Source of the DNA: Ectocarpus siliculosus
Lineage: Eukaryota; Sar; Phaeophyceae; Ectocarpales; Ectocarpaceae
Assembly (NCBI GenBank): GCA_000310025.1
Contig: FN648654.1
Coordinates: 1 to 64,000 of the forward strand
Reading direction: 5' to 3'
Length of the DNA stretch: 64,000 nucleotides
Shown: positions 1 through 64,000 of the stretch, one piece after another
Numbering within the stretch: the stretch's first letter is position 1
Layout: every line of letters starts with the position of its first letter
The notes under the pieces: generated by a model
Database searches by the model: none
What the model saw: the letters and a program-made list of their open reading frames with translations, nothing else
What the model was told of the DNA's origin: nothing
Made by a program: the position numbers and the translations under genes

Positions 1-1032
1 ACTAGGATTAAGAGGTGTATTCTCTTGAAGGTGATTGTACCTAAGCTAGAGTATGCAGGAGAGATATGGGAAGGTAACGAAAAGGCCGTCAAGCAGCTGG
101 AAACGGTGCAGATGGCAGCGGCCAAGAAAATACTAGGATGTTCAAGCACAACGAGCAACACTGTATTGAGAGCAGAATTGGGAATGTACTCTCTTAAAAC
201 AAAGAGAGACATGCAGAAGTTGAAGTGGCAGTACAAGGTAAGTAGAATGTCGGACGATAGACTACCAGCCATGGTTGACGAGGCAGCTTGGGGAAAAGCG
301 ACTCCAGGGAAGAAGGGAATCAGATGGGACAAGGTGGTAGAGAAGGTTTGGAAGGAGATAGGAGACGAGGAGGAGACGTTGGACACGGAAGGGTTCGGGG
401 GGTTCAAGACGAAAGTCAAGGAGATGCTAGAGAGTAGGGAGGAGACAACCCTTCGCAAGAAGGTACGAAGCGAAGACCACTTGGAGATATACGGGAAGTT
501 GAAAGAAGGGATAGGGATGAAGAAGTACTTGGACGGCCCCATGGACTATGCGAAAAAGCTGAAATTGCAATTTCGAGTAGGCGATCTGGACTTGCCAGAA
601 CGGAGGAAGAGGTATACCAGCCGTAGGAGAGAGGAAGAGGAGGATAGACACACATGTCCATGTGGCAAATCGGAGGAGAGTAGACCCCACATAGTTGGGG
701 AGTGTGAGTTGTACAGGAAGGAAAGAGAGGATCTCGAGGAGGAAATGAGACAGAGAGGGTGTGACATGGACAAGTTTGGTAAATTAGACAACAGCGAAAA
801 AACGATCGCGATAATTGGGGATAGATGGTGGGCACAAGAGGCCCTAGAGGACGGGGATAAGATGTGCAAGAAATTTTTATGGAGTTTGTGGCAGAAACGT
901 AAAGAGCTCCCAAATGTTGGTGGTGTCTCTAGTAGGTGTAGGAACGGTGCTCCGTCTCGAAAGGGACGCGTGGTCAATGGTCAAATGACTACGGCAAGCA
1001 ACAAATGAGTACGCCCCCCCCCCCCCCCCCCC
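1..1032 (+). mobile_element. 3' part of a non-LTR (LINE) retrotransposon with C-run tail
   Basis: An open frame runs from the window edge to the stop at about 1008. It encodes the region downstream of the reverse transcriptase catalytic core, including LEYAGEIWEGN and a CxC-x7-H-x4-C zinc-knuckle-like motif (CPCGKSEESRPHIVGEC), as in the C-terminal part of many LINE ORF2 proteins. The same protein is encoded at 37805-39158, where the RT motif FADD is also present. The element ends in GAGTACG followed by a run of 19 C (about 1014-1032). Three other copies in the window end in the same GAGTACG plus C-rich sequence, so this marks the 3' terminus. This copy continues beyond the left edge. Its frame is intact across the visible part, so it may be fairly young. 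Confidence 0.85.
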
Positions 1033-1058
1033 GTACGCCTATCACCGTACTGGTGTAC

Positions 1059-2884
1059 CTCCAAATGGGCCTCCCTGCTGAAGTTGGTGAAGTGCTGCAT
1101 GATGTCCATCTCCTTCTTGGTCTTGATCACCCGGCATTCCACGATGGCGTCCTAAAGGGTGGTCCAAAAATCCGTCTCCAGCCCGTCCAGCCCCTCTACC
1201 CTGGGCGGAGCGGACCAAGCCTTTGCCGTCCGTGTTGTAGCCCTTGTTGAGATACACCTGCGGAGACGAAAGCCAACGAGTGTTGGGAGCATATGGGTGC
1301 TTGCTCTACAAGTGCCGCTTGGACATCTGCCCTGTTGATGGTTCATGGAGGATGAGGTTGTACCGGGGCTCTTACAATGTAGAACGGCAGCGGCCCGCGA
1401 CACCTTCGTGGTTGCTTTTCTTTCATCAGTCTGGGTGCACTTGGCCAAGAAATGACGGGCATGCTCTCTGTTGCATGCAGAGATTCTGCGCTATAATCCC
1501 GCCCCGTAGCTATCTACTAATAGAGGTGATTTTCGTTCACTACTGGAAACATGACGGATGTCGCTATATCTCGCCTCACCTTTTCCGGCTGTCCCTCTTT
1601 GATGGTGGAGGCCAGCTCGTCCACGAAAAGCACCTGGTCCACTTTGTACATGTCCTGAAAGCGGCAACGTTTTCAACGTACTCGTACAAGTAAGGGAGGA
1701 GTCACGACGTCTTACGGCGAGGACCGCCTACGCAGGATTTTAAGAGCATCTAAAAAAAGAATAGGGAGGGGGCACGCAGACCCTATCCCTGACTCTAACC
1801 CTAACCCTAAACCTAAAGCACGGATTGAATGCTTTATCCCATATGTTTGCTTAATCAATTTTGCTGCGTAGACTACTACGGCGAGCACGGGGGGGTACGG
1901 TCAACTCTGAAATCGACCGCTCATCTTGTGACAGCGACAAAAGTTCGGTCAATGTTCGTATGTGTAAGGTCATGACCAGAAGGAGAGACAACGCTTCTGC
2001 GCATGCGTATACTGTTGGTGCAACGCTCCTTCACACAGCTGTTGCATGCATCGAGGGTGAACTTGGAGGTCTACAACATGGCCACCCGGAGACCTTCATG
2101 CTGATTGAGGCGACTCGATGAACCGTTCGACACATGAGTACTGAATGGTAATATGAACCATTCGTCAATACCGAGAATGGGTCTGCTGCAGAATGGATTA
2201 GGCAACACCAAGCACACAATCCTTCAACAGTGAGACTACCAAACGTACACCACCCGGCCGCCCTGCCGTGTCTATGGTACATCGTACCTGGAAGTGCTTC
2301 GGGGGAAGGATGTCGCCCATCCACGTCGCGTACTCCGCGGGAAGCCTCGGGATAAAGAGAGTCGCCTTCCCCGTCTCCAGGTCGATCGTCGCGAGGCAGT
2401 TGGGCTCCCTCACCCCGAACAGGTAGTGGAAGGTCGACTCCTGCCGGAACACCGGCTCGTGGTCCGTCTCGTCTCGGTTCGCGGCAAGTCCGCCGCGGAG
2501 CAGCAACACCCCGCGCGGCGCAACTCCGTCTGTTTCGCGCAATCTGTTGATAACCTTGCCCCGGTTCTCGGCGTGCATGGTGTAGTCCACCGGGTACTCG
2601 CCCACCGTCGGGTGCAGCTCTAGGGCGGGCATCTCCGAGGGCACCCTAGGGTTCTTCTTCGACCTCTTGGCGGTTGCGCCGATGGTCTCGGGCAGGAGAG
2701 GGATCAGGGGAGGAGCGGAGGAGGAGGAGGGTGAAGTTGACGTTGAGGAAGTCGTCATCTGTGCTGCTGCCGGCATATTCTCGGTTCTGACACTGCCAGA
2801 GGGAGGAGGGAGATGGAAGGCTAGATATGACGGCGCAGGGAGGAAGAGTGCAGCCGCAACAGCAGAGACAACACGAGGGGGCAT
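1059..2884 (-). pseudogene. Prolidase (Xaa-Pro dipeptidase, PEPD-like) relic, N-terminal half
   Basis: Three exons are visible. Exon 1 (2884-2288) starts with a hydrophobic signal or transit-like peptide, followed by the aminopeptidase-P N-terminal domain (VFRQESTFHYLFGVREP, FIPRLPAEYATWMG). Exon 2 is 1654-1580 (KVDQVLFVDELAS). Exon 3 is 1257-1059 (GYNTDGKGL, then IVECRVIKTKKEMDIM). All joints are phase 0 and match the order in animal PEPD. Exon 3 is broken: one extra G near 1200 shifts the frame, and further on a TAG stands where the family pattern allows Gln, just before DAIVECRV. The metal-binding catalytic domain would lie to the left, beyond the LINE at 1-1032. Two disabling changes plus the LINE suggest a pseudogene. 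If the changes are sequencing errors, it would be an ordinary prolidase whose LINE is intronic. Confidence 0.82.
1794..1815. repeat. Short interstitial telomere-like repeat
   Basis: Three to four units of the CTAACC/CTAAAC type lie in tandem, close to the plant/animal/algal telomere motif family TTAGGG or TTTAGGG. The repeat sits in the first intron of the prolidase relic. It is too short to say whether it comes from break repair or from chance. Confidence 0.5.
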
Positions 2885-3181
2885 CAAACCACTGGTTCAG
2901 TTCATACGAGCGGCGAAGGAGGTGCGTGTTGGTGCCTGCTCTGGCGCTCTGCAACGAAGGGGGTGACGCTAATGGGAATGTACTGGGGGTTTCACGACGT
3001 AGCGGAGGCGGGGTGGTTCGGGGATCCCCAGTCTGTGATTGTGCGAAAGAGCGATCTTTTCGGGTTCCCTCTTGAGGCCTTCACAACAGATCTCACAGCA
3101 GTCCACAGGCCGCTGTGTATCTCCTGTACCCCTCTGGCGTTGAACCCGCCGGAAAAACTGCCCGTAAGATCTCGAGTACCA

Positions 3182-6100
3182 ATGTCGGGCAAGCTGGTTC
3201 GGAAAAAACAACGCAACTTCGAGGACGGCACACGATACGATGGCGGATGGGAGAGAGGATTGTTCCACGGCCAGGGAACCTTGACATGGGGTAGGTTCAA
3301 GGTTAGCGGTGATAATTTCCGATAAATTGGCAATCCAATGGACGGTATGTGGAGCTGCCAGTAGCACGTTCTCTCTTTGCTGTGTGTGGGACAAAGCACA
3401 TTCTCATACATAGATACAAGAAAAGAACATGGCTGTACCACCGGCTTGTATGTAGAACCAGAGGTTTCAGGACATAGCTACATACATACCACAACGGTCC
3501 TCTCACACTATTCATTCATGCGCACGCCGTTATACGCATTCAATGCATCTCACGCTCATTCAGAAGTGTACTTCACGAGGTTTGTCTGCATACACAGGTG
3601 GACGGCGACCCCCCTTCCCCAAAATGTCGGATGCCTTCGTCCCCTTGTGGAGACCTTGACAAGGTTGAATACCTTGGAGAAGACAACCAAGGCCTCGAAA
3701 GGGGAGAAATCGAGGTATTTTTGAGGACTTGGTTGTCTTCTCCAAGGTGTTCGACCTTGTCACGGTCTCCACAAGGGGGCGAGGGCATCCAACATTTTGG
3801 GGAAGGGGGGTGGACGTCCACCTGTGTATTGTTTGCGAAGAGAAGCTACGGCGAGGCCCTGCTGTTTGTTGTTGACACTTCGGTCTCTGCATAAAACATC
3901 TACAAGTAGTCCAGGCTCTAGAATGCATATATTTGCGCTCTAGACTGTTCATCCCGTGCTTTGATTTTTCATGTGTGCGTTGCTGTTGTTCGTGTGCGCA
4001 TGGCCCGTGCTCAAAGCGAATGGCTGCGTATACGAAGGTGGTTTCCGTCGGGGAGAGCGCCATGGAACCGGGATCTGCACCTTCCCGGGAGGAGAACGGT
4101 ATGCGGGTGCCTGGGACAAAGGGAAGATGCACGGAGAGGGAACTCTCGAAATCAAAGGGAGAACGCTTACTGGAGTCTGGAATCAAGGGTGCGTGGTAAC
4201 GCATCTCCTTACTTTCGCTGTCTCGACGCGTCCTAAACAAGACTACGCGTGGTACTACTTACTGGGATCACCAAGGACGTTGTGGGGTGATTGCAGCTTG
4301 CGTTGAGTCGACTGTCGCTGCCAGAGGCTCGAACTCAAACCGCAGCCGATCCAAATACATAGGTTGTCATGTCAAATTTCTACAGTATCCTTCACCTATT
4401 AGGCGTGCCTGCCGTCGGAGGGTTCACACGATGATGGTTCTACTCCACTCAACCGACACGCCCGTGTACCCCTTCCGCAACCGATCAATCACACCCTGTT
4501 TCGAAAGGGTCCCTGACTTCAACCCCCCCGTCGATGGCTACAAGCGTTTCGTGTTTCCTGACGGAAAGGGCGTGTACGACGGGCACTGGAGGGGATACAA
4601 GCGTCATGGCCAGGGCTCGTTTGCCTTTTCGAATGGTGACGTGTACGAAGGTGGGTCCAGTCGTTGTCTTTTTCAGACGAAGCAAAGTGACCACCCGGAA
4701 TAGATGCTGTCTTCCTGGGGGTAGGTAGGTTGTGCTTATAATAAGATCCTAAGGACATTGGCACTTCACGGCATCGTGATATTCACGGTACCCATTGAGA
4801 CGGCATCGTTTTTACCCATTCATTTTTTTTTACCCCGATATCCTCTTGCCGGAAACGTTCTTGAAGGCCAATGGTCCCACGGGGAGATGAACGGCGAGGG
4901 AAAATATCAGCACGCTTCTGGGGAGATGTACAAGGGACAGGTCTGAAGCGTCGACCACTACTGCTGTTGACTAGAAACATAATACAGCAACGACAAGTAG
5001 AGTCTCGTGGGAATGCGGGAAGTCTTGCTGATGACTGCTGTGGCGTGAATCGGAGTAAGGGCCGGGAAAGTATCGTAGTCTGGATCCTAATGTAGCGTGG
5101 AAAGGGGAGGTTACGGTCTACGCATTAATTTGGAGCTCTTGCTGTACAGGATCTGGAGATACCGCAACGAAGATGCAGCGTGGAGTGTACAGGTAAATGA
5201 AGAGACACCCAACCCCGACACGATACCTGTGCCTCATATACCCATTCGATTTCCCAAACATACCGGCTTGGGCATCAGTCCCACATCATCGAGTCACGCT
5301 GCGTCCGATTAAGGTAGTTACGACGAAAGTTCCTCTCGAAAATCGTATAGTCCCAACCTTGCTCGTTGGAGTTGACAGCTAGCTGTGTCCCTCCAATTCA
5401 TTCCGTCTTTTTCATGCCTTCGATTCCCGTGGATCTACGATCACCTTGGGTTTAGTTCAAGGACGGGCGCATGCACGGACAGGGGACCTACTCATGGCCC
5501 AGCACCAGGCAGTGCTACACCGGGAAGTGGAAGGAAGGGTTACGGCACGGCCACGGCCGCCACGACTTTCACTCGAGCTCCGCGGGTGACGACTGTGACC
5601 CCGAGACGAAGACGGGGGGGGACTACTACGACGGAGAGTGGAAGGAGGGCGTGATGCATGGCGAGGGGGTTTTCGTGGACGCCGGGGGCGAGAGGCACGC
5701 TGGCCTGTGGGTGGACGGAATCTGTCCGGAGGTGAGTAACGGGGAGAACGCGCAGCATTGCGGAGATAGATGGGCGTTGTAGAATAGCACCATCACGAAT
5801 GGTTGTTCACGATAAGACAACGTTCGCGGTCTCGCTATAGCGTGAAAAACACTGCCTTCTTTGTGTGTGTGTTGCTGCCTTTATTTTTGTGTACTGTGAC
5901 TAGCTGTGGTAAGGATTGAATCGGTACTCTTGCTGATGATCTCCGCTTCCGTGATTCCCACCCACGAGCCTCAGGTGGACTTCTCACACGTGCCGGAGGG
6001 CAGCGGCAACTTCCGATACAGTTTTTCGGTAAGGGAACAAGTCTCGGGAGGCAATCGCAATACATAGTTGTTGTTTGGCAGGGGACCATGGGCATACCCA

Positions 6101-6699
6101 TCATCAGCAGCGTGATGCACGTCGGCGGCGTGTGTTTCAGACCGAGGGTGTTCGAACCTGCGCGGAATAAGTCTTTTCGTTGAAATATGGCAGGAGAGCC
6201 GGTTCAGCTTTGTCACGAGGATGGTGGCGATGATGACACCGACCAGCACTGCCAGTGACCCGGCAGCGCGGCTGGTACGAGATCCGATTTGTAGCTTAGC
6301 GAGAAAGATAAAGTTAAGGTGCGGTCAGGGGTCGAGAATATGGGGTGGTAATACTTGTATTTCTCAAATCTCAGCGGAGAGATTCCTTCGTCGTTTGTCA
6401 CGCACCGTCGACGCCTGTCCTTCCTATCGCGTCAGGGTGGCACGTACGAAGGAGAGTGGTTGAACCGAGCGCCACATGGACAGGGCCGGATGGAATACAG
6501 CGATGGCACCGTGTACGTCGGGGGCTGGCAGGATTTCAAGTTTCACGGCTACGGCAAACTCGTTCAAAGGGGGGTAGTGTTCGAGGGGGAGTGGTCGGAA
6601 GGGCGCATGCACGGCTCTGGCAGCGCTGGGGCAGTACCCGAAATTAATGATGCAAGGGTTGATGTTGTCGGGGAGCAAGAGCTTGCCGTGGAGAAGTAA
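3182..6699 (+). CDS. MORN-repeat protein, seven exons, about 363 aa
   Basis: The exons are 3182-3290, 4017-4188, 4508-4650, 4867-4940, 5456-5731, 5975-6028 and 6436-6699. Their phases join without conflict and the summed length is 364 codons. Nearly every exon carries MORN motifs of the form Y-x-G-x-W/F-x2-G-x3-G-x-G, for example YDGGWERGLFHGQG, YDGHWRGYKRHGQG and YEGEWLNRAPHGQG, about ten in all. MORN repeats commonly bind membranes or lipids, or scaffold cytoskeletal and ciliary proteins. No kinase, SET or other catalytic domain is seen, so the specific role is unknown. The start ATG has a good context and lies about 300 bp from the divergent prolidase start, so a shared promoter region is possible. 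Exon 6, which is short and has no MORN motif, is the least certain. The gene lacks signal peptide or membrane segments. Confidence 0.92.
3591..3828. mobile_element. Foldback/MITE-like inverted repeat in MORN intron 1
   Basis: This is a 238-bp element that is almost wholly palindromic. The left arm begins TACACAGGTGGACG and the right arm ends CGTCCACCTGTGTA, and the arms of about 105 nt pair with only scattered mismatches around a short loop. It lies wholly within intron 1 of the MORN gene. The TA at each end would fit a TA target duplication, as in Tc1/mariner-type MITEs, but TA could also be part of the element. It has no coding capacity of its own: the short open frames across it are mirror images of one another. 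Confidence 0.8.
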
Positions 6700-8300
6700 T
6701 AAGTGTACCTACCCATGGTCCTTGAAAATTGAGGTCGACACAAGGTTGAATGTCTGCCGTTGCAGCAATGCTTCGAGGGAAAGCAACTCCTCTCTATTGC
6801 GATTGAGCCCTATCTGGGCAAATTCACTGCTCAGAAGTATCGGAGAGGAAACGTGGCAATGAAACGACATTCGTGTGCCACCGTGCGAGGGATGTGTGAA
6901 TGCACGGGCGTGTCCTTGCGTTCTGCTTTCTCGCGGACAAGGATGAGAGTCAACGTTATGTCGTTATGCAATGTAGAGAAGCTGCGCGGCATGCAGGTAA
7001 TACTCTCATTTTAGTACTTTGATAGATAATTTTTTTTGCGCGGGGTCCATGTTGGCCCACCCCCCCCTGGACCTGTCGCAGCTGGGTGACAGACACCTAC
7101 ACACCTACCTGACGGGCGATGGCGCTGCGGCCTTGTGAAGTCGCGAGCATTGGTCGTAAAACTGCAGTCTATACCACAGATTTGTACCAAGTACGTTTTT
7201 CTTTTGGTTCGGTGAGGTTCGCCGGACTCCTCGAGTCAAAAACACGTCCGGTGTGCTAGCTATTCGAGCTCGGCAAACTAATTAATCGCAGCTGGCAGTT
7301 GATTCACACCGACACACGCCCTTCACTTTCTTGGACACGCTATTATTGCACTACTACCATCTGATGATGAACCTACTCCGAAGGCCCGCCTTGTAACCTC
7401 TACAACGGCGTTCTTTCGGGCTCTGAATCTTGGGGGCGGGCTCTTCAAATACGAACAATATGGTGCGTGATTCTGATGCGTTCCTTGTAATGGCATGGAC
7501 GTTCATCGCGTGATGGCAGTGGACCGGTACGCGAGGATGCTCGGTTGCAAAGCCTGGACGAAAACAATAATTGGATATTGAACCCATCAATTGCAAGGCG
7601 AACAGCGAATACGCGACGAGATACGCTTTACTGTCGTTTCTTCTCCTTTTACGAATCCGGGTTTCTGGTGCCTTTTTAGCGCATTATCGAAGATAGTTAT
7701 CTGTGGACTGATCATCAGTCAAGGGGCACATGCTTTGGTCGTCGTTTCACTACGGCCCTGGAGAATACTGCTGTGTAGGTGACTCCTGTATGTAGACACC
7801 AGACTAAATCTCCTGTGAACACATGCTCGCTCCGTGTTTCCCACCCCGCTTGTAGATCTACAGGGCCGAGGCCTGTTCCATCCAAGCTGCCTACGTTTGT
7901 ATTGCACAGCTCCAACAGCTCACCTCCTGCGATCGTTCGGTCGAGCTTGCTTTTTCGACGATCATAGACTCGGCAGGCTGACAGAAAATTGCAACATGTT
8001 TTGGATATTTTGGTTGATGTTGGTTTACAGATCCTAGAGATACCTGACCATGCTCCAGCGTAAGGACGCTTCTTCTATAGACCTAGACTGATGGGCGAGA
8101 AGAGCTTCGTGGGCACCTCTGCTGGGGGCATCGACTAGATGATCTGATGTACATCCTGCTACTGCTGTATGCATACAAACAGCGATACGTCGCTCGTCCA
8201 ACCCGTTCTCCACCACCCCGCCCCCCCCAATGTGAAACGCCGCGGATAACGCCGCGCGAACCGCTCAGGCTTTATTGCGGCGCAACTTGGGTTCATCAAT
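6700..8300. other. Intergenic stretch, no gene recognised
   Basis: I see only short open frames with no family motif, no consistent splice pattern and no long repeat between the MORN gene and about 8.3 kb. Confidence 0.5.
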
Positions 8301-8750
8301 CGGCCCCATGGCATAAGGTGCTCTACCGTGTACACGTAGTGCACTGAACGTGTCGGCAGTCCACTTCAGTGTCTCAAATCCTCCTCCCCGTATGTTCGTC
8401 AAGAACTCCCTGGCTGGCAGAATCTTTCCCACCGGCGTATCACTTTTAGGTTGGCACGGCAAGGTTGCGTTTCGACAGAGGATTGGGGCTGCACTGGCAA
8501 CCGCCGCCGCTGGGGCTTCAACACCAACGTTGACGACTATGGCGACTACGCCGGCAACGTTGTTCATTTCGAACAAATTTCGGGAGGCAAGGTGAAAGGT
8601 GGTGGGTTGAAGATGTGCGAGTCGCACATGCAACCAAGGGTTCCACGTCAGAAAAGTGCCCTGTACACAGGTTCCCACAGTATGTGTGCCCTGACGTAAT
8701 TCGAACATCTTGTCAGTACAGTACATGTAGTAGTTTTAAACATCTTGTTG

Positions 8751-10313
8751 TACAGAACGCGCCACCACTTAAGAACCGCTTATTTAGCTTGAGGCTCGAC
8801 GCTTATTGGTTACCTCCAACCGAGCACATGTTCTTATTTTCCAAGTTCTTATTTGGGGCAGGTATCCACCTATGGTAAACGAGGTTCTTGTTCTTATTTC
8901 TATACCCATTGCCGTATGCAGAGGACACAGACAGGTCTTTCTGCGTGGATTTCATCACGAGACACTGCTGCTGTAAGAGTACAATGTAGCCGTAAAATCG
9001 CCCCCTAGGTGGCAGTGCCGCATGTACGGTATGGGAGAGGAGAGGTTGCCGAGAAAGGCTTAGGAGGCGAAGTGGACAAACAAGAAGAATTGGTGTACCA
9101 ACCTACGGAGTGAGTTAATGATGACGCATGGAAGGGGGTCCAACTTGACAAAGGTGATACACTGGAGAGGGGAGGTCTAGAGGGGTTCAAGGAGAAGATA
9201 TCTGTTGTTGCTTTGGCGAGAGAGAAGGACAGGATCAAATCAAAGAAACCAAGGACACGGAGGGTCTCGATGTGTACGGAATATCAAAGAAGGAATATAT
9301 TTTACCTACATGGAGGGCCAACGGATGCATAGTCAAAGCTGAAGGTCAAACCTAGGACTGGGGATGTTGGCCTTTGAGAACGTAGACGAAGATTGAGGAA
9401 GGTAGACGATGAAGACGACAAACCCAGGTGTGATTGCGGCTCCGAGGGCGAAGACCATCTTCATGTACTTGCGGAATGTCCGTGGTACAAGAAGGAGAGG
9501 GAAATGTACATGACTGAGCTAGCTGGGAAAAAAAGTAGAAGGAAAAAGTACAGAAATAAAGACAATTGACGAATGTAAATAGCCAGGAGAAGACGGTAGC
9601 CGTACTGGGGCATAGGAAATGGGTTGAAAATAAGGTGGAAAGTGATACCGATGGGAAAACATGTTTCACCGACCTTTTTGGCAACGTAGGAAGGAACGAT
9701 TGGCCATCGGTGATCGAACCTGTGGGAACAATGCTCCGTCCTGTCGAGGACGCGTGGTCAACGGTCTAACCGCCAGGAGAAAACGGTGGTAGCTGTACTG
9801 GGGCATAGGAAGTGGGTTGAAAAGGCGGGAAGTGATATCGATATAGGGTAGATCGGCTAGGGAGAACATGGTTTGGCCACGTTTGACAAAGTACTTCGAA
9901 GTGGGAAGGAACGATTGGCATCAGTGATCCTGTTGGAACATGGATGCGTCCTCTCGAAGACGTTGGTCAATTGTCCTACCGCTAAGGCATGCGAACATGA
10001 AAGAGAGTACGCTCTCCCCCTCCGCGCGTACAAGAATTCATCACGAGGTCCTCTCTCTCCCCCCCCCCCCCCCCTCCAAACAAAAACTAACTGCTGTTTG
10101 GGTCACCCCCAGCCTCCTGAGTTCTTATCTTGCAGCCGCCGCGTTTTGGGGCTCCGTTCTTATCTCTATGCGCATTGGTACACCGGGCGGGTTCTTGTTC
10201 ATAACACAACGTCGGAACTGAGCATATGTTCTTATGGCCAAGTTCTTAGATTTTGGATTGTTTGGGGCTCAAGTTCTTAAATGCTAAGTTCTTAAGTGGT
10301 GGCGCGTTCTGTA
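8751..10313. mobile_element. Inverted-repeat-bounded element with nested LINE
   Basis: A perfect 26-bp inverted repeat bounds this stretch. The left end starts TACAGAACGCGCCACC at 8751-8776, and its exact reverse complement is at 10288-10313. The bases just inside both ends are rich in the word GTTCTTA/TAAGAAC. The interior contains a decayed LINE (about 9011-10022) and no recognisable transposase. The simplest reading is a non-autonomous DNA transposon into which a LINE inserted. The ends begin with TA, which may be part of a target duplication. Confidence 0.65.
9011..10022 (+). mobile_element. Decayed LINE copy with duplicated 3' end
   Basis: The sequence follows the LINE copy at 38370-39175 closely at DNA level, but with many indels and stops, so no long frame survives. 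The last 200 bases are present twice: about 9580-9770 and again about 9772-10022. Each copy runs through the GTACTGGGG..AGGAAGTGGGTTG region to the GGTCAA-GGTCTAACCG stretch. The second copy reaches the GAGAGTACG terminus and a C/T-rich tail. This is either a tandem duplication or one 3'-truncated copy inserted next to another. Confidence 0.75.
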
Positions 10314-10368
10314 TCCCAGTTAAACATTTATATGGTGGCGCGTTCTGTATCCCAGTTAAACATTTATA
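10297..10368. repeat. Two tandem copies of a 36-bp unit
   Basis: The unit GGTGGCGCGTTCTGTA plus the next 20 bases is repeated back to back with essentially no change. The first copy overlaps the right terminal repeat of the element at 8751-10313, so the duplication probably formed at the transposon end. Confidence 0.7.
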
Positions 10369-10965
10369 TATTGTAGTTGCATAGTCATCATCACATGAAA
10401 GATTAATTGCTGTAGATGTACAACCTCGAACCCTCAGACTATAGTCACCCTGGGTAGTTTCTTGAAGAGTTGACGCCGGGTGCGATTTCTAACGTGACCC
10501 TAGGGCGACAAGCTGTACCGTGCTCGCGCTCGACAATCAGGGGGGTGTGACAACAGCGTGACGTGATAACAAAGGGCATGATACCGTTCCTTTCCAAGAC
10601 TGTTGGTGACAGTGAAGGTGTGTGTGACAACAACGTGATGTGGTAGCGAAGGGCGTGCTGTTGCTGGCAGTTTAAGGGGGCGGTGACGACAAAGGAGGTG
10701 ATATCGTAATCCTTCCAAAAAGACTGTGTTTGCTTGTTGCTGGCAGTAATGGGGTACAAAGTCGTGTGTGGTGGTGTTCCCAGATGAATGGTTCATGTAC
10801 CGGCTTGATCCCGCGCAGTGCCGGTGGAGACTAAAACAGGAGCGGTGGCGGGCTTTTGTGGTCTGAGTGGTGTACTCCCTTGCACCCACCGCTGCCTGCT
10901 GGACCGCAAGCTGAGCCATTTCCCTAACGAACGCATATCGCACGTTCGCCTCCTCAACCTGACAG

Positions 10966-13900
10966 GGAGGGAGCTACGTTCGAAGTCCTCAACCCTGCGA
11001 CGGAAACGGTTCTTTCGGTTTGCGCCAACGGGGGGGAAGAGGACGTCGACGAGGCCGTCAAGGCGGCGCGCGCGTGGTAAGCCCCGCAACGACGCCGGGT
11101 CGATGCTCCTGGTGTGAGGCTGACCATATTGACACCGTCTCTGTGTGATGCAGAGCACTTCGTCACTAAATCAGAAAACCTATGCTAAAGCCTGGGCGGG
11201 AATGTGTGTCGGGACTCCCGCGTGGTACGATGTCTCGAAAAGACGGCATGTCGACAGGCCTTGTATGTGTCTGACTGGTGCGTTGAAATTTTGTCGGCGC
11301 GTGTCAGAGCATTTCTTTACTAGGGTTCAGAGCATTTGCACTAAAGCCTCTGCGGCGACTGTGCTGCAGAGCATTTCTTCACTCCAAGTTCAGAGATTGT
11401 GTTCTAATGCCTCGGCGGGAATGTGTATCTATTTGTTTTCAGAGGTCTCGGGCAAACCGCTGTGTTTTGTTGTGCTTGCAAGAGTTGGTCTCTAGACTGC
11501 TTTGTCGAGAGGCTTCCTGGTATTTGTTTGGATCGTTCTTCTTTTCTTCAGTTTTTAGTGTTTTTTTCCGTGTTCATAGTGCATCTGTTCTCGATGTTCA
11601 GAGACAGACCCGTTTGGGAACAGTCAGGGCCTTCCTACATGTGATTTTCGGGTTGGATCGGTGACTTGTCGTAGAGAGAACATCCTGTTTTCTGACACGC
11701 GCCGTTTACTCTCGACTGCTCATTGTTGAGGCACGCTGTTCGGGGCAGTCGTCCGACATGACCTCGTTGGAGACACGAATGGTATATCTTCGCCGCTGAT
11801 GGCAAACAGAGATCGATAGACGATCGCAATGGAAATATCGAATGTTTTTTCACTGAAATGGGTTTGCACGGAGGAGACGGGCACCCGTTTCCCCTAGTTT
11901 CCTCGACCTGCCACATCGGGCGGTAATTTGTTTGTTCTTACCAATACATAACCAATTCATCTATATCGGCAGGAAAGAGCCCGGGAAAAATTAGCAGTGG
12001 ATTCATTACCTTTGCTTGTGCTGCCGTTCGTATTTGCCACGATTCACAGCTTCGAAGGACCCTCGTGGGGAATGAGCAGTACCGGCGTGCAGCGTGGGGG
12101 CTGTCTGAGAGCTCTGGCTTCAGCCATTGAGGATGACAAAGAGGTTGGACTTACACTTGGCCGATAGTATCATGCTCATAGAGATAGGGTTGGGATCTTA
12201 CGGTGGTAGGATCAGGGTTGGGAATGAGATGATATGGACCCTAACCTATCCCCATTGAAGACGACAAGCCTAGGGTTAGACTCCAAGCACAGAGAAAATA
12301 TGGGATCGATCCCCATCCGAATCCCAAGAGCTGCACAGCAGCAGTGGCTTCATCGGACATGAGTTCAGGGATGAAACGAGAGAATGCAAGGATGTACATG
12401 CATCTGTCTTTAGACGGGGATGCATCAGTCAGAGGATGGTGTTTCGTGATGACCCATCATATTGTCACATCGTCCAACTCAAGAAACTCAAGCGGGTTTG
12501 GTGAATCACAATTAGGGCCAGACAGCGTAGGTAGGTGGATGGCGGAACCTTGAGTGCTGCAAGAGATTGATTGTTCATTGCCCAAAGCTTTTGTTCCTGC
12601 AGGTGCACACGTTTCCCCAACTGGCTAGACTTTTAGTGCGCAACAGTCTCGTCCTCACTTCTCCTTTTCACTCCCCCTTCCCCTCTCCTCGAACTGCATC
12701 ACCTGTTGCGGGGCCTGGTTTTCGCTTTGCACGTGTAGGCGTTTGCCCTTGCGGAGACTCAAGACACGGGCAAGCCTATCGAAGACTCAGAGGGCGAGAT
12801 CGACGAGGCCATTGACTACCTCAGGTGGAAATCCCGGCCGCAAAGAAGCCATGTTCTTGCGCCTTGAATCTAAAAGTTGTTCATTGGGTACTCCGAGGTG
12901 TTTCGAGACTTGTTTTTGTCGTCGACAGCGACACGTCATCTGGCGCAGCCTAAGGAAACGGAATTGTGCGTGCTCCTTGTTAAGTGCAATTTGGCAACCA
13001 TCGACCTAAAATTCAACACAACGAACACGCATTACCCTCCCCTCGTGCTCGCTGTTGCTCAGGTACTACGCAGGTCTGGCGGAGGGTCTCGACGAGGAAA
13101 GCCCCGAGCAGCTGAAAACCCCCGACTACAACCAGAACTTTCGGACTCGAGTGGTTCGCGAGCCGATAGGAGTGGTGGGCGCGATTACACCTTGGAACTA
13201 CCCCCTCTGCACGGCCGTGAACAAGGTGGCCGCCGCCCTGGCCGCCGGCTGCACCGTCGTCCTGTGAGTGTTGGCCCTCCCTCCCTTGTTTGCTTGTCGC
13301 TTTGATTGGGGCGTGGCGTGGAAATACACCTCTCACATCTGTGGGCTACTGGACCTCCGTACGCTGCCACTGCTGTGCCGTACGGTACTGCGATAGTTTC
13401 GTTTGCGTCTGCCGGAAACACCTGGTTTGATGTTGTGTACACTAACTGGTCGTCGTGTTTGTGGTGGCACGGCATTGCTGACTAGTATATGCGAAAGAGT
13501 CGACCAGAACCGGCGGTAATCGATTCGGCACACCCGGGATGGTCCGGTGCAATCCATCTTGTCTGGGTGAAAACCCGGCATTCGTCTGTAGCATGTTTCC
13601 CCGTGGAAAAAGGGAGTTCGGTTGATTGGTTGGGAAGCCAAGGAGCGACGGTAGAGAAATGCACATAGATGCGAAGAGGGTCGACGTTAAGAGATCAAGA
13701 AAGACGGAGGAAAACGAAAGTCGTATCCCAGTACACGTATGCATATTACGCTCCCTGTCCTATCATCCCTTCCATGGGCGGTAGTATTGTTAGCTTGTTT
13801 TAGATATCCTCTGTCGGATCGTCGTATGTAAACCTGGAGCGCATCGCTTTCGTTGCGAGAAAATCGTGGAGAGCTGGTGTCAAGATAAACCTGTCGGTGT

Positions 13901-16900
13901 CATGTTCCCTTGCGATCTTTCGCGGTTGCTTCCGCGCCACCGCCGCCCGCACGACGCTTCAACACTCAGCGCCCCCCGTTTTCGATACGCAGGCCGGGCC
14001 CGGAAGTGGACGCAGGTTCTTCTCGCAACACTTGCTCCGCCTTACACATCTTCTGCTGGGAATTGATGCTGCGAAAGGGCAGTGCAAAAGGGCAGCATCG
14101 AAACTTAGCACGTCATGCGTTTCGCGCGGTTGTTGTGCTTGGCCAGAAACCCGTCCGGACTGTCATGTTTTTCTTGCGTTTTTTTGTTGTTGGCCAGGAA
14201 ACCGTCAGAGCTGGCTCCTTCCACGTGCCTCCGGATGGCCGGACTCGCGGAGGCGGCCGGCTTCCCGCCCGGTGCCTTGAATGTGGTGACCGGCGAGGGG
14301 TTTCCTACCGGGGATGCGTTGTCGAGACACCCGGGGCTGGACAAGGTGTCCTTCACGGGGTCCGTCCCGACGGGCCAAAGGTAAGCATAAGGGCACTAAG
14401 AATCACATTTGTACGCGGCGGGTTCGTGCTTTTTGTGCGGCAGGCAGGTTCATGCTTCCTGAGAAAGTCCTGGGCGTGAATCAACTTTGGTAGTGCTTGT
14501 GCAGGAGAACTCGGACGTGCTGATGCGTGTGTCGTGATTCGGAGAAGGTTGAAGTTGTTCGGGTCATGAAACGGAAACGACGTCTGCGTTGTCGAAACAT
14601 CGGATGTGCGGTGCACGGGTTGGTGGTGTCGTTAGCACGGTCGGTGCTGAAAGGCACCGCTCGACGTTCGCGGTAGGTATTGCTGAGTATCATGCGGGGC
14701 AACTGTCTGCTTTTGGATGGTAAATATTAGCGGTTGTGGGGGTTCAGTAAGGAATGCGGTTAACAAGGAGACTCTCCGGGGATGCGTTCGAAGAAAACAC
14801 CTTCACGCGCGGGATCGACGCTGTTGTAGTGGCGGCCAAAGGAAGGAGCAGACTTTTTCACCAGGTGTGCACGATATGTGGTTTCGGCTGTACGTACAAC
14901 ACTCCGCACAGACTACTTGAGAGTCCCGTTTCAGCAGAGAAGGCGAAAAGGTATGTAGATAGTTTCCTCATCGGGTGTTGAGGGGGAGGCACGGACACAG
15001 CTTGATTGCTATTCGATGAGCAGCCAGCGTGCTACAGCAGCAACGGTATGGATCGAGGGCTGCAGGCCAACAGAGGGATTCGTGCCTGGCGGCCCCGGGA
15101 GTTCGCGGCCCACTGAAAAACAGCCAAACGTTTTACGACGAGAACGCCTCCCTGAACTTCCTCCACGTCTTGAAGGGTCATGGCAGCAGCGGCGAAGGCA
15201 GGGCCGACCGACGTCCACCTCGAGCTAGGCGGCAAGAGCGCCATGATTGTGTTCGACGACGTGGAAGAAGTGGAGGCGGCCGTGGACTGGGCGTGCGTCG
15301 GGATTTTCTCCAACTCCGGCCAGGTCTGCAGGCGAGTACTAATATCGTACGCCCGATTACTCTGCGGCACAACAAATGGCGACAGCGTCGACAGCGGCGG
15401 CGTTAGAACTGTCTGGTCGAGAGCTTGCCAACAATTTAGCATTCGATTGTGGCACCCTTGTCGTCGTGGAGTAATCGAGCTTTAACAAATCGACACAGGG
15501 GGTGTGGTATCTTACGCAACCTAGACGATATGTTGCTAAATGGAGACGGGGGGGTACGACAAGAAAACTTCGGCGTTTTCATCTGTGGCTGCGTGAACGT
15601 GTCGAGGGCGTGAGCCCCGCGAACATGTAGATGTCGTGCTCATGTGCATATTATTGCACCCATTGACCATTAGGGACAAGAGGTGTTCTGGGGATTGTCC
15701 GGTTTGGCGGTTTCCAGTGCATTCAAAGCGTTTCGCGCTGAAACGAATGTCTTGTTACCCCCCCCCTTCCCTCCGCGGCATCTACCGCGTGCTTCTTTTT
15801 CAGCGCGACCTCTCGACTGCTAGTGCAGTCGAAGATCTACGACCAGGTTGTCTCATCGGTCGTAGATCGAGCGTCACGCATTTCCGTAGGAGACCCCATG
15901 AGGAGGGGACGTGATGCCCCCGGCCCCTGCATGGGTCCGCTCGTGAGCGGCCCGCAAAAGGAGAGGGTCCTTGGATTCGTTACACGGGTAAGCGCGGGCA
16001 CACACGTACAGGCGCTGCCCCCCCTTTTGACATATTCTGTCGCATGCCTTAAGCACACGAGGGGTGTGTTGTTGTTTGCTACGGCGCTGCGCGTGAGCTG
16101 CTGCTGCTGCTGCCGCCGCCATGGCTGTGTTTGTTGTTGTGCCCGAAGTCCGATTTACGTGCGCTTAGAAGGTCCCACGTACGCGATAGGCGCGCACTTG
16201 CTAGACCGCGTCTTTGTTCTTGATGTTATCCCTCACACTTGTCTGAGTGATAGTGTCTCAGCAAACGATTCGCGCGTATGCTCAAAGTGTCGCTGACCCG
16301 CGACGGTAGTTGAAGAAGAAACGCTTGCGGGGCCGAAAACAAGAGATCTGTGCAGCCGCGACATGCCATCGATTACTGCTACCGAGCAGTCTCACTCTTG
16401 ATAATTATCCTCCTCATAGCCAACGTCGTTTACTCCCATCCCTGCAAACCATTGGTCCTCACCCGTCCAGGCCGTGGAAGGCGGAGCGACGGTTATCTCA
16501 GGTGATGGGGCCGACAGAAACGCCGCCGTGCAGAAACCCGCCGTCGGATACTACGTGTCACCGACCATCCTTTCGGAGGTGTCTGACGAGAATGAGGCCT
16601 GGGACGCTGAGATTTTCGGGCCGGTGAGAATCTTGGTCCGCACCGTTTGGGTTGTCTGTGGCACCGAGATGTAGACCGTCTTTGGCAGCATTTGGTCGAA
16701 TTTCCGCGAAAACCTCGTACGTTTTTTTTGTTTGCTCATGGCGAACGTGCGTGCTTTGCGTGTTTCTTTTATTGGACAAGGCGATCGACATTACACAACA
16801 CGCAAGCGCCATGGGGTTTGACAAACGGTTTTAACCGCCGTGAAAGTGGAAACGTGTCTGTTTCTTCCTTGTCCGTTCGCGATAAATCGGATGGTGGATG

Positions 16901-17554
16901 GCCTCGCTATTTTTTCTTTGCGTTTTTTTTTCCTACAATCAATCCAGGTCCTCTGTGTGAGGCGTTTTGAGGAGGAAAGCGAAGCTATCGAATCTGCCAA
17001 CCGCTCGGAGTTTGGCCTGGCGGCTTCGGTCATGTCCTCGGACCAAGAGCGGTGGGTGCATACTGACACACGCAGCTTGTTGAGGTCAAATCTTGACCCT
17101 TTATTGAAAGGCTAGCTTCCATGCTTTCAGGACAACGAGATGCCTAGACGCAGGTTTCCCGATCGCCCGCTTCCAGCATGCCAGGTAACCTTTTCTTCCT
17201 CATCTTGCAACCAACCCAACCCAACTTATCCCTCCACTGCCACCAAACGCGCAAGCCACCTTTTCACGCTTATGCCCCCGTCAAAGTATAACGCCCCCTC
17301 TTTTGCTGCTCTTCCCGCTTTTCGTTATCAGGTGCAAGAGAGTTTCCAGAGCGTTGCGGGCCGGAGTAGTCTGGGAAAACTGCAGCCAGTGCGCCCCCGT
17401 GGAGGCCCCGTGGGGAGGCTTCAAGAAGAGCGGGGTCGGGGGACGCGAGTTGGGGCGATGGGGCTTGGACGAGTTCTTGGGCGTGAAAGCGATCACCTCC
17501 TGCAAGCAGACTTTCAGCTACAACTCTTACGGCGGGGCGTCGCCTTCGACTTGA
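10966..17554 (+). CDS. Aldehyde dehydrogenase, betaine/aminoaldehyde type (5' end incomplete)
   Basis: Ten exons with matching phases encode about 498 residues: 10966-11076, 12050-12143, 12739-12824, 13063-13263, 14198-14380, 15176-15331, 15804-15987, 16471-16623, 16948-17051 and 17332-17554. The NAD-dependent ALDH motifs are in order: PWNYP (Asn about 142), KPSELAP, LELGGKS (catalytic Glu about 241), GQVCSATSR (catalytic Cys about 276), EIFGPV and [10 protein letters not shown]. The Asn-Glu-Cys spacing fits the family, and GQVCSATSR and WENCSQ point to the betaine aldehyde/aminoaldehyde group, which oxidises aminoaldehydes, for example to glycine betaine. The first short exon, with the start codon, was not found and should lie just upstream of 10966. 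The intron after 15331 uses a GC donor. The substrate cannot be read from sequence. Confidence 0.95.
11151..11425. repeat. Degenerate repeats in an ALDH intron
   Basis: The words CAGAGCATTTC, CTAAAGCCT and GCGGGAATGTGT recur three to four times in the same order in this stretch of intron 1, which suggests an old, diverged tandem array. There is no coding potential. Confidence 0.5.
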
Positions 17555-18855
17555 ACACACGTGCCTGGGTCATCGTAGACATGTACTCTTGTACTTTTTT
17601 TCTGGAGGGGGGTTGAAAGGGAGGACGCAGGACCGCTTGTTTCCCCAAGTTTTTACGCAAGCGCGAGAAACTGCGATTGTGACGACCGAGTCCTCAGCGG
17701 CGTACAAATTTGTGCCTTTGACTGTATTTCTCCCAAGTCATTTTTTTTTCCAATGACAATGTTATTTGCCCCGATGGTCTAGTGGGTAACCTCGAAAACC
17801 TGCCAAGCAGCTTGATGTGAGTGGGAGTGATTAAATTTGTCCGTTGACAGTAGGCGATAGGAAGGAAGCGACAGGCCCTTCTCGCGTGATTTCTCGCAGG
17901 CAAGCACCACGCGGAGAAGATGGGAGGACAAAATAAGAGCCACTGTATTACGTTCCCTCCTGTGTGTTACCGCGGGTGATGCATCAAATACATACCACGA
18001 AAGGTGCAGCCTGTGGCGCCAGGATAGGCGGGCCTAAGAGACGCACACATAGACCCGTTGTTCTGTCCATCATTCATGAGGTTCAGGCGGAAACTGGATT
18101 GAATGAGTGAGTGTGGGTCATCCCGATATGGCGGGGAGTGCTGCACAAAATGAGAAAAGTGATAGATTCAGGATCCTGCGAACGTGTGTACCGCATTTTG
18201 CGTTTATGTCCGAAGGAAAACTCATCAGAGAGATCAATAGACCGGAGGGGGCGTTTTCTCGTGGTCAACCATACAAGCTTCCAGAATCACCCGTTTCAAA
18301 GAACATTGCCATACAACGCGTCAAGTCCGCTTTTATTTTGAAATGAAGCATGTCATCCATTTAGTGAATCTGATCTGCTCACATGGTTGACCTTGTTTTC
18401 ATTCCAAAGTCGATCCTTTAGCAAATACCGGCAAATTGGTAGCGGCCAACTGGCAAGCAGTTCTTGCTTGACTGTCCCAAGCATAGTGCTGCTGGATGAG
18501 CAAGGCTGGCCCTGTAGATGGGCGTGAAAAATTGTTGAGATGGTAAAGTCCCTGATTAGGCCGGCCCTTGTCGAAAAGGGGAAGGAGAGTGAGCATCTCA
18601 GGTGGCGAACACCCGCTTCACGCACCAGCGGCAAGGAACTCAGAACTCGGAGCATTACGCAACATGCCTAAGAAAGATACAGAATACCGGGTACATCAGA
18701 AGATAGCCCGAAGGCCTACGCCCCTTGAACGGTCACTTCGGCTCCGTGGTACAAACCATCATACACGGGTAATTATAGCGGTAGCCTTCGTAAGGGTGAC
18801 ATAATCAACCTCACGAACGTTCGCAACGGCAAGTGCCACATCTACAGAAACACAA
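17555..18855. other. Convergent intergenic region, no gene recognised
   Basis: This lies between the ends of the ALDH gene (+) and the large membrane-protein gene (-). I see no coding exon. At 17767-17790 there is a tRNA-like 5' half that includes a box A-like TGGTCTAGTGG, but no matching 3' half or box B follows, so it is not called as a tRNA. Confidence 0.5.
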
Positions 18856-21800
18856 CTACCGCGCGGCCGTGTCGACTGTGCGGGCGACTACGGGGGCGTC
18901 GGCATTACGCTGAGGCCCCGTTCGTGCCGCGGACGTGTTGACCCGCCGGGTGCCCCTGGTCGTGTCCGCCACGCAAGCAAGCACGTTGCTCCCAAGCATG
19001 CGGCACCACGTGGGGCCCCATGCTCTGAAGATGTAACCGCGGATGAACTTGCGCTCTTCTTTCGCTTCCTCCTGCGAAACACGTGTATTGAGCACCGGAG
19101 TTGCATTTTTGGCAAGAACCCCGTGCCAGTTTTGATTGCTTGCGCGCGCCACCAAACGATATACGCGTATCGTACGAACTCAGTTGACATCCTTCGCAAC
19201 CGTGGTAGCGAGTGAGTGACGTGTTCTGCATCGACTCGGTGGGTTGTTCATCCCACGGGGTACGATGTTCCCCTTTCATGAAATAGTCATCTTGCCAAGA
19301 ACTGATTAATCAATTCACTTTTGTCGCCATCGTTCCACATTTTGTACCCGTCGCTTACACGTTTTTCATTCTTCATTCCCTACAGCCTTTTCCTTCTCAC
19401 TGAAGAGCTTTGATCTGGATCACGCAAGATAATCCTTTGTGCAGTGAGCTTTCATTCAGAGCTTCTTTCTCACCTCTGTTCGACCGTCATCGCAAGTGTT
19501 GCTCTTGGTCAAACTTCGTATTTTCTCACGAATAGCTCCCAGGATCACGGTGGAGGCATCAATGTACATCGGGATTATCAGCGCTTGGACCATCCACCCA
19601 CGCGGCAACAACACGCAGAAGAACGGGAAACGCACGGGTCGTCAAACGGAAGTATGCTTTCTATACAATAGATTGCTTGGACGCTGCAGAGTGCGGCATG
19701 CAACACAAATTTCTACGGCAGTAGAGTTCCAATTGTGAGATTTCAGTCGTTAACAGAGACTTTCGAAAGTGGTGAAGCCTATGGTCGCTTGAATACCGAT
19801 ATTCCGACACGCGGCACCGATCGCGTTGTAATGATGGGCGGTATTCGGGGGTGAATGAAAACGGTAAAGTCGGCTGCACGCTATGAGCGCAAGAAGATAG
19901 TCTCTTTTTTATTGCCCCACGACCCTACATACATTCCCTTGAGTATGAATCACATCACCCACGCATCTCACCCACGAGGGCCACAAGTTGCAGGACCACG
20001 ACGGCCGTGTCCATTCGCTTTGCCCTCGATGTCCGTTGCCATCGGTGAGCGGTGTCAGCTAGCATTGCCATGGAGGCAGCGTCGATCAACGTCAAGCATG
20101 CCCCCATGGTGTTGATGATACTACATAGAAGGAAGTAAAGATTGGGGGAGAGTGTGAGTCGATATGTTGCCAAACACGAACACTCAAAATAAACTGCGGA
20201 GCACTGCATAGCATAAGAGGAGATATCCGAGTGGTGCCGTCATCAGACCATCGGCTTGGCATCCCAAACCGCCAGAGCGGAGCAATATGCCCGGTATTCG
20301 CCGCCTCAGGCCACGATTGTGAAGGATGTGGATCCCACAGGATATGTGCCACAAGAAACCACCTCTACGGTGAAAACCACCATGGAAATAAGCTTCAAAG
20401 TTCGAGGTCAAGCGGATAATCCCGTCTAACATCCTCTCCTGTGAATGATCTTCCGTGTAGAGCTCGCCGGGGAATCAACGCGGGGGACGGTGACCCCACG
20501 CTCAGTCTATAAGGAGCAGATCCCCGTCGGTATTCTTCGAGCATAGTCCAATGCCACATTGAAAACAGCAAGCCTCGACGTTGCGCATCATTTCGTTAAG
20601 TTGAGCAGAGCTGATGACTCGTTCCCCGGCCAGTCAACGATAGCTGGGGGTCCAACGACTCAATATTTGCCTACCCCCCCGCAAGTATTTGCTACTCCAA
20701 TGAGGGGGGTGTCGAATGCCAACCCGGTATTGAATATCCAGCTAATTGGTGCCATCAACTCCTAAAGCTCTGGTATGGAAGCCACCATACGTGCATGTGT
20801 GTGGCGAGGTAGTCGTCGGATAGATGCGGGGGTGGAGAGGAACGTTTAGTGCTCTCTAGCTGTTCAAGAAGTTTTTGGTCACGGAGAAAAACGCCTCGCA
20901 TTCTTCCGCGGTCGTCGGCAGTCTACATCTTGATCATGAGCTTGCGCTGCTCGATATGAGTACTTCAAGTTGATTTTAATTTTTTTTCGAAAGATGGCAG
21001 ACTACGCCAGGCATGGCCTCTCTCACCTGTTAGCAAACGGCCTAAAGATGACGAGCAGGAGGAAGGACAAGGAGTGCAGGCCGCAGAACAAGAAGAGCTG
21101 CACGACGCTGTCGTCCACCAACACCGCAGTGCACGCGATACCTGTCATCTGAGCGACCCAGCGCAGGCATGCAGCGACAGCAAGGACCAAAGAAACCGAG
21201 AAAGTATTGCATAGAAACTCGCTGTGTCGCGGACAGAACCAGTTGACACCATGGTAAACCTCAAGAGCTGGGAGAGCCTGGACGGAGAGTTGAACAAGAC
21301 GGTTAAAATAGACGAGAATGCTGGCCTAGAAGTGCCTGACCGACCCCACGGCTATCGTTTTTCTCTCGACACATGCACCTCTAGAAGGAAGTACACCGTG
21401 AACCAAGACGCTTTCTTGGTGAAATCCACGAAAAGCGGCTCGAACCCGATCCGGAACTGGTCTCCTTCCCGCACAGTCTCTTCGTCCGGAGTCTCCACAG
21501 TCTCCCACGCCCCCGTGTTCGCCCATGCGAACATGCTGTGATCTTCTTTTAGACCGGTCCGGACCTTGGAGAGGAAGCTGCGGGGAACGGTACCATCGGT
21601 GCCATGATTCTCTTCTTCACCGACCGGTTTAAACACAATCAGCGTGTCGGGTGCCACTCGTACGCGGTGTGTACGGTAGCTCAGAATGATCATAAGGACG
21701 GGATAAACGACCTGAGGGCCAGCACGAGGACAACCGCCACGGAAGACCGGTTCAAAGCAGGGTGAGACATTGAGCTCGTCACCTATCATTGTGCGTTCGA

Positions 21801-24800
21801 TGACCCCCAAAGACGATGAGTTTCTGTCTGACCCTACAAACCTGCAACAAGAACATTGGGCGCAAAAAACTTGGACGCAAACGTCGCAAGCTTCGAAGCG
21901 CTTTATCCCAACATGCCAACACATTGGGACCAACGTGCCTTCAGAGGGCCTGCAGTCAAACAAAAACAGTGCTCCATTTCCTGTGGTGACAATACTATCG
22001 CCCAAGAGCACTCTTATTCAACCGGCACTAAACAGGGACCCCATCTGCAGTATTGTACAGAACCAATATGTCCTTAACTACCATGTGTTCTTTTGGGATA
22101 GTGTGTCTTACCAAGGACGCGCACGCCGAGTAGAACACCCACGGGCATCCACCTCCGCGCATCGTCGCTAGCTGCGATGCCATCGCCCCCTCGAACGCGA
22201 ACAGCAGGAACAAGAGCTCGATGTGGGGAAAGTAGAGCCAGACCGAGCTCGACCGATACCGGCAGTCCGCAAGCATTGCTCGAAGACCCTTGGGGCGCGA
22301 CCGGATCGGTATCCCGTCTTCCTCGAAGTCCACGCCTACGTCCACGGAGTCGGCGGCGGCGTGTTCTCGGGACATTGCCCCGTCATTGGATGCCGAGGCC
22401 GCCAGCTCGTCGGGATCAGACTCTGCGTCCGGGCTGTGCGCCACTCTCGAGGCCCGCCGTGCCCCGAGCCCTCGGATGGGAATACCACGGCGCTGGGCCT
22501 TGGTCAATTCTTCCATTGCGCGTTCCTGGAGGTGCAGAGTATAAGGTGGTTGGCGGGCAGGATAACCTGAGGATTTGTTGTGAAAGATCGCTGCCGTTGT
22601 AGACTACGCCGCATTTGTTTGCCGTACAGACCAATAGGTTCAAGCGTGCATGGTCTCGACTTAGGGTGGGGGTGGGGTACAGGAGTTACAGAGCCAAGGC
22701 ACCGACACCACCATTGCTGCTGCCAACCCCCGCTATCCATAACAGTGTGTTATTACACATGATTTCTGCGCTTCACCGCCAACAATGCGAATTGGGGGAG
22801 ATCGGGCCGACGCCGAGGGATCGGAACTACAGGTATTGGCCCAAAACGCACCTTCGACAACCAGTAGGCCTCGACCGCAGACACCAGCACGATGTGGATG
22901 ACAACAATACCGAGGAGGAGGGAGGTGAACAGACCGATGTTGCCCAAGAAGACCAGGGCGCCGATGTCGCTGGCCGAAGTTGGCTCGATTCCGCATGCTC
23001 TTGAGCCGTCTTGCTGAAAAAGGCGTTCCCCACCCGATGAGAAAGTCCGACCGACCGAATCCGGAGGCCAGAGATTCACCCACCTACATGGGCGTTGGGG
23101 GCCAGAGGATGCACGCGCTTCACAACACAGATGAGAGGGAGTTCGTCAAGAATTGTGGGTACCTTCTATCGTGGTGCTATCTAGCGGCAACCCCTTGCAG
23201 ATAGCGTCGGGAACTCAACGGGGCCATCGCTCTTTGCGGTTTTACAGTGCAGGTATGAATACTTTCGACCACTTTTTTTTTGTATTTTTTTTCCGGACAA
23301 CGCGAAGGGAAATCGCAGAAGCACCCCATAAAACATGTTTTTGTTTACGTGTACCAGACCTGAGATTTTGGGTGAGCTCAGAAAGCAGCGAGTCCTCAGC
23401 TCCTGTGGAGTCCACCAGTGACAGCGTCGCGAGAAACTGGATCTGAGTTAAAAGCAGCACGGCGATGGTCACCGACGGCGCTCGAACGCTGACATGTGGC
23501 TGTACGCTGGCAGCCCCCAGAACCCCCTGTCATGGGGAGGAGCGAACAAGAACGCGTGCGATTGGCGCAGCTTTAGTAATTTGCCAGCAGGCATGTTTCG
23601 CGGAACTGGAGGCGAAGCTTGCCGCGAACGGTCCAGAGAACCAGCGTAACGATCGGTTCTTTCATGCCTCTGTGACGCCTCAAGGGCTTGCAAGAAGCCG
23701 AAAAAAGCAGTAATTGCACCTGAGGGGGCATTGATGCGTGGGTGGATGCGGCTGCGTTGGCGGCTGCGGCTGCACTGGCGGATGTCGACACGCTTGCAGC
23801 GCCTCCAAACATGCTGCCTGCCGTGACGACGGCCAAACCGCTCCAGGCAAATATGGATGCGGCTCCTGCAGCGACGGCCCCAGGGTAGACGACCTGGGCA
23901 AAGGACAAACAAAACAATATGTACTGTAAATGAGCACCGAGGGTAGTGCAGACTGCGCTCGGCGGCCGTTCCCGTATTCGGTTGACCTCTACGGCGAGTC
24001 CTGCACGTTGGTGCAACTAACGTCGACAGGTGGTCTCAAGGCAAGCACTCTTCTTCATTGTAGAACCGCCTTGCGTTGTGAACTATCCGCGGAATGACGG
24101 CATGGTCCACCTATCCAAGGACGATTAAATAGTTTGATCAGGTACGACGAACCTCAGATACGGCGGCTGGGGATGCGGTCTGTGGCGCAAGACCCTCCGT
24201 CCTCGACGGAGCTTGTTCGAGAGTTGGCTCTGCGTCGGCGTTGTACTCAGGGGCAAGCTGGGGCGGCAGGCTGCGGCGATCGGTTGTTGGCTCGGTAGGG
24301 GTTACCCCTACGGTTGGTGAGGAACTTGGCTGGTCGACTGTGGTTGGAGTCATGGCTGCGAAGCCCCCACGAAGAGGGTTGGGCAAGGACACGGGGTATT
24401 GGAACATGGTCAAAGATGGAGACAGACCTTCGACACATGCGACGAGATCGAAACGTTCATGGTTTTCAAACCTATTTTAACTATCAGTGTATGCGTTGTA
24501 AACTACAGTATACTTCGGTGTTGAAGACATCAAAAAGTATCATCTGCCGGTTGAACGTGTGGTGTTTGCGCGAGGTAGTGGGCTCCCGTATCCGCAGATC
24601 CGTGCAAGGAGAAGGCACCTACACATTGGCCTTTCTTCCCAACACGCCCATTTCAATGCTCGTGATATCCTCTGCATCGGTTCTACGTCGTACCCTCCAA
24701 CAAGGGTTCGTCGTCGGCAACACAGGCATCAGCTGACATTGGCCGCGAATCCGAGAACGCATTACCTGTACTAGGCCCTTGCGTGCGTCCCTGACTGGGT

Positions 24801-27800
24801 CCCTGGGTAGATCCTGGAGTGGGTGTTGGAGCGGGCGCTGGAGGAGATCCTGAGGTTGGTCCTGAGGTCGGTCCTGAGGTCCGTCCACGAGTTGGTCCTG
24901 GGGTAGACGGTGGAGTGGGCAGTAGGGTAGGCTCTGTAATGGGTCCTGGGGTGCGTCCTGGAGTTGGCGCTGGTGAGGGTCCCAGAGTAGGTCCTGGCGT
25001 AGGTCTTCGAGTGGGCACTGAAGTGGGTCCCAGAGTAGGCCCTGGCGTAGGTCCTGAGGTGGGTCTCGGAGTTGGTCCTGGTGTAGGTCGCGGAGTGGGC
25101 GCTGGAGTAGGCACTGAAGTGGGTCCTGGAGTAGGCGCTAGGGTAGGCACTGGAGTGGGTCCTGGAGTGGGTCCTGGAGTGGGTCTTGGAGTGGGTCCTC
25201 GAGTAGGCGCTGGAGTGGGCGACACAGTAGGCACTACCTTGGGCCCCACAGTAGGTCCTGGCGTAGGTCCTGGAGTGACCGCTGGAGTGGGCGCTGGAGT
25301 GGGGGCTGGAGTAGATCCTGCGGTGGGTCCTGAGGTTGGTCCTAAGGTGGGTCCAGGAGTTCGCACTGGAGTGGGTCCCAGAGTAGCTCTTGGCGTAGGT
25401 CCTGGAGTTGGTTCTGACGTGGGCACTGAAGTGGGTTCCAGAGTAGGCGCTAGGGTAGGCACTGGAGTGGGTCCTGGAGTGGGTCCTGGAGTTGGCGCTG
25501 GAGTGGGCGCCAGAGTAGGCACTACAGTGGGTCCTAGATTGGGTCCTGGAGTGGGTGCTGGAGTGGGTCCCGGAGTTGGTCCTGGTGTAGGTCCTGGAGT
25601 GGGCGCAGGAGTAGGCGCTGGAGTAGGCGCTGGAGTAGGCACTGAAGTGGGTCCTGGAGTAGGCGCTAGGGTAGGCGCAATAGTGGGCGGTGGAGTGGGC
25701 GGTGGAGTGGGCGGTGGAGTGGGCGGTGGAGTAGGCGCTAGAGTAGGCGCTGGAGTAGGCGCTGGAGTAGGGGCCGGAGTGGGCGCTGGAGTGGGCGCTG
25801 GAGTAGGCGCTGGAGTGGGCGCTGCAGTGGGCGCTGCAATAGGCGCTGGAGTAGGCGCTGGAGTGGGCGCTGGAGTGGGCGCCGGAGTGGGCGCCGGAGT
25901 GGGCGCCGGAGTGGGCGCTGGAGTAGGCGCTGGAGTAGGGGCGGGAGTGGGCGCTGGAGTGGGCGCTGGAGTAGGCGCTGAAGTGGGCGCTGATGTGGGC
26001 GCTGCAATAGGCGCTGGAGTAGGCGCTGGAGTGGGCGCCGGAGTGGGCGCTGGAGTAGGCGCTGGAGTAGGGGCCGGAGTGGGCGCTGGAGTGGGCGCTG
26101 CAGTGGGCGCTGCAATAGGCGCTGGAGTAGGCGCTGGAGTAGGCGCTGGAGTGGGCGCCGGAGTGGGCGCCGGAGTGGGCGCTGGAGTAGGCGTCGGAGT
26201 GGGTGCTGGAGTAGGCACGGGAGTGGGCGCTGGAGTAGGCGCTGGAGTAGGCGCCGGAGTGGGCGCTGGAGTAGGCACTGGAGTGGGCGCCGGAGTGGGT
26301 CCCGGAGTGAGTCCCGGAGGAGTCGCTGAGTCGGGCGTAGGCACTGGAGTGGGGCCCGGAGTTGGTCCTGGAGTGAGGGGGTAACGTGGTATTGCGTGTA
26401 GCGCAAACGTTCAGTCCAGACGGGTGGGTGCCATGAGTCGGGAATTTCTTCCTGCTACCTACCGGGGAATATCCTTTGGTGGTGTTGCTGTCGCTATCAT
26501 TGTCACCGTCACTATGCGGCGGCATGGTCGTTGTGATACTTCGGTGTGGTCGACGTTATGATCATCTCCATCGCCATCGCCGTCGTCCTCGTCGTTGTTG
26601 TGACTGTCGTTGGCGTGGTTGCCATTTCTTGATTTGAATCAGCGGATTTCGCAAAACATTCTCGCAGTTACAGCCACGACAACATTTCTTGCGCCCCGGC
26701 TGAATCGAAGGAATGCGCGCGCTACAGTAGACGATACAACCCCATACATATCTAGAAGAGTAAATTTGGATATGAAACGTTATACCGTGTGCGGGTGCTC
26801 ACCTCCGCAGCATACATCTTCATCACATGGAGGGTAAAAGGTGTTCAAGCCCGCAGCCGCACATGCAACCAGCAGGCTTTCTGTTCCTTCGGGGCAGCCG
26901 TTGTAATCCTTGCAATTAAAGACGTCAGTGTCTGAAAGTATGGCGAGAGTTCATATACGAGGATTATGTCGCGGACGTTTCGTTTGGACACAGCTGAACG
27001 CTTCTCCTTACAAGGCCTACCAGAGGGAGAAACCCGCAACGATACCACATGGTGTCATGCCGTGTTTCCACGCCTCAGCGTGAAGGACGCATAGTCGCAA
27101 TGAAGAGGACTGGCGAGGATAACGGAACTTCCCTTACTTTTGTGTTGCCAAAGGACAGTCAGGGTCGGATGGAAGCAGCGAGTCTTCAATGACTCCAGAA
27201 AAGGTAATACCATCTGCCGCGGACAAGATTATCCTATCCTTGAAAGAGGCCACTTGTGTAAAGTCGGATACACACATAAAGGCGTTTAGATAGATCACAC
27301 AGATACACAAGCGGTTGCCGGTTCCTATTGACAAGTTGGTACTCGGCAGACACGGCCTACAGTGTAGCCGTGGTGTTTCTCGATCTCTCGAGAACTCTTG
27401 GTTCTGAGTGCTGCTCTCCCACCAAAAGCACCTCACTTAGCGAATATCGTCCAGTATCGCCGGTTAGCGGCCTTGTACTGTAGGGCTTCGGGTTTATTTC
27501 CACGTAGATATATACCTCGACCCCCAAATCCTTATTTTATCCCTAGGTGATAAAGAACGCCTGCAGTGATGTTCTGATGCAATTATTGTTAACTGACCCA
27601 CAGTACTGAAGCATGAAATCCGATATACTGTAGTCTACACGTCTAAGCAGACAAGTAATGACCAAGCAGACGTGGTGGGTTCGCTTCTCTTTCATCTCAC
27701 TCACCTCCCGTTCTGGCAGGCCCATCCTGTACGGCGTTGCCTGCCTAACTGAGTAATAAGTATAAGACTCCCAATCGGAGCTTACACGAAAGATTCCTGC

Positions 27801-28919
27801 GGTGGCGCGCTTGTACTGTGAACCATAGCAGAGTGCGGCGGATCGTTTGTTTCTATACTGTAGGTAGTAGATAGACTACTTTTAGGGCACCAGCACAGTG
27901 TTGATCGCACTCACTCACATTCATCTTCGCAGCAGGTGAGATCGCTGCACTCGTCGACATAGGTGTAAGACTTGGGACGATAGTCATCGTCGGGAGACCA
28001 ATAAAACGTGTAGCAGTTCGGCAGGTTTGGCGTGAAGTGCCCCTGCGGGCAGTCCCATTGCAAGCACGAGAAACACGCCAAGTCACTTGACGGATCGTTC
28101 CTGCATGGAAGAAATTCTGCACAACGGAAACAGGTTACACACCGAGGGGGAACAGCTCCGGTGATACTGTAGTGTGGGGATAGAGATATGTTGGTGCACT
28201 ATATTGCTCAGCGGATATGGATGCGACGCCTTCTAACAACCAACCATGGGGTTACCGTCCGGGAAGATATATTTGTAGTCTATCCCCAGTACATGTATTC
28301 TACTTGCCGCTCATTCCTGACATTCTAGTTGTTGATTCTACAGAAAACAATGGCTAACATTAGATCTACCACGTGCGTTTCGGGACATGGCGACTTCTTC
28401 TCACGGCGATGCTACTATACGGTAGGTGAAGCACGACACGGCAATCCAACAAGAGCACCTCAGAATATTTGTTGCTCAGGTCCAAACCTCGACGCACGCT
28501 CTCCGCAAACTTAAACGTGTATGTACGGACATTTGCATGTGATTGACACTACCAACAACATGAAAGCAGACCATTCGAATCCCAAGTGTTTGGTACATAG
28601 ACTACTGTTCTTTGTGCCCCCACCATAACTACTCATCAAACCAGCAACGCGATGGTTTATCTACTACATGCCACCTCAACCGAATCATATCTCTCTCCGG
28701 AGCATCTTCTAACTGCGACGATATGAATCTCGACGCCAACGGCCCACCTCCGGAATAGTACGCCTGCAGGTCGCGGTGCTCGAACGAACTAGATGATGAG
28801 GTGGTGGAGTTGAACAGCGTCGAAGCAGGACTCTCTCCCAGGTCGGCTGAGGCAACAGCCGGCCAATATGCTACATGGAGTACAAAAAGCGTTCTCATGG
28901 AGACACTGGGAAATGTCAT
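18856..28919 (-). CDS. Signal-peptide, Cys-rich, Pro-Thr stalked multi-pass membrane protein, about 1,359 aa
   Basis: Thirteen exons join with matching phases to exactly 1,360 codons: 28919-28675, 28100-27919, 26931-26803, 26367-24766, 24355-24153, 23893-23720, 23442-23360, 23083-22852, 22525-22112, 21711-21379, 21148-21027, 20120-19976 and 19071-18856. Exon 1 has a signal peptide ([18 protein letters not shown]). Exons 2-3 give a Cys-rich ectodomain with [10 protein letters not shown] and CDEDVCCG. Exon 4 is a stalk of about 530 residues of PTPA-type repeats. From residue about 787 there are six to eight hydrophobic segments, including one with [17 protein letters not shown], one with [16 protein letters not shown], then [14 protein letters not shown] and [12 protein letters not shown] charged cytosolic tail ends the protein. 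The layout recalls fungal FLC/Pkd2 TRP-like proteins and polycystin-type receptors, but I could not identify the family from sequence alone. Confidence 0.82.
24790..26370. repeat. 12-bp minisatellite coding the Pro-Thr stalk
   Basis: About 1.58 kb of imperfect tandem 12-bp units (GGAGTGGGCGCT on the + strand, AGCGCCCACTCC on the - strand). The central part, 25600-26300, is the most uniform. The left part is more diverged, with GGTCCT variants. Higher-order blocks of about 200 bp, marked by GCAATAGGCGCT, recur near 25840, 26007 and 26113, which shows local amplification. Confidence 0.93.
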
Positions 28920-30820
28920 AGCGCCTTCTCTCCGCGCCACGGCCCATGCAGCAAGAGCTCCCTTTCGTTGTGTTGACGTGCGTTGCCGGTTGCGTCCATG
29001 GGTCAAGACTGAATGCTTTGGGTCTGTTGCCGTTGAGGCAGCAGTCCATTTTTCTGTGTGCCATTTGTTCACCATGATTATATTTGCAGCCGATTGGGGA
29101 TGATTCAGCCCTGTTTAGCGAACAAAACTACAAGACTATCCACATATAATATTTAGCTAGTTCGTTTCAACGCGTGACTTTGTCCCTTAAACACTAGCCT
29201 TACCTGTAATTGTGGCCTGCGCGGATTGCTTTGGGACGTTAGTTCGGCTGAAACAGAAGGCGTAGGGCTGGTGCCGTCCTTGGGTGGCCGAAGGGAGAGG
29301 TTTGATGAGCACGGAATGGCATATAGCATGCTTGTCGTGGTAGATTGTTGATGGTGCCAGGCCATAAGTCAGTCGACTTCATCAATCAATCAAGGGCGCA
29401 CGCATTTTGAAGGCAAAACAAGGAATATATTACACCCACACATGATGACATAGGATCTGACGTGTACCTTCAACCATTCAAATATAAATACGTACAGACT
29501 ACGTACAGTGTAGTCGCGGACACCGCGGTCAGCCGGATCAATTGTTAATGAACCGACAGCATTCCGAGTGAATTTTCACTCTGCTTGACCATCTCATGTG
29601 GTATACCTCATGCATATATATATGCGTTCATTCGCACGTCGAGTCGCGCTGGTTGCAGTTGTTGGCCTCGATAGGCAGCATATCGTAGGTGGGTAAGCTA
29701 TCTTCTGTGCACCAGTGTACGTTGCTCAGTTGCGCGCCGACGACACTTCCTACAGCTGAACTGAATAGTTATGTATGTATCTAGAGGGTGTGTGGAAAGT
29801 GTTTCTTTCGTGTCGGATGTGGGTGGCGTGCCAGCTCCTGGCGGCAACCAGTCCGAACAAAACAAACCGCCGGAGCGCAGAGCACCTTCGCCGTTAAGAT
29901 GAGTGAGTGGTGCGATGCAAACTGCATGCGATGAAGGATGATGGCTCAAGGTGCAGACACAAACGGATTCGGTGGAATCCTAAGACGGCGTGCACGTAGG
30001 TGTCGGAATAACCTTTTCTAAGCAAACGTCTGAATATTCCCAGAAATTTCGAGCGTCAAGTCAGAGCGCGGACCAGGCCATCCCGGATATGGGCTGCCCG
30101 TGAAGCATCGCGTCCATGTATGCGGTGCGCACACAGGAGGGCACCCTCTCGTGTTATGAAGATGCGATGACACAGCATATCCATCTCTTGGTGCACGATG
30201 GATGTCGCTTCGTATTCTAAAGAAGTGTGCGCACAGGCACCCACAAGACTTCTCCAACATAAAACCGAAACGAGTCTTCTTGCTACCGCGCTTTGACGGT
30301 TTTCGAACACGAACTCTCTGTGATATCGTTCCTGTTGCGTTTGTGTCTACCGTGCTTTGCCTCTTCTCTTTCAACATTTCATAAATAAATCGGGTTCAGA
30401 CATCTTTTGGCATCGACGCGTACTCCAAGAGAGTAGTAGGAATAGTTTCACATGGATGATGGATTTACCCTACTCATGAACAAGTTACAACCGAGAAGTT
30501 TTATCCCTGCAATACATTGCAATAGATAGCCGTGGAACATTCTGCTACAAGAAGGCGCAGTATGTGATGTTCGTCAACCACAAGCAAGCATGCTACAGCC
30601 GGTGCTTTCGTGCATTCCATGATTTTACTGTAGTTAGTAAAACGATCGACGACCACGACGAAAATTCTCATCTTCTTCGGATGCATGCCATCGCAAACAT
30701 CGTAAGACACAATTTTCGATGTTTGTTGTTGCGACATGCACAAGCCTTGATGTATCACACAGTTAATTCCTCCGTCCACAAGTAAGTTTTCTTTTCGTTT
30801 GGGTTTAAAACAAATCGCGT
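28920..30820. other. Intergenic stretch upstream of the membrane-protein gene
   Basis: No gene is recognised here. The presumed promoter of the minus-strand gene lies at the left end, but I see no clear TATA element. The remaining short open frames lack motifs and splice support. Confidence 0.45.
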
Positions 30821-30823
30821 CTT

Positions 30824-31121
30824 GGCAGGAATACTTGGTGTGCTGGTCGCCTCACCTGCTGCCCGCTGCTGTGTGCTGTACGTGCACGTTCCACACGCTT
30901 CTACCGGTGTTTATGTGTCGACGGAAGCCTTGAAGGGCTACATACAGCTTGGGATTTGTTTAGCTGAAGGAAGTCTACCTCAAGAAAAGTAGAAGGCAGT
31001 GTTCGGTTCCCATTGGGTGCGTTTAAAGTTGTGGGCAGGAATACTTGGTGTGCTGGTCGCCTCACCTGCTGCCCGCTGCTGTGCGCTGTACGTGCACGTT
31101 CCACACACTTCTACCGGTGTT
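30824..31121. repeat. Pair of 88-bp direct repeats
   Basis: 30824-30911 and 31034-31121 are near-identical copies that start GGCAGGAATACTTGGTGTGC and end CTTCTACCGGTGTT. They differ at only a few positions and are separated by about 120 bp. They look like a recent local duplication, or the long terminal parts of a small mobile element. Confidence 0.75.
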
Positions 31122-31177
31122 CGTGGTTCGATTGGTGCCTTGTGGCCGGAGATACAGACGGGGGGGGATTTAGTGGT

Positions 31178-31367
31178 CTAAATCCCCCCGGGGGGGCAGG
31201 TTGGGGCAACATATATATTTTGCCCATCAGCCATGGCTGCACCAAACCTGCACCGTTTCGGCTGTTCGGTGGGTCTCGCGATAGCCCTACATCACAGCAA
31301 CACAGCCGTGCATGTCCTGGCTTGATTGGCGCCGTAAGGGCGGAGATACAGACGGGGGGGGATTTAG
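31178..31367. mobile_element. Small element bounded by CTAAATCCCCCC inverted repeats
   Basis: The left end reads CTAAATCCCCCCG (31178) and the right end CGGGGGGGGATTTAG (to 31367). A further GGGGGGATTTAG lies just left of the element (31162-31173) and forms a hairpin with the left end. The phrase GGAGATACAGACGGGG occurs both before the hairpin and at the right end, so part of the unit is duplicated. The stretch is non-coding. Confidence 0.5.
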
Positions 31368-31427
31368 ACACACCCTTTTTTTTTTTTTTCTAGGATGGAG
31401 GGTGTACCCCCATTTTTGGGGGAGTTG

Positions 31428-31555
31428 GCTTTTGTGACCACGGAAGGAAGGTGTCCGCGTCAGTTGAACCACTACGTTGTACGGATATTAGAAGGTACTG
31501 AGTGGAGACCAGAACGGTTTTTAATGTGAAGACAACAACAACAACAACCTAACCC
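31428..31555 (+). repeat. Dispersed repeat, copy 1
   Basis: This shares an ordered set of words (TGGCTT-TGTGACCAC, GTCCGC, AGTTGAACC, GTA-AGAAGGTAC, AATGTGAA, ACAACAAC) with 39478-39605 in the same orientation over about 130 bp. The two copies are clearly related though diverged. Family unknown. Confidence 0.65.
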
Positions 31556-32567
31556 CCTTCCGCATAGACAACTCACGGCGTTTTTGTCGATGATGTTGAG
31601 TTTCCGTAGCGACATACGGTTGTCGGTGCACGTAGTGTTGGAGCATCCAAGATCCAGCAGTATTTTCCCACCTCGTAGATATTTTCTACCCACAGTCATA
31701 TATCACTGGATTGGAACAGCTTCATCGCACCTCGTTAACCATCGTGTGTTCGGCGATGTTATTTGCTAACACATCAGGCACGGGCACAATTTTTTCCGTC
31801 GAGTGTGGCGAAAACGCGAAAGTGTCCCTCACTCTCAAGCAATGGTACCGTCAGCAATGGAGGGTGGTAGAACACCTCAGAACAAACGCCTAGGTCGCTG
31901 GGTTTCGAAAAACAGTACCAGCTCCTAAACATGACAAGACAGTTTTTCCGTTTCGCTCGATCGTCTTCCCCTGACTGGCCCTCAAGTGGCGCGTTACTTC
32001 TGTACCCGTTGAAGACAAAGCGCATTGGATATCGAGCCTAGACGGGATTACCTAGGGTGCTAGGGTAAGAACTGGAGAACGCTCCACACAACAACGGGCC
32101 ACCCGGTAATGCTTGCCTCTTAATCGACCTACTGTAGGTCAGGAAATTTTCAACACATCACCAAGCATGTTTCCCCGTGGAACAATGCGTGCGTCTTCTT
32201 CAACAAGCATCAACCGCACTACGCAGCTGACCAATGAGAAGACACCAGCCTTCAGGGGCCCAAAAGGCGAAAAAAAACACATTCACGCGATGTTCTCTCA
32301 CGCAATGGGCTCAAGGCGACACCTACAGTAATCAGAAACGCCCTGCCTCCGAACTCAGGGAAATTTGAGAGAAGAAAACAATGGGTATCACTGCCAAACA
32401 TTCTCGATGTGGCACCTTCTTGGTGGTGAGTGTGTACCTGTTGCCTTGGACCGCGAGAAGCGTGGCGCAAGCACCGGCCGTAGGTAGGGCACCGGCTTCG
32501 TATGCGTTGTTTCCGTGTTCTCCCTTTTACCTTCTCATCTTCTTCGGACTACGTATAAACTTCGAAC

Positions 32568-35500
32568 CTAAAACCCATCCGGGCGGACCCAAAGCGCCTC
32601 TCCCGTGACGGAGTTGTAGTAGTACGAAGCCCCCACCTCCTCGTCCCAAAACTCCCCCCACTCCTTGCAGGAGGGCGTTGATGGTGGGTTGATGTCCGAT
32701 CCCTTGCAGGATGACGGCGCCAAACTCAACGGTCCTGAAGCGGAAGACGTTGAAACCGTCGCCGCCGCCGTCGCTCCCGCCCCGCCTCCCCCCATCCCCA
32801 AAGGCGCGTTGCTGTCCATATGCAAGCCATAGCCAGACCCGGTACTGAGGATGTTAGCACCGGCTTGAACAAGGTGGGTGTTCCTTGGGGACGCCGGGGA
32901 AATGGCCCGACCTGGCTCTCTCTCGGCAACTCGGTGGTGCTGGTGATCGAAGCAAGCGGGTGTTAAGAAATAATTGAAGATATGTGGTGGAACAAACGAG
33001 CGAGACCAAAGAAGGTTGAACCGAATTGATGTACCCTGAGTAGCTTTGGCCTTGAATTCAAGGATGATTTGTAGTATTTCGACGCTCCTCTTACTACCTG
33101 TGAAGCTGTGGACAGAATTCAGACGAGACAAAGAGCAGGCGAGACTTGTGCATCGTGTGCTCCAATGTATCGACGACGCTAACAGAGGCGTGACATTCAA
33201 GATATGCCGTGGTCAAAAGAACGATGTCGTTCCTCCCGCACGGTTTCCCTCTGCCTCTTGATATTCATGCCTCTTTTGTCGAAGGCAAGAAGCAACAATC
33301 TTCGAGGTCCGCCGGGTAAACGACGAGGAAGAGCTTGGCGGTCACGTTTCGGCAATTTATATATCATACCAATCCCCAACGTCTGTGTGGGCGATACTCG
33401 CGCACAACCACCCGGTCTCTTGACGCGTGCGCGTTTGTTCATGTTTACGATAGACAGCTTGAAAGCAATAGGTTTGGCAAAGGACAAAGCGCGATATGTT
33501 CATTATCATTAGAAAGTAGCCCTAATGCCTACCGGGGGATAGGGCGGACACGGTCCATTCACCCTTCCCAACACGAAGAACTGTTATTCAAAGAAAATAC
33601 ATCCGGGCGTCGTCACTTCTGATAGCCCACGCGCAACCACTCAGGAGAGCCTCTTGTTTTGCCGATGCTCGTTTCGTATGTGTTTCCTCTGTAAGTTTGC
33701 CCAACATCGACTGCGTACATGTTTCTATCAGTAGTACGGGGTTCCTACCTGAGCACTTGGTGTCCAGTTTCCAACTACATGTAATCGTATTTTCACGCCT
33801 GGATTTCTGGCTCTGAGGTCCTTTGGTGGTGGCGCATTCTCTATCGTGGAGAACAAACTCACCGGTGACGCAATTTTCTCCTCGGCTGCTTGCGCGGCTA
33901 ACATTTCCCTCCTCCTTCGCTGCTCCTCTATGATGTGGGGTGGTGGCGGCCCTGGGGGGCGTGGAGGTTTTGCTGCGCTCGCCAGGCAACGAGGCAGTGC
34001 GAATTGTTACAAAGATAGATAGGTCGTTGCAGGGATTCCACGATGTAGTTGCTCATATGTGCGGGGCAAGATTTACAAGCTGCATGAAGCACTCCAAGCA
34101 AGCAAGAAAGTTCGAAAATGTTTGTTGTTACTGTAGACCAGCTCGCCCGCAAAGTTGTGTCAGTACTTGCTCGAAGAATGTGACTGGGTTGGTAACCACG
34201 GTGGAAAAGACCGCGGACGCTTCAATTGAGGGCGGTGAACGGTTTTAGGCTTCCCACGATCCAGATGCAGCAACAGCCTTCTGCGCACCTACTTCCGACT
34301 CACCATATTTACGTAGTTGCTGCTGGCTCCCCACCGGATTCGATAAAACAGACCCCTGTGACACTGTGCCGCAGGAGGGGCGCTCTGGAGCCAGTGCCCC
34401 TTGGTTCGGAGATCTCGATCCTTCCGCAGGTCGCGTCTGTATCGGATTGTATGCCCTCTGCGTGTGTCGGCCAGTGTTGGAGGATAGCTGGAGGGGCAAG
34501 CGCACAAATCATGCCGCAGGGGAAAAAACGTGCTTGTTACAAAGGGCGTTTCGGGTCGTCAGCACATCCAAGCACACGGCGTGGATACGCTTGGTACAGT
34601 AGTGGTGCCTATGTCAGAGTTGGTGAGGATTCGGCAAGCATGTACGGGGAACAACAAATCGAAGTACATGACAAGAAACTCGTGCGCCTGAACGCCATGC
34701 TAACCGTAACCCCATGATGTCACCATACACACAATACTATGAAATGCATCGATTTCTCAGCCAAGAGTTAAGTTCAACAACATCAATGTTGCACCAGTCT
34801 CAGACAGCTGGCGGTCGCTACCATATTTTCCGGTGGTGTACATAGTGCCGTGCGAAACCTTTCACAACCCCCATGAGAACCCACCCGATGGCAGGTCATG
34901 GTGGTTTCCACGTTTGTTTGCCGCCCCAACGGAGCATAGTTCCAAACGCAGATGGCGACCAAGGACAATTGTAGGTACAGGAGAAAGTGTACATGTTACC
35001 CCTTTACTGGGTCGTACCGAAGGCTACAGAAGCGACACGCTTACTGTGAACAAGGTGCAGCAATCCTGGACAAAGCTACATGTAAAGGCTTTACACTTTG
35101 TCGGATGCGACACTGGAGACAGCACCATACAACGGTTGTGTATGCTACAGTAAATGTAGGTGTTTCGTGTTTTGACTCCACCAAGGACAGAAGGATGCAG
35201 CAGTGTAGTCTACACTACAGTATGTACGTGTTTTCGAGTGACTCCACTGCGGACCCAGGATTCTTGGCGTGACTACAGTACACTGCTATACACTGCTAAT
35301 TGACTCACCATCGGACGAGCTCCCCTCCCAACGCTTCCAGCAGTAAACACGTGAGGTCCCGAAGCCACAGGAGTGCCACCACCGCATAGTGATGGTGGGC
35401 GATGCCTCCGTAGGACACCCTCCTGCTTGTGCCCACTTCCTTGCATGGCCGGAGGCACACCAGCTGCGCCTTTCAACAACCATGATGATGCGTTCACCGC

Positions 35501-35719
35501 AGTAGCGGGTCCTACCCCAGCAACTCCCCGTGGTGCGGCTGGTCGAACCTTGACCGGCAGTTGCAGATCCGGTGCCAGCAAAGCGGGGCGGCTGGGACCA
35601 CCTGGAGCTGGGTGCGGGCGCAACAACAGACCGCCGTGTGGGTTGTTGATGGGTCCATTCAGGTGCTGCTGTTGCTGCTGCTGCGGTGGTCGTGGAGATG
35701 GATGTCGTACCGCCGGCGC
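32568..35719 (-). CDS. Pro/Gln-rich protein with C-terminal WW domain (partial model)
   Basis: The supported exons are 35719-35309 (phase 0 to 0, with a poly-Gln tract after PRPP), 34487-34304 (0 to 1), 33972-33863 (1 to 0) and the last exon 32844-32568, which ends in a TAG stop. The third exon encodes a PPRPPGPPPP stretch followed by a charged helix (EEQRRRREMLAAQAAEEK). The last exon ends in a WW domain (EWGEFWDEEVGASYYYN, then ALWVRP), with the two Trp and the YYY core in place. WW domains bind Pro-rich ligands, often in splicing and transcription factors. The first exon was not found, and one small exon is probably missing before the last, because the phases there do not meet. The exact family is unknown. 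Confidence 0.72.
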
Positions 35720-37318
35720 CTGCATTGTTCAGTCTTTGCAGCCGAAGGCGGTCGTATGACAACGCATTGCTGTACTGCTATGTTTGTGTATCTTCTGTCG
35801 CTCAGCAGATTGCACGGGATCTGCAGGACGGAGTGGTGGGCAGGATGCGGAGTGGTGCGTGGCAAAAGTCTCGGGTCATCTCTCCCAGACTATGTGATAC
35901 CGTTTACGACATGCAAGCAAGCCCCAGACTGCGAAGATCCAGATATGAAGCAAGGCAACAGAGTGAGAGACCCTCACCTGTGATATCGTTCCTATGGTAC
36001 TCGCACCTATCCACGGGCTAGTCGCTGCGTGGTTGCGTGGTGGTGTTGTGTGCGGAGTAACTTGTGCGAGCTCCGCACTGTGGAGCTCGCACCAAGCCAC
36101 ATCTCCCTGCTCTGGCCGTTACCGAATGCCTGTCAAGGTCATATAAAACCGCACTTTGGTACGACGGAAATATTATCTGCGGCTCCCCGCTTCGCCGCTT
36201 GCCGCTTGCTTCTTCGTGTCTCTCAGCAGCTGGTGGATGATTCATTGTTCTAGCTCAGCTGTGTGGATGACTGGCGGTAGCCTCTGTCGTCGGCCCTGGT
36301 GCTTGCTGGGGTTAGTAGTGTGCCTTACGGCTGCGCCCCTTGCAAGTCGTTACGCGCTGTGCGAAGCGTTCGTCGTTCGAATTTCCCGCAACGCTGAATT
36401 TAAACATGTTGCCTGGCGAGGGCAGCAACATTTCATGCACCACGGCCGTCACCAGCACCCAGCAGGACTCGATTCGAAGTGGCCGGAGGCACCAAGGGCA
36501 AAAGTGCTTGCGCTGGCTGCCAGGTGGGATGTGTGAAATATCTCGGGTGTGCGTGAATTTTTCATGTGCATGTTTTCCTCGTGATCCAAAACGTGAGATA
36601 CCACCCCCCCGGGACAGCAGTTAATCGAAGCCGCCGAAAGAGAAACCGTTGTTGAAGCTCTTGACGAGATGGTGCACCCACCGCCGTTCTTTGCCTCTTC
36701 AAGAAGACAGCAGCAACGTATGAAAGTGGGCTCCATGTTCGGTATTTGCTGTGCACCTGGTGACAAAAGAAACAAGCTTTTGAGGTGAAATCCTCCTGCG
36801 ACCCAGGCTGGTGACGTCAAACAAGACAGGCGCAAAGCAGATGGGACAAAGCCACACACAAAAACCTGGTACGGCCATCGATCATGATATGGGTACGTGT
36901 TACTATATGGAGTGCTAAGATATGGTTGCGCCACTCGCCACGCTACGGTACCTACCCGTACACATCTCGTCCGTCGGTTCCTCGACCTCTCAACCACAAA
37001 GTACATTTTGCGCACGCTGCTGCAGCCCAGGCAGCGGTTGTGTAAAAATAGCGTTGAGGTGTTGGCATGCGTTGCACCCGGCGAACGTCAAGCGGACTGG
37101 GGTCTGGCGAGTAGTGAGAGACGCAACAGAGTCTGACGAACGTAATTTGCCGACAATAAACACTTGATCCGACAATTACGTCACATACCACTCTTCAGCC
37201 AAGTTCGCAACGGGCCCGTATCCCTTCACCATGGATCAGAACGGGTAGTTTATATCCTGTTCTCTGGACAGCGTCATTATAGATTTTTGGCTTGTCTACT
37301 GCTTGGTCCATGGCGCAG
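35720..37318. other. Intergenic region with a short palindrome
   Basis: No gene is recognised. At 36061-36096 there is a near-perfect inverted repeat (TTGTGCGAGCTCC, a 7-nt loop, then GGAGCTCGCACCAA), and a TATAAAA-like word follows at about 36142. The region lies between the divergent WW-protein gene (-) and the unknown gene (+), so it may hold their promoters and first exons. Confidence 0.45.
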
Positions 37319-40300
37319 TGAGGGCGAGGACGGACCCTGGCGACGAGAGGGTGGGCAGGCAGCTGAAGGCGAGTCGAGGGCGGGGCTGAGGGCGCTGCGG
37401 AAGCAAATAGACGAGGGAGCACCGGCGTCGCAGACCATCGGAACTATCGCGAACGACGTCATCGTGGACGGTCAGGAGCTGTTGACCACGGAGGTGATTC
37501 GTTTGTACAGTCCCTTCTTGAAGTAGGCCCCGTATGGCCCAAACCATCATACATGTCCAAGGAGCAATTACCTCCGTCGCCACACGGAAAGTTAACGTCG
37601 TCGATGGGGCCCGAGGTGTCCTTCGGGCAGCGGGTTCTTAGCCTCTCAGGCCCACCAAACGATGGTTTTGCCGTTTTTCTTCGAGGGAGTTAGCAAGACT
37701 CCCGAACGAAGGGACCACGGTTTCGATCGCCATCTTCATGCACTCGGGGAACCCAATATCTAAACTCGGACGAATCCCATCAATCGACCCCCCCCCCCTC
37801 TTCGGTGTCAGGAATGCTGTTTGCGGATGACTTTGTTGGTATGTCGGACACCCCTGAGGGACTGCAACTGCAAATTGACGCGGCGAAGAAGTTTACTGAT
37901 AAGTGGAGATTGTCTGCCAACGTTACGAAGAGTGCCGTCATGGTATGCAACGAGGGCAGGGAGGAACCAGTAGAACATAGATGGAAGTGGGGGATCGAGG
38001 AGATCGCAGTAGTCGACCAGTACACATACCTCGGAGTAGAGATCGCAAAAGATTGCTCGTGGAATGCACACATGTCCAAGGTAGCGGAAAAGGGCAAAGC
38101 ACGAGCAGGGAAGCTGCACCCAATACTCGCAAACCGGCACCTTGATACACGCATCAAATTGACGGTTTTGAAGAGCGTAATCGTACCGCCGCTGGAGTAC
38201 GCCGGAGAAGTATGGGAAGGAAATAAGAAGGTAGTGAAAGAACTCGAGGCGGTGCAGATGAAAGCAGCGAAAATCATCCTAGGATGCTCCAAGCGCACAA
38301 GTAATGCAGCAGTCAGGGCAGAATTGGGGATCCAATCCCTACGGTCGGGAAGAGACGTAAGGAAGCTGACATGGCAGTACCGCATGTGCGGGATGGGAGA
38401 GGAGAGGTTGCCGAGAATAGTATGGGAGGCGAAGTGGGCAAACAAAAAGAGGGGTAGACAACCCACGGAATGGGTCAAGGTTGTAGAGGAGGTATGGAAA
38501 GGGGTTCGACATCGACGAAGATGAAACGTTGGAAACGGAGGGTCTAAAGGGGTTCAAGAAGAAGATATCTGTTGCTTGTGCCGACAGAGAAGAACAGAAT
38601 CTAAGGAAAGAATCCAAGGATAAGGAGGGTCTAGAAGTGTACGGAATGTTGAAAGAAGGAATAGGGTTCAAGGATTACCTACATGGACCAATGGATGCAG
38701 GGACAAAGCTTAAGGTCAAATTCAGGACCGGGGACATAGGCCTTCGCGAACGTCGACGAAGACATAGGACGGTAGACGACGAAGACGACAAGTTCAAATG
38801 TGATTGCGGCTTCGAATGCGAAGACAGTGTTCATGTAGTCGCGGAATGTCCGTGGTACGAAAAGGAGAGGGAAGTGTACATGACTGAGCTGGGAAGAATA
38901 CAAGGGACGTACAGGGAGATGTTTGAGGCATGGAATAGAGAGGAGAGGACGGTAGCGGTACTGGGGAGTAGGAAGTGGTTTGAAAAGGCGGGAAGTGACA
39001 TCGGTAGGATAGACAGACTAGGGAAGACATTTTTGAGCCACCTTTGGCAAAGTAGGAAGGAACGATTGGCCATCGGTGATCGGTCCTGTGGGAACAATGC
39101 TCCGTCCTCTCGAGGACGCGTGGTCAATGGTCTAACCGCTAAGGCATGCAAAGCATAAGAGTACGCCCCCCCCTCCCCTCCTTTTTTCAAGGCCAGTGTT
39201 ATTCTCCAGCGCTGTCCTCGCCTTGCCGAGGCCGCCAAGGCGGGGGAACTGTTGGCGGGGCTGTCATCTTCTGCGAACACGCGAGCGGGAGGAGAGAGCG
39301 ATTTTCTGCTGGAAAACCTGGAGAAGGAGGTGGTCGCGGAGCTTGACACACCGTGGGATGTTTCGGTCAAGAAATGGAGGTGCGCATGTATGTGGCGTTG
39401 TTTTGGATGTGCACCTTGTGTGGTATGTCATGATTCTTCTCGGTATTTTCTTTTGATATTTCGAATTGTGTACCCGTTTTGGGTAGGTGGCTTGTGACCA
39501 CAGAAGGCGTCCGCTTTAGTTGAACCTATGCGGGTGCTGCTGTACTGTAGAAGGTACGAGCAGAGGCCGAATGTGAAAACCATCAGCGCTACAACAACCC
39601 TACAGAACATTTGGTAACCGTGCATACGTCCGACGTTTCCAAGGAAGGCTCGATGCTCGGTGCGGCGACACGAGCTTGTTTATGTTCACGGTATGATGCC
39701 CTGACATTGATGTGGAAAGCGATTTTAATATTTCATGTGTATGCAATGCTCTCGAGTTTACGGGCGACGATGGAAATCACCGGCCTAATCGTTCTCGCGA
39801 TAATTTTTAGGCGAGCACCGCAGAAGGACGACAGAGACAAACACAAAACTTAAAAGAGCCTTCTGTGTGTGGTTTCCTCCCTCTGCAACCCCGGCTGATG
39901 CATCCAGAACATAAACCAAAAAGGTGCAACAGTCTCATGCTGGAAAAAACAAAAAAGGTGTAACAAGCTTCAGTTTTCGTGCTACCCTTCTGGCGTCAGG
40001 GGTGGATTTGTTCGGAATTGTCAACTAGCGATTGTGGAGCCACCCCTTGGCAGTAGGATGCCACGTGCTCGATGTACCCGCTCTCCACCGTGAGGCTGGG
40101 TGGGTGCCTCTCGCCCAGAAAGCCACCGGCAAGGACACTGCTGCGCACGCACGGGTCTCTTGGGTGGTTTGATGCCGACCTCCTCCTCTCAATCGATTGT
40201 CCTTGCCTTGTTGTCCCCCTTTTCCCCCTCCCGCGTGCCACGTGATGCTACCCGTTCGTGTCTCCCGTGTTGGCAGGCAGAAGGCTCTGGCGGTGGAGAA

Positions 40301-43300
40301 GTACCGGAGCACCAATCCCACGGCCAACGCCGTCGTGTACACGTACATGACTAACTGCTGCTGTCGGCAGGGCATGTGGGAGGTTGCGTATGACGGTGGG
40401 CTATCATGTTTGGCACCACGTTTTTTGCGAACAACCCGAAACGCGCATGCGGCCTACAACCAATAATACTCCGTGGTTGATGTAGCCGGCGTTGGTAGGG
40501 GGGATACGCGCCCTTTTTGTTCTACGCGCCTCCCACGAAGGACTCCATCGTCTTTATTTTTCGTTTGACACCAGTGGTGCGATTCCAATCCAGGGCGATC
40601 CTCTCTTGGCGGCACTGCTGCATTTTTGCGAACGCCCATGATTGCGGAAGTAAGAAAGAAGCAGACTTTTTTTGGAGGGGGGTTTACGCGCGGACGCGCA
40701 CATCGCACTTTGGGCGAGGCGTCTCTCTGCCAACATTCTGAATGCCCCCTGGCCTGCACGCGTTCTTCGCCGGTCGTGTCGCGATGACAGCTCTCACTTA
40801 CGCCGGCTTGATGACGGCGGGACCATTTTTCGTCTCCCGCAAGGACCTCGGCTTCGGCAGCCCCTCCCTCGTGCTGGACATGGACAAGATGGGGTGCTAC
40901 GTGGCGGAGAAGGTTGGATTCAACAATCTAGAAAAATAAATGTTGTCTGGGTTTAAGAGAAGCTTTGTGGAGGTAGACTGCTTGATATGGACAGTGCTTT
41001 GTTTTTGTGGTCGGAGTCGGATGAAGCGTCTGCGCTTCGTTCTGTTACGCGTGGTCGGTCGCGCGCACTGCTGTACCTTGGGGGTTGGCTGTTTTGTCAC
41101 TACACTGCTGTTTAGGCGGAAAGAGGTGATCTGGGTTTTTGAGTGGAGCTTTTCACATACCGATATATATTTTCCGTTTCTCTGATCCCCCCTTCATCAC
41201 GCCTGCGTACGGTGTGTGAAGTCCCCTACTTTTTGTGTTACCTGCGCAGTACTTGTTTCTTTCGTTGATGCAAAGTACGTTAAGGGGTGCGTCAAGCGGG
41301 CGTGGTAAAGCTTGTCTGCGTTAGGAGGGATGTAGACAGGGGCCATGCCAATGGGTGGTACCCTTGCCGGACAGGGGCCGGGGGTGGTGACGGTTCCCGC
41401 CCTGCCCGTACCCCCGCTTCGCGTCTTGACGCCGCCCGTGCCTTCTGTTTCAGCATGGCCGATTGCAGAAGTTTCACGTGTTCCAGGCTCTCTTTTCTCA
41501 ATCTCCACTTTTTTTGCATGCAAGAGGCGAGAGTCCTCTTCATGCATCGGGCCCGTCCGAAAAACACGTGAAAACAGGACACACGAGTGGGTTGTCTTGA
41601 CGGCACCCACAAAGCTCTTTTTTTCCCCCCACTTGGTTTCACTCCTCTCTGCAAACGGCCAATATATCCCTTTTTATTATGCTGGTCTTTCCAAAATGAC
41701 AACTACTCTCGCAGATCCTGGACATTGACCTCGATATCTGGAGGAGACGAGGCGGGGACGAAGCCGCGGGGGCGGGGACGGTGGGGAACAACAAGCCCGG
41801 GGTGGGCATCGAGGAGAGAAACTTCTCGCAGGACGAGCGAAGCGTCTCGCACTCGGCGGCTCTTCGAGTGCAGGTAATTTTGGCCCTGATCCTGATTGGA
41901 CCTCGACCTCCTCGTTGTACGTAGACGTTTGGTATTTTTGGTGCTTTCGAGGAAGCCTGTTCTGTCGAAACGAACAAGGGAGTTGCGGTATGTTTTTCGC
42001 CGTGCGGTATGTAGCTCGTACAAAAGTTCCAATCATGTTACGAGTCATACACATCCAGGTGACGGCTTGCGCGCCGTGACTCTCCCCAGGCCGCCATTTC
42101 CCGCTCAGTTGCCCCGCAGCACGGAGAGGGCCGCAAGCGGATTTTTTTTTTAATTTTCTAGAGGTAAAACACCCCCTTAGATAAAATTGGCGGTCAATAC
42201 CGGCTCCGGGGGGTGGGCTGCACATTCTCACTCAAGCCAAAGTACTCTCTCGTTCGCAGTGCGGATCGTTTGATAATCTTGATTGTATCGGGTGAGGCCT
42301 CAAGCGGCGGCCGGTGGTCTGGCCGAATTGTTTGTTGTCGTATTGCTGGCCATCGGCGCAGGGCCGCGTTCTTTAGAGGCTCGCCCACCCCCAGAGAACT
42401 TGGCGCCAAGAGAAATAAAGTTGCGCGCGAACTACCCTGATAGGGCGGAGACGCTGGGATGCGTTCTCATCAAGAATATGTTCCATTTTCCTGGAAGATG
42501 ACGTTGCTTAGGCTCCTCGTCGCTGCGGGTGCTGACTGGCTTGTTTCGTCGACACACGGTCCAACCCGTCGTCCCGCAGCCGTACTTTTGCGAAAACATA
42601 CCGGTTGGTCTGTGGCCAATTGTCTAACAACTAAGGCATGCAAAATATGAGTACGCCCCCCCTACCCCCTCCCCCGGCCAACCCAATTCGCCGAGTGAAG
42701 GACATGACACTCGCCGCAGGGCGGGCGGCTCTTCGAAAGCTTCGAGCCGAGCTGCGGCATTCCGGCGACGGGGAAGGGTCGGGTAGCGTGGTGATACTGG
42801 CCTCGGCGACAACGAATGCGCAGCACCTAGGGGAGCTCCTGCTGCCCGTGAGGGTGAGCGTTCCCCTAGAGGCATCTCTTTGTGGGTATCTGTGCAAACG
42901 TTTGGTGTTTCGAGAACAGGATAAGCTTTGATGCCGGAGTTCCAAACGGGTTGATGTAACAAGCGTCCCGATTTTGATGAGCCAAATATTGACGCCATCA
43001 TCCCTAACGTCATCAACACCACCTGTACGCAGGGGTGAACATTATGTTATGGTTGTGGTCAAGTACACATATGGTAAGTACCCCACGAAGACCTTGGATG
43101 GTCGAGGCCATAGCTTGGAACCCAGGCGCGCCACCGTTTCAGAAGGCTCTCGTCGGTGAAGCTATATGCCAAGTTCGGATCCACCGTTGGCGAGGGAAAG
43201 GGGATGAGGCTGAAAGCATCTCGTTGTACAAGTGGTGATATGCGCTTAGGAAGTAATCTGTGAGAGTTCAGTTGGCCACTTCTGGTCCTTGTCAGCGAAG

Positions 43301-43786
43301 AGAAGCGAAAAAAGTGAATTACCACACAAGACACACACGGGCCCACATCATGGCCTCTAGAAGCGTTCTCCCTTCTTTTCCGCACTGAGACTGGCGTCTT
43401 TTTATTGGTCAGCCAATTTTCGCGGTCGATACGAGCAGTGAAACACACACACGCAATTTGCCCTGCTTCTCCCTCCACCTTCGCAGGCAATGACACGCCT
43501 TGGACGCTAGGTGAAATGATCGAAACATCTAACGTGTGTCCTGCGCCCCCCCCCCCTTCGCTCAAAACCCTAGGCGATAGAAACCCTGCTTTCTCTAGAT
43601 TTTTCGAGGCCCGTGAAGACAGACGTGGGACTGGGACAACAGTTGGCTGTTGGCGACGCCGCGGGGGCGGCGGTTGAAGGTCTTGGACTGCTGCCTGGGG
43701 GATCTTCGCCGATTGTCATCACCGGCGACGCTCTCGAGGACTGGCTGGTACAGCCCGATGACGTCAAAGGACAGGATGATTCCTAA
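37319..43786 (+). CDS. Unidentified multi-exon gene, 5' end not found
   Basis: The exons that join in phase are 37319-37493, 39192-39379, 40277-40395, 40791-40912, 41715-41873 and a 32-nt exon at 42260-42291. Two further coding stretches end the gene: about 42698-42853 (GRAALRKLRAELR, SVVILASATTNAQH) and about 43598-43786 (SSPIVITGDALEDWLVQP, then a stop). The link between the 32-nt exon and these is unresolved. The visible product is about 320 residues and mostly soluble, with a helical charged start (FLLENLEKEVVAELD) and a mixed middle (LTYAGLMTAGPFFVSRKDLG, LVLDMDKMGCYVAEK). I recognise no family. A LINE occupies most of the intron before 39192, and a LINE fragment precedes the exon at 42.7 kb. 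Confidence 0.6.
37805..39175 (+). mobile_element. 5'-truncated LINE copy inserted in an intron
   Basis: The copy starts at the reverse transcriptase motif C (GMLFADDFVG, with the catalytic Asp pair) and runs through the thumb-like region, LEYAGEVWEGN and a zinc-knuckle-like CDCGFECEDSVHVVAEC to a stop at about 39158. A one-base frameshift near 38500 splits the frame into two parts. The end is GAGTACG followed by a C/T-rich tail. Truncation at the 5' end is typical of target-primed reverse transcription. An 8-9 C run just upstream of its 5' end (about 37790-37799) may be part of the target or of a target-site duplication. Confidence 0.88.
39478..39605 (+). repeat. Dispersed repeat, copy 2
   Basis: This is the partner of 31428-31555, in the same orientation, over about 130 bp. 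It lies in an intron of the unidentified + strand gene, a few hundred bases downstream of the LINE. Confidence 0.65.
42608..42678 (+). mobile_element. Very short LINE 3' end fragment
   Basis: The sequence around TGTCTAACAACTAAGGCATG, then GAGTACG and a C-rich tail, matches the last 60-70 bp of the longer LINE copies. It is an extreme 5' truncation and carries no protein domain. It lies just upstream of the coding stretch at about 42698. Confidence 0.75.
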
Positions 43787-44357
43787 TAGACCATTTGTTG
43801 ATCACACTGGTGTTGTGTTTCGGGAGAGGTAGGCGATAACTGCCAAACAGTTTCTGGCGCTTCCTCTATCATCGGTGAAAGCCAGATCATGTTTGTTTTG
43901 TTTGTTTTGGAGGGGGGGGGGTAAGTAGAAGCGAAGGCGATCTGGTGTACTGTTTTCTTTGAACAAGGATGTTTGCTTTGAAACAAAGGGAAGATTGGTG
44001 TTTACGGTTAGGCTGGCTCCAAGACTTGGAGATGCGGATCGTGGCTGATGAAACAAATTATGTCCACCTCCGACATCTGCGAGGCATTGCTTCCGTCAGG
44101 ACTACGTCATCAGACGTTACCTGCAGGGCTAATAGTGTGGAAACCGTGACGTGCCTGTGCGCACAGCAGGATCGTTTTCTGTCCACCCTGCTAAAGCAGT
44201 GCAGCGTTCCAGGACACTAATGTTTTCTCGCGTTTGGAAAAAGCGGCGGCTGTCAGCAGATTCCCCGCCACCCCCATCTTTTGGATCATGCCCGAGGCCT
44301 AGGTGTTGATGCTTGCGCTTCGCTCAAAAATCTTTAAGAAACCAGCCAAGACGGTAG
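43787..44357. other. Gap between convergent genes
   Basis: This separates the 3' ends of the unidentified gene (+) and the RNA methyltransferase gene (-). I see no coding sequence or clear RNA gene. There is a G run near 43913-43920. Confidence 0.5.
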
Positions 44358-47300
44358 TCAGTCCCCGCTCCCCGCAAGTCGACCCGCCACCGACCACTGC
44401 CTGAGCACCTCGTACAAAACCACCGTGCCCGCAGAGGCCACGTTGAGGGAATTCTTGAGCCCGAACACTGGCACCTGCGAGACGCCGGCATTTGCGGAAC
44501 AAGGCACGAAACGAGACGAAAAACAAAACGACGCGATGAATCTTGAGAGGTCCTGCCATGTCGAATTTCATGTACGCTGTCTCTCGAGAGCAGCAAATAG
44601 CCCTTCGTGAGATACGACACTACACGCCGGGGATTTAGTATGAGCTTTGGAAGAATTTGCAACTCCATGTGGTACTCAGATGCCACCCAATCGTTTGGGT
44701 ATTAGAACTTTCGCCCCTCTTGGGGGCCCTGAACAAAATACCAACCATGATCACCCCGAATGTGTCGAGGGGGTGCCGCATCCTAGCTCACCTCTGGCAT
44801 GTACAACTATCCAGGCCTCACAACGGTGGTGTCTGGGTGGACCAGTTGAAAAACCTTCTCGTTTTCGGGGCGAACACTGGTAGGTCTCTGGCCACAAAAA
44901 TCGCACCCAACACCTCTTGCGCGCAAGAACGCCAAACATTTCCCACTCACTCCCCCGCTAGGCACTCACCTCCACCACAAGGTCGCACAGACCAAGCACC
45001 CTCTCGTCTACGCCCGTCACCTCGTTGCCCAAGACAAGAGCCACAACCCCCCCCTCCTCCAACTCCAAGCCGCCTCTCGAACCCCCGTCTAATCGTTCCA
45101 CCGCGCGTCCATCTGTCTTAGGGGCCCGCGCTTCATTTTCGCTGTCCTCAGCGGCGAAACTACCCCGCACAACGTCCCCGCCGCCGGCCGTTCCCGCATC
45201 TACAGCCGAGGCGTTTTTCGGCCGGGCTTTGCCCTCGAGAGCGGGGGGCAGCGGGAATCGCACGTCGAAGAGCGAGGAGGCGTTGTCGGTGGTCTCGAGG
45301 GCGCAGACGAAGGCTCCCGCCGCCTTGAGGGACCGGACAGCCTCGGAGGGGTCTTCGAAGTGGCGGTGGGCGACCGCGTCCACGCTCCCGAAGCCCGTCT
45401 TTCGCACCTGCGATATATATCATCCTCAAAAACTGAAAATTAAAGAGTACCCAACAGCAAAACACTGCGCATCATCTACTGCAGCAGTGTCGTGTTTGAG
45501 CGCACCCATATTTATGAGTTTTCTTTTACAATTGTCAACCCCCCCGTTGATTCTGGACGTCGGTCTTGTACACCTTTCGGTACAACTGGACGAACCAGCC
45601 GGCGTCACACACAAGAACTTGCTACAATATACACAGGATTCTTTCGTCGGCGGTGGTGTTTTGATCCACCTCACGTTGGCTGTCTTAGAGTTCCTGCCCA
45701 CCGTCACACACGTTTTGGAGGCCCGCATATATAAAGATCTTGAAAAACTACATCACGAAACTCACTGAAAACATATGCGTGTGTGCGGGGGCGACACCTT
45801 TACTTGAACGACCAAAATACCCAGCTCATTACTCGTGATCCGTAGAGTGCTGGGATAGCCAAGTTTCCGTGCAACGCATGCCGAAGACAAACCCTGCCAG
45901 TGTTGATGACAGCCTGCGGAGCAATAGAGTGAGCCGACAGTCCATCCAGCCCACCTTTTCTTCCCCGTGCCCCCCCGGATGCGGCGTGAATCCGCACGTG
46001 ATCACCTCCGCCACTCTCGCGGTATCCGCCGACCTGCTCGAGAGTTCACCAAACGCAGGACAGCCAAGGGCAAACCGGGGGGGGGACATATAGTTGTGTC
46101 ATGGCTGGAGCCACCGCACTAGTAGAGTGTTTTTCGCAAAGGGCAACCGAGCCTTCTTGTCTCTCATCGAGCTGTGTTTGTCGCGGACAATACTCTCGCT
46201 GCGCGGTGCGCCCCTTGAAGACACTACTTGTGTTTGCTTGTTTGCCGTCTCGGGGGTAGCATGTGCTGGGATTGCGACGACGGGCCTAGGTCGCTGGCGA
46301 AGGGCTATAGCACAATATGACAACACCCCGACCCCACCGCCACCACCATGAGTAACAGGAGAGAACCTCAACAGCAATGCAAGGAAAAGAACACCAGCAA
46401 CACCAGCAACACCAGCAACACCAACAACAGCACACGGCCTTTCGACACAAAATGTGGCTTGTGGGCACATGGACGCACAGGGCGTCCTCGGCCTCACCTG
46501 AAAATCGACCCCACGTTATACGCCGACCTAGAACGGCAAGCGTTCAGAAGCAGCGGGGGCAGGTGCGCGCGCGTAGATCGGCAAGGGCGCAGAGCGGCAC
46601 GGCCAAGGAAAGAGAAGCGGGACGACGCGTGAATGGTCAAGGGGGCCAGCGTGCCTTCGACTACCGCTTTGCCTCTGCTCTGTCTGGTTCTCTGAGCGGC
46701 GAAAGGCAAGGGGAAAGACGTTCATTTTATTCCCCCTGAGTGCTCTCTGCTCTGCTTGGTTGACCCTCGCCGTAAGGGTGACTTCTCTCGCTCTTCTCAG
46801 CCCATGTTACGGCAAACAGCGCGCGGTTAACCTGCGAACGTCGGGAACGTTAGCGTTAGCCAAGCAACCAGAGGAAGAGCCACTTTCACCGCGCCTTGAC
46901 CTTGCGCCTGGCGTGCAGCACTACTGCGGTAACACCAAATGTCGCACCTCATGTACGTTTTGGCGCGAAACGGCTTCCGAAACGTTTTCCTGCAAATAAG
47001 TTCGAAATCTGGCTTCATTTTTGCAATTATTCGAAACATTTTCAAGTGGTGCTCATACATGGGCACCCCACACTACTCCGAATTTCGAACTTCGAAGAAA
47101 TGGTTTTCAATCGGTGTGGCCCTTATCAGACGGCGCTCAAAACCGCGCGCCTGACGCGAAAAAAGCTGCCGAGAGGTATCAACTCCACCAATCACAAATT
47201 TCTGCGGCATCATCCCACGCACCGTGAGCTAAAGGATAAGCCAGGTTGCGAGCGGGGAAACTTCAGAAACGACAGCGGTGTTTGCTTCTTCACCTAACGT

Positions 47301-49055
47301 TGTCGCAGACGAGGGCCACGGGGTGTGCCACGAGGCCTCGCCTCTCGGCCTCCGTCATGCTAGCGTCCTTGTTCCGAAGGTACTCGGCGCGGTCAGCACG
47401 ATGTCGCCGGACCAGGAAGGCCACCTGGCTGGCCGTACGAAGAGCCGCCCTTGCCACTGGCTCTTGCATCACCTTGCATGGGGGATGGGCGGGCGGGCGG
47501 GCGGGCGGGCGGGCGGGCGGGGGGATCATGCACTGTGCCTGCGGAGGCGTGCTTCCTCCTCCGGAAGGGATCCAGGGGCGGCGAGTTACATTCTAGAATA
47601 TTTATGAGAAAAATCTTGGCAACAAGCATGGGTCGAAACAGCGGTGGAACGCACAAACATATGGCGACTACTTTTGGCGCAAGGAAGGACGAAACACATG
47701 GTATCTGCATGGTCCATGAACAAGAGGTGGTGATGCTGCGGTCTCGCTCTGCAGGTGCATGAAAAACTTGGCACATTGTCTACGCACAAAACTTGACGAT
47801 CGTGCGGTTTCTTCGCGCTCGAGGGATGAAAACAATGGTCTTGTGTTATTTCGCGTGGCAGGAAATGGGTTCGACGCCTACGATGCCGTCTCGCGTCCGT
47901 GTCGTCCCGTCTCCGCTTCACCTTCGCCAGCTGCTTAGGGCGGGGCCGCACGAACGTATTGTAAGACTTGAGAGCAGCCGTTCCGAAGAACTCGTCCGCC
48001 TCCGTCAACTCCCTAGGGTCAACCCCGACCGTCACAAGAGCCTGGTGCGCAAACCACGACACAGAAAGGGCGCGCGGAGGGTTTCAGGATGCAGAGTATA
48101 CGAGACGTATTGTGTCACACCTCTGTTACGACTGCTCGACTGGTAGCCCGGGAGTTAAAAAGTAGCACGTTTTTCTCTTGGCGACGTTGGAGATTTATCG
48201 CCGTCGGAGTTAAAAAAACGCTGCTGGTCGACCATGAACACCTTCCATTCACGGAGAGAATGGCCATGAAGTGCCGCCTAAGCGAGAACTGCCCGCCGAC
48301 GGAACGGTTGTCGGCCGCTGAGGGTGACGTCTTCCTGGTACGCGGCGTCGTATGATGTGGTTCACCCACGGCCCGCATGCCATCAAACTCTTGTCTAGGC
48401 TTGCCGAGAGCAGCAGTGTCGGCAAAGCGCACCCCTCACCTCATCTAACGCTTCTTGCCGGGCAGCCGAAAACTCGTTCAACGGTCGGAGCTCGCCGACG
48501 ACGTGTCCCCCCGAAGGCCCCATGCCACGGTCTTGGCCCCGCTCCCCCCCCTCAACTCCTGCCGCTGATTGCCTTTCGCTATCACCCCCACCAGCACCAT
48601 TTTCAATGCCTGGGGTAAGCCCCCCGTCTACCCTCGTTGCTTCGATGTCCCCGCTCGCGCTGACGCCATCACCGTGTTGGGGCGCACACCAAAGCACCAG
48701 GAAGTCGTACCTGGCTGATCCTCGCGGGACTTTGGCGAGCGCGTCATCGTCAGCGCTACCACCACAGCTGGTGTCTTCTTCCTGGGCAAGGGACATCCAC
48801 AGCTCTTGCCCCTGCCCCCACACGGCGCTGCTGTCTCGTATCGTGAGCGCGACGGTCGTGGCGGGGGGGGCTGGGCTCACTGCTGTCGCCCCCACCGTTC
48901 CTGCCGCCTCCTGCACAGTTGTTGTTGGTGGTGGTATTGACGATACGGCTAGTGAGGCAGTGGTATTGAGGACGTGCAGGAGACCGACGCCCTCGCCTGC
49001 TGTGAAGCCTTCGAGGAGCGGCACGAGCCCGTTCGTCACCACCTTCGTCACGGCC
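44358..49055 (-). CDS. SpoU/TrmH-family RNA 2'-O-methyltransferase (5' end not found)
   Basis: Seven exons with matching phases were found: 49055-48440, 48041-47922, 47424-47294, 46527-46498, 46033-45955, 45407-44970 and 44474-44358. The three SpoU motifs are present in order: NVGSIFRSADTARVAEVI (motif 1, with the conserved Asn), VALVLGNEVTG (motif 2) and LKNSLNVASAGTVVLYE (motif 3). This is the knotted SAM-dependent fold that methylates the 2'-OH of ribose in tRNA or rRNA. The N-terminal part (exons 1-2, about 245 residues) is poorly conserved, and motif 2 is preceded by a low-complexity insert rich in Gly, Ala and acidic residues. Exon 4 is only 30 nt long and carries most of motif 1. More 5' exons, possibly with a transit peptide near 49.7-50.1 kb, are likely. 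The target RNA is unknown. Confidence 0.9.
46390..46430. repeat. 9-bp tandem repeat (CAGCAACAC)
   Basis: Four to five units of AACACCAGC lie in tandem in the methyltransferase intron. They are open in frame but not part of any exon I can support. Confidence 0.75.
47487..47522. repeat. GGGC tandem repeat
   Basis: About eight to nine consecutive GGGC units lie on the + strand, just upstream (in gene sense) of the methyltransferase exon 47424-47294. The repeat lies in the intron. With four or more G-runs it could form a G-quadruplex on the non-template side. Confidence 0.85.
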
Positions 49056-51229
49056 CTGCGTACAATTAAAGACACACGAGAGCATGACTGATGTAGCGGA
49101 AAAACGTTTGGGAATACCCACCGTCAGTCATACGTGGCAGGTGCAGCAGGATTGCTGCTGTAACGCAGAGTGCCAAATCCCCAACGGGGGTACTACGGGA
49201 GCAGTACGCTATGTTCGAAACAGGGCATGAGGTCCTTGCATACATGATCGTCCTTGGGCTAGCCGTTGGATACCAAGCAACCAGTAGCCGGACAAACGCG
49301 CAGCAGGGCCTCTGGCAACTCTGTCGGAAGCAGGGTTAACCCCCTTGGTACTGCCGTGTCGTTATTGCTGCATGTGCATGGGGTCTTGTGTGCCTCTTCT
49401 TCCCGCGGCGTCAGCAAGACGAATCGCCCACGCCCCCGTTGCAGGTCCCCCCTACCCACACTCGCGCACGCCTGCTGCAAAACCTTGAACAATGCATAGA
49501 GAAAAAACTAAACGGGCCTAGGACAAGCTAAGAGAAAGCTGGCGCGTTGTGTATGGTCAAGCGACCAGCTCCGGCCCAGGTCCACACAGAAAAATCTCCC
49601 CCCGTAGTGAACGCGGGCAGGGTCAAGCAGCCAGTACAGATCTCGAGTGTGAGGTAATGTCAAGCGAAGTCGACTCGTGTATTATCACCCACGGGGGCTC
49701 GGTGGCCCAAAGGTCGGTAGGGTAGATATGGGTTATCGACTCATCGCGCACCTGCATCTGTCATCCGGTCCTCGCGGCGGCGGCAGGGTAACGGAGAACC
49801 GCGCCTGGTGCCACGGTACCAAAGAAGGGGACGGCGGGGACGCCGCGGTTGTCGCTGCCGCCGGAGAAAATTCGCTGTGAGGTGACTGCGTGTCCGACGC
49901 GGCGGAACCAAGGAGACTTCTTCCTGGGGTCGCAGGGGCGGGTGGCCTGGAGAGCTTGTCCACGGAACATGGTTGGCGGCGGCTCGAGCTGGTGTCGAAG
50001 TTGTGGTTGCGTCGCGAAGAATGATGGGTTGTGTGCGGTCCCAGCCAGGCGATCGACTGCTCGTTTCGCGGCCGATAGAAAAACCATGCCAAAAGACGGG
50101 CGGCAACCGGCCCGTGACGTTGTATTTAGTACATCGGTCATTGCTTCTGCCACTGACTATGTACAATGTGGAAGATTTCAAGGATGAAACTTGGCGCTGA
50201 CACGTCGGAGGGGCGGGAGAAAGGTTTCACACTGATTGGGACGAGTACATCCGGGAACGCCACATGGGATGTACACATGTCCAGACAACAGTACAGCGAT
50301 GCCTCTTGGAGCTACAGTACAAGTTAGGTTAGATATCGAAACAAAGGCCAGCAAAGACTACACAAGAAAGGCAATTTGTGGGCAAACGGAAAATAGTGGA
50401 ATGGTTCCATACAAACGAGGCCTGGAAGCTTCGACGGGAAGGCTCTTGGTACAGCGGTAGCTACATGTTGCGGGGCCCGGTTGGCCCAGGGTCTGTTGTG
50501 TGTGTTTGCTGTCTATTCTACACCTCGGCCCCACAGGCACCGATGCACTCGATTCAACTTGCTTCAAGCTTCCAGACCACGTCGTTAGGCTCGTACAGCA
50601 GAAGCTTCAAAAATGTGTGCTAGACTCAACTGTTGTGTTGGCTAAATAGTACATCAATGGGATAGCAGTTTGTATTCTACGTACGTGCATGTACTGGCTG
50701 TAGTCTCTCTGCACAACAGTAGACCACCGCACCAACTCGCTGTATGCGGCTGTCACATCTCTTGGTATGTTCTACGCAGCACAGCTGTGCATTGCCACAC
50801 TCTGAACTAGAGCGCACCTGCGATGGCGGTGCCACCAGTACCCACGACGTTGTCAAGACAGTCGCCCACCTTACGCAGCCAGCAGCCGACCCCATAGCTA
50901 CATGCCAGTGCTCCCAAGGCCGATGCGTTCGGCAGACGAAAGGACTGTCACGATGCGGCCCAACCCAAATGCGGCGTTATTTGCTTTACGCTCTCCAGCT
51001 CTCCAGCTGTAGCCGCACATGTTGCAGCATCTATGAGCGAGTTGGAGCTGCCGTCATCTGGCTAGACCTCTGTCCGTCCACAGGCTCTTCACCTGATTCG
51101 CTGCGGATACGTCCCAAGGAGGGGGGCAGTGCGTGTACTGACGAGGGACTTCCGTGACATACTCATGAGAGACGACACATGTTTTGGTATGATTTAAATA
51201 GCAAACTCCGGTCTAGCTGTCATCTATCA
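49056..51229. other. Region with a possible 5' exon, otherwise no gene recognised
   Basis: On the minus strand, about 50092-49735 is open in several frames and rich in Arg, Ser and Pro. One frame ends at a GT donor (CAG|GTGCGC, about 49750) in the phase needed for exon 49055-48440 of the methyltransferase, so it may be its first exon, but it lacks an ATG at a convincing place. The rest (50.2-51.2 kb) shows no supported exon. Confidence 0.35.
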
Positions 51230-51301
51230 GCCCACATGGTCTAGTGGTATGATTCGACATTCGGGTTGTCGAGGTCCGGAGTTCGAATCTCCGTGTGGGC
51301 C
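51230..51301 (+). tRNA. tRNA-Pro(CGG)
   Basis: All parts of a cloverleaf are present. The acceptor stem GCCCACA pairs perfectly with TGTGGGC. The D-arm is GGTCTAGTGGTATGATT. The anticodon stem CGACA/TGTCG holds the loop TTCGGGT, giving anticodon CGG. The T-arm is CGGAG-TTCGAAT-CTCCG. The discriminator base is C. The sequence follows the eukaryotic tRNA-Pro pattern, with box A TGGTCTAGTGG and box B GAGTTCGAATC. There is no intron. Confidence 0.96.
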
Positions 51302-51306
51302 GATTC

Positions 51307-51312
51307 TTTTTT
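51307..51312 (+). terminator. RNA polymerase III terminator
   Basis: A run of six T starts about six bases after the tRNA 3' end, the usual pol III stop. Confidence 0.85.
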
Positions 51313-52421
51313 CTTTGCCAGATGATACGAATTTTTGTCTGTGCAGGAAAACGTTTGTGAATGAAGACAACATTATCTATATCTATCATACATACGCATT
51401 TTCCATGTACAGAAGTACCAAGCAAGGCACGTCCAACCACGTATCGCGTTTTTTTTTGTGTACACGGCCACGGCGGCACACTTTTTTATTTCTCTCGTTG
51501 TGAAAGAAAGAACAAACTAAAGAACGACTCGGAGTCAAGTCCCACCACTCGCGATTGATAGCGAAGAAACTACAGTTCCAGACAACAGAAAGAGAGATGT
51601 TCTCCAGCAAGATTGGGAGCACGGCGGTGGAGTTCTAATGCAGCATCGACGAAAGCCGTTGAAATCCGCCTTACAACTCACGTTTCGAAGTGTCAACACC
51701 TTCTTCCTATTCTCATGCATACCGCTACCTAAACCTGTAGAGGTAATTGTTTGGCATGTTTCCGAACACTTGTTGACTTCAAAACGCTGCATCGAACTAG
51801 GCCACCCTACAAACTTGTTAACTCATGTTTCTGGGTCTGTCTGCCTTTTTCGCTAACATGCGAAGGGCGTTCGAACGCGGATGGATGTCGTGTATCATTC
51901 TGCATTGTCACAAAAAAGACTGACTGCATGTATCCCTATTTTTCGGGAACAAACCGACGACGATTGCGGTCGACACAAGTTCCTTAAACCCCCGACAGCG
52001 GTGTACTATCCCCCCCCCAGTAGCAATCATATCACTTTTTTTCCCCTCCGCCCTTTGCCCTTCTCCCCTTGCTCAAGGACGCCGTTGTTTCCTGCATCGT
52101 TTCTTTGCTCGATACCTTTTATCGTCCGGACTATTCCCGCTGCTGCTGATCGCCATGGCGACTGCCAGAGCCGCTGCTGATGACGAAAACCTAGCCGACG
52201 ATGTGGGAAGACCAACGCTTTTAACTACCTACAGTATCGAATATGTGTGTGTGCTGTCAAGACGCAACAAAAAAACATGCGGACTGTGTTGTATAAGATC
52301 TCGTGTACTTCGAGGAAAACCCTATGGTACGAACGGTCGCGATCCTATAATCTATTGTCACTTGCCGATGAAGCATGGTTACATTGTGCGACATTTTAGC
52401 GTTTCCGTCATTGCTGTCTAT
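51313..52421. other. Intergenic stretch, no gene recognised
   Basis: This lies between the tRNA and the 3' end of the C2-domain gene. There are short open frames only, with no motif or splice support. Confidence 0.5.
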
Positions 52422-54541
52422 TCAAGCTTCATCCCCCGCTCCTCCGGTCCCGCCCCCGATTTGCAGCAGAGTCATCTCCTTCTCCACCGATCGCTTCCGG
52501 TCTTGGAGCGCGTAGATGCGGTTCCTGAGTGGCACAACCTTACTGTACATGAACTTGACCTTCACGTATAGCCTTGCAGGCGACGGTACCCACCGGTTGT
52601 TCGCCTGCGGAGCACCATGACAAACAATATCACCGTGTCATACACGTATGGAGTGCGTAGATTCGTTCTATCGAATTCCCGAATGCCCGGCTAGCACGGG
52701 GCGATTATGGGACAGTTGGCAAATTATCGAATATGAACCACAGATTGCTAGACATCTTCATGGCATATGGCCATCTTGGTCGTCGGCGGGGTTCACTCCT
52801 GTGCTATTGCACAAGAATGGCGATAGCACAAGCGCGTCTTTCCTACAGCCTAAAAAAACAATGCGCATCAACATGATAATACCGAGTAATGTCCCTACTC
52901 CTTCTGCGCCCTATGGAGGTTTGCTAGACAACTGCAACATCCACGCACTCTTCGGGCAACTCCGTGCACTATGTTGGCCCTTCCCTGTCTTCCTCACAAC
53001 GTTGAGGTTTCTCCACTGGTGCACACCAAAACGTCTGCGGTAGTGATTGCCGGCCTTCACAGCTGGCCGCAAGCAGGAGTCACCGCCGGCGAAAATCGCC
53101 CGGCATACACCAAAACCCGAAACCTCGTTGACCACAACCCCGCCTCCAACAAGCACTCGAAACCGCGCGGCTTGCCTTTTTGAGCACGGTAAGCGGCAAA
53201 TCGTGCTCCCTCTGGTCCGCCAGCTCCCTCAGCGAGACCCGGCACGTCCCGGCTCTCTTCGGGGCCCCGGCACTACTGCTCCCCCCCCCCTTAGCATCTC
53301 CGCCCCCCCTGGACATAGAAGAGGACCCCGAGTGCCTCGCCTGCGTCACGTCGAAGACAAGCTCTGCGTCCTGCGAGCGTATCGGCGCCATCACAAACAC
53401 CTGGCTGAAGACCATCCCGGCAACGGTTGACGCTGCGCTGTCCCCGCCGCGGCCGGGGGGGGCGGGGGTGCGGCTCCCCCGTTCGGCGGGACGGCTGGCT
53501 TGGAGTGCGGGTCCCGGGGGCGTTTTGTCGCCCTGCCGGGAGTTGCGCAGGGAAATGACGATCGTTGTGGCCTTTCGCCCAGGAGCGTTTCGACGACACG
53601 GTGCAAGGGTCGAGAGAGGAAACGGGAGGGGTCTGGATTGAGGTGCGCTTAACGCTTTCAGACCTATTCTTCCTGGAGACAAGCTACCATCGGTGGGGTG
53701 GAACGCCTGTCTACATCTTCAAGGTAGATATGTTTCTACATCTTCGAGGTGGAGATGGGGTAGAAGTTTGTATGCTGTTGGGGCGTTTCGTGGCTACACC
53801 GTGTGTGCCGAGCTTTGCAACCAAAGCTTCGCTCGAGTGCCTCCAGAGCCGAATAGTCTAGCCTGCGACCAATCAAGGTGCCGTTCGACTCTGTTGGGAC
53901 CTACATGGGGGTCCCCTTCCATGCCATCGAGGCGAATAAGCTTGATGTTGAGGCATCCCAACGGCAGGCCGTGCTTGGTCTCGCCTATCCCCGTCTGCTC
54001 GTTGAAGGTCTCGTGCTGGTATGCTCCCTAAGTTGAGAGAAGGAAAATAACAACATTCACGGTTCGGTCGGATGCGGGGAGCGCACTAGTTTGGGCAACA
54101 TTGTTTGTTGTGAAAATCCCCCTCACAGGCAAAAAATAATACCAATGCGCCGGCCACAAACGCCACAAAGTAGTTGCGACGCAGCTGCACCCGGGGTGAA
54201 TTGCGACGTGGAACATCAGACCCTGACAAGCATGGGGTAATACATGTACTGGGACACACGTTTAGCCACACCGTCTTGGTCCACTGCTGAAGGATCAGCA
54301 TGAAATCACAAAACAGTCACCTAACAGCATCGACCACTGCCGTACACAGCTACTAATAAGACACCCACCCGTTGCGTGCGTGCCGCTCGGTCTTCACGGT
54401 ATGGCGTGCTGATTCTGCCTTTGAGAACACGCCACACACATTTTCTCTGCTTATTACCCTATTCTCCTCTACCTGCAGCTGCTCCTTGACAATCTTGAGG
54501 CTCCTGGTGACGTCGCGAAGCTCTGTTCTTAGGCGTCCCAG
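52422..54541 (-). CDS. Coiled-coil plus C2-domain protein (5' end not found)
   Basis: Four exons, all phase 0, were found: 54541-54473, 54027-53905, 53571-53176 and 52604-52422, ending in a TGA stop. The first is a 23-residue coiled-coil piece (LRTELRDVTRSLKIVKEQLQ). The next begins a C2 domain (GCLNIKLIRLDGM, GDPH). It continues with TIVISLRNSRQGDKT, QDAELVFDVTQ and GTCRVSLRELADQREHDLPL, a good match to C2 strands 2 to 7, with a Gly/Ser-rich insertion between strands. The end is a charged helix (RLYVKVKFMYSKVVPLRNRI). C2 domains bind phospholipid, often with calcium. The canonical Asp residues of the calcium loops are only partly present (GDP and QD), so calcium binding is uncertain. The intron after 53176 uses a GC donor (AAG|GCAAGC). 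Confidence 0.75.
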
Positions 54542-55330
54542 CTGCACAGGGCAAGGTTGGAAACCAATGAGGGCCGAAGGGGCGGGGCCGGTAGAAAGAA
54601 TGCAGGAGGAAACCGGTGTTGGTTATGAGTGGAGAAGTCGCTGAGGTCGCCAGGTTGCAGCATCTTGTGCCTTCGAGGTGTTGTCAAGCATAGATGCGGA
54701 TGCGGCGACAATGGTGTCAGGAGCCATGGTCGAATGACTCTCAGCTTGGCGAACGTAGTGTACCAGTCTTCACATAGGAACGAACCCCAAGAATATGGGA
54801 AACATACCAGAAGTCGACATGCACCCAGTTCTAGGAACGTGCCATGCATTCGAAGCGTTCTAAGCGACTTTGTATCATGATTATCTGCAGAGGGATGGAC
54901 TCCTGTCCAAGGAACACAGGTTGTTGCTTGGCATGCACCTAGTTCTGGGGGCGTGCCACACGATCAAAACGTTCTGCCCCCTTCGGCGGTGATACAAAAA
55001 AAAAAAAACTCTTGCCCTAGCGGTATTGTACGTAGGCCGATACAGGTGGGTGTCTGTGTTCGGACCCTTGTGACGTCTTGACGAGCCAAAGGGAGGAGAA
55101 GAGGTGCGAAGAAACACCAGGCCTTATCGAGATTCATGAGTTGAGGCCACCTTCCGAACAACGCCTTGAGTGGGTCACTTCTGGTCTGCTCTTCTACCAA
55201 GGGAGTTTGCACGCGGGTCGAAGTTGTCGCAGGTTTGCTCATGGCGGGGTGTGAACAACCCTCCAAGTTGAGATCCCTGTTGGGTCTCCCCGTAACAATT
55301 GACCACCCAAAGCAAGGGGACAACTATGGC
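54542..55330. other. Gap upstream of the C2 gene
   Basis: This should hold the missing 5' exons of the C2 gene. Two candidate ATG-bearing stretches on the minus strand are at about 54725 (MAPDTIVAASAS) and about 55245 (MSKPATTSTRVQTP). The second has a GT donor at about 55157. Neither joins in phase to exon 54541, so neither is called. Confidence 0.35.
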
Positions 55331-58300
55331 TCAGCTCGCCTGCGCGGAAGCCCCCGGAGAGAGCTGCCTCCCGCGCTGTTTCCCGTCAAACTGAAGGCCC
55401 ACGATGTCCAAGTTTCCCCTGTGCTGGGCCTCCCCCCCTGGACCCTGCGTTTCACCCCCACCGTCCTGAACAAACCCGTGAAGATGCTTCTCAACAACAA
55501 ATCTAGTGGGGGCAGGGGCGGGCGAAAGCGAGGCAGGGCGCAAAATAGGTGTGCTTTTGCCGCAGCGCATGGACGTTGGAGAGAATGCAGCTATAATACT
55601 CTGTCTGCTTCAGACCGGGAAGGAGTACGCCGGTTCCATTGTGGCCTCGGGTAGATTCGCGGGCTGGCGAAATTCACTCATGATTTCCGTCTGCGTGACA
55701 CAGTTGCCGCCTGGAGCAATTGCGAGAGATACGTTTTCGACATCGTCGTCCCTGTCGCCCCTCTTCTAAAGGGGGACCTGGTAGCTTGTTCTAGAAGGAA
55801 CACAGTTGTGTACGTGCACTTGTCTTCGTGAGACCCAGAGCAAATTTGTGTCGCGGAGTGATTTGTGTCGCGTGCGATGTTTCGGGGGATTATCTGACGA
55901 CCACGGTCACAACGCCCACCTTTGACGCGCTTTTATTATGGCTAAAGACGCCGGCTGGTCTGGGATGATGACGTGCACCAGCACCTTCAAGAGCAGCAAG
56001 GCATGCTCGAAGACGAGCCAAGTCAGAAACCTGTCCTCGGTTGATCTTTCCCCGATCAAGGCACACAAGGCATCGTCCACGAACGGAGCCAGCAGCAATG
56101 GGAAAAGTAAGCAAGTTGTTCACGAACTCTGTTTCTTCTCTAAACGGTAACAGAATAAAATCCTACTTCTTTCGTAGCCAAAGCAAGTAGTCATATTGTG
56201 CGCGGTCTTCCAAAACGCCATGCTTACTCGTCTTGTAAGGTGCCCCCCGTGAAGCAAATGATGGCTGTGTTGGTAAGCACCGCCAGGAAGCCCATGGCCT
56301 CCATCAGGGTGGACCACATCCCCACTCCCTCCGCCATTTCAGCATCCGGTCTCCTCATGAGGGACACCATCTTGTAGCTGTGCGCGCGAAGGCATCACGG
56401 CAGCGGTTGTCGAAGGGAGGGGGAAGGGCTACGCATCGGCATCGCAGCAGCCAGACACCGTCTAACAAAGAAAAAAAAGGTACGATGGTACGTAGATTGT
56501 TTCGCGACGTGTTGCCTTCGAGACCCCAAATCAACCTTGGAAAGCCCACACTCTGCGAGCTGAGCTACCAAGACCAGGAAGTAGCCGGGGGTAGACTTGA
56601 CCTCAACGAAGAAACCGTTTCGATCATATCGCTAAGCTTCAAGATAGCTAAGGACTACCATTTGCTGTGAAAATCTTTTCTTCGATTCTGCAGCGATGCC
56701 GCCACTGCGACGAACGGTCAGCAACACTGCGAGGCAGATAGCACATCCACACGATGGCGTTGCTGCATACGCCTTTCGAAGACCTGTTTCGTTGATGAGC
56801 CTGCCCAGGTCGAACAAAAAGCTCGAGAAATCTGATTTTCGACGAGACTGTTCCAGAAACCCAATCGGCATGACCACGTACCTGTCTGTCCTTATCTGGA
56901 GCAAGACCTCCGCGATGGCGAAGAACGTCACAATGGGCAGCGCCGACGGGAACATGGTGATGTAGCCATACTGCAGCACTATCTCCGAGTAGTCCGAGAA
57001 CGGTCCGCCGTACTCAGGAAGTCGCAGTTCCGCCTCTATGGGCTCTTCCTCTCCTCCCTTCCCGCTAACATCCTCCTCTGCCCCGTCCGCCGCCCTGCCG
57101 CGTCCTCCGCGCCCTTCGCCACCGGCGACAGCGCTACTTCGGTGACGATCCTCGTCGGCCTACAAGGCAGCAACAAGCCGGAATGTGCAATGAATTCGAA
57201 GAGACCCTTGTGAGACGTAGCGATGGAGGATGGTACAGTAGTGCACCGTGGGGTTTCAGAAAATTTAGGACCATAAACTTGTTCTGGGAGTACTACATCA
57301 GGAACCCGTTTGGCGTTTGAGTCTGGAAGGATACTTCAAGGGCCCCGTGCGGCCCGATTCGGCGGTTCGTTTCGTTATTTTCCGGTTACAGCAGAAAGTC
57401 GGGTTTATGATCACCACCTCAACCTTTTCGCCTTCGTTTGCATCTGTCTGCCCGTAGCACCATTTTCTATCCACAAGCGGCTTGTTCTGGACAAAAATTC
57501 CCGGCGTGTAGCACTGCGATACTTTGGGATGCTATCGCCGGAGTTAGCTCGCGGCCGTGAGTCGATGTTGACAACGTCCCATTCCACGACTGGGCCACAA
57601 GATCGTCTTTGGCTCGGTTTTGGTACGCCGCTCCGCCTCCATCACCTGCTCGATTCCCCTGCCCTTGCCCTTAGCGGCTGCGTCCAGCATGCGTGACGTA
57701 ACGAGGGGAATGATGACCTCCATGCCAACCATGATGAAGCGGACGGCGAAGATGGCGACCAGCAGCAATCGCACCTTCCTCGTATCGATGTTTGTTTGCA
57801 CGCGACGGTATCATGGCCGAAACGTTTGACGTCAACGAGCACGAGCGATACGGGAGGTCATTGCTGTGAAGAATTTTCGCTTGGTTTGGTACAGGGAAAG
57901 GCCAGAGTATCACCTATCGGAAGTGGTAATATTGCGCCACGTAAGGAGAACATGGCGGAAAGGAACGAACGTTGTCATTGTGATGCAAGTGCATCCTTCT
58001 GGTCTCTCACCTTTTCTTAGCCTACTGTTCGGGACCATTTTTTCCGCTCAAAGGTAAACATGGGAGACGGGGCTATATGTATATCTCGCATTCCCTTGGA
58101 TTGCTTCTCCACGTGTGACGGACGGCCTGACGCAAGCTGGACGCAATTCTCCCGAGACACTCTCGGCTTACTGATTCTTCCTTGGAACCCGCGAGGATTG
58201 TCAATAATTTTCCCTCTACGCCGGGGTTGGATAAGGTATTTCAGCGGTGTCACGTACCGCTGTCTCAAACCAACTTGATGACAAACGCCTACCGCAAGCG

Positions 58301-61300
58301 TTACCGCACCTCATATATGCATGAGTCGGTACATCCGTAGATTTGCTCCTCAATAAAGGCCGTGTAGCACAGGGCGGAGTAGTTGTTGAACATCTGCATG
58401 GCAGGAAACGAACGAAGCCGGGAGTCAATGCATTTCATGCGGCCGTAGCATGACCCCGGGAAACACTTGATTCTTGCGTGCAATACCACCCGAAGTGCTG
58501 AACATCCAGACAAGCCAGAAATTGGACGGAACCAACAAAACCAACTCATGCACTGAGGAAGAAAGCACGGCACGCAAGGATAGGAACACCCACGCCTAGT
58601 GACGCGAGGAAAAGAGAAAGGAAAACTGTAGCTGCGGCTATTCGAAGCCTCGAGAAGGGACTGACGGCCACACAGAGGCTCGGAGATGGAAAGCTGTTCA
58701 GCTACTGGGACGATCGCTGTGCATGGTAGCATGGATGAGCGGGCGGGAACGGAAATCCCTAATAATCTCTGCCAAAGTCGAATACTGCAAGGGCTTACTG
58801 GAGCGGACAGGGTCTTAGTCTTGAATCGCGCGGATACATGCACTAGAAAAGATGAATGAGTGAAGCTACAACACGGAGAATTTCCGTACAGAATGACGAA
58901 CAGAGATATGTGCGCAGTTCGGCCGGCGGGTGGTGGTCTCTGTTTCTCTGTGTGTCTTCTTTTCCCATGTCATTGGCCGATACGAAGGGAGTCACAGAGG
59001 ATACTTATGTCCGGTTTTATGAACCATTTCCTCGCCGGGGCCGGTCTAGTCAGCCTGAGCCCAAAATTCAAGCCACCGACAAAAGACAACTGACAACATC
59101 GTTCATCAGCGCACTACACCAAGTGAGCGAATGAAGAACTCGCATCGCCAACAGCTCGGCACAAAAAAAGGAGAGCCTTGCGAGGCATCAATGATTGACT
59201 CGACCGTACAACAATCGGCAGCATCTCCGTCTGGAGTTTAGACATCTGCGGTGGATGGTCAACAGCACAGCAGTTGTGTAGCCCGGACACGGAGAGACGT
59301 AATGATCTCGGCCATAGAAAGTGGTAATTCACCCAAAACATTGGCCGTGTTGACAACCCAGACGCCGACAATACCGGGTCTAGACGGCGTCATGGGGAAA
59401 AGGAAAAAGTGGGAAAATTAGAGCATTCCCAGAGTGCAACTTTGATTCCTTCAGTACCGACCATTCTAAAAAGCATCGTTGTCCCAAAACCCATGCTCCT
59501 GGAAAGGGCAAAAAACAAGCCTTGACGAGGAGAGCATTATTTCTAAGGCGCCACAACTGGAAAAGGAATGAGTTGGCAAGTGAGGGTAGCTCTGCGCAAT
59601 AGCACACCTGAAAGAGGAATGTCTTGAAGATGAGGTTATTCTCGTAGTCTGTCTCCGTGCGGTAGTTCTCGAAGTCGTTCAGCCTCTTCACCACGCGGGA
59701 GTAGACAAAAGAGAGGAACTGGATTTGAAGGGACGCCAGGAAACTCGTTGCGTAGCCTGCCCACCTGAAGGTTCGAAAGACGCTCATCCAATGAGAACGA
59801 TGTTCTTGCTCCGAACGAAGATACAATGCAATCATTGGAAAACTTATTCGTTAAGTGCTTGTTCACAAAGCACGGTGTCCTCCATTGAACGACATTCTAT
59901 CGGCGACACAAGCAGTGCAACACTGGAAAAACAAACCGTCTTGTGACCAGACATCCGAAACGACCTCTCCTACATTGCTGAGAATAAACTCCCTGCGTTT
60001 CCCACAGATTCGTAAGTAACAATCCTCCCAAGCGGATTTGCAGACAGCATCAAGTAGCGCTCTCTTCAGCCGAAAACACGAACGAACTCCGTAGAAATAC
60101 CGCCGCTAGTAGTTAAGAACGGTAGGACCCGTTATCTCTCGGTCCCGCAACCAAATGGAGAAACTACAAGATTATAAGAATTTCGTTTCAATACGCCGCA
60201 TAATAAGGCTAACGCCCTAAACACAGAAGCGAGAATGTAGTTGTCTTCAAAGGCGAACACTATTGCGAGGCGCCTGGCCATTTTCTGTGTGGCAAAAGGG
60301 AGGCCACAAGGGAAGGTCATTCCCACCCCAACTTTTCCGCGATAGGAGTCAGAAGGAAGGGTTCATCTGCTGGATGGTTCCACTGGATCTAATACTTGTG
60401 TGTTCGATGTACATACCCATTTTCCTCACGGCGAAAAATAGACCTCAGGGCCTACGCAATCCCATTCAGGTCGGCTATGGGTTGTCGTGGTGACCTTCAC
60501 CCCGGGTGCAAAAAGATGAACCAAGTTCCGAGGTTTACACCGTTGGGATACCATCGATAAATACGACCGAGGCAAACCTGACCACGACTAGGTGGTGTGT
60601 TCTTCCTTCACGAAACGGTACGGCAATACTTACGTGTAGCCGAGGTCGGTTTCGAGGTAGTGCTCCAGCCATTCCACTAGGCCGACGAGCAAGAGCAAGC
60701 CCGCGACGAACAGGAGGACTACCACCAGCCCTAGCACTTGGCGAATCTGCGCCAAGAGCAAACAGCCGATGCTTGTGATGCCAGCGAGCATTTCAGGTTT
60801 GCAACGGCATGCAGGATAGTTCTGACGCACGCTTCTCTGTCGCGCGGGTAGACTACGAATCCTACTGCAATTGACGTGTGGGAAAGTTCCGAAGCGACGG
60901 AGAGATGGACACTCTCATCGCACGGCGTTCTTTCTACTCATACTTCCAGACGAGGGATTCGGTCTCTCGCCGAGAGAGAGGGCCTCACTATCCACTCGAA
61001 AAAGCGCCCCCCACGCTCCACCGTACAGATGTACGCAAGAACCCGAACGTACGCACACCCACTGGTGCTCTGGCAACCTCGTCTTCTACCACTCTAGAGA
61101 ATCTTCCGCGCACTGCTGAACTCCGGGTGGGGGTAGCGCGGGACCGGTAACGCCAGGCAAAAATTGCTCGGATACCAATAGAAACACAGTTTGTAGGGTC
61201 ACTTAACGCTGTGCATATATTGTTTTTGTATATCCTGGGACTCTACTTGTTCAATCATTTCTCCCCAGATTTTTTTTTGTTTTCGCGAAGAATGACATAA

Positions 61301-63336
61301 AAAGTGCTTCTGGCATCGATTACTCCCGGTTCGACATATTCACACCTTTCGCTTGTGCTCCGGATAGTAGGTCTGGAAAGTGTTCGTTACCGGGGAGCGA
61401 CGTCGACCACCCCCAGGGCTGTCTTTGTCGCCCTCGAAGTTCGGTCTGGTGTGGAGTCATAACACACGGTAAGGAAAGGAAACAAAACAAAGTAGAGTCC
61501 GCTCATCTTGCTGTAGATGGCTTTCGAAAGAAGCGGAGGGGGAAATGGGGGGGCGCCTGGCGATTCGACAACAACAACAAGCTCGCACAGTTTGTGAGGC
61601 ATCGTTTATACGCAACTTTGCAAGGACCCGCCTCCCAAGCATGCCGACAAACACGATCGATAGCCCAGCCGAGTACGTGTACCTGTCCTTTTCGATCTCC
61701 TCGAAGCCAGAGGTGCCCCACTTGACCGCGATCACTTTTTCTTCACGATCCCACAGCTCTTGGTAGATGACGCTCCACAACACGATCCCCACCGCCATGG
61801 ACACCTGTTTCGAAATGTTCATTGTTTCTGCACTTCGGCCCGGGGGGTTCTTCGCGTGGTACCTCACACTCTGCTGTCTCGACATCGCACGAGTCTGCCC
61901 GTTGCCACCTTTCCTACTTCGCTGTTGGTTATGCGTATGGCGTCTTGGCGACATGCTACAGCAGTTCCTAGCTGAACGGTAGAGGCGCACACACACGCGA
62001 GCCTGGGAACACAACCATGGTTATTCCATAGCCAAACACAACCATGGTTATTCCATGCCCACGTCTGTCGGAATACTCGAGAAGGGCCGGCGCGGCGCAT
62101 CCGAAAGTTGCAACACATCCAATGTTGGACGCGTTTCTGCTGCATGCCTGGCATGTGGCGTAGGTTGACGCCGCAACCGACCGGGCGACGGCACAGCCGT
62201 TCACTGTTGTATATACCGCTGCTGCGATCAACCTGAGGCTCCCACTAAAGAGGGGAGAGCACTTCATCGGTTTGGTTACCCTGACCATTAGGCAAAAATC
62301 AGTCACAGAACCGGGTTTCTGTAAGCCTTTTCTGAACTACAGTACCTGGCGAAAAATATCCAGTCATCACCTGGGAGAACGTCCACCCTGACTCTTCGAA
62401 CGTGATCCCCTTCACGAGGATGTAGATCTCTATCCCGACCCCGTACAAGGCCGGCACGATCAGTGCCCACCTTCGGTAGTTGTGGGGTTGGGAACGTCGT
62501 GGGACCATTCGTGCGGTAGGTGAATCGGGTCATTCACAGCAAGGCCTGAATTGTCCCCAAATCACATTCGTTCCTAAAATCTTCCGGGGAACTTTTCAAA
62601 GTGCACCCCCCCTCCTGACACCATTCTCAAGCCACGTTGTTGTTGATCTGCTTCATGCGTCTTGTAGAAATCCACGCCTACGTTTTTTTCTCCAATCGGC
62701 TTGATGCGCAAACCCGAATGCTATTTAAAGCGCCTGGTTAAAGATGTCATGCGGGAAGTGATGTATGTGCGTACGTGCCGTTTTGTTCATCATTTGAAAA
62801 CCAGACAACTCTCAGCAGTCTTGAACATTGTTCTAGGTGAGAGAAACATCTCGCTCCTCCTATTAGGTTCCGCCATGAACTCTACACCTAACTTCCATTT
62901 CTATATTTCTATACGCTTCGACGAGATGCTGTAGTACCTGGGGTGAACTCGTGTGGCACCGCGGGGAAAACAGGGGCTAACTGGGAGGTTTGTCCACGCA
63001 GCGTGTATGTACTCTATTTTCGATGGTGAGATCGAGCGTTGCTTCCTCCCCAAACTGACGTGCAATGGATCTGCACATGCTCTGCACCATGTATTGATTG
63101 TGTTATGAGAGCTTGTTTGCTTTGTTACGTGTCTTCCATCTTCTGCAATGGCTATCGTATGATGTATGATGAAACATTCGAAAGGGAAAGACGGAGGGGG
63201 GGGGGGGGTCTTACGCGTAAAAACCTAGCCAGGCGAAGTAGAAGGCCATTTTTTCCCCGAAGTAGCCACGGATATCGTCGAGCGGCTGACAGAATAGCTG
63301 GAGGAACCACGGCGCGGAATTGCCGTGGTCCATCAT
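55331..63336 (-). CDS. Anoctamin/TMEM16-family membrane protein (N-terminus off the right end)
   Basis: Twelve exons fit the family in order: 63336-63215, 62470-62371, 61804-61683, 60746-60634, 59764-59608, 58393-58310, 57801-57650 (lower end estimated), 57159-56882, 56377-56228, 56045-55920 and 55502-55331, plus one unresolved exon between 61683 and 60746. Family landmarks are YFGEKMAFYFAWLGFY before TM1, WSVIYQELWDREEKVIAVKW after TM2, ENYRTETDYENNLIFK, NNYSALCYTAFI, LQYGYITMFPSALPIV, AEGVGMWSTLMEAMGFLAV and WLVFEHALLLLK near the end. TMEM16 proteins are calcium-activated chloride channels or phospholipid scramblases in plasma or internal membranes. The acidic calcium-site residues on TM6-TM8 are consistent with this (NN-S, E..L-Q-GY, E/D near the end) but I cannot assign them surely. 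The product ends with a short charged tail (KARQRFVVEKHLHG, stop at 55331). Confidence 0.92.
62008..62058. repeat. Tandem duplication in an anoctamin intron
   Basis: The word ACACAACCATGGTTATTCCA occurs twice, spaced about 29 bp apart, in the intron between 62371 and 61804. No function is apparent. Confidence 0.7.
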
Positions 63337-64000
63337 CTGCACAATCGTTACAGAGCGGTCGATTGGAGTAGCAGGCTGGATCAGGTTGCCGCGTAACTAT
63401 GTTGGCCTCAACAGTCTTACAGTCTAATCCCCAGAATATCACAAAAAATATGCACTCTTGTTGTACGAGTGCGAATTTCTCGTTCATCGGGCATACTCCC
63501 GAATTCCCGCGTGGCTCAATAAACACTGTGGTCCTTACACTTCTCTGGACCGCTGCATGCTCCACAACAACCATGTTAAGGTGGTGCTTCCTTCATCGAC
63601 CGTCTAAGGGATTCCCACGTAGAGGCGAACAAGGCATTTTTCGTTGAAGGCGCATCTAAATGCGACCAACGATGGGTGGAGTTTTTTTTCATCTCAAGCT
63701 GGAGAAATGGATGATACCTACGGTAGATTTCAAGGATGAGCGAAATTTGGATGTACGTCAGTTAGCACTTGGCTGGGCGAGCGTTTCCGTTCAGGCTGCT
63801 CCCATAAACTAGACTACGACCTCATACGAAGACAACACCCTTCGCTCTATCTAGCACGTCATTTTACATCCCATCGTTGTGTCGTGGCTGTGCCCTACCT
63901 ACACGACGCGTAACATTTAATGCATGCGTCAAACCATCAAGGAGCAATACATCAACGTGCCCTAGTTAACTTGCACAGCAAGACAAACACAGCAATTATA
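63337..64000. other. Right edge, no exon recognised
   Basis: This is expected to be the intron upstream of the anoctamin exon ending at 63336. I see no exon of the family here, so the N-terminal cytosolic domain lies beyond the window. Confidence 0.45.

Follow-up and report, generated by a model that had tools for sequence, protein, structure and literature searches.

Known stalked and TRP-like membrane proteins

The closest described systems are the fungal Pkd2/FLC proteins, represented in Pfam by the TRP family (PF06011), and the mastigoneme base of Chlamydomonas. Nine helices have been described for Pkd2 (PMC11277609), and an ML-like domain, PF14558, is present in most, though not all, FLC proteins according to an excerpt of PMC9600462. 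In Chlamydomonas MST3 a hydroxyproline-rich stalk is joined to a PKD2-like domain, as stated in an excerpt of PMC11015965. Excerpts of two further sources report that arabinogalactan proteins occur in brown algae (PMC8307928) and that the TRP family is greatly expanded there (PMC11085791).

The gene described here lies in a window of 64,000 nucleotides, the whole stretch analysed, from contig FN648654.1 of the brown alga Ectocarpus siliculosus. Like fungal Pkd2/FLC proteins, its product is predicted to have nine membrane segments between an extracellular N-terminus and a charged tail; the sequence match falls within the final third of the TRP model, and the family consensus stands at the curated cut-off. 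In contrast to the fungal proteins, it carries CC modules and a Pro/Thr stalk where the ML-like domain, not found here, is usual, and the window protein alone scores under the PF06011 cut-off. With MST3, PKD2 and SIP of the mastigoneme base it shares an algal origin and the joining of a Pro-rich stalk to a TRP-superfamily-like membrane domain, whereas its membrane half has no PKD_channel match and counts nine segments. A long run of single prolines among Ala, Thr, Gly, Val and Ser recalls the chimeric, arabinogalactan-protein-like proteins of brown-algal walls; unlike these, the stalk belongs to a multi-pass membrane protein, and its glycosylation is putative. L029 and L030, two further PF06011 genes in this genome, likewise match the model in its last third and have a large ectodomain, but this is repeat-rich and beta-helix-like (by eye), and a profile comparison with the window family was not significant (Prob 0.1).

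Gene model and exon chain

The gene is encoded on the minus strand, as are all its exons, from an ATG at 28919 to a stop codon ending at 18856, the ends already proposed by the first-pass annotation. Instead of the thirteen exons of that annotation, 14 were found, the chain gaining two short 3' exons conserved downstream of four relatives, and the predicted protein comprises 1425 aa. An alternative, equally open first junction (exon 1 ending at 28748, exon 2 starting at 28116) gives 1406 aa.

Exon 1 (28675..28919) contains the start codon, a signal-peptide-like N-terminus and the Ser/Thr-rich start of the mature protein, and was defined by its open frame, a GAG/GTGGCA donor (the slash marks the junction) and a phase compatible with exon 2. 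Exon 2 (27919..28100), with a GAAT/GTGAGT donor and a CAG acceptor, encodes Cys module A, and exon 3 (26803..26931; phase 1-1), placed by splice sites and phase, encodes Cys module B with the pattern C..CPEG..CDEDVCC. The stalk occupies exon 4 (24766..26367; phase 1-1), and the previously noted second Ser/Thr/Pro-rich segment, here of 68 residues, occupies exon 5 (24153..24355), again placed by splice sites and phase. The membrane half begins in exon 6 (23720..23893) with hydrophobic segment 1 and an Ala/Ser loop, and continues with segment 2 in exon 7 (23360..23526; start at 23526 or 23499), LRWVNLWPP and segment 3 in exon 8 (22852..23083), an acidic loop, segment 4 and the start of segment 5 in exon 9 (22112..22525), and segment 5, a loop and the start of segment 6 in exon 10 (21379..21711). 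Exon 11 (21027..21148) completes segment 6 and holds segment 7 (RPFAN); its acceptor was set at 21148 because the relatives resume at that residue, and this position replaced the starts 21221, 21262 and 21277 after alignment to them. Exon 12 (19972..20120) carries segment 8 and the start of segment 9, exon 13 (19474..19583) the remainder of segment 9 and the start of the charged tail, and exon 14 (18856..19071) the tail with TWCRML..NVLAC..DTTRG and the stop codon.

An end of the gene at the stop after exon 12 was ruled out by the downstream GT donor and the two further conserved exons. In five relatives a GT donor lies at the residue where exon 12 ends, as GTGAG in three of these, and the intron 530/1 is found in five relatives. 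Exons 13 and 14 have conserved counterparts 3' of four relatives (E no higher than 2e-6), the matches lying at E 1.5e-6 to 1.2e-9 for exon 13 and at 1e-10 to 6e-15 for exon 14. In a fifth relative, C10, the counterpart of exon 13 weakly matches two of those four, and both exons align.

Spliced alignment to related loci elsewhere in the genome confirms exons 6-14; for exons 1-3 and 5 the support comes from splice sites, phase and gene order. The codon score was trained on the membrane-half codons of the relatives, which biases it towards that half and makes it poorly informative on the ectodomain. With stop-free stretches of the window as 500 nulls, the scores of exons 6-14 were reached by 3 to 29 of them (exon 13: by 80), and those of exons 1, 2, 3 and 5, reached by 129, 219, 238 and 285 of 500 respectively, were not above the null. 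Exon 4 scores lowest of all (500/500 nulls) because its composition is odd. No Rfam match at gathering score was obtained in positions 14000-34000 of the window.

Putative signal peptide, Cys-rich head and stalk

The previously proposed signal peptide and small Cys-rich ectodomain correspond to an N-terminus that is signal-peptide-like by eye and to the two CC modules of exons 2 and 3. The ectodomain gives no Pfam match at E<=10. In searches of the own genome, the only significant matches of exons 2-3 were themselves, and exon 1 likewise found only itself, the next match having an E of 0.25. With a module-A model built without the window copy, exon 2 ranks first of the 1688 window frames, but at a non-significant E of 0.33, and the corresponding module-B model did not recover exon 3 among the window frames. 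The Cys pattern of exon 3 aligns with five modules of the relative C463; the CC modules of C463 and C90 have the same Cys pattern as the window, with A before B. Compared with each other, modules A and B reach Prob 14.

The stalk, estimated earlier at about 530 residues, has 534, including 218 Pro and 126 Thr, and is built from about 119 units of 12 bases. When these units were aligned without reference to the protein, the codons of Thr and of the second Pro mismatched at 2-4% in positions 1-2 and at 15-47% in position 3, which shows that the stalk is under protein-level constraint. In arabinogalactan-type proteins, prolines are non-contiguous and set among Ala, Ser, Thr, Val and Gly. The stalk follows this spacing, 181 of its 218 prolines standing singly among these residues, with seven PP pairs.

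Membrane half and TRP match

The multi-pass C-terminal half with a charged tail, recognised at first pass, consists by hydropathy of nine hydrophobic segments followed by 88 charged-tail residues. The mean hydropathy of eight rows (the window and seven relatives) gave ten peaks, two overlapping ones being counted as one, and beyond segment 7 this mean rests on fewer of the eight rows. Nine segments, judged by hydropathy, after an extracellular N-terminal part correspond to the Pkd2/FLC arrangement.

The Pfam search that the first-pass annotation had proposed did return the TRP family, at E 3.9e-5 and 23.1 bits, below the curated cut-off of 28.5, and confined to model positions 281-407 of 426. 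PF06011 was matched at E<=1 in seven of the nine aligned family rows, the family consensus gave E 8.8e-7 and 28.5 bits, equal to the printed cut-off, and none of three reversed controls matched. The resemblance to the TRP-like FLC/Pkd2 architecture noted earlier therefore holds at this sub-threshold level, and the description of the family as unrecognised stands for the ectodomain and falls for the membrane half. At E<=1 the nine rows together matched six families, PKD_channel and Ion_trans not among them. An exon-by-exon PF06011 search of the whole genome listed four other places, neither this gene nor its family, and single-protein and profile searches of the PDB gave no relevant sequence match. 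That ectodomain and stalk are unlike the usual forms agrees with the ectodomain scan and with zero PF14558 matches in the genome, a count that is not proof of absence because the search ran exon by exon.

Related loci in the same genome

Spliced alignment to exons 6-14, or part of them, identified nine related loci, of which five reach through the tail (38-47% identity), three reach to about segment 7 and one is partial. In the nine-row alignment, the five rows reaching the tail are 47, 45, 46, 46 and 38% identical to the window; two rows that were cut at segment 7 give 44 and 42%, and the partial locus C479 gives 33%. Intron positions and phases are largely conserved; the membrane-half introns found at the same residue and phase number 7/8, 6/8, 5/8, 6/8, 5/8, 5/7, 5/6 and 4/8 in eight loci. 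A tree of nine members did not resolve the position of the window copy. A peptide pattern was matched by 6 stretches in the viral and 32 in the prokaryote collections, none of which encodes a relative. At least 150 matches to the EsV-1-7 domain are in line with the algal setting.

Upstream of the membrane half, C463 and C90 carry CC modules and Pro/Thr segments on the same strand; at both copies of C487 the membrane half is preceded by frames rich in Pro/Thr. In C463, C90 and the minus copy of C487, a Ser/Thr/Pro-rich frame (by eye) takes the place of exon 5. The type of stalk varies strongly between relatives. C90 has about 40 repeated Pro/Thr units (41 pattern matches, one doubled by overlapping pieces; a pattern requiring GE gave 28), and AG/GT follows 39 of the 40, these units being probably exons. 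Its modules start from 37990 and its membrane half lies at 88382-91753, a span, covered up to 46 kb and from 60 kb on, that may be a single giant gene; as modules and Pro/Thr units interleave there, the head-then-stalk order fails at this locus.

Interpretation and alternative explanations

The gene is best read as a member of a brown-algal branch of TRP/Pkd2-like proteins whose stalk would extend into the wall and which may act as Ca2+ channels gated by tension, a reading given a probability of roughly 0.4. The order would be signal peptide, two CC modules, the 534-residue stalk, the Ser/Thr/Pro segment, the nine-segment membrane domain and the charged tail. The stalk, if hydroxylated and O-glycosylated, would form a stiff rod carrying the Cys head into the wall, where the head may bind a wall polymer or protein. 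A pull on the head, or stretching of the membrane as for Pkd2 of fission yeast, would then open a Ca2+-permeable path in the nine-segment domain, by which the protein would signal strain in the wall to the cell. Conduction, glycosylation, location and force-gating, like the mechanosensory or adhesive role itself, are what we infer. The first-pass interpretation, of which the wall-spanning mechanosensor or adhesion receptor is a hypothetical part, is as a whole partly supported.

An adhesion or structural receptor, its stalk and CC head tying the plasma membrane to the wall and its nine segments serving as anchor or signalling platform with no conduction, is unlikely. The sub-threshold TRP match, a stalk that differs strongly among relatives and a channel function that is only predicted speak for it; against it, adhesion needs only a single helix or GPI anchor, and the multi-segment half is the part best shared by the relatives. 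Spores and gametes of brown algae swim, which speaks for a flagellar hair or ciliary tether of these cells, like MST3 with its PKD channel. This explanation, recalling the hydroxyproline-rich stalk and PKD2-like membrane domain of MST3 (excerpt of PMC11015965), appears distinctly unlikely, as none of the nine rows matches PKD_channel or Ion_trans at E<=1. An FLC-like carrier or regulator, handling flavin or lipid in the secretory pathway under an incidental mucin-like coat, could explain the Pfam domain, common to fungal FLC proteins in the excerpt of PMC9600462, but is improbable, as PF14558 was found neither in the ectodomain scan nor in the exon-by-exon genome search and a long stalk would serve no obvious purpose in that pathway. 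Two adjoining genes, one (exons 1-5) for a secreted CC protein rich in Pro/Thr and the other (exons 6-14) for a multi-pass protein, would suit the lack of independent codon support for exons 1-3 and 5 and of significant relatives for exons 1-3, but are very improbable given the compatible phases across exons 5 and 6, the modules and Pro/Thr segments upstream on the same strand at C463 and C90, and the Pro/Thr-rich frames at both C487 copies.

The preferred reading of a stalked TRP/Pkd2-like protein makes the product a candidate cell-wall sensor of the seaweed. A broader version, tentative and rather doubtful, is a polycystin-like family of wall-strain receptors that arose independently in brown algae from a Pkd2-type channel, a glycosylated rod and CC modules, with evolvable rod length: in the window gene a minisatellite of 12 bases within a single exon would set this length, and at C90 the duplication of some 40 short Pro/Thr units that are probably exons. 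Among the matches listed from open-licence papers, by titles and beginnings of abstracts, none had this combination of stalk, Cys head and Pkd2-like architecture in brown algae. Members of the family, with stalk, Cys head and Pkd2-like membrane half, are direct candidates for gene removal, and the family would represent a separate route to the stalk-plus-channel design of Chlamydomonas mastigonemes.

Gene model of the stalked protein

The gene was modelled from all minus-strand frames, with splice sites linked by matching phase. The final model comprises 14 exons encoding 1425 residues, with the ATG at 28919 and the stop codon ending at 18856; the complete stalked membrane protein described in the first-pass annotation is borne out, with one exon more than the 13 counted there. 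Two places in the chain allow two options each: exons 1 and 2 may be joined at 28675/28100 (phase 2) or at 28748/28116 (phase 1, 1406 residues), and exon 7 may start at 23526 or 23499. Exons 13 and 14 were revealed by comparison of the downstream DNA of five relatives. An earlier chain, which ended at exon 12 and contained a different exon 11, was overturned by relatives within the same genome. The junctions of exons 11, 13 and 14 were picked with the relatives in view, so that their agreement is partly built in, while the remaining junctions were not picked in this way. Outside its own locus, exon 1 gives no significant match in the genome (next best E 0.25).

Related loci and intron conservation

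A search of the whole genome (189,456,909 bases, 492 contigs) with the multi-pass half returned 57 exon-sized matches, which were assigned to ten gene loci: the one in the window, two on C487, and one each on C321, C309, C339, C90, C463, C10 and C479. These were aligned with a custom splice-aware aligner, which scores splice sites and from which the intron positions of the window were withheld. The alignment runs through the tail for five loci (both C487 copies, C90, C463 and C10), to about segment 7 for C321, C309 and C339, where the last pieces look forced, and covers C479 in part. At C479 (L019) an "open frame" of 13,684 residues is listed, which is probably a run of N rather than a giant gene, because the sequence reads X shortly before the match. 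In the nine-row alignment, which leaves out C309, identity to the window protein is 47, 45, 46, 46, 38, 44, 42 and 33%.

Eight window introns of the membrane half were compared. Those at 191, 329 and 440 (all phase 0) are present in all eight loci, the intron at 480 (phase 2) in seven of eight, that at 113 (phase 2) in six of eight, and that at 530 (phase 1) in five of the seven loci spanning it; the remaining two lie within variable loops and are displaced by a few residues among loci. The aligner also proposes additional introns in the relatives, many of them in C10, which are absent from the window.

Membrane half and its TRP match

The mean hydropathy of eight rows gives ten peaks, reduced to nine segments by taking the overlapping pair 1100-1118/1108-1126 as one: residues 798-816, 865-883, 950-968, 1082-1100, 1108-1126, 1220-1238, 1243-1261, 1275-1293 and 1307-1325. 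After the ninth comes a charged, 88-residue tail that carries the motif W..TWC.ML..N..AC..DT. FRIGFEP, W..PHxEL and PFxN are among the invariant alignment columns.

The resemblance of this half to FLC/Pkd2 proteins, suggested from the first reading, is supported by a match of the corrected protein to PF06011 (TRP; E 3.9e-5, model positions 281-407), at a score of 23.1 bits that lies under the curated cut-off of 28.5. Matches at E<=1 occur in seven of the nine aligned rows (best 1.5e-5), the family consensus reaches E 8.8e-7 and 28.5 bits, and none of three reversed-sequence controls gives a TRP match. PKD_channel and Ion_trans do not appear among the Pfam matches of the nine rows, and sequence searches of the PDB returned nothing relevant. 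An exon-by-exon PF06011 search of the whole genome lists four other places, two of them above the cut-off, and the stalked-protein family is absent from it. Profile alignment of the membrane parts of two other PF06011 genes with the family is not significant; one of these genes, scanned alone, likewise gives a sub-threshold TRP match. Both of these genes (L029 and L030) carry repeat-rich ectodomains that appear beta-helix-like by eye. Membership of the membrane half in the TRP/Pkd2-like superfamily is therefore probable rather than proven.

Pro/Thr stalk

Exon 4 encodes 534 residues, including 218 Pro, 126 Thr, 70 Ala and 42 Gly; 7 PP pairs occur, and 181 of the 218 prolines are isolated, with Ala, Ser, Thr, Val or Gly on either side. 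Its DNA is a 12-base minisatellite, for which wrap-around alignment on DNA alone gave about 119 units with 8 indel steps. Mismatch at codon positions 1/2/3 is 0.017/0.042/0.150 for the Thr codon, 0.185/0.150/0.237 for the first Pro codon, 0.083/0.425/0.356 for the variable-residue codon and 0.034/0.034/0.467 for the second Pro codon. Such a pattern is expected if selection maintains a Pro/Thr rhythm, and it argues against the repeat being non-coding. The 529-residue open Gly/Val frame on the plus strand opposite the stalk (24795..26384) is a mirror, a by-product of the 12-base repeat.

At C90, 40 similar short Pro/Thr units were found in the pieces read (L033, L031, L032, L026 and L016), 39 of them directly followed by AG|GT. 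In contrast to the minisatellite of the window gene, the C90 stalk was apparently built by exon duplication. The first unit lies at 40 kb among Cys-rich modules, so that head and stalk initially interleave, and the last at 82.6 kb; the membrane half follows at 88-92 kb. Both C487 copies have long Pro/Thr-rich frames upstream.

Cys-rich head

The window modules A (exon 2) and B (exon 3) each end in a CC motif and resemble those of C463 and C90 in pattern and order. C463 encodes 13 modules, arranged as four A-B pairs and a further five B modules, and its Pro-rich frames and membrane half lie downstream of them; 11 of the 13 lie in phase 1-1 exons, with sites chosen automatically. At C90, the 36-46 kb stretch contains a single A-like module and seven B-like ones, and further modules were found by search up to about 60 kb. 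Upstream of both C487 copies no CC modules were found. Modules are seen at three of the ten loci, at five of which little upstream DNA was covered. In models built without the window modules, exon 2 is the top-ranked of the 1688 window frames, at an E of only 0.33, and exon 3 is not recovered. Neither module matches Pfam (one query was a mixture).

Genome setting and neighbouring frames

Expansion of the EsV-1-7 domain (PF19114) marks brown algae, and at least 150 scored matches to it occur in the genome. None was found in 14 control genomes, of which one named control is an archaeon, so that this set may be unable to distinguish algae. The organism is taken here to be a brown alga. On the minus strand, the window holds an exon-sized frame with an aminopeptidase P N-terminal domain (2198..2896; AMP_N E 3.3e-21) and a WW domain frame (32568..33212; E 1.4e-6). 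An aldehyde dehydrogenase piece (15742..16296, plus strand; Aldedh E 7.5e-9) lies past the 3' end of the stalked-protein gene, on the opposite strand. A reverse-transcriptase-like frame (37694..38524, plus strand; RVT_1 E 2.3e-5, below cut-off) probably represents a non-LTR element fragment.

Putative function

In fission-yeast Pkd2, the extracellular and nine-helix domains are described as essential, and the reconstituted protein as passing Ca2+ upon membrane stretch (PMC11277609, PMC12028594). The anatomy of the algal protein is alike, with the lipid-binding domain of Pkd2 replaced by a rod and a Cys-rich head. A comparable design is reported for Chlamydomonas MST3, in which a PKD2-like domain is joined to a hydroxyproline-rich stalk; the same source describes seven other proteins with large ectodomains and incomplete PKD domains, and proline-rich regions in all but one of the incomplete-PKD proteins it lists (PMC11015965). 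TRP genes are reported as greatly expanded in brown algae, with 51 in Sargassum fusiforme (PMC11085791). From the stretch-dependent Ca2+ passage of Pkd2, the stalk design of MST3 and the brown-algal TRP expansion, we infer that the stalked protein is a candidate wall-tethered, strain-gated Ca2+ channel, or may act as a subunit of such a channel.
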